Position numbers and translations under genes: made by a program
Notes under the pieces: model-generated
Told to the model about the DNA's origin: nothing
The model's input: only the letters and a program-made list of their open reading frames with translations
The model's database searches: none
Shown here: positions 1-22,732 of the stretch, one piece after another
How the letters are laid out: each line of letters begins with the position of its first letter
Position numbering within the stretch: position 1 is the first letter of the stretch
Source of the DNA: a virus
DNA: 22,732 nucleotides
IMG/VR virus record: IMGVR_UViG_3300025809_000134
Coordinates: 1-22,732 of that record
Strand: one strand, 5' to 3'

Positions 1-32
1 AGAGAGTTAACAGATAGAGGAGAACCAATATT

Positions 33-209
33 ATGGCAAGCACCTATAATATCCTAAGCACTGAAGAATTAGAGGTACTAGATGAAGCTCTAGTGAGGAG
101 TACAATGAAGACAATGAGCACTCTGAAACTAAGTGGAGAAGACTTTATAAATATGCCATCCTTCCTAATAGAATTAGAGGCTCTAGATAAAATAAGGGGT
201 TTCACATGA
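33..209 (+). CDS. Small hypothetical phage protein (58 aa)
   Basis: A 58-codon ORF starts at ATG 33 behind a strong ribosome binding site (AGAGGAGA, 16-23, nine bases before the ATG). Its stop TGA (207-209) overlaps the ATG of the next gene (206-208) in an ATGA junction, the coupling used throughout this genome. The product begins MASTYNILSTEELEVLDEAL, is acidic at the N-terminus and looks mostly helical, with no cysteines, signal peptide or membrane segment. I do not recognise the family. It is called real on the good start signal, the coupled stop and the full use of the space before the endonuclease VII gene. Just before it, an open frame ends at TAA 55-57 and another at TAA 8-10; either could be the tail of an upstream gene. 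Confidence 0.65.
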   Translation: MASTYNILSTEELEVLDEALVRSTMKTMSTLKLSGEDFINMPSFLIELEALDKIRGFT

Positions 210-640
210 CCTTGAAACTGAAGTACAATGAAGTATCTGTACTTCGAGGGGAGTTACTCAAGAAGAACAAAGACAGATGTCCTATCTGTAAAGAAAAGAT
301 AGTACAAGGGGAGGCAGCATTAGACCACTGCCATAAGACAGGTCATATACGGAATACTGTGCATAGGGACTGTAATATCCTCCTAGGAAAGATAGAGAAC
401 TACATAGGACGTTACGGTAAGAGACTCCGTAATACTGAAGTTCTCGATGTGGCTCTTAGTCACATAGTTGAATACATGACTCAGGACTACACAGAGAATC
501 CTTTTCATCCTACACATAGGACAGAAGAGGATAAGCAAGTGAGGAACTGGAGACAAAGAATGAAGAAAGCTAAGAGAAAAGAAACCAAAGATAAGTATAA
601 AAAGCTTATACAGGAGTTCGACGATGCTAGAAAAATATAA
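206..640 (+). CDS. Recombination endonuclease VII-type resolvase (T4 gp49-like)
   Basis: Predicted Holliday-junction resolvase that cuts branched DNA so replicating concatemers can be packaged. At 144 aa it is slightly shorter than T4 endonuclease VII (157 aa). Zinc ligands are visible as C25-x-x-C28 and a second pair H53-x-x-C56, where T4 uses C-x-x-C. The catalytic ββα-metal core is D40-H41-C42-H43, matching D40/H41/H43 of T4 gp49, followed by N57. Near residues 94-102 the stretch DYTENPFHP resembles DYTQNNIHP of T4 gp49, which extends the likeness beyond the zinc core. The C-terminus is lysine-rich and probably binds DNA. The start is set by AAGGGG (194-199), six bases upstream, and by ATGA overlap with the preceding ORF. 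The H-for-C swap in the second zinc pair is the main oddity; zinc binding can still be expected. Confidence 0.9.
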   Translation: MTLKLKYNEVSVLRGELLKKNKDRCPICKEKIVQGEAALDHCHKTGHIRNTVHRDCNILLGKIENYIGRYGKRLRNTEVLDVALSHIVEYMTQDYTENPFHPTHRTEEDKQVRNWRQRMKKAKRKETKDKYKKLIQEFDDARKI

Positions 641-800
641 CTACTGGATCTCTTTGATACATAGTGGAGATACAGACACATTAATAGAGGAGATAAATGA
701 AGAACTCTTCCTCCTCTCACCACAGGCAGGTGAAGAGGTTGACATCACATTCGCAGAAGCTTGGAATTTTGCAGAGGATTATGTACATGAAGATTTTTAA
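624..800 (+). CDS. Small acidic hypothetical protein (58 aa)
   Basis: A 58-codon ORF (begins MLEKYNYWISLIHSGDTDTL) starts at ATG 624 with a good ribosome binding site AGGAG at 612-616, seven bases upstream. It overlaps the last 17 bases of the endonuclease VII gene and ends at TAA 798-800, just inside the metallophosphoesterase gene. The product is strongly acidic (many Glu/Asp, e.g. LIEEINEEL) and aromatic, with no motif I recognise. It fills the space between two certain genes. The competing reading extends the next gene upstream to ATG 697 in another frame, but that extension (MKNSSSSHHRQVKRL...) does not look like a conserved protein. An acidic phage protein of this size could be a DNA mimic or host inhibitor, but nothing in the sequence shows it. 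Confidence 0.65.
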   Translation: MLEKYNYWISLIHSGDTDTLIEEINEELFLLSPQAGEEVDITFAEAWNFAEDYVHEDF

Positions 801-1608
801 AATAAAAACAACACAGAAAGTTAGTCCTAATGTAACACATTTAATGATTCCAGATACTCAATGTAAACCTGATGTCGATATGTCTCACCTAAGTTACATA
901 GGTCAGTACATAGTGGATAAGAGACCTGAAGTTATTGTACACATAGGCGACCACGCTGATATGCCTTCTCTAAGCTCCTATGACAGGGGCAAAAAGAGTG
1001 CAGAGGGTAAGAGGGTTCACTTAGATATTGAAGCCAGTATAGAGGGCATGAGGCTTCTTCTACAGCCCTTACATGAGCTACAGAAACAACAGAAGAGGAA
1101 CAAGAAGAAAGTCTATACACCTAAAATGGCTCTCACTCTTGGTAATCATGAAGAACGTATCATGAGACACGCAGATAACAATCCAGAGTTAGCAGACTTC
1201 TTATCTTATGATAACTTGAAGTACAAAGAATTTGGATGGGAAGTACACGATTACTTGAAACCTGTAATTATTAATGGTGTAGCTTATTGTCACTTCATGG
1301 CTAATCCTTTCTCAGGTAAACCTTATGGAGGCACTGCTCAGAATGTATTGAAGCAGGTAGGCGAGAGTTTCTGTGTAGGGCATAAGCAGACACTAGATGT
1401 AGCTACAAGATTCTTACCTGCTAGTGGTAGACAACAGTGGGGTATTATAGCTGGAGCATGTTATGCTCATGATGAAGGTTACAAAGGACATCAAGGTAAC
1501 CATCATTGGCGAGGTATAGTAGTTAAGCACAACGTACAGGACGGTAGCTTTAACCCTATGTTCGTTGACTTAGATTATTTGAAAGAGAGGTACGAATCAC
1601 ATGATTAA
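787..1608 (+). CDS. Calcineurin-like metallophosphoesterase
   Basis: Predicted dinuclear metal-dependent phosphoesterase acting on a phosphomonoester, phosphodiester or nucleotide/nucleic-acid end; the substrate cannot be read from the sequence. Counting from ATG 787 (273 aa), the family blocks appear in order: D23-T-Q25 (usually D-x-H), G54-D55-H-A-D58, G109-N110-H111-E112, H159 in YCHF, and G198-H199-K-Q201 where G-H-x-H is usual. The D-x-Q and GHxQ forms swap two metal-ligand histidines for glutamines. The start at 787 is preferred because AGAGGA (773-778) lies eight bases upstream; ATG 781 is too close. A further in-frame ATG at 697 follows AGAGGAGA but would add about 30 poorly protein-like residues and overlap most of a 58-aa ORF. 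The stop overlaps the next gene by eight bases, so translation is probably coupled. Confidence 0.85.
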   Translation: MKIFKIKTTQKVSPNVTHLMIPDTQCKPDVDMSHLSYIGQYIVDKRPEVIVHIGDHADMPSLSSYDRGKKSAEGKRVHLDIEASIEGMRLLLQPLHELQKQQKRNKKKVYTPKMALTLGNHEERIMRHADNNPELADFLSYDNLKYKEFGWEVHDYLKPVIINGVAYCHFMANPFSGKPYGGTAQNVLKQVGESFCVGHKQTLDVATRFLPASGRQQWGIIAGACYAHDEGYKGHQGNHHWRGIVVKHNVQDGSFNPMFVDLDYLKERYESHD

Positions 1609-2089
1609 CTTCAAACAGTTCAAAGACCACGTAGTGATTCCTACGTTGAAGTACTTAGAGAACGAGATACCTTATAGTGATGAAGCTGTAGACCTCCTCA
1701 TGATGACTGCTGCACATGAGAGTAAAGGCGGTAAGTTCCTAAGACAAGTGGGAGTACCTGATGGTGTAGGAGCTTATGGTGTCTATCAAATGGAGTTAGA
1801 AACAGCAGATGATATTTGGTCTAACTTCCTAGACTACAGAAGCTTAGGTAAAGTCATTGACGATGTAGTAAGTAGTATTAGTGAAGATAGTTTGATTACT
1901 AACCTTACTTACGCTACAGCTATGGCAAGAGTGCATTACTACAGAGTACCCCATGCTATACCAACGAAGGGTGATAGCGGTTACTTAGATAAGCTTGGTA
2001 GGTATGCTAAGAAGCATTACAATACTCCATTAGGTAAAGCTACTAGCAGTAAGTACGTATTAGATTATTTAGAGTGGAGGGATAGTTAA
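1601..2089 (+). CDS. Lysozyme/lytic transglycosylase-like protein (putative endolysin)
   Basis: A 162-aa protein likely to have a lysozyme/transglycosylase-type fold and to cleave peptidoglycan. The evidence is a block beginning AAHES with E40 as probable catalytic glutamate, then GVGAYGVYQME (57-65), which resembles the 'G-A-x-G-x-x-Q' block after the catalytic Glu in SLT-type enzymes, and then DDIW and FLDYR. I recall phage proteins with the same E...GALGIYQMEP..DIW..YLRYR layout, usually annotated as hypothetical or lysozyme-like. There is no signal peptide or membrane segment, so a holin or other route would be needed for export if it is the endolysin. It could instead be a virion-associated enzyme. 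The ATG at 1601 follows AGAGAGG (1584-1590) and overlaps the metallophosphoesterase end. It sits in the metabolic rather than the morphogenetic operon. Confidence 0.55.
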   Translation: MINFKQFKDHVVIPTLKYLENEIPYSDEAVDLLMMTAAHESKGGKFLRQVGVPDGVGAYGVYQMELETADDIWSNFLDYRSLGKVIDDVVSSISEDSLITNLTYATAMARVHYYRVPHAIPTKGDSGYLDKLGRYAKKHYNTPLGKATSSKYVLDYLEWRDS

Positions 2090-2745
2090 TGAAAGGTATT
2101 GAAGTTCAGCTTGTAGATAGTATGGGAGGTGACTTATCTATTTCTAACTCAGCTCGTGTATCCTTTGATAAGTGGAAGGAGACTATGGATGAGAAGGATG
2201 CTAAGTTAATAAACTACTTAGGCGAACACCAACACATGACACCTTTCAGACACAACTGTGTACAAGTGAGATGTGTATCTCCAATCTTCTTAGCCAGACA
2301 ACTTATGAAGCATCAGGCAGGACTCACATGGAACGAAGTAAGTAGACGATATGTGGAGGATGGTATTGAGATGTTTTACCCAGAGGGATGGCGAGCTAGA
2401 CCTGATAAGAGTATCAAGCAAGGCAGTGGAGGAGGTAATATTGAGTGGGTAGACAGGACGATGCGTACACACACAGTATACCTAAAAGCTATTAATCAAG
2501 CAGTAGAAACTTACATGCAAATGATTGAAGCAGGTGTTGCGCCAGAAATGGCTCGCATGGTTTTACCACAAAGTATGTTGACAAGTTGGATATGGACAGG
2601 TAACTTACTTGCATTCGCTCATATATATAACCTGCGAATCAAAGAGAACTCCCAGCTAGAAGCACAAGTCTTCGCTGAGAAGTTAGGAAACATAATCAAA
2701 GAGCAATTCCCAGTAGGTTGGGAAGCCTTGACAGGAGATAAATGA
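2089..2745 (+). CDS. thyX: Flavin-dependent thymidylate synthase ThyX
   Basis: Converts dUMP to dTMP using methylenetetrahydrofolate, FAD and NADPH, supplying thymidine for phage DNA synthesis in the host cytoplasm. At 218 aa the length is normal for ThyX. Visible family elements are H49-M-T-P-F-R-H55 (the usual H-x-S-P-F-x-H), the signature region R70...K74-H75-Q76...N82-E83-x-S85-x-R87-Y88, P152-E-x-A-R156-x-x-L-P160, and the C-terminal LRI...SQLEAQ region around 182-193 (usually AQ-x-E-I-R). The canonical signature RHRxxSxNExSxRY is altered: R-H-R reads K-H-Q and one residue is added before NExSxRY. The strong site GGAGGG (2076-2081) precedes ATG 2089, which overlaps the previous TAA by one base. 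A virally encoded ThyX fits a host with a limited thymidine supply; the phage SIO1 is known to carry one. Confidence 0.92.
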   Translation: MKGIEVQLVDSMGGDLSISNSARVSFDKWKETMDEKDAKLINYLGEHQHMTPFRHNCVQVRCVSPIFLARQLMKHQAGLTWNEVSRRYVEDGIEMFYPEGWRARPDKSIKQGSGGGNIEWVDRTMRTHTVYLKAINQAVETYMQMIEAGVAPEMARMVLPQSMLTSWIWTGNLLAFAHIYNLRIKENSQLEAQVFAEKLGNIIKEQFPVGWEALTGDK

Positions 2746-3029
2746 TGACACATTACCACAAAGAACTAGAAGATTACGTAGCAGCTATAGAAGATAAACT
2801 ACTAGAACCAAAAGTAAGTAAGTACCACAAGAAAATTCGGAATCATGGCGTTACTGTTGATGTATATGATGTTCTAGATGCTTACGGTGTAGAGAACCCT
2901 GCTGTAGCACATGCAGTCAAGAAGATGTTAATGGCAGGGAAAAGAGGCTATAAAGACTTCCAGCAAGATATACAGGAAGCCATAGACAGCTTAGAGAGAG
3001 GAAAAGACTTCCCACCTCTACCTTTCTAG
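2742..3029 (+). CDS. Conserved phage hypothetical protein (95 aa)
   Basis: A small, mostly helical cytoplasmic protein. The central and C-terminal part, VDVYDVLDAYGV followed by NPAVAHAVKKMLMAGKRGYK and a DIQEAIDSLER helix (about 38-87), resembles a recurring phage domain of unknown function with the pattern 'D-V-Y-D-V-L-x-A-x-x-V...P-A-x-x-H-A-x-K-K-x-L-x-x-G-x-R-G-x-K-D'. It is last in the + strand operon and directly follows thyX. Two adjacent ATG codons (2742 and 2745) are possible; AGGAG at 2733-2737 is four bases from the first and seven from the second, so the true start may be 2745. The ThyX stop TGA (2743-2745) overlaps it. I assign no function; proximity to nucleotide metabolism genes is suggestive only. 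Confidence 0.8.
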   Translation: MMTHYHKELEDYVAAIEDKLLEPKVSKYHKKIRNHGVTVDVYDVLDAYGVENPAVAHAVKKMLMAGKRGYKDFQQDIQEAIDSLERGKDFPPLPF

Positions 3030-3034
3030 CAAAT

Positions 3035-3059
3035 AAAGGGGGGCTTATATAGCCCCTTT
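3035..3059. terminator. Hairpin terminator between convergent operons
   Basis: AAAGGGGGGCT, a short AT loop and AGCCCCTTT form a GC-rich stem between two stop codons (TAG 3027-3029 on +, TAA 3063-3061 on -). A T-rich flank follows on both strands (TTTCTTA on +, CCTTTATTT on -). It is placed to stop both the + strand metabolic operon and the - strand late operon. Two extra G bases on one arm make a small bulge. Confidence 0.85.
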
Positions 3060-3060
3060 C

Positions 3061-3639
3061 TTATGGGTTGTAATCTAAACCACCTTCATACCAAGACACA
3101 CGACCACTTGCTTTCATCGCAACATTATCTTCATTAATAACCCTGAATAAGTATACGGAGTTAGCCTCTAGTATTCTTTCCACTCCTAGTGTAGGCATAA
3201 CAGACGATACATGCCTATTCCCATTAGAGGCACTACCTATTGCATACGCCTTTGATGATACGGGAGTCCCTGTAGAAGTTGTTGTAGTCGCACCTACTAA
3301 AGATACCAATGGCGTACTGTTAGCACCTTCTCGGTAGTTATAGATAGGAACAGAAGTTCCTCCAGTATATGCTGGGTTTTTAAACCACTGTGTGCTTGAG
3401 AGTTCTGTATCAAACGCAAGACTCATGGCTTTTATAGCAAGAGGAGCAGTACCTGTAGTGACTACGATGTCGTAAGTCCCTCCACCAGCAAGGCTGGGAA
3501 TGTAAAAAGCAGACTCGAACTGAACCCCTAGTTTACTATTAACTTCTGTATAAGATTGTGTAGTAAAAGCCTGTAAGCCACTCTGCATATTCAAGAGAAA
3601 CTTACCAAGATTTGTTACGGCTGAATTAAAAGTTACCAT
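3061..3639 (-). CDS. Probable virion structural protein (192 aa)
   Basis: Last gene of the late operon. The product is rich in Thr, Ser, Gly, Ala and Val, with alternating hydrophobic residues that suggest β-structure, and has no cysteines, signal peptide or membrane segment. The C-terminus (NSVYLFRVINEDN... then GRVSWYEGGLDYNP) resembles a β-strand pattern I recall from small podophage capsid-decoration, fibre or tail proteins ending in 'xxWYEG'. The middle holds a Thr-rich tract (GATTTTSTGTPVSS, about 116-129) like a flexible linker. The ATG at 3639 follows AGGAA about six bases upstream. A head decoration protein or a small fibre/receptor-binding subunit are both possible; its exact place in the particle cannot be read from the sequence. 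Confidence 0.6.
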   Translation of the reverse strand: MVTFNSAVTNLGKFLLNMQSGLQAFTTQSYTEVNSKLGVQFESAFYIPSLAGGGTYDIVVTTGTAPLAIKAMSLAFDTELSSTQWFKNPAYTGGTSVPIYNYREGANSTPLVSLVGATTTTSTGTPVSSKAYAIGSASNGNRHVSSVMPTLGVERILEANSVYLFRVINEDNVAMKASGRVSWYEGGLDYNP

Positions 3640-3672
3640 AAAAATTCCTATATAAATTGTGTTGTTATTTTA

Positions 3673-3960
3673 TTACCATTTAACCTTATCAGCCCAGTAT
3701 GCTGCACTCATTTTACCTTTAGCTATATTTTTAGCATGACGGGCTTTGAATGATTTGCGTTTAGCTTTCATCTTCTCTCCTTCACCAGCCTTAGCCTTCC
3801 CTGCTGTAGATGCACCTTGCTCCCCGAATCGGATAGTCTTAATTTTATCTCCGACCTTTGCTACAACTACATGGCTCTTAGTAGGATGACTAGGAGTCTT
3901 CTTAGGTTTATTGAAACCTGATACTCCTGCTCTACTTAATCTAGAATCTTTCTCTGGCAT
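3673..3960 (-). CDS. DUF6321-like basic phage protein
   Basis: A 95-aa, very lysine-rich protein. Three blocks match a phage family that I recall as DUF6321: RLSRAGVSGFNKPKKTPSHP (8-27), then KSHVVVAKVGDKIKTIRFGE (28-47), and KSFKARHAKNIAKGKMSAAY near the end with the terminal WADKVKW. Function is unknown; the charge suggests nucleic-acid binding, which is inference. It lies one base after the stop of the HNH-like gene, whose final codons (GAGGAAG) supply its ribosome binding site, so the two are translationally linked. It sits at the end of the virion operon, which suggests either a packaged DNA-associated protein or a late DNA-processing factor. Confidence 0.8.
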   Translation of the reverse strand: MPEKDSRLSRAGVSGFNKPKKTPSHPTKSHVVVAKVGDKIKTIRFGEQGASTAGKAKAGEGEKMKAKRKSFKARHAKNIAKGKMSAAYWADKVKW

Positions 3961-3961
3961 A

Positions 3962-4255
3962 TTACTTCCTCTTACCTTTACGTTTCATTCCAGCGTAGCT
4001 ACCGTTGTCTGCTCTATTAGCAGTCTTAGAACGTACCCTAGTATTACTCTCCTCCTTACTTCCTCCGTTACGTAGAGGCTTCTTGTGGTCTATATCCTTA
4101 CCATCCCCTTTAGAAACCTTACCTTTCTTTATAGCTTGGTTACGAGCTTTGTTCCTAGCTGCACGTTCTTTCTTGGCTTTATCTGTAGAATTATAAGCTC
4201 TCTGTTGTTTACTTCTCGCAGATGCAGTAGCTGATGTTTCACCTTTCTTTGGCAT
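3962..4255 (-). CDS. HNH-endonuclease-like basic protein (97 aa)
   Basis: A highly basic protein (Lys/Arg-rich from end to end) with an HNH-like core: D56-H57 in DGKDIDHKKPLRNGGS, N71 in SNTRVRS and N80-R81 at the position of the last histidine, giving an H-N-N pattern. There is no zinc-binding CxxC pair, so it belongs to the short zinc-free HNH type often annotated in phages, or to a derivative that binds DNA without cutting. Residues 1-45 look like a disordered basic arm. The ATG at 4255 follows AGAGGAA. It is the first gene after the gap of about 125 bases downstream of the ejection protein genes and is paired with the DUF6321-like gene. HNH proteins next to terminase can help packaging; here it lies far from terL, so that role is not supported by position. 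Confidence 0.7.
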   Translation of the reverse strand: MPKKGETSATASARSKQQRAYNSTDKAKKERAARNKARNQAIKKGKVSKGDGKDIDHKKPLRNGGSKEESNTRVRSKTANRADNGSYAGMKRKGKRK

Positions 4256-4380
4256 AATTTCCTCTTAATATGTCATTCATCGTATAATATAGACCGTTCA
4301 TCGCATTTATGCTTGACAGCTTTTCAAATATCCAGTACTTTATAAAGATAATCCATAAGTAATTATATATATCATCATCA
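4256..4380. other. Longest non-coding gap; possible late sub-promoter
   Basis: This AT-rich stretch of about 125 bases is the only sizeable gap in the late operon, between the 584-aa ejection protein and the HNH-like gene. It contains a TCA/ATC triplet run reaching the upstream stop codon (4371-4383), an alternating AT tract (about 4363-4371), a 10-base palindrome CTTTATAAAG (about 4339-4348) and, on the minus strand, a -10-like TATATT (complement of 4286-4291) with no convincing -35. No GC-rich terminator is visible. A promoter for the last three late genes may lie here, but the match is weak. Confidence 0.3.
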
Positions 4381-6135
4381 TCATTGATTAGCTACTACAA
4401 AACTTCTAACAATCTCTGTTTTTAAGTAGTTAGTCTCCTCCTCTGTAGCCCCTAACTTATCTAAACTATTAAAAAACTCATCTATAAACTTATTATATGA
4501 CTTAACATTATTACTAATAGCACCTCTTTGATTCCAAGTTACTTTTAAAGTTTCAGGGTTTACTGCATTAAGTCTATTAACTGCTTCGACTGTGTCAAGA
4601 CTTACTCTGTTTCCTCTAGGAGGAAGTGCCCTTGTCAGAACAGAAGGATCAGCAGGTACTTTTTCTGTTAGCAGTTGGGGTATAGCTCTACGTAAAAACT
4701 TCTCCCCATAATCTAAAATACCCCCTATAACCTTATCTTGTTTTTCAGGGGAAAGTAAGTAAGAAGGCGTGCCTTTAGAAATAGCTTGCACGTAAGTAAC
4801 AAACCCACCTTTAGTAAGCATCTCTTCTTGAGTAGCGTCACTTCCTTGTAAATCCTCTAACACAACGAGTTCAGTATAAGCATCCTTTACATCTTTAGGA
4901 ATATTCTCATCAGCATTTTTAAAAAGGTCTTTAGTTCTTTGAAAACTTAATTGTTTATTTTCATTGTCTTTTTTAATATCTTCATCTGTAAATAAATCAG
5001 CAGGTGTTTTTGGAGAACCTATTCTAAATACTGCTGTCATATCTGCTCCTATAGCCTCCTCCCCTATAGCATTTTCTGTCATGGCATTTACGAATGTGTC
5101 ACCAAGAGCGCCTTGCAGATACCCTTTAGGTAAAAAATCAGAAAACATCATGAGTGTAGCAAGGTTTTTTTGTGAAGGAGTTCCTGCATTTTTCATATTT
5201 AGTACGGTGTTTGATACTTGATATTGCTTTAAGTTTGAACTTGTTGTTTTAGCATCCTCCATAGAATATCTTCTTTTAGTAATATCAAAGATGGCTAACT
5301 CTGACCCCAACATTTCTTTTGCTTGGTTAGGTGTAAGATAGATATCATTAGCTGCTGCTGTTTTAACAGCTTGACCTATGTATAAAGATTTTAATTCATC
5401 TGTTTTCCTCATACCCTCTACTAGTGCAGCAGGATCATTAAAATCCATATTATTAAATATTTTACGGGTCTCAGCTTTTGCTGTATTATCTGTTACAGAC
5501 GTAAAATCTACAATAAACTTAGCTTTCGCTATATCCATTTTCTTTGAAGATACCGTCAATTGACTTGATTCTAAGTCAAGAACGTCTTTTTTATATTGCG
5601 CGTTAGCTTTCTTTGCATTACCAAGTAAGATAAAGTTCGTTAATTCCTCATCTGTTCCGTTTATATCAAAGTCTGGAGGGAGATAAGGAGCTAGAAGGCT
5701 GAGGTTTGCTTGAAGATTTTCTCTATCTTCTGCTTTTTTTTCTAAAGCGGCATCTGCTGAACTCATTGCTTCGGCTGAAGTCACACCTGTAACTTTGTTT
5801 GTCTCTGTTCTAATACTCCACCATTCTTCAGCGGAATAGTTTCTTCCTAGTCTTGTCTCTCTTAGATCTATATCTGTAGAAGATACACCTTGTTTGCTTA
5901 ACATCCTAATCTGTCTAAGTTTTTCTTGTCCAACAGCCATGCGTTGAGCTTGTTCAGACATAGCTTCTTTAGCTAGAGTTAACTCTTTTTTAGCTTGATT
6001 CTTAGCATAAAACTCTAAACCTGTAGATGCTAGGTTAACTAAATCTGCGCCAAGGCTGTTAGAAGGCGCAGCAAACTGAGGATTGCTTGATGCAGTTTTG
6101 GTTAATTGTGTTATATCTTTAGTGAACTCTGTCAT
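4381..6135 (-). CDS. Probable internal virion (DNA ejection) protein, 584 aa
   Basis: Large, predominantly α-helical protein rich in Ala, Lys, Glu and Asn, with no cysteines seen and no signal peptide. An early helical region (about residues 40-75, KKELTLAKEAMSEQAQRMA) has coiled-coil character. It follows a giant ejection protein gene with one base between TAA 6139-6137 and ATG 6135, as T7 genes 15 and 16 are adjacent (in the opposite order). The start is ATG 6135 (MTEFTKDITQL), read from GGAAA about six bases upstream; a TTG at 6147 is in frame but coincides with that binding site. No enzymatic motif is visible. By position and composition it is assigned to the ejected core or DNA-translocation set, without a clear family match. 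Confidence 0.6.
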   Translation of the reverse strand: MTEFTKDITQLTKTASSNPQFAAPSNSLGADLVNLASTGLEFYAKNQAKKELTLAKEAMSEQAQRMAVGQEKLRQIRMLSKQGVSSTDIDLRETRLGRNYSAEEWWSIRTETNKVTGVTSAEAMSSADAALEKKAEDRENLQANLSLLAPYLPPDFDINGTDEELTNFILLGNAKKANAQYKKDVLDLESSQLTVSSKKMDIAKAKFIVDFTSVTDNTAKAETRKIFNNMDFNDPAALVEGMRKTDELKSLYIGQAVKTAAANDIYLTPNQAKEMLGSELAIFDITKRRYSMEDAKTTSSNLKQYQVSNTVLNMKNAGTPSQKNLATLMMFSDFLPKGYLQGALGDTFVNAMTENAIGEEAIGADMTAVFRIGSPKTPADLFTDEDIKKDNENKQLSFQRTKDLFKNADENIPKDVKDAYTELVVLEDLQGSDATQEEMLTKGGFVTYVQAISKGTPSYLLSPEKQDKVIGGILDYGEKFLRRAIPQLLTEKVPADPSVLTRALPPRGNRVSLDTVEAVNRLNAVNPETLKVTWNQRGAISNNVKSYNKFIDEFFNSLDKLGATEEETNYLKTEIVRSFVVANQ

Positions 6136-6136
6136 A

Positions 6137-9100
6137 TTATTTTCCAAATGCTTTATCTATTTCAGGGATTATTGCTTTAATTACTGTAATCTGATTATCT
6201 ATTTGCCTTCTCATTTCATCTGTACTCGCATCTTCTTTAAGAGATTGCAATTCTGGAATGATTTCTTCTAAAGTTCTTTGATCTAAGTAAGGTTTAAAGT
6301 ATCCCATAAAATCTTTACCTGTATCAGGAGATACGTAACGAGACAGTGATTCAACTATTTCTCCTCTTTTTAAGACATCTACAGAGTTTGTTGCTATACC
6401 TGAATATTTACTAGCTATTTCTAATACTCCTAAATAACTATTTTCTTTAACTAGATCTCTGTGCATTGCCCTAGAAAGAACTTGAGATAAAGTTTTAACT
6501 GCATCGTTATTAGCCGCAGAAGTAGAGCTAAATTCTTGCCACCTATCCTGTATAGCAGTAGGTGTAAAGTTACCAAGTTGCGCTAGAGATTCATACTTAG
6601 TAACAGGTAAGTTCCCAGACAGACTTGATTTGTAAACATAGTTACCAAGATGATAAGACATATAAGCTCTTTGATAATCACTTATTCCTGCAATATTACC
6701 TAGAACTTCGGATATTATATGACTAGCTTTTTCATCGTATTCAAAACCTTCTGCCCCAGATATAGCATATACAGCAGTTGCTGTTTTCCCTAGCACACCC
6801 ACAACATATCCTGCTGCACCTGTTACAGCTAATGTCCCATTCAATGCAAATTCTTTCACATGATAATCATAAAAAGTATCTACTACAGAAGCAGGATGCA
6901 TCTTACTTGAAAAATCAACTTGCCCTTCAAACCCCATAGCATTAACTGAAGAGTTTATAACTTGATTCATTATATTCCCCTGCAAAGTTTCTCTAGCTAT
7001 AGGATTCTCTATTTGATTAATAGCGTCTTCTACTTTAGAGCCAAGGAGTCCTCCAAAAATACCTTGAGGCCCAAAGATCGCATATGTAGCAATTAAAGAA
7101 CCTGCCGCTTGCAAATGACTACTAGCCAAAGGAGACACCCTTTCAGGAACTTCTTTACCTAAAGCTTTTAATACAGGGTCTTTAGTGAGCTTTAATACAG
7201 GGTCAACAATTACATCTAAGTAAAGTTTGTGTACGTGCTGAGTAAACTGAAACATAGGACTTAGTAAAGAAGACTTTGATTGATAGTCAAATTGATTTAC
7301 AGAGTTCTGAGTTTGAGTAATTTTTTGAGCATTGAAACTCATGTCAGCTTTAGTCGAAGCATCAAACTTCTTTCCGTTTTTAATTACGTTTTTTTGGAAC
7401 TCGGACATATAAGCAGCTAAGTTTACTAACTTAATAACTCCCTCTTGGCCTGCTTTAGAAGCTGTAAAAGGAGACATCACAAGATTTTTACCTACATTAA
7501 AAGCATTCCCTTTTTTTGTAGAAGCAGCGTCCAAACTGCTTTTTTGAACAAGCTTCATAAAATCATCTGACATACCAACAGCATCCCAGAGACCGTTATT
7601 TTTCATTTCTTCTATAAAATTTCTTGCAAGCTTCTCATCAATACCCATAGCTTTAGCTAAATTTTTAATATTTTTAGGTGTAGTATTTTTTAACGCTGAA
7701 AGAGTAGGGATTAAATTCTTAACCGTATGAGCCATTTCTACGGGATACTTTTCTGCTACATATATTAATTGAGCTGTATTCTGTATAATTTGAAATATAG
7801 GTCTTCCTACAATCACCATCTGTGTAGCAAAATTTTGAATAGCACCTGATATTCCTTGACTGTCTACACCAATCTTTACATTGCTTTTCATAAAGTTATT
7901 TATAATTTTATAACCTTCACCTTCTTGAACCTTTGATATCCCCTCAATATAGTTGTGCCATTGCTTTGCTTTCTGAGCTACATCTGTAGGTATGCCAGAC
8001 GTATCAATCATGTCTTCAAACCTGCCGCTGTAAGATGTCCCACTTTTATTCTTAAAATAGTTTTCAAATTGTTTAAGAAACCTTGAACGTAAACTATTTA
8101 TAATATCGACATCAAGCTGTCTTTCTACACTACCAATAGTTCTTGATAAAGATTCTAAAACACCAAGAGTTTCAGCAGCCTCTAGTCCATCTGAACCTCT
8201 AAGTATTTCTCCTCTTTGCTTTGTATGTACTCCTGCATATCCATATTGAACGCTACTCTCATCCCCGTATATCCCATCAAGGTCTTTGTTTTCTCTTGCT
8301 CTCGTATAAGTAGCTTCCACACCTTCTTTTTCCAAAAGGTCAGCAGTTGCTTTCTTTGCTTGTTCTTCTGTTTTAACAATGTGCGTTGTTGTAAAGCTCT
8401 TCTCTTCAACTCCGTCAACAATACGTGAAACAGGGGTCTTAACAGTCCATCCAGTTTCTTTATAAAATCTATCTATATGACCAGCTCTTTGATTTAAAAC
8501 AATAGCAGGAAGTTCTTTTATATCTTTTTTATTAGAAATAACAAGTCTTCGGTATTCCCCAGACTTATCTATTATAGCTTTATCTAATTTTATAACAGTT
8601 TGTGATGGATCTAGGCTTTCAACAAGAACATCTTTTTTAGTCTTTATATCATAAACTTTTTTGACTTCAGGTTTAAGAACAACAGAACCTCTATATACTT
8701 CATCCCCAATTGTTACATCCTTAATATCTCTAGCAACAAGAGATTTTCGATATTTTTCATTTCTTATTTGATAAATATCATCCATAAGTTTTTGTATACG
8801 AAGATATCTTTTATAAGTATTTTGAGATTCTTCAGCAGTTCTCCCAACAATTACAGCAAACTCATCTACACTTTTAATCCAATCTTGACCATCGTTGTCT
8901 GTATATTTTAAAGCGTGAGTAAGACTATTTACATCTTCAGAACTCATTGGTTTTAAACCTGCCTTTGCAAGAATACTATTATCCTTAGAAAAAATAGATT
9001 CTAACTCCGACTGCATCTTTTGTGCTTGAGACCTGTTATACCCTTTTAAGGCAAAAACCCCTTTTAATACATCTTCTCCCAGCCTTCTAATTGGATCTAA

Positions 9101-11434
9101 TATATTAGAAGAAATATTAGTTATATTGTTTACATCTACGTATAGATTTTTTGTATCGTATCTAGGATTAAACTCATGCTTCTGCTGTACTTCTATATAC
9201 CACTTACCATTCCTTTTTACGACAACTTTCTTATCCACACCAATCAGAGCATTATTCATAGCTTCTTCAGCTAGAGAAAACGATTCAAAACCCTCATCAC
9301 CATCACCAAATAGGTATTTAAAGTTACCAAGAGAGGCTTCATCTGCGTTGTCTGTTAGTGTTACGGGTTTACCTATTGCTACTGAGCTATCCTGTAATTT
9401 TAAAGAACTCCCTGTAGAACGAGCCAAAGCTTTAGCTCTTCTTGCCCCTGCTACAAGAACATCTTCATCTACTAAAATTAATTCATTAACAACATTATTT
9501 AAGTTAGGGTATCCTAAATCTGTAGTATCAGAAGGTGTAGGTAAAAGTCTTGCAGCTATAGCTTGAGGAGAAAGTCCTACCTCCTCTGCGAAGTTTTTTA
9601 AACCTTTTGATTTAACTCCATTATGAAAACTAGATAATTTTTCTTTAACAATTTGGTCATAAGCAGAAGTTTCCGTTCTTGTATCATACACAAACTCTAC
9701 TTTACGCTCTCCTGTTGGCTCAAATAAATCCTCATCTGCTGCTCTCCCGTCTTTCTTAAAAGCATCTAATCTTGAAAGTTTAGACTCCGCTGTAGCAGCA
9801 ACATCGAACTCATTAACCATTTCTTGAACAGCACCTTGCCTCCGAGCAATAGCATCTAGTTGTTTTTGTTTTTCTTGATTTACAATTTTTAAAGCATCTT
9901 TAAACTTTATTTTCTTTTCTTTAGCCAAAGCTCTGGCTTCTGTATTTGTATTAGTTTTAGAAACCTCGTCTTTTAATTTACCAAGTTCCTTTTTTTCTTT
10001 TTCTAAATTTATACGAAACTCACGAGTTCCTTTTTTATCAGCAGCTTCAGATAAATCTTTTCTTATATCTCTTACATTTTCTGATATTTTTACACTGGTC
10101 GGTTGCTTAACAACAAGGCTATTACGAGCTTCAGTAAAAGGTACATAAGACAATCTTTCTGGAGTTAATACCGTATCTTTATCAGAAGGAAAAATACGAG
10201 AAGCAAGGAATTTCATTAAGCCTTTAATGCCTCTAACATAACCTTTGAACTCTGCTCCAAAAATTGTTGCGTTAATAGCCGTTTCTAATATATCGGAATA
10301 CTGTGCATCTGTCGTTTCATTCCCTTGTATAAAACCTAACCCACCTTCTCTAATCGCACTTTGCAATCCATCGAGTTGATCTATAACTAATAAAGAGTTA
10401 TTGTTAGATATCAGTAAAGTTTCTGTTTCTAGCCAAGTCTCTACTAGTTTATTAAAAACTTCTTCTTGCCTTTCAACTGGCGCACTCTTTATCTTGTCAA
10501 GAGCTTCTGATAATCCATTATTGAATTTAACCCATTCTTCTGTAGCCACTGTAGTTGGTAGAGCGTATTCTACTACATCAAAAAGAACTCCTAAAAGATT
10601 TGTATTCTCCCATACACGTTCTTGCATCTTAGCTAACTCTGTAGACCTAACAGCATCTTTTTCTATATTAATAGATAAAGAACGCATTCGATCAGAAGGT
10701 ATGTTAAGAGATTCAACAATAAAATTCTGTCTCAAATCCAGCATTGAAACAGGTTTACGTGGTGTATTTGCAGCATCTTGTAAAATAGTACCTAAATCAT
10801 AAGAATTTTGTGCTAAGTCTACTTCTTTTGATATTCTAGAAATTTCTAGTTCTTGGTTTGAATTTGATATTAAAGATACGGCTTCTGAAATAGAAGCTGT
10901 GCCACCAGATTGGAATTCCTCTGATAACTCTTCTCGACCTCTTTCTAGAAGAGGAGATAGCAACATCGACATTTCAGAAGAACCTATCTTACTCATAGCC
11001 GTATCAACAATAATTTCATCTTCAAATAAAGCAGCAAAATCTAAATCAGGTAGAGATTGAAACAACCCTCCCGAAAAAGATGTATCTACAACAGCATCAG
11101 CTTCTCTTTGTTCCCCCACCTTACCACCTTGTAAAGGCTCTCCACTTCCTCCACGTACAGCATTCTCTTCACCTTCCTTCATTTCAAGATCTTCAAAAGC
11201 AGTCTCTAGTGATTTTACAGCTTCAGGATTAAATCGGCTTAAGGTGCTATTCCCTGCTTCTGTAGTAGGTTTATCTGAAACAAGTTCTGTTTCTAATGCT
11301 CCAGCCTTCCTAATATCATCTAGAGTATAACCTTTAGCTTTTAAGTCTTTAGCTTTTTCTACAACCTTAGCTTGATTATCTTTAGCTTCAGGATGAGACT
11401 CAATCGTGCCTTCTTTTGTTTCTACTTTTCTCAT
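6137..11434 (-). CDS. Giant internal virion/DNA-ejection protein (1765 aa)
   Basis: The longest gene in the window, about a third longer than T7 gp16 (1318 aa). It follows a gp14-like gene, so a role as ejected core protein forming the trans-envelope DNA conduit is likely. Visible parts are an acidic low-complexity N-terminus (to about 120), a charged coiled-coil-like stretch (about 450-545), a long mixed middle, and two hydrophobic segments near 1438-1462 (AAGSLIATYAIFG..) and 1530-1560 (LAVTGAAGYVVGVLG..) that could insert into membrane. I found no transglycosylase E...Q/GLMQ motif or other lytic domain, unlike T7 gp16. The ATG at 11434 follows AGTAGGTG; the upstream stop is 12 bases away. 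Base composition across 4.4-11.4 kb looks more AT-rich than the capsid and terminase genes. The assignment rests on context and architecture rather than a clear sequence match. Confidence 0.7.
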   Translation of the reverse strand: MRKVETKEGTIESHPEAKDNQAKVVEKAKDLKAKGYTLDDIRKAGALETELVSDKPTTEAGNSTLSRFNPEAVKSLETAFEDLEMKEGEENAVRGGSGEPLQGGKVGEQREADAVVDTSFSGGLFQSLPDLDFAALFEDEIIVDTAMSKIGSSEMSMLLSPLLERGREELSEEFQSGGTASISEAVSLISNSNQELEISRISKEVDLAQNSYDLGTILQDAANTPRKPVSMLDLRQNFIVESLNIPSDRMRSLSINIEKDAVRSTELAKMQERVWENTNLLGVLFDVVEYALPTTVATEEWVKFNNGLSEALDKIKSAPVERQEEVFNKLVETWLETETLLISNNNSLLVIDQLDGLQSAIREGGLGFIQGNETTDAQYSDILETAINATIFGAEFKGYVRGIKGLMKFLASRIFPSDKDTVLTPERLSYVPFTEARNSLVVKQPTSVKISENVRDIRKDLSEAADKKGTREFRINLEKEKKELGKLKDEVSKTNTNTEARALAKEKKIKFKDALKIVNQEKQKQLDAIARRQGAVQEMVNEFDVAATAESKLSRLDAFKKDGRAADEDLFEPTGERKVEFVYDTRTETSAYDQIVKEKLSSFHNGVKSKGLKNFAEEVGLSPQAIAARLLPTPSDTTDLGYPNLNNVVNELILVDEDVLVAGARRAKALARSTGSSLKLQDSSVAIGKPVTLTDNADEASLGNFKYLFGDGDEGFESFSLAEEAMNNALIGVDKKVVVKRNGKWYIEVQQKHEFNPRYDTKNLYVDVNNITNISSNILDPIRRLGEDVLKGVFALKGYNRSQAQKMQSELESIFSKDNSILAKAGLKPMSSEDVNSLTHALKYTDNDGQDWIKSVDEFAVIVGRTAEESQNTYKRYLRIQKLMDDIYQIRNEKYRKSLVARDIKDVTIGDEVYRGSVVLKPEVKKVYDIKTKKDVLVESLDPSQTVIKLDKAIIDKSGEYRRLVISNKKDIKELPAIVLNQRAGHIDRFYKETGWTVKTPVSRIVDGVEEKSFTTTHIVKTEEQAKKATADLLEKEGVEATYTRARENKDLDGIYGDESSVQYGYAGVHTKQRGEILRGSDGLEAAETLGVLESLSRTIGSVERQLDVDIINSLRSRFLKQFENYFKNKSGTSYSGRFEDMIDTSGIPTDVAQKAKQWHNYIEGISKVQEGEGYKIINNFMKSNVKIGVDSQGISGAIQNFATQMVIVGRPIFQIIQNTAQLIYVAEKYPVEMAHTVKNLIPTLSALKNTTPKNIKNLAKAMGIDEKLARNFIEEMKNNGLWDAVGMSDDFMKLVQKSSLDAASTKKGNAFNVGKNLVMSPFTASKAGQEGVIKLVNLAAYMSEFQKNVIKNGKKFDASTKADMSFNAQKITQTQNSVNQFDYQSKSSLLSPMFQFTQHVHKLYLDVIVDPVLKLTKDPVLKALGKEVPERVSPLASSHLQAAGSLIATYAIFGPQGIFGGLLGSKVEDAINQIENPIARETLQGNIMNQVINSSVNAMGFEGQVDFSSKMHPASVVDTFYDYHVKEFALNGTLAVTGAAGYVVGVLGKTATAVYAISGAEGFEYDEKASHIISEVLGNIAGISDYQRAYMSYHLGNYVYKSSLSGNLPVTKYESLAQLGNFTPTAIQDRWQEFSSTSAANNDAVKTLSQVLSRAMHRDLVKENSYLGVLEIASKYSGIATNSVDVLKRGEIVESLSRYVSPDTGKDFMGYFKPYLDQRTLEEIIPELQSLKEDASTDEMRRQIDNQITVIKAIIPEIDKAFGK

Positions 11435-11446
11435 TTATTACACCTA

Positions 11447-11914
11447 CTAAGGGTTTAAATCTATTACAGGAGCGCCACCATCAGCCCTTGGAGTCGTACT
11501 ATCTGGCCTCATGCTATTACCCATCATTGCTAAGTTAGCTACAGAATTAAACGTAGAAGCTTGCCCTGCATATTGATTAGCTTTAGCCATATTCTGTGCA
11601 ATACGAGTTTGAAAGAAATCCATTTGATTTGAGAACTGCATATTCCCTGCTGTAAGAGAACCTACGGCACTGTACCCACCTTGAGCTGCACTACTCTGTA
11701 ATGTCCCTCCAGTAGCTGCTCCTTGAACTATCTGTGCTTGAGCTATACGTTGTTGTCTTACTGCTGCCATTTGCTCTCTAGCTTGCTGCGCTCTCCTTAC
11801 ACCCTCTTGGTTACGAGCCGCTTTCTTCTGTTGTTTACGTGACTTTTCTCCCGCCACAATACTACCCACTGTACCAACAGAGGCTACCACTAGAGCTGTT
11901 ACTCCAAAAGTCAT
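11447..11914 (-). CDS. gp14-like internal virion protein (155 aa)
   Basis: Short protein with the architecture of T7 gp14-type internal core proteins: an N-terminal hydrophobic helix (VTALVVASVGTVGSIVAG, about 5-22), a basic Gln/Ala/Arg-rich helix (about 24-65), a Gly/Ala/Ser-rich middle and a second helical region near NQMDFFQTRIAQNMAK. In T7, gp14 is ejected first and forms a pore in the outer membrane. Its place directly upstream of the giant ejection protein fits. The ATG at 11914 overlaps the TGA of the cupin-like gene (ATGA), with GGAGAT as binding site inside the preceding gene. The Ala/Gln-rich sequence gives little for family assignment, so the call relies on architecture and synteny. 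Confidence 0.72.
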   Translation of the reverse strand: MTFGVTALVVASVGTVGSIVAGEKSRKQQKKAARNQEGVRRAQQAREQMAAVRQQRIAQAQIVQGAATGGTLQSSAAQGGYSAVGSLTAGNMQFSNQMDFFQTRIAQNMAKANQYAGQASTFNSVANLAMMGNSMRPDSTTPRADGGAPVIDLNP

Positions 11915-12357
11915 TTTAATATCTCCAATAGTTCTTTTTTATCTGTAATAATATGCCTGTTTGCCACTTCTTCGGTATCAGTGCAGTTATCTAAATTTAA
12001 ATGTACAGTAATCCAAGTACAGTCCGTATCAGCATATACACATCTTTTAGCGTGAGGTGTAGAAGTAAATACGAAAGGAGCTACCGCTTTAAATTCACCA
12101 TCTTGACTTACTATCGTACTTGTACCTTCAGCTAGAATAGTAAAATGAGAATACTTATGCATCTCGCCTACGACAGCTACTCCTTCAGGAATAAACAAAG
12201 ATCGTAGGTACATACCATCTGCAAAATAATGGATAGGCTCTAAATCTTCTTTTGTAAGTTTTTCATCTTCTGGAATTTCCTCAATAGCTTCTTGTAAAGA
12301 AAAAGCTTTTTGTAAAATAGTCTGGCCTTCTGCAAACTCCATCATTTCACTAATCAC
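11911..12357 (-). CDS. Cupin-fold-like phage protein (148 aa)
   Basis: The central part (about 48-125) reads as a cupin β-barrel: MYLRSLFIPEGVAVVGEMH, then FTILAEGTSTIV with a dG turn, then APFVFTSTPHAKR and CTWITVHLN. The two cupin motifs are recognisable, but the first has H-x-x-x-H rather than H-x-H, so metal binding is uncertain. Similar phage proteins ending in 'W-x-T-V-H' are known to me only as uncharacterised cupins. It starts at GTG 12357, with AGAGG six bases upstream, and overlaps the nozzle gene's TGA (GTGA); it in turn overlaps the gp14-like gene by four bases. Sitting between tail and ejection-protein genes, it may be a virion component, perhaps a tail-associated sugar-binding or cap domain, or a soluble enzyme. 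The role is inference. Confidence 0.65.
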   Translation of the reverse strand: MISEMMEFAEGQTILQKAFSLQEAIEEIPEDEKLTKEDLEPIHYFADGMYLRSLFIPEGVAVVGEMHKYSHFTILAEGTSTIVSQDGEFKAVAPFVFTSTPHAKRCVYADTDCTWITVHLNLDNCTDTEEVANRHIITDKKELLEILK

Positions 12358-13571
12358 ATTCTACCTCTCATGGTATAACCTACGGAGTACCCTAAGAGTT
12401 GCATATCTTTTTCTGGCTCTGCTTGAAATACAAATTGAACAGCATCCCCATTACCACGAATATTAAACTTCTTAGAGATAAGACTTTCACCTGTATCAAA
12501 TGTATAGGGGTAATCATCTGGTATAAAACCTCTTTGCATTGGTTTGTATAACTGCATTGCTTTACCTCTACCTTCACCATTCAAGATACCTGTGTACTTC
12601 CCGTATGCTGCACTCTTATCAAAATCCCAACGAGCTTGAAACAAACAAGCACTAGGATAATCAAATACATAACTATCTGCTTCATATCCTGTTATTGTTG
12701 TTTCTGTCTTTCTGAAAAATACTTTAGCTTGTGACACAGCTTTCTTATTAGAAAACTTACCAAGTGTTTCATAACCAGTAACAAGATAAGCTTCTTGGTC
12801 TGTACCAAAATCTTTAAATACACGATTAACTCTAGAAGAGAATGAGTACGTGACATTAGTATCAGTTTGAAGAGAACTGGGATAATATAAAGCATTAGCT
12901 ATGGTAAATGGCATACGGAGTTTGTAGGAGGCACTAGATTGCTTTTGAGGATAGAATGCACCTACAGTTGTATCTAGAACTAAACCTGCACCTTGTGTCT
13001 TAGGAAGCCACCATTCACATTGTTTAGTACCTGAGTTATATACGCCTTGAGCGCCTTCTCCTGCAAGAGTAGATAAGTAATAAGAACGTATGGATGTTTC
13101 TGTAATATCTGTAGCATCTGCTGTATTAAATTTATTCACAGAAATTTTCATAATAGCGTTATTAGAAAAGTAATAGATATTATTATCTGCTACTACAATA
13201 CTTTTAGCACTATCTATACCCCTGTCGGTAATCTTTTCTACATTAAAAGATGTAGCTTTAAATCCTCCATCAGGGTTGTAGATATACCACACACCATTAC
13301 CAGCAAAGATAAGAACACCTGAACTATAAGATTGCATAGCCTTGATACGTTGAGTATCTTCTAGCTCTATTACACCTCCATCTGTATCTAGTAAATCTGG
13401 AAACTCACTGCTAGTCGGGTCATTTTGTTGATAACACCTACCTACATCACTGTCAGTTTCTACTATTTGAGTGAAGTACACCATACTATCTACAGCGTAA
13501 AAGAATCTCCCAAATGCACTAGCACAGGAAGTAGGGTTCTTAAAATTCTTCTTAGGGCTATCTACCGCCAT
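12354..13571 (-). CDS. Tail nozzle protein, C-terminal half (T7 gp12-like)
   Basis: A 405-aa protein resembling the β-propeller and distal part of podophage tail tubular protein B, the nozzle that closes the tail and carries fibres. It opens with NPTSCASAFGRFFYAVDSM, which parallels the 'RPTATAFFAGRVWYAG' strand at the start of the propeller in single-chain homologues. It then shows IKAMQSYSSGVLIFAGNGVW and NNIYYFSNNAIMKIS blade-like repeats and ends in a β-rich domain (GYSVGYTMRGRM). It begins at ATG 13571 behind AGAGGA. The N-terminal half is encoded by the preceding gene in the same frame, 27 bases away across four in-frame stops. Combined length is 737 aa, against 794 for T7 gp12. Function probably requires co-assembly with that half. 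Confidence 0.75.
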   Translation of the reverse strand: MAVDSPKKNFKNPTSCASAFGRFFYAVDSMVYFTQIVETDSDVGRCYQQNDPTSSEFPDLLDTDGGVIELEDTQRIKAMQSYSSGVLIFAGNGVWYIYNPDGGFKATSFNVEKITDRGIDSAKSIVVADNNIYYFSNNAIMKISVNKFNTADATDITETSIRSYYLSTLAGEGAQGVYNSGTKQCEWWLPKTQGAGLVLDTTVGAFYPQKQSSASYKLRMPFTIANALYYPSSLQTDTNVTYSFSSRVNRVFKDFGTDQEAYLVTGYETLGKFSNKKAVSQAKVFFRKTETTITGYEADSYVFDYPSACLFQARWDFDKSAAYGKYTGILNGEGRGKAMQLYKPMQRGFIPDDYPYTFDTGESLISKKFNIRGNGDAVQFVFQAEPEKDMQLLGYSVGYTMRGRM

Positions 13572-13598
13572 AGTATCCTCTTATCTCTTTTAATATCA

Positions 13599-14597
13599 TT
13601 ATTCTGGATCTAGAAATTCATCAAAGGGTGGCTTGTAAGGAGGAATACCACCACCACCAGAAGGAGTATCAGGGTCTTCAGGGTCTATAACATCAGGCTC
13701 ATCTGGATTATATGTAGGAGTTCCTGAAAAGTTTATAGTGCCTATAGGAACTAATGTTGTGCTTGGCGCACCATCTTCTTCAGGATTAAGTAATTTAGCA
13801 TCTCTGTTAAAATCATTAATGTCGTAAACATAATGACCTCTCCCTGCTTTACTGTTCCCGAAGTTAGCCCCTTTAACATCTTTGGATGAGAAGACTGTAT
13901 CCCCACCTTCATCTATAATAATTCCTACAGAAGCTACTTGTGCATTACTAGGATAGACTCCTGTAAAATCTTTAAAGGCAGTTGTTACAAGTTTTTCTGT
14001 TTTGTTATCTTCTAAATCTGCTCTTGTAAGATGCCAATCAGCATTAAATAAATTGTACTTATGGTTGTCTGAAAGATTAATAGGTTGCTCGGATATTTCT
14101 AGACCATCATCTACTAATTCAAAGTCACGTACATTTACCTTAACACTGCTAACAAAAATTTCTTTTGTAAGTTCTTTGTACTCACACATAACAGGGTTAG
14201 TACCTTGGTCTGTAGTAATAACAAGGAAGTTAGTTGTTTCAGCTATTTGTGTTTTTACTACAGCAGAAGAAATTGCAACCTCTGCTATAAATGTAAAGTC
14301 ATCATCTACCGCATGAAAACGAAGTTTGGTTTGTGGTGTGTCGTCTGTAACTGTAACACATACTAAAGATGGGCCTCTCCAATAGAATACATTTTCTACA
14401 GCAGCAAACCCTCCAGTAATAACAAAAGGAGTTACTAAATCTTGGAAACCTAAACGTCTTTTACGAATCAATCCATCTTTATTAATTACAAAATTTAATT
14501 CATCTGATGTGAAACTTTCAGGAAAAGCAAGAGCTGAAGTTTCGGTATTTAAACCTTTGATTAAAGAAAGATAATCTTTTTGTCCTGAAGCCCTCAT
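13599..14597 (-). CDS. Tail nozzle protein, N-terminal half (T7 gp12-like)
   Basis: A 332-aa protein whose N-terminus (GLNTETSALAFPESFTSDEL, about 15-34, then NKDGLIRKRRLGF) matches the pattern at the start of podophage nozzle proteins, 'G-x-N-x-E-x-x-x-x-x-P-x-x-x-x-x-E-x-N...D-G-x-x-x-R-R-x-G'. Residues about 40-290 are β-rich. The last 40 residues are a Pro/Asp/Gly linker (NPDEPDVIDPEDP, then SGGGGIPPYKPP), ending at a double stop TAA-TGA. In single-chain homologues such a Pro-rich linker precedes the propeller; here the chain ends and a second gene begins. The ATG at 14597 follows AAGGAT, and the preceding stop is two bases away. With the next gene it is inferred to build the hexameric tail tip. 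Confidence 0.72.
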   Translation of the reverse strand: MRASGQKDYLSLIKGLNTETSALAFPESFTSDELNFVINKDGLIRKRRLGFQDLVTPFVITGGFAAVENVFYWRGPSLVCVTVTDDTPQTKLRFHAVDDDFTFIAEVAISSAVVKTQIAETTNFLVITTDQGTNPVMCEYKELTKEIFVSSVKVNVRDFELVDDGLEISEQPINLSDNHKYNLFNADWHLTRADLEDNKTEKLVTTAFKDFTGVYPSNAQVASVGIIIDEGGDTVFSSKDVKGANFGNSKAGRGHYVYDINDFNRDAKLLNPEEDGAPSTTLVPIGTINFSGTPTYNPDEPDVIDPEDPDTPSGGGGIPPYKPPFDEFLDPE

Positions 14598-14599
14598 AA

Positions 14600-14899
14600 C
14601 TAATCCTTATACTTACCCATTAAAAACTTCTTAATGGCACTAGGTTGTTTATGTTTATCTGGAACTTCCAAATTGTTTACTTCTGCCCACTTCAATAAGT
14701 CTGCTTTATTATTTAAGCTTTCTAAATCTGCACTCTTTACAACAGAGGATGCAGGGGCTTTTTTACTTAGCTCGTAAAGTTCCCAAGCTCTCGCTGCTTC
14801 ACTCTTTCTAATAAAGCATCCACTAAGTGCTTCAGCAACTTTACCACTTCGACTCCACCTATAAAAACCATCAAAGATTAATTTGTAATCAGTATCCAT
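14600..14899 (-). CDS. Small protein with HeH/SAP-like C-terminus (99 aa)
   Basis: A 99-aa helical protein placed between the adaptor and nozzle genes. The C-terminal 35 residues (NKADLLKWAEVNNLEV, then PDKHKQPSAIKKFL) have the helix-extended-helix pattern of HeH/LEM/SAP-like modules, which often bind DNA or protein. The N-terminal part (FDGFYRWSRSGKVAEAL) is helical with no recognised domain. It starts at ATG 14899, overlapping the adaptor stop by one base (TAATG), and its stop is two bases from the next gene. A role in head-tail joining or in holding the DNA end at the portal is possible from position only. Confidence 0.65.
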   Translation of the reverse strand: MDTDYKLIFDGFYRWSRSGKVAEALSGCFIRKSEAARAWELYELSKKAPASSVVKSADLESLNNKADLLKWAEVNNLEVPDKHKQPSAIKKFLMGKYKD

Positions 14900-15684
14900 T
14901 ATTCGCCATGACCTCTAGGTACGTAACTTCCACTTAGACCTTTCCTTCCATAAGAAGCTTTACTACGGCCTTGTCCTAATGTACGGTTGTCTTGTTGAAG
15001 CTTTATTTTCTTAACTCTTGCTCTTTGAGCAATCATTCCTATAGGTTGTTGATGAACTAAAGTAAGAGCTTCATTAAGGAACATATCTAAATAAGTTTCA
15101 GATAAGTGATTTGGGATAGGTATTTCAAAAACATCTTCTTGTAAAAAGACTTTTTCTTGAGAACCTACGAATCGGGTCTTACTTGCTTGAAGGGTAGTAT
15201 CGAATTCGTTATTATAAGAATCGAATACAACATAAACATTATCAAAAGAAGTGAAATAAGTAGGAAATTGGTTAGTTTTAATAGGCATTCTATTATCATT
15301 GTAACCTTTTACTATTATAGAGTTTGTTGTATTTGAATGCAACGTATGCTCCACAAAATCAAGAGGAGGTAAGTACGTCATTAATTTGTAATCTAGTTCA
15401 CCTGCTTTCTTTGATACGTTGTACCAAATTTTACTTTCTTGTATTTTCTGTACCTTTTTAGGTAGCAGCATATAGTTAGGACGAGTTATATCTGATACAG
15501 ATTCTAGAGATAAATCATCCATAGTAAATAGAACATTGTCGTATTCTTGCACCATTTGGTAGTACACACGTTCTGCTATTTTAGCTACTTGTTGAGACTC
15601 ATCCGTATCAAATATACTGTCTACATAAAAACCACTTGTTGCATCAAGGTACTCTTGAACAACCATTAACAATGTTCTTCTCAT
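14899..15684 (-). CDS. Head-tail adaptor (T7 gp11-like tail tubular protein A)
   Basis: A 261-aa protein resembling podophage adaptors that dock below the portal and join it to the nozzle. The N-terminal helical block LLMVVQEYLDATSGFYVDSI, followed by DTDESQQVAKIAERVYYQM, matches the pattern of this family ('L-x-x-V-Q-x-x-L...V-x-S-I-x-D-T-x-E-S-x-Q-V-A-x-I...Y'). A β-rich centre and a C-terminal helix with a basic, glycine-rich tail (QGRSKASYGRKGLSGS) follow. T7 gp11 is 196 aa, so this version is longer. The ATG at 15684 follows GGAGAT seven bases upstream. The gene comes directly after the major capsid gene and its hairpin, the same order as T7 genes 10 and 11. Confidence 0.78.
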   Translation of the reverse strand: MRRTLLMVVQEYLDATSGFYVDSIFDTDESQQVAKIAERVYYQMVQEYDNVLFTMDDLSLESVSDITRPNYMLLPKKVQKIQESKIWYNVSKKAGELDYKLMTYLPPLDFVEHTLHSNTTNSIIVKGYNDNRMPIKTNQFPTYFTSFDNVYVVFDSYNNEFDTTLQASKTRFVGSQEKVFLQEDVFEIPIPNHLSETYLDMFLNEALTLVHQQPIGMIAQRARVKKIKLQQDNRTLGQGRSKASYGRKGLSGSYVPRGHGE

Positions 15685-15708
15685 TTTTTATCTCCAAGGA
15701 ACTTTATG

Positions 15709-15732
15709 AAAGGGACTCCTAAGAATCCCTTT
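15709..15732. terminator. Hairpin downstream of the capsid gene
   Basis: An inverted repeat AAAGGGA / TCCCTTT with further pairing inside (loop about 4 bases) lies in the 65-base gap between capsid stop and adaptor start. On the minus strand it follows the capsid message but has no long U-run, so it may be a leaky terminator or an RNA stability element. On the + strand it is followed by TTTTAAAAATT. A comparable partial terminator follows the capsid gene in T7. Confidence 0.65.
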
Positions 15733-15749
15733 TAAAAATTACCTGTTAA

Positions 15750-16718
15750 TTAGACAGGCGTTGCTAGAGTAACCAATGCTTCAGGACGTTTAAGCGCGAA
15801 GCCATAACGACAAGTAGCAGACCATTCATCACGTTTCAGGTTAGTGTTACGGAAGAATTCAGTCTCAGGACGCTGACGGATAACACCCATGAACGGCATT
15901 GAAGTGTCATTAGCCATAGACATTGCAACACAACCTTTACCAGTAATTGCACCACCACCCGTACCATCACTTTTGGCAAGAGTCTCAGCAGTAATAGCTG
16001 GCAAGTTGTGACTTACCATGATGTTAATACCAGCAATGTTACGAACAATATTAAGCTTATCACCAAAGCCAGTTTGCACTAGACCTTGTACATCGAAGTT
16101 AAACTGTGAACCATTAGTTACTTCAGTGATGTTTAAAAGCTTATTAAGTTCGTACTCGGTTTCAGGAGTAACTATTAACATACGATTTTCGGTAGGGATA
16201 TAAGCCTTATCGAAAGCGTACTTGATGAACATAATGTCATCAATAGTTATAGCACCACCAGTGCCACTACCTTTCATGCGGTGAGGAACACCACCAATAG
16301 CATTGTTATTACCAAGAGTCTGAGAGTTAGCTGTAGCTAGAACAGCAGTCTCCATATCTGTAGCCATAGCAATACCAGACTTGTGAACATTCTCTTGATA
16401 GAATGCTTCTGACTGATGCGCATCTTGCTTCATACGGTCTGTTACAAAGAAACCATCCTGCTTATAGGCAGTAACAGTAAGGTCTTTACGAGAAGTAGTC
16501 ATACCGTCATAGGTAATCTGAGTATTCTCTGTGTAATCTGTAACATCACGATCTGCCGTCAAGGTAACATTAAGAGTGTCACCATCAGGGAAGATACCTG
16601 TTTTGTCATCGAACAAAGGACGACCAACTAACCAGTCATCGAACTGCTTCTCTAAAGAAACTTGATATAGCTCTTGACGAACTAGGTTAGGGACTTGTGC
16701 ATAAGTAAAATTTGACAT
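15750..16718 (-). CDS. Major capsid protein (HK97-fold)
   Basis: A 322-aa protein that forms the head shell. It starts MSNFTYAQVPNLVRQELYQV and continues with a β-hairpin-like arm (GDTLNVTLTADRDVTDYT), a helix rich in charged residues (VTDRMKQDAHQ), the P-domain-like block VTPETEYELNKLL, and an A-domain-like end (WSATCRYGFALKRPEALVTL), the usual arrangement of podophage HK97-fold coat proteins. It lies directly after the scaffold gene (13 bases) and before the adaptor. The visible ribosome binding site (GAGAA, about eight bases before ATG 16718) is weaker than most here, unexpected for the most abundant virion protein. Its GC content looks somewhat higher than that of its neighbours. No slippery sequence for a T7 gp10B-like extension was recognised near the stop. 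Confidence 0.9.
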   Translation of the reverse strand: MSNFTYAQVPNLVRQELYQVSLEKQFDDWLVGRPLFDDKTGIFPDGDTLNVTLTADRDVTDYTENTQITYDGMTTSRKDLTVTAYKQDGFFVTDRMKQDAHQSEAFYQENVHKSGIAMATDMETAVLATANSQTLGNNNAIGGVPHRMKGSGTGGAITIDDIMFIKYAFDKAYIPTENRMLIVTPETEYELNKLLNITEVTNGSQFNFDVQGLVQTGFGDKLNIVRNIAGINIMVSHNLPAITAETLAKSDGTGGGAITGKGCVAMSMANDTSMPFMGVIRQRPETEFFRNTNLKRDEWSATCRYGFALKRPEALVTLATPV

Positions 16719-16731
16719 AATATTTTCTCAG

Positions 16732-17484
16732 TTAGAAAGTTAATTTAACACCTTGTTTCTCTGCAATCTTACGATAGTTATCTATAGCCGTATTAACACG
16801 AGAGCGGTCATTAAAACCACGCGAAAAGTCTAGCCCAGATTCTTTCTTCTGCGTAAAACCAGATACAGAGTTACTAGGGTTATAAGTTGTTTTGGGTTGT
16901 TTATCTAAACCAAATAACTTTTTAAAGCGTTTCGGATTAGCCTGTGCCTCTTTGATAATGTCTTCATCAGACATACCTAAGTCCTTAGCACTTTCACGAA
17001 GTTTCTCCTCAAAAGAATCTCCATATCTCGCTTGTGCAGCTCCTATACTTTCATTCTGGTTTTTACTAAACACTTCTTGTTGTTGGGAAGTGCTTAATGA
17101 CCCCATAACTTCTTGTAGTAGTTGCTGTTTAAGCGTTTCAACGTCCAACTGAGGGGTTGTCTCAGTGGTTTGACTTGGCTGTAATTCATTCACAGGGGAT
17201 TCCTCTTTATTTTTTAATTGTGATAAAGCGTCTTCCAGCTTTGTACTTTGGTTAAGTTTAGCTTCAAGTTCCTGAATTCGAGCTTCCATCGTTTTAGTCT
17301 CATCAACCTTATCTTTGATAAAGTTCTGAGCAGATTGCCAAGATTGTTGAGCTTCTTCTGTGTTGTTAAAAAGACGCTCCTTACCTTGACTATCTGTACC
17401 ACCAAAGAGTGGTTTAACCTCTTCCTGAGATTCTGGCTGGTTAGCCTCCAAATTTTCTTTTACATCTGGGTTAGATGTTTGCAT
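16732..17484 (-). CDS. Capsid assembly scaffold protein
   Basis: A 250-aa protein with scaffold character: an acidic, Glu/Gln-rich disordered N-terminus (residues 1-50), a coiled coil around 60-95 (VDETKTMEARIQELEAKLNQ), a Gln/Thr-rich linker, a helical region (about 140-185, EEKLRESAKDLGMSDEDIIK) and a basic C-terminus (DNYRKIAEKQGVKLTF) suited to bind the inner face of the coat protein. It stands immediately upstream of the capsid gene, the universal scaffold position. The ATG at 17484 follows AAGGTGAT. The protein should be lost from mature particles. Sequence conservation in this class is weak, so the call rests on position and composition. Confidence 0.82.
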   Translation of the reverse strand: MQTSNPDVKENLEANQPESQEEVKPLFGGTDSQGKERLFNNTEEAQQSWQSAQNFIKDKVDETKTMEARIQELEAKLNQSTKLEDALSQLKNKEESPVNELQPSQTTETTPQLDVETLKQQLLQEVMGSLSTSQQQEVFSKNQNESIGAAQARYGDSFEEKLRESAKDLGMSDEDIIKEAQANPKRFKKLFGLDKQPKTTYNPSNSVSGFTQKKESGLDFSRGFNDRSRVNTAIDNYRKIAEKQGVKLTF

Positions 17485-17495
17485 TCTTAATCACC

Positions 17496-17675
17496 TTAAT
17501 GTTGTTTACTTTTACCGAACCAACCACTACCTTTTAGTTGGAAGTTTGAGCTTCTTATTACTTTGTGCATACCTTCGGCACAATCCTTACAAACTACTTC
17601 TGGACTTTCTGTCATACCATGTACAACCTCCTTATCATATTCACATTCGTAGCAGTGATAAACATACGTAGCCAT
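17496..17675 (-). CDS. FmdB-type zinc ribbon protein (59 aa)
   Basis: A 59-aa single-domain protein starting MATYVYHC. Two CxxC pairs (C8-Y-E-C11 and C29-K-D-C32) form a zinc ribbon. The opening 'x-x-T-Y-x-Y-x-C-x-x-C' and the closing F45-x-L-K-G-S-G-W52 are typical of the FmdB/CxxC-SSSS regulatory family. The start is ATG 17675, overlapping the previous stop (TAATG), with GGAAAG upstream; an in-frame TTG at 17687 coincides with that site. Between portal and scaffold it may be a late transcription or assembly factor. FmdB proteins were described as putative regulators in bacteria; the phage role is unknown. Confidence 0.78.
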   Translation of the reverse strand: MATYVYHCYECEYDKEVVHGMTESPEVVCKDCAEGMHKVIRSSNFQLKGSGWFGKSKQH

Positions 17676-17953
17676 TAGACTTTCCAATCTAGCTTTTTTA
17701 TCAACTCTCTTAATAATCTTCTTTGAGCTTTATTTTTTATAGATACATAAGAGAATTGGAATTTTGAAATAAAGTCATTTTTAGATTCATCTTCTTTTAC
17801 TAATTTTTCTACAGAATCCTCTAAATGGATTATAAAAAGTTCTGTAAAATTATTTTTATGCCACCTTTTATAACGTTCAATATCTTTTTTCTTTTCTTCT
17901 GGATTCAAAGCACTAAAATGCTCTGACATAAAAGAAGGTACTTTAAAGCTCAT
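17675..17953 (-). CDS. Conserved hypothetical protein (92 aa)
   Basis: A helical, highly charged 92-aa protein with no cysteines or membrane segment. It has a block KRWHKNNFTELFIIHLEDSV (about 29-48) and an end FQFSYVSIKNKAQRRLLREL (about 66-85) rich in Lys/Arg; I have seen similar phage proteins but know no function for them. It starts at ATG 17953 with GGAGG six bases upstream and overlaps the portal gene's last 11 bases; its stop overlaps the zinc-ribbon start by one base. The gene looks more AT-rich than the portal gene. A role near head assembly or host takeover is possible from its site but unsupported otherwise. Confidence 0.7.
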   Translation of the reverse strand: MSFKVPSFMSEHFSALNPEEKKKDIERYKRWHKNNFTELFIIHLEDSVEKLVKEDESKNDFISKFQFSYVSIKNKAQRRLLRELIKKLDWKV

Positions 17954-19694
17954 CCTCTTCCTCCATCATTCCCATCTCTAGACTAGTTGGTTGTGAACTA
18001 GATTTAACCATTTCTTGTTCAGCCATCATTTGTTTCTCTTGCATTTCTAGATTCTCATCTATAGAAGCAAACTTGTTAATAAATGCGTATTGATCGAATC
18101 CATATAAACTCTCGACTGTCTTAGCCAAGTTATATGTATTAATATGAGGAGCTACCATCTGTGCAATGTTTGTGTTAGTTAACTGTGTTAAACCTTGTAG
18201 CTGTTGTAACTGTCTACTAAAACGTCTACTACCCATTGGGAGTAACTTACCATTAGCACTAAGGTCTTCTTCTGTAATGCTTGTAGTAAGTAAAATACCT
18301 TCCTCATCTTCTTCTAGAACTTTAATAATACTAGAGAAGTTATCCTTAGCTATTCGCATCTCAGCTTGTACAAGAGGCTCTAACAAGTCTTCTTCTACTT
18401 GAGATACTTTATTAATAAATCCTCTAAATGCACCGTCATTAAGACTCTGTACTTCTGTAGCAGTCTTTTCTCCTGCTGTCCTAAAACCAGCTAACTGTTG
18501 AGGTAGTCTTGCACTTGTACGGGCTAAGTCCCTGTGCATCATTATCTGGTTATCAAAAGTAAGTACAGTACTGTCAGGACGAATGTCTGAAACACTTCCA
18601 CCTTCAGGCATAATGTACTTCGTATGACCTGTTACTTCGTCATATATCTCTTCTACATCACCAACATAAGACCTATCTGGATAAATGAATTTGTCAATAG
18701 CATCATTCTTACCATTCTCCCTGTGGTTAATCATGTAGTTGATCCCCACAACTTTATCTAATGGGCCTTGACTCCATAGATTATCAGGTCGTGCAGTCCA
18801 TCCACCTTTAAATATAGAAGGCTTAATTTCTTGCTTATCTAATACAACAGTATCTTTATCAACAATAACAATACAACGTTTCTTATAAACCTCTGTTTCT
18901 ACTTCATCAAGGATGTCTCCGTAAAACCAAAGTAACTCTACGTAACCAGAACTGTAGTACTCATCTAAACTACCAAAACCTTGTGGTACATATTGCTTTT
19001 CTTTATAACGTTCAGCGTAGTCTCTAAAACCTCCTGTACGCCTCTGTAAGAGACTCTTAGTTTCTTCTGGAGTTATCACTTTATCTTCGTCAGAAATACT
19101 CTCTAAGAACTCTACAAGCTCTCCTACTGATACTAGACTACGTACTATTTTAGGAGCTTTATTAAAATCAGTATATGTTGGGTTAAATACAATATCAAAA
19201 GGACTAATTCGTTTAACTGCTGGCCCTGAATAACCTGATACGTATCCATCTTCTGTATCCGCTGTATCATTCTTATAATAAGCTTGAGCAAAACAATTAC
19301 CATAACGTACTAAGTCATCAATCACTTTACGCATTTGGATGTTAAAGCCATTAAGTGCATGACACTGTTTTATATAACTTTGAACTTTGCCTCGTAATTG
19401 CTTTGTAATTGCATTAATCTCAAAACCTTTCCATCCTAACCAGTCTTCATGTGGAAACATTGTACTGTAGACAATAGCTAAAAGGTCTTCGTGTAACTCT
19501 GAAAGAATAGGAAGGTGTGTCTTGTGGTCAAAATTGTCTCCACCTTCTAACATGCTTGTATCTGTAGCAAGTAAATAGTTATCTATTTCTGCCCATAGAG
19601 CCATAGCTGTGGTACGTGACGAATTCCACTCTTCCCAGTAACTAGCTATATCACCAGCTAAAGCAGCCTTGTTATTATAATTAAGGGTAATCAA
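17943..19694 (-). CDS. Portal protein
   Basis: A 583-aa protein, the dodecameric vertex ring through which DNA enters and leaves the head. Features are an N-terminal helix with the pattern YWEEWNSSRTTAMALWAEID (about 19-38), a wing-like middle (RISPFDIVFNPTYTDF), the stem/crown helix region (AGFRTAGEKTATEVQSLND, then FRGFINKVSQVEEDLLEPLV) typical of podophage portals, and a Met/Glu/Gln-rich acidic C-terminus. It starts at TTG 19694, overlapping the terminase TGA in a TTGA junction, with AGGAG nine bases upstream. The first ATG is near residue 31, inside a conserved helix, which argues for the TTG. It lies between terL and the scaffold, as expected for packaging-head modules. Confidence 0.9.
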   Translation of the reverse strand: MITLNYNNKAALAGDIASYWEEWNSSRTTAMALWAEIDNYLLATDTSMLEGGDNFDHKTHLPILSELHEDLLAIVYSTMFPHEDWLGWKGFEINAITKQLRGKVQSYIKQCHALNGFNIQMRKVIDDLVRYGNCFAQAYYKNDTADTEDGYVSGYSGPAVKRISPFDIVFNPTYTDFNKAPKIVRSLVSVGELVEFLESISDEDKVITPEETKSLLQRRTGGFRDYAERYKEKQYVPQGFGSLDEYYSSGYVELLWFYGDILDEVETEVYKKRCIVIVDKDTVVLDKQEIKPSIFKGGWTARPDNLWSQGPLDKVVGINYMINHRENGKNDAIDKFIYPDRSYVGDVEEIYDEVTGHTKYIMPEGGSVSDIRPDSTVLTFDNQIMMHRDLARTSARLPQQLAGFRTAGEKTATEVQSLNDGAFRGFINKVSQVEEDLLEPLVQAEMRIAKDNFSSIIKVLEEDEEGILLTTSITEEDLSANGKLLPMGSRRFSRQLQQLQGLTQLTNTNIAQMVAPHINTYNLAKTVESLYGFDQYAFINKFASIDENLEMQEKQMMAEQEMVKSSSQPTSLEMGMMEEEDEL

Positions 19695-21304
19695 GCTCTT
19701 TTTCTCCTACTAAGAAATCGGTTAGAAGCATTAACAACAGTCCGTTCTCTTTTATTTGTTGCAAATTTAGGTTTGGCTAGTCGTTTACTATTACTAACAG
19801 CTATCCATACAGCATCTTTTAAATCATCGTGCGGTGGCTTTGTTAAGTGAAGTTCTTCTTCTAACAATCTTGTGTACCCACCTTTCGTATGGTAAACACT
19901 TTTATTTCTGTAAAGAGGTTCAAATAACTGAGAGTTACGTTCTTCTTTTGTACCTTCTCTCTGGTTCTTATGTTGATGTTTAACTACCAACGTATGACCT
20001 GCTCTTCGTATCTCGTCTTGAATGAAATTAGCTACTACAGCACCACCAGCATTAGTCTCTACTGTTACTTCTCGGAAGTCCCAATACTCATGCATTGTAA
20101 TAAGCTTCTCATAATATATTTCTGCCTTAGCTGTTTGGAATCTTTGAAGGTCTAGTACGTATAAGTACCCTTCGTTATCCCAAGCTGTTACTGCAATGGA
20201 TGTGTAATCTCGTTTAACTTTACGAACACCACTGCCTTCACTAAATGCTAAATCCATACCACAAGCTAGTTTTAATTCTTTATTTCCGTAGAACCACCTG
20301 TTCTGCCTTTGCTCTAACAGATTAGGCTGGAGGTACATGAAACAATCTCTTGTAATCTTTGCTTCACTAGCCGCATTAGGGTCATTGTAGTACTGTGAGT
20401 AATACAGCTCTAAGTTAAATGCTTCAGACTTCTTTTTACTTAATTCTGTCTGATTAAAACCGTACCAATTACTATCTGGCATTTTAGTTCTAGGCCATAC
20501 AAAGTCACCTGTACCATCGTATCTTTTACTAGTTTCTACTTTACGCTCAAACCACTTCCATAATGGACGAGTCTCGGTGACAATACCTTCATCATCAAAT
20601 ATCTCGTATTCTTTTTCTTTCAAGGCTGCGTATAAATCATTATCTCCGTATCTTGTTCCTACCATCCACTTAATACTTCCTGTAGTGGCAATAGAAGCAT
20701 ACGACTGATAGACTTCTTTTATATCTTCTCGTTCAGCAGCACTACGGTAATTCTCGTTAGTAACCAAATCATCAAAGATACACATCTTGTAGTGCGCCCC
20801 TGTGTTGGTACTCTTAGCACTTGTAGCAGCAACTGTTGGGTCTTTCTCACTACGAGGTCTCTCAGGGTGGTCTACAGTTATTTCTGTTTTAGTCCAAGTT
20901 CCTAAAGACCTATGGTCGTATTCTTTAGTTCGAGGGTTAACTTCGTAGTTAAGCATCTCAGGCCAAAGCTCTCTGTAGGAATCACTCTTAAATATATTCT
21001 TAATAACTGTCAACTGTCTTTCAGACAAAGTTGGGTTAGAAGATACATATGTAACAGTAAACCAAGGGTATTTAGTAATAGCCCATGAAGACGCAACTGC
21101 TATACAAAAAGACTTCTGGTGGTCACGAGGTATCAATGCCGCAGCATTATCGCCTTGACCTGTTTCCATTGCTTCTTCTAGAGACCTCTGAAAGAAACGA
21201 AACATCTCTTCATGAACTTCTCCAAAGTACCTACTAGGAAACATAACTTGAGCATAAAAGAAAAGGTCACTCTCACAATCTTTCTTTAGTTGTTCAATAC
21301 TCAT
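19691..21304 (-). CDS. terL: Terminase large subunit (packaging ATPase/nuclease)
   Basis: DNA-packaging motor of 537 aa. The ATPase half has a Walker A variant I58-P-R-D-H-Q-K64-S65, a Walker B M174-C-I-F-D178-D179 (D179 in place of the usual catalytic Glu) and a coupling motif G216-T217-R. The nuclease half (RNase H fold) shows D351 in CGMDLAFS, E416 in VETN and D493/D494/D497 in HDDLKDAVW, the three metal-binding sites. The end is basic (NRFLSRRKRA), as expected for portal docking. The ATG at 21304 follows GGAAAG and overlaps the preceding TGA (ATGA). A smaller terminase candidate and a membrane-anchored protein lie just upstream, the order found in T7 (18, 18.5, 19). Confidence 0.95.
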   Translation of the reverse strand: MSIEQLKKDCESDLFFYAQVMFPSRYFGEVHEEMFRFFQRSLEEAMETGQGDNAAALIPRDHQKSFCIAVASSWAITKYPWFTVTYVSSNPTLSERQLTVIKNIFKSDSYRELWPEMLNYEVNPRTKEYDHRSLGTWTKTEITVDHPERPRSEKDPTVAATSAKSTNTGAHYKMCIFDDLVTNENYRSAAEREDIKEVYQSYASIATTGSIKWMVGTRYGDNDLYAALKEKEYEIFDDEGIVTETRPLWKWFERKVETSKRYDGTGDFVWPRTKMPDSNWYGFNQTELSKKKSEAFNLELYYSQYYNDPNAASEAKITRDCFMYLQPNLLEQRQNRWFYGNKELKLACGMDLAFSEGSGVRKVKRDYTSIAVTAWDNEGYLYVLDLQRFQTAKAEIYYEKLITMHEYWDFREVTVETNAGGAVVANFIQDEIRRAGHTLVVKHQHKNQREGTKEERNSQLFEPLYRNKSVYHTKGGYTRLLEEELHLTKPPHDDLKDAVWIAVSNSKRLAKPKFATNKRERTVVNASNRFLSRRKRA

Positions 21305-21639
21305 TTCTTTCCAAACTCTTCGCCAAGAATCTTATACTTCAAGATTGCCATATCCGAATGTATATCAACCATCATCCCTGATATTACTTTTACTTGGTTG
21401 TCTACTTCTGAAAATCTATCCATAAGAGGAAGAACTATATGTTCTTTAATTTCTCTTTTGTCGTAGTAGTTTTTATTTAATTCCATTTCTAAATTTATAA
21501 TACTTTTTTCAATGTCTGCTTGTTTCTTTGAAAGGGACTCACTCTTTTTCTCAAGGGAGTTAAAGTAGCTTTTTGCAAAGAAAGTAAAAACAGCTAGAGC
21601 TGGAATCCATAGAAATTTAGCTAAAGTACTAAGTTCCAT
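21301..21639 (-). CDS. Membrane-anchored coiled-coil protein (i-spanin candidate)
   Basis: A 112-aa protein with one N-terminal membrane segment (LAKFLWIPALAVFTFFAKSY, about 6-25) followed by a charged coiled coil (about 28-60, LEKKSESLSKKQADIEKSII), a layout shared with the inner-membrane spanin Rz, which links inner and outer membranes in the last step of lysis. It stands between the small terminase candidate and terL, exactly where T7 carries gene 18.5 (Rz-like). The reading frames inside its first half hit early stops, so no nested Rz1 lipoprotein was seen. It could be a holin or an unrelated membrane protein. The ATG at 21639 follows AAGGA and overlaps the upstream gene by 11 bases. Confidence 0.55.
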   Translation of the reverse strand: MELSTLAKFLWIPALAVFTFFAKSYFNSLEKKSESLSKKQADIEKSIINLEMELNKNYYDKREIKEHIVLPLMDRFSEVDNQVKVISGMMVDIHSDMAILKYKILGEEFGKK

Positions 21640-22132
21640 TAACCAAATTCCTTTTTCTTATTTCAGTTGCAATATTACTTACATTGCTCGCTTTAATAGT
21701 TGGTACTTTCTTTTCAGGACGACCTGCACCTTTCGTAACTTCCTTTTTAGTAACTTTGTCATATATTTTCCAAGCTGCTTGAGTATCACCATCAGCAATA
21801 GCATCCAGAAGAACCCTTTTAGCAGCAGATTCGTTAGACTTCTCTTTTTCTTCTCGCCAGTCATTGAGTCCTGTAAAGTTACTGCCATTCACTCCTCCTG
21901 TTTGAAACCATTTTTCTTTACAGAGTTTTTGCCAATGAGTCCAACTATTAAGGAGAGTCATAGCAGCATCATATTCATCCACACTGTCCCTATACACCTT
22001 TGCGAAGCTAACGTACTTATTACCCTTGCGAGAGGTATAATCATCAGGACGGAGTGTATAAGGTGCTTCTGGATTGTTAAACTCATAGAACAAACCTTGA
22101 GTTAAATAAATACCATTTGAACCTTTGTACAT
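21629..22132 (-). CDS. Probable terminase small subunit
   Basis: A 167-aa protein directly upstream of the spanin candidate and terL. It contains an aromatic N-terminal region (YEFNNPEAPYTLRPDDYTSR), a helical region (KVYRDSVDEYDAAMTLLNSW), a second helix set (NESAAKRVLLDAIADGDTQ) and a basic C-terminus with GAGRPEKKVPT, an AT-hook-like GRP element I associate with small terminases of some phages. The start is ATG 22132 (MYKGSNGIY) because AAGGAG lies seven bases upstream; a TTG at 22171 is in frame but would overlap the preceding gene by 28 bases. No classical HTH is certain, so the call leans on position. It would recognise phage DNA and stimulate the large subunit's ATPase. Confidence 0.62.
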   Translation of the reverse strand: MYKGSNGIYLTQGLFYEFNNPEAPYTLRPDDYTSRKGNKYVSFAKVYRDSVDEYDAAMTLLNSWTHWQKLCKEKWFQTGGVNGSNFTGLNDWREEKEKSNESAAKRVLLDAIADGDTQAAWKIYDKVTKKEVTKGAGRPEKKVPTIKASNVSNIATEIRKRNLVNGT

Positions 22133-22143
22133 CTTCTTACTCC

Positions 22144-22732
22144 TTATGTAATATCGCCAGTGACATCCCAACCTATACTAGTCTTGGTAAGTATCATTGC
22201 TGTCCCTGTAGTTAACACTTGTGGATATGTTACATTACCATTAGGAGTATAGAACGTTTGAGTATTAGTCTCTATTGTTATAGCTCCAGTTGCATTTCGT
22301 ACCCTGTTAACCAAAACTCTGTCACCCGAAGAGAAAGTCGAACTATCTAGTATATAAGTTACTGTACTAGCACTCTTTCTATTAAGATATGTGTTTGTAG
22401 CTTGTCTAGTAAATGTTTGCGCTGCAGGGTCATCGTAAGTAATTTGAAAATTAACTTCTTCCGAATCATTAACAATAACTGCCCACTCATCATTTGCACG
22501 ATTTACTAATCTACATCCTTTCCATTGAGCTGGTATAGAGAAAATTCCGTTATCTACACCGTTTAGTGTTACACCAACAGGAGCTTGTATAAAAGTACCA
22601 CCCACGCCTAGTTGTACTACTTGCATTACCGTATTTGGATTAAAAGGAATACTAGCAAAAGTAGGAATAAATAAGGTATTAGGATTAGGGTTATCCATCC
22701 ATATAGTCTTACCTGTATCATTAAATTCTAAT
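22144..22732 (-). CDS. Probable tail fibre protein, C-terminal part (5' end outside window)
   Basis: A frame open to the right edge of the window; an in-frame ATG at 22698 has no good binding site close by, and the codons upstream (LEFNDTGKTIW) read as protein, so the gene is probably longer. The 190-odd visible residues are β-rich with Thr, Asn, Val and Gly dominating, no cysteine cluster and no membrane segment. Blocks such as GIFSIPAQWKGCRLVNRAND and TYLNRKSASTVTYILDSSTF look like fibre or β-helix strands. Its stop is 11 bases before the small terminase candidate, the place of the tail fibre gene (17) in T7. It may be the receptor-binding end, but a different structural protein cannot be excluded. 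Confidence 0.55.
   Translation of the reverse strand, partial: LEFNDTGKTIWMDNPNPNTLFIPTFASIPFNPNTVMQVVQLGVGGTFIQAPVGVTLNGVDNGIFSIPAQWKGCRLVNRANDEWAVIVNDSEEVNFQITYDDPAAQTFTRQATNTYLNRKSASTVTYILDSSTFSSGDRVLVNRVRNATGAITIETNTQTFYTPNGNVTYPQVLTTGTAMILTKTSIGWDVTGDIT

Follow-up and report, generated by a model that had tools for sequence, protein, structure and literature searches.

The window analysed here, by which we mean the whole stretch of DNA, is a 22.7-kb linear viral record (a fragment) whose structural genes match PHROGs families for terminase, portal, capsid, tail and tail appendage. Next to these lies a cassette of three predicted ejection proteins, the largest of which is referred to below as the giant. 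The features on which the analysis draws are as follows.

1601..2089, plus strand: SLT-like endolysin of 162 aa (phrog_3108, profile match), the window's only wall-hydrolase candidate
4381..6135, minus strand: third protein of the cassette, 584 aa counted from ATG, without cysteine; like T7 gp15 in position and size
6137..11434, minus strand: predicted giant ejection protein, 1765 aa, without cysteine; phrog_12003 core homology over residues 826-1660 (profile match)
6791..7096, minus strand: two Gly-rich hydrophobic segments of the giant, residues 1447-1465 and 1530-1548 (hydropathy)
9743..10027, minus strand: helical hairpin or coiled coil of the giant, residues about 470-564, an optional insert (pLDDT about 90, alignments)
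11447..11914, minus strand: gp14-like small ejection protein, 155 aa, without cysteine (phrog_8168, profile match)
11911..12357, minus strand: 148-aa protein, cupin-like by eye only, in the position of a GNAT-like gene of relatives
15750..16718, minus strand: major capsid protein (PHROGs)
17943..19694, minus strand: portal or head-tail adaptor (PHROGs)
19691..21304, minus strand: terminase large subunit (PHROGs)

The cassette runs in the order gp14-like protein, giant, third protein, and this order is kept in the annotated relatives examined (RIO-1, VpV262, Vibrio phages, ctOsX528, CVT22, GP100 and Pecta). The giant thus occupies the placement typical of phrog_12003 proteins, between a gp14-like gene and a third protein of 580-780 aa, downstream of the tail genes. 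A GNAT-like gene in VpV262, several Vibrio relatives and epsilon15 sits where the window has the gene at 11911-12357. On the same strand, the ejection genes are followed by two small, very basic, cysteine-free proteins (3673-3960 and 3962-4255), the second of which has a weak HNH-like match.

The open reading frame at 6137-11434 is intact on the minus strand from its ATG, and a plus-strand reading was rejected as the wrong strand given the 117 stops found there. A PHROGs profile comparison matched residues 826-1660 to the "internal virion protein" family phrog_12003 at E 9.2e-24. Together with the conserved gene order, this match supports the proposal, made earlier from a sequence-only reading, that the protein is an ejection protein, and at 1765 aa versus 1318 aa it is indeed far longer than T7 gp16. 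A second viral contig holds an identical full-length copy, and homologues on viral contigs, at 28-77% identity, cover its full length or the greater part of it. A tblastn search of 50,697 phage records returned 37 matching records, all below 60% identity, from Vibrio, Pseudoalteromonas and oyster-derived phages that belong to Zobellviridae where taxonomy was checked. Using the RIO-1 protein as query added CVT22, Pecta, GP100, VpV262 and the unclassified ctOsX528, and using the giant of PQ867850 yielded no new locus. The phage carrying the giant is accordingly predicted to be marine, short-tailed and related to Zobellviridae. RIO-1 gp37 and VpV262 gp47, both of phrog_12003, share its core homology and gene neighbourhood. 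The window giant is about 20-26% identical to the phage records found; it exceeds that of RIO-1 (1607 aa) in length and has an N-terminus of its own as well as a coiled-coil insert.

The anatomy of the giant was examined by modelling residues 1-800 and 720-1765 with AlphaFold, which gave a mean pLDDT of 58. Usable parts were confined to two stretches: residues about 720-1050, most blocks of which reach about 80, and residues about 470-564. The latter, where the coiled coil noticed earlier lies, form long helices in the model (pLDDT about 90) and could be aligned with helical hairpins. The segment around this hairpin, 440-590, is absent or mostly absent in L033, L035, L036 and L038-L041. Two hydrophobic segments had also been proposed, and Gly-rich stretches are present; the Kyte-Doolittle profile places three 19-mers at the top, namely 1530-1548 (1.45), 280-298 (1.37) and 1447-1465 (1.32); most are rich in Gly, and by the usual cut-off they fall short of classical transmembrane helices. 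Residues 1447-1465 and 1530-1548 are a possible membrane-inserting part. Within the closer family, conservation begins near residue 280 and continues toward the C-terminus. Residues 1-90 are near-identical in the window giant, L011, L013 and L031, proteins that are merely 23-34% identical as wholes, and such a near-identical N-terminus on divergent giants suggests a recombination junction near residue 92.

Neither model matched the PDB at E 0.001 or less in Foldseek, and a PDB sequence search with the giant-family profile returned nothing below E 0.78. In BFVD, the C-terminal model matched known relatives and "Internal virion protein D" of Roseobacter phages CRP-4 and CRP-5. By fold, the giant weakly resembles LPD-named BFVD models, and the PF18857 (LPD38) profile matched 0 of 16 records, with the control genomes likewise silent. 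Most of the VIA-align rows shown were helical, either hairpins or repeats, or were small Tudor-like matches; none of the rows was a lysin, an absence that carries no weight against a hidden fold. Base composition had been read as more AT-rich here than in the capsid and terminase genes, and the difference holds (GC 34.7% in the giant, 41.4% in capsid, 38.4% in terminase, 36.7% in portal and 36.9% over the whole contig) without being peculiar to the giant, as the tail gene at 14899-15684 lies lower still at 33.5%.

The central claim of the sequence-only reading was that this protein shows no wall-degrading motif, in particular no transglycosylase glutamate motif, and the analysis confirmed it. 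No Pfam family reached its cut-off in the giant, the NCBIfam scan returned nothing, and nothing matched an SLT, lysozyme, amidase or peptidase; a regular expression for the usual shape of the SLT motif, the HExxH pattern and cysteine were all absent from its 1765 residues. The lack of cysteine also excludes CHAP and NlpC/P60 chemistry. Pfam controls on five ejection proteins detected the SLT domain of T7 gp16 (1.7e-31) and the lysozyme of SP6 gp36 (6.6e-10) and missed the lysin in two of the five (phiKMV gp36 and epsilon15 gp15), so a negative Pfam scan is insufficient alone. More sensitive per-genome searches with PF01464 and PF00959 found nothing in the window at E up to 10; as controls, PF00959 recovered phiKMV gp36 at 2.2e-8 and PF01464 recovered T7 at 5.8e-33 while failing to recover epsilon15. 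For the profile-profile check, hhalign was run on 18 slices, overlapping and at most 200 residues long, of which none resembled a lysin profile (best E 0.0095, at 4% probability). In that comparison the GH24 profile did pick up phiKMV gp36C (E 7e-6) and the SLT control (T7 versus epsilon15) failed, which leaves SLT less well excluded by the slices.

A divergent, unrecognised wall hydrolase inside the chain, likeliest in its variable N-terminal 600 residues, was the other alternative raised at the outset, and we regard it as improbable. It draws on the two control lysins that Pfam overlooked, on the poor modelling of the N-terminal half and on the PQ867850 giant, which bears a GH24 domain at the same end. 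Across alignments of giants, 22 of them in one, no Glu, Asp, His or Cys is invariant, and before residue about 130 the alignment is poor and the model of low confidence; these points, the missing cysteine and HExxH, and the negative slices, obtained even though the GH24 profile works on phiKMV gp36C, all stand against it. When two alignments, one of 22 giants and one of 16, were scanned with Pfam (37 different proteins, as the window's is in both sets), a lysin appeared in one, that of PQ867850. Of the two alternatives first proposed, the evidence thus favours a lytic step carried by another protein and lends no support to an enzyme within the chain.

The location of the enzyme in relatives was investigated by scanning the open reading frames of 38 loci (37 relatives and the window) with local SLT, GH24 and phrog_3108 profiles; because these profiles contain some of the sequences they found, Pfam serves as the independent evidence. 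At least 8 of the 38 loci, in about four lineages, carry a hydrolase in the cassette, a lower bound given that several loci are truncated. In the Melvirus PQ867850 (L016), whose giant belongs to the same family and position, the 1971-aa giant differs by an N-terminal GH24 domain (PF00959, E 2.3e-11, residues 23-139) with an intact E25-D34-T40 triad, a spacing that we take to be T4-lysozyme-like. In VPMCC5 (L018), the third protein is 782 aa versus 618 in 521E56, and its C-terminus is probably GH24 (E660-D669-T675; local profile E 3.5e-9, Pfam 0.0024 and below its cut-off). In ctOsX528 (L023), a cysteine-free SLT of 412 aa (1.8e-14) is encoded immediately behind the third protein, and five related contigs (L047, L048, L049, L050 and L052) have an SLT gene in the same place, confirmed by Pfam in L047, L049 and L050 (1.3e-13 to 3.9e-13) and found by local profile only in L048 and L052. 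The annotated SLT of phiEco32 is likewise a separate gene within the ejection region. The window cassette itself has no fused GH24, no GH24 in the third protein and no SLT gene after the cassette.

Several of these hydrolase genes and third proteins show further features. The ctOsX528 gene (14042-15277) joins its SLT to ART-PolyVal, an ADP-ribosyltransferase of polyvalent proteins (2.2e-12), and is possibly an ejected two-part effector. In L049 (11300-12874) and L050 (11297-12871) the SLT gene overlaps the end of the third ejection gene and has a C-terminal extension containing HEIQH, metallopeptidase-like and with no Pfam match. The third proteins of CVT22 (L025, 10959-13121) and L013 (11061-13316) carry similar-looking C-terminal extensions with no confident Pfam match.

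Since relatives with the same cassette place GH24 or SLT elsewhere and the window has an SLT-like endolysin, the favoured interpretation is that a protein other than the giant would carry the lytic step. A giant without a lytic domain is then the ordinary state, with the enzyme carried by relatives as a swappable module elsewhere. A review of the field indicates, in the part consulted, that the T7 gp16 lytic domain is phage-specific, can swap to a gp15 homologue and is absent in P22 (PMC8954989). Ejection proteins without a lytic domain are also already described for P22 and N4 in the parts of PMC8954989 and PMC12633501 consulted, so the original observation is accurate and ordinary; the plug-in pattern within the ejection cassette merits a second look.

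Taken together, we read 6137-11434 as the giant internal virion (ejection) protein of a Zobellviridae-like podovirus in which murein is cut by another protein or its cutting is dispensable, with a probability of roughly 70%. Counting against this reading are the low mean model confidence given above, the chance that another virion lysin is encoded beyond this linear fragment, the weak gp14-like profile match (P 0.0017, probability 15%), the gene order, which is 14-15-16 in T7, and hhalign profile comparisons that detected no homology to T7 gp16 or gp15 (E 0.34 and 0.59 against a three-sequence gp16 profile). The giant and T7 gp16 are alike as giant cysteine-free ejection proteins of three-protein sets and differ in the N-terminal SLT domain that T7 has (E 1.7e-31) and the window giant lacks; the third protein, for its part, resembles gp15 in position and size, with no profile homology found. 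P22 gp16 and N4 gp50, reportedly without a lytic domain in the sources as consulted, are comparable to the giant in being large cysteine-free ejected proteins, and N4 gp50, unlike the giant, is an RNA polymerase.

Two further explanations of the entry step concern proteins other than the giant. The 162-aa protein at 1601-2089 could be packaged and serve both entry and lysis: it is the sole SLT-like gene in the window, its copy is cysteine-free, and its family, phrog_3108, keeps HE, Q and E positions invariant and weakly matches PF01464 in five of eight members (best E 0.0011, below the curated cut-off where a bit score was given). The window protein alone has no Pfam match, a PDB search with it gave one chance-level match (E 0.54), and no match emerged from its profile comparison with T7 gp16. 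phrog_3108 matched 141 records, and several of the 30 listed are annotated "lytic murein transglycosylase" or "endolysin". With its gene on the opposite strand beside non-structural genes, the relatives' copies annotated as endolysins and cysteine absent in only 7 of 13 relatives, such a dual role seems unlikely to us. Somewhat less doubtful, and still a minority view, is that entry uses no dedicated murein hydrolase, the conduit exploiting existing gaps or host enzymes opening them. According to the parts of the literature consulted, P22 gp16 has no lytic domain and that of T7 is needed when murein is highly cross-linked (PMC8954989), and the N4 ejection proteins appear to lack one, with activity presumed in trans (PMC12633501); the presence of a hydrolase in about four cassette-bearing lineages argues instead for selection.

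On the reading of the giant as an ejection protein without its own lysin, the three cassette proteins would be packed in the head, like T7 gp14, gp15 and gp16, threaded largely unfolded through the short tail and reassembled into a conduit that spans the envelope. The giant may form the inner, membrane-inserting part of this conduit through the Gly-rich hydrophobic stretches near its C-terminus, while murein would be cut by a different protein or, under many conditions, need no cutting. The hydrolase would act as a plug-in, fused at one site or another in some lineages and maintained as a gene of its own in others. For the question of how ejection proteins get through the wall and refold beyond the cytoplasm, one conserved conduit cassette to which a hydrolase is variously added offers clean comparisons between relatives.

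The absence of cysteine was investigated across ejection proteins more broadly, and those of short-tailed phages proved to lack it in nearly every case, far more often than other virion proteins do. The three window proteins contain no cysteine in 2504 aa where 16.2 were expected (P 9.4e-8, a Poisson value that is a guide only, as related sequences are not independent), and eight other virion-region genes of the window contain 17 in 2631 aa. By rows, 35 of 37 giants and 20 of 22 third proteins are cysteine-free; by profile collection the figures are 36/36 for gp14-like proteins, 34/36 for giants, 12/12 for third proteins and 23/23 for scaffolds, versus 11/28 for capsid, 5/34 for tail and 0/36 for the C-terminal appendage. 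Cysteine is also missing from T7 gp15 and gp16, P22 gp7, gp20 and gp16, N4 gp50 (3500 aa), gp51 and gp52, all three ejection proteins of phiKMV and of SP6, P-SSP7 gp15 and gp16, and phiEco32 gp22-gp26. Among 114 open reading frames of at least 400 aa from 18 records, 34 are cysteine-free: 30 out of the 34 ejection proteins and 4 out of the 80 remaining frames, the ctOsX528 SLT-ART gene among the latter; ejection status was assigned from annotation, position and recall, with epsilon15 gp17 and T4 Alt counted as others.

Exceptions occur in both directions. T7 gp14 has one cysteine, the three epsilon15 ejection proteins have four, the Pecta giant two, the partial L041 giant one, the third proteins of 521E56 and T4S1-k141_776450 two each, and T4 Alt, which by its annotation enters the host together with the DNA, three. 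Conversely, proteins with no known ejection are also free of cysteine, namely the N4 coat and scaffold, T4 gp29, all 23 scaffolds, the P-SSP7 scaffold, phiEco32 gp15, gp18 and gp20, and LUZ24 gp60 and gp63.

Cysteine absence is in print for N4-type RNA polymerases: in the parts consulted, PMC3715699 notes that the 3398-aa polymerase of N4-like phages has no cysteine at all, and proposes that this is because the protein travels through tail and periplasm, and PMC3915230 states the same absence for the polymerases of its phages, citing Kazmierczak et al. The word "cysteine" was not found in the text seen of the review PMC8954989, nor was a general statement on cysteine-free ejection proteins found in the literature searched, which covered few subscription journals and was seen in part; the breadth of the pattern is also worth a second look. 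We consider it slightly better than an even bet that complete cysteine exclusion is a general signature of podovirus ejected proteins that cross the periplasm, travelling wall hydrolases included, and that the hydrolase is a cysteine-free plug-in moved among cassette sites. Cysteine may have been purged because disulfides would trap a chain that crosses the oxidising periplasm in unfolded form; the earlier remark on N4-type polymerases would then grow into a prediction, open to testing, on how unfolded chains cross an oxidising compartment. If the signature is general, cysteine-free giant open reading frames would help to recognise the proteins, enzymes among them, that uncharacterised phages eject. 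A single cysteine lies at position 2 in all four of the small ejected proteins seen to have one: T7 gp14 and gp6.7 (L053), epsilon15 gp14 (L058) and P-SSP7 033 (L060).
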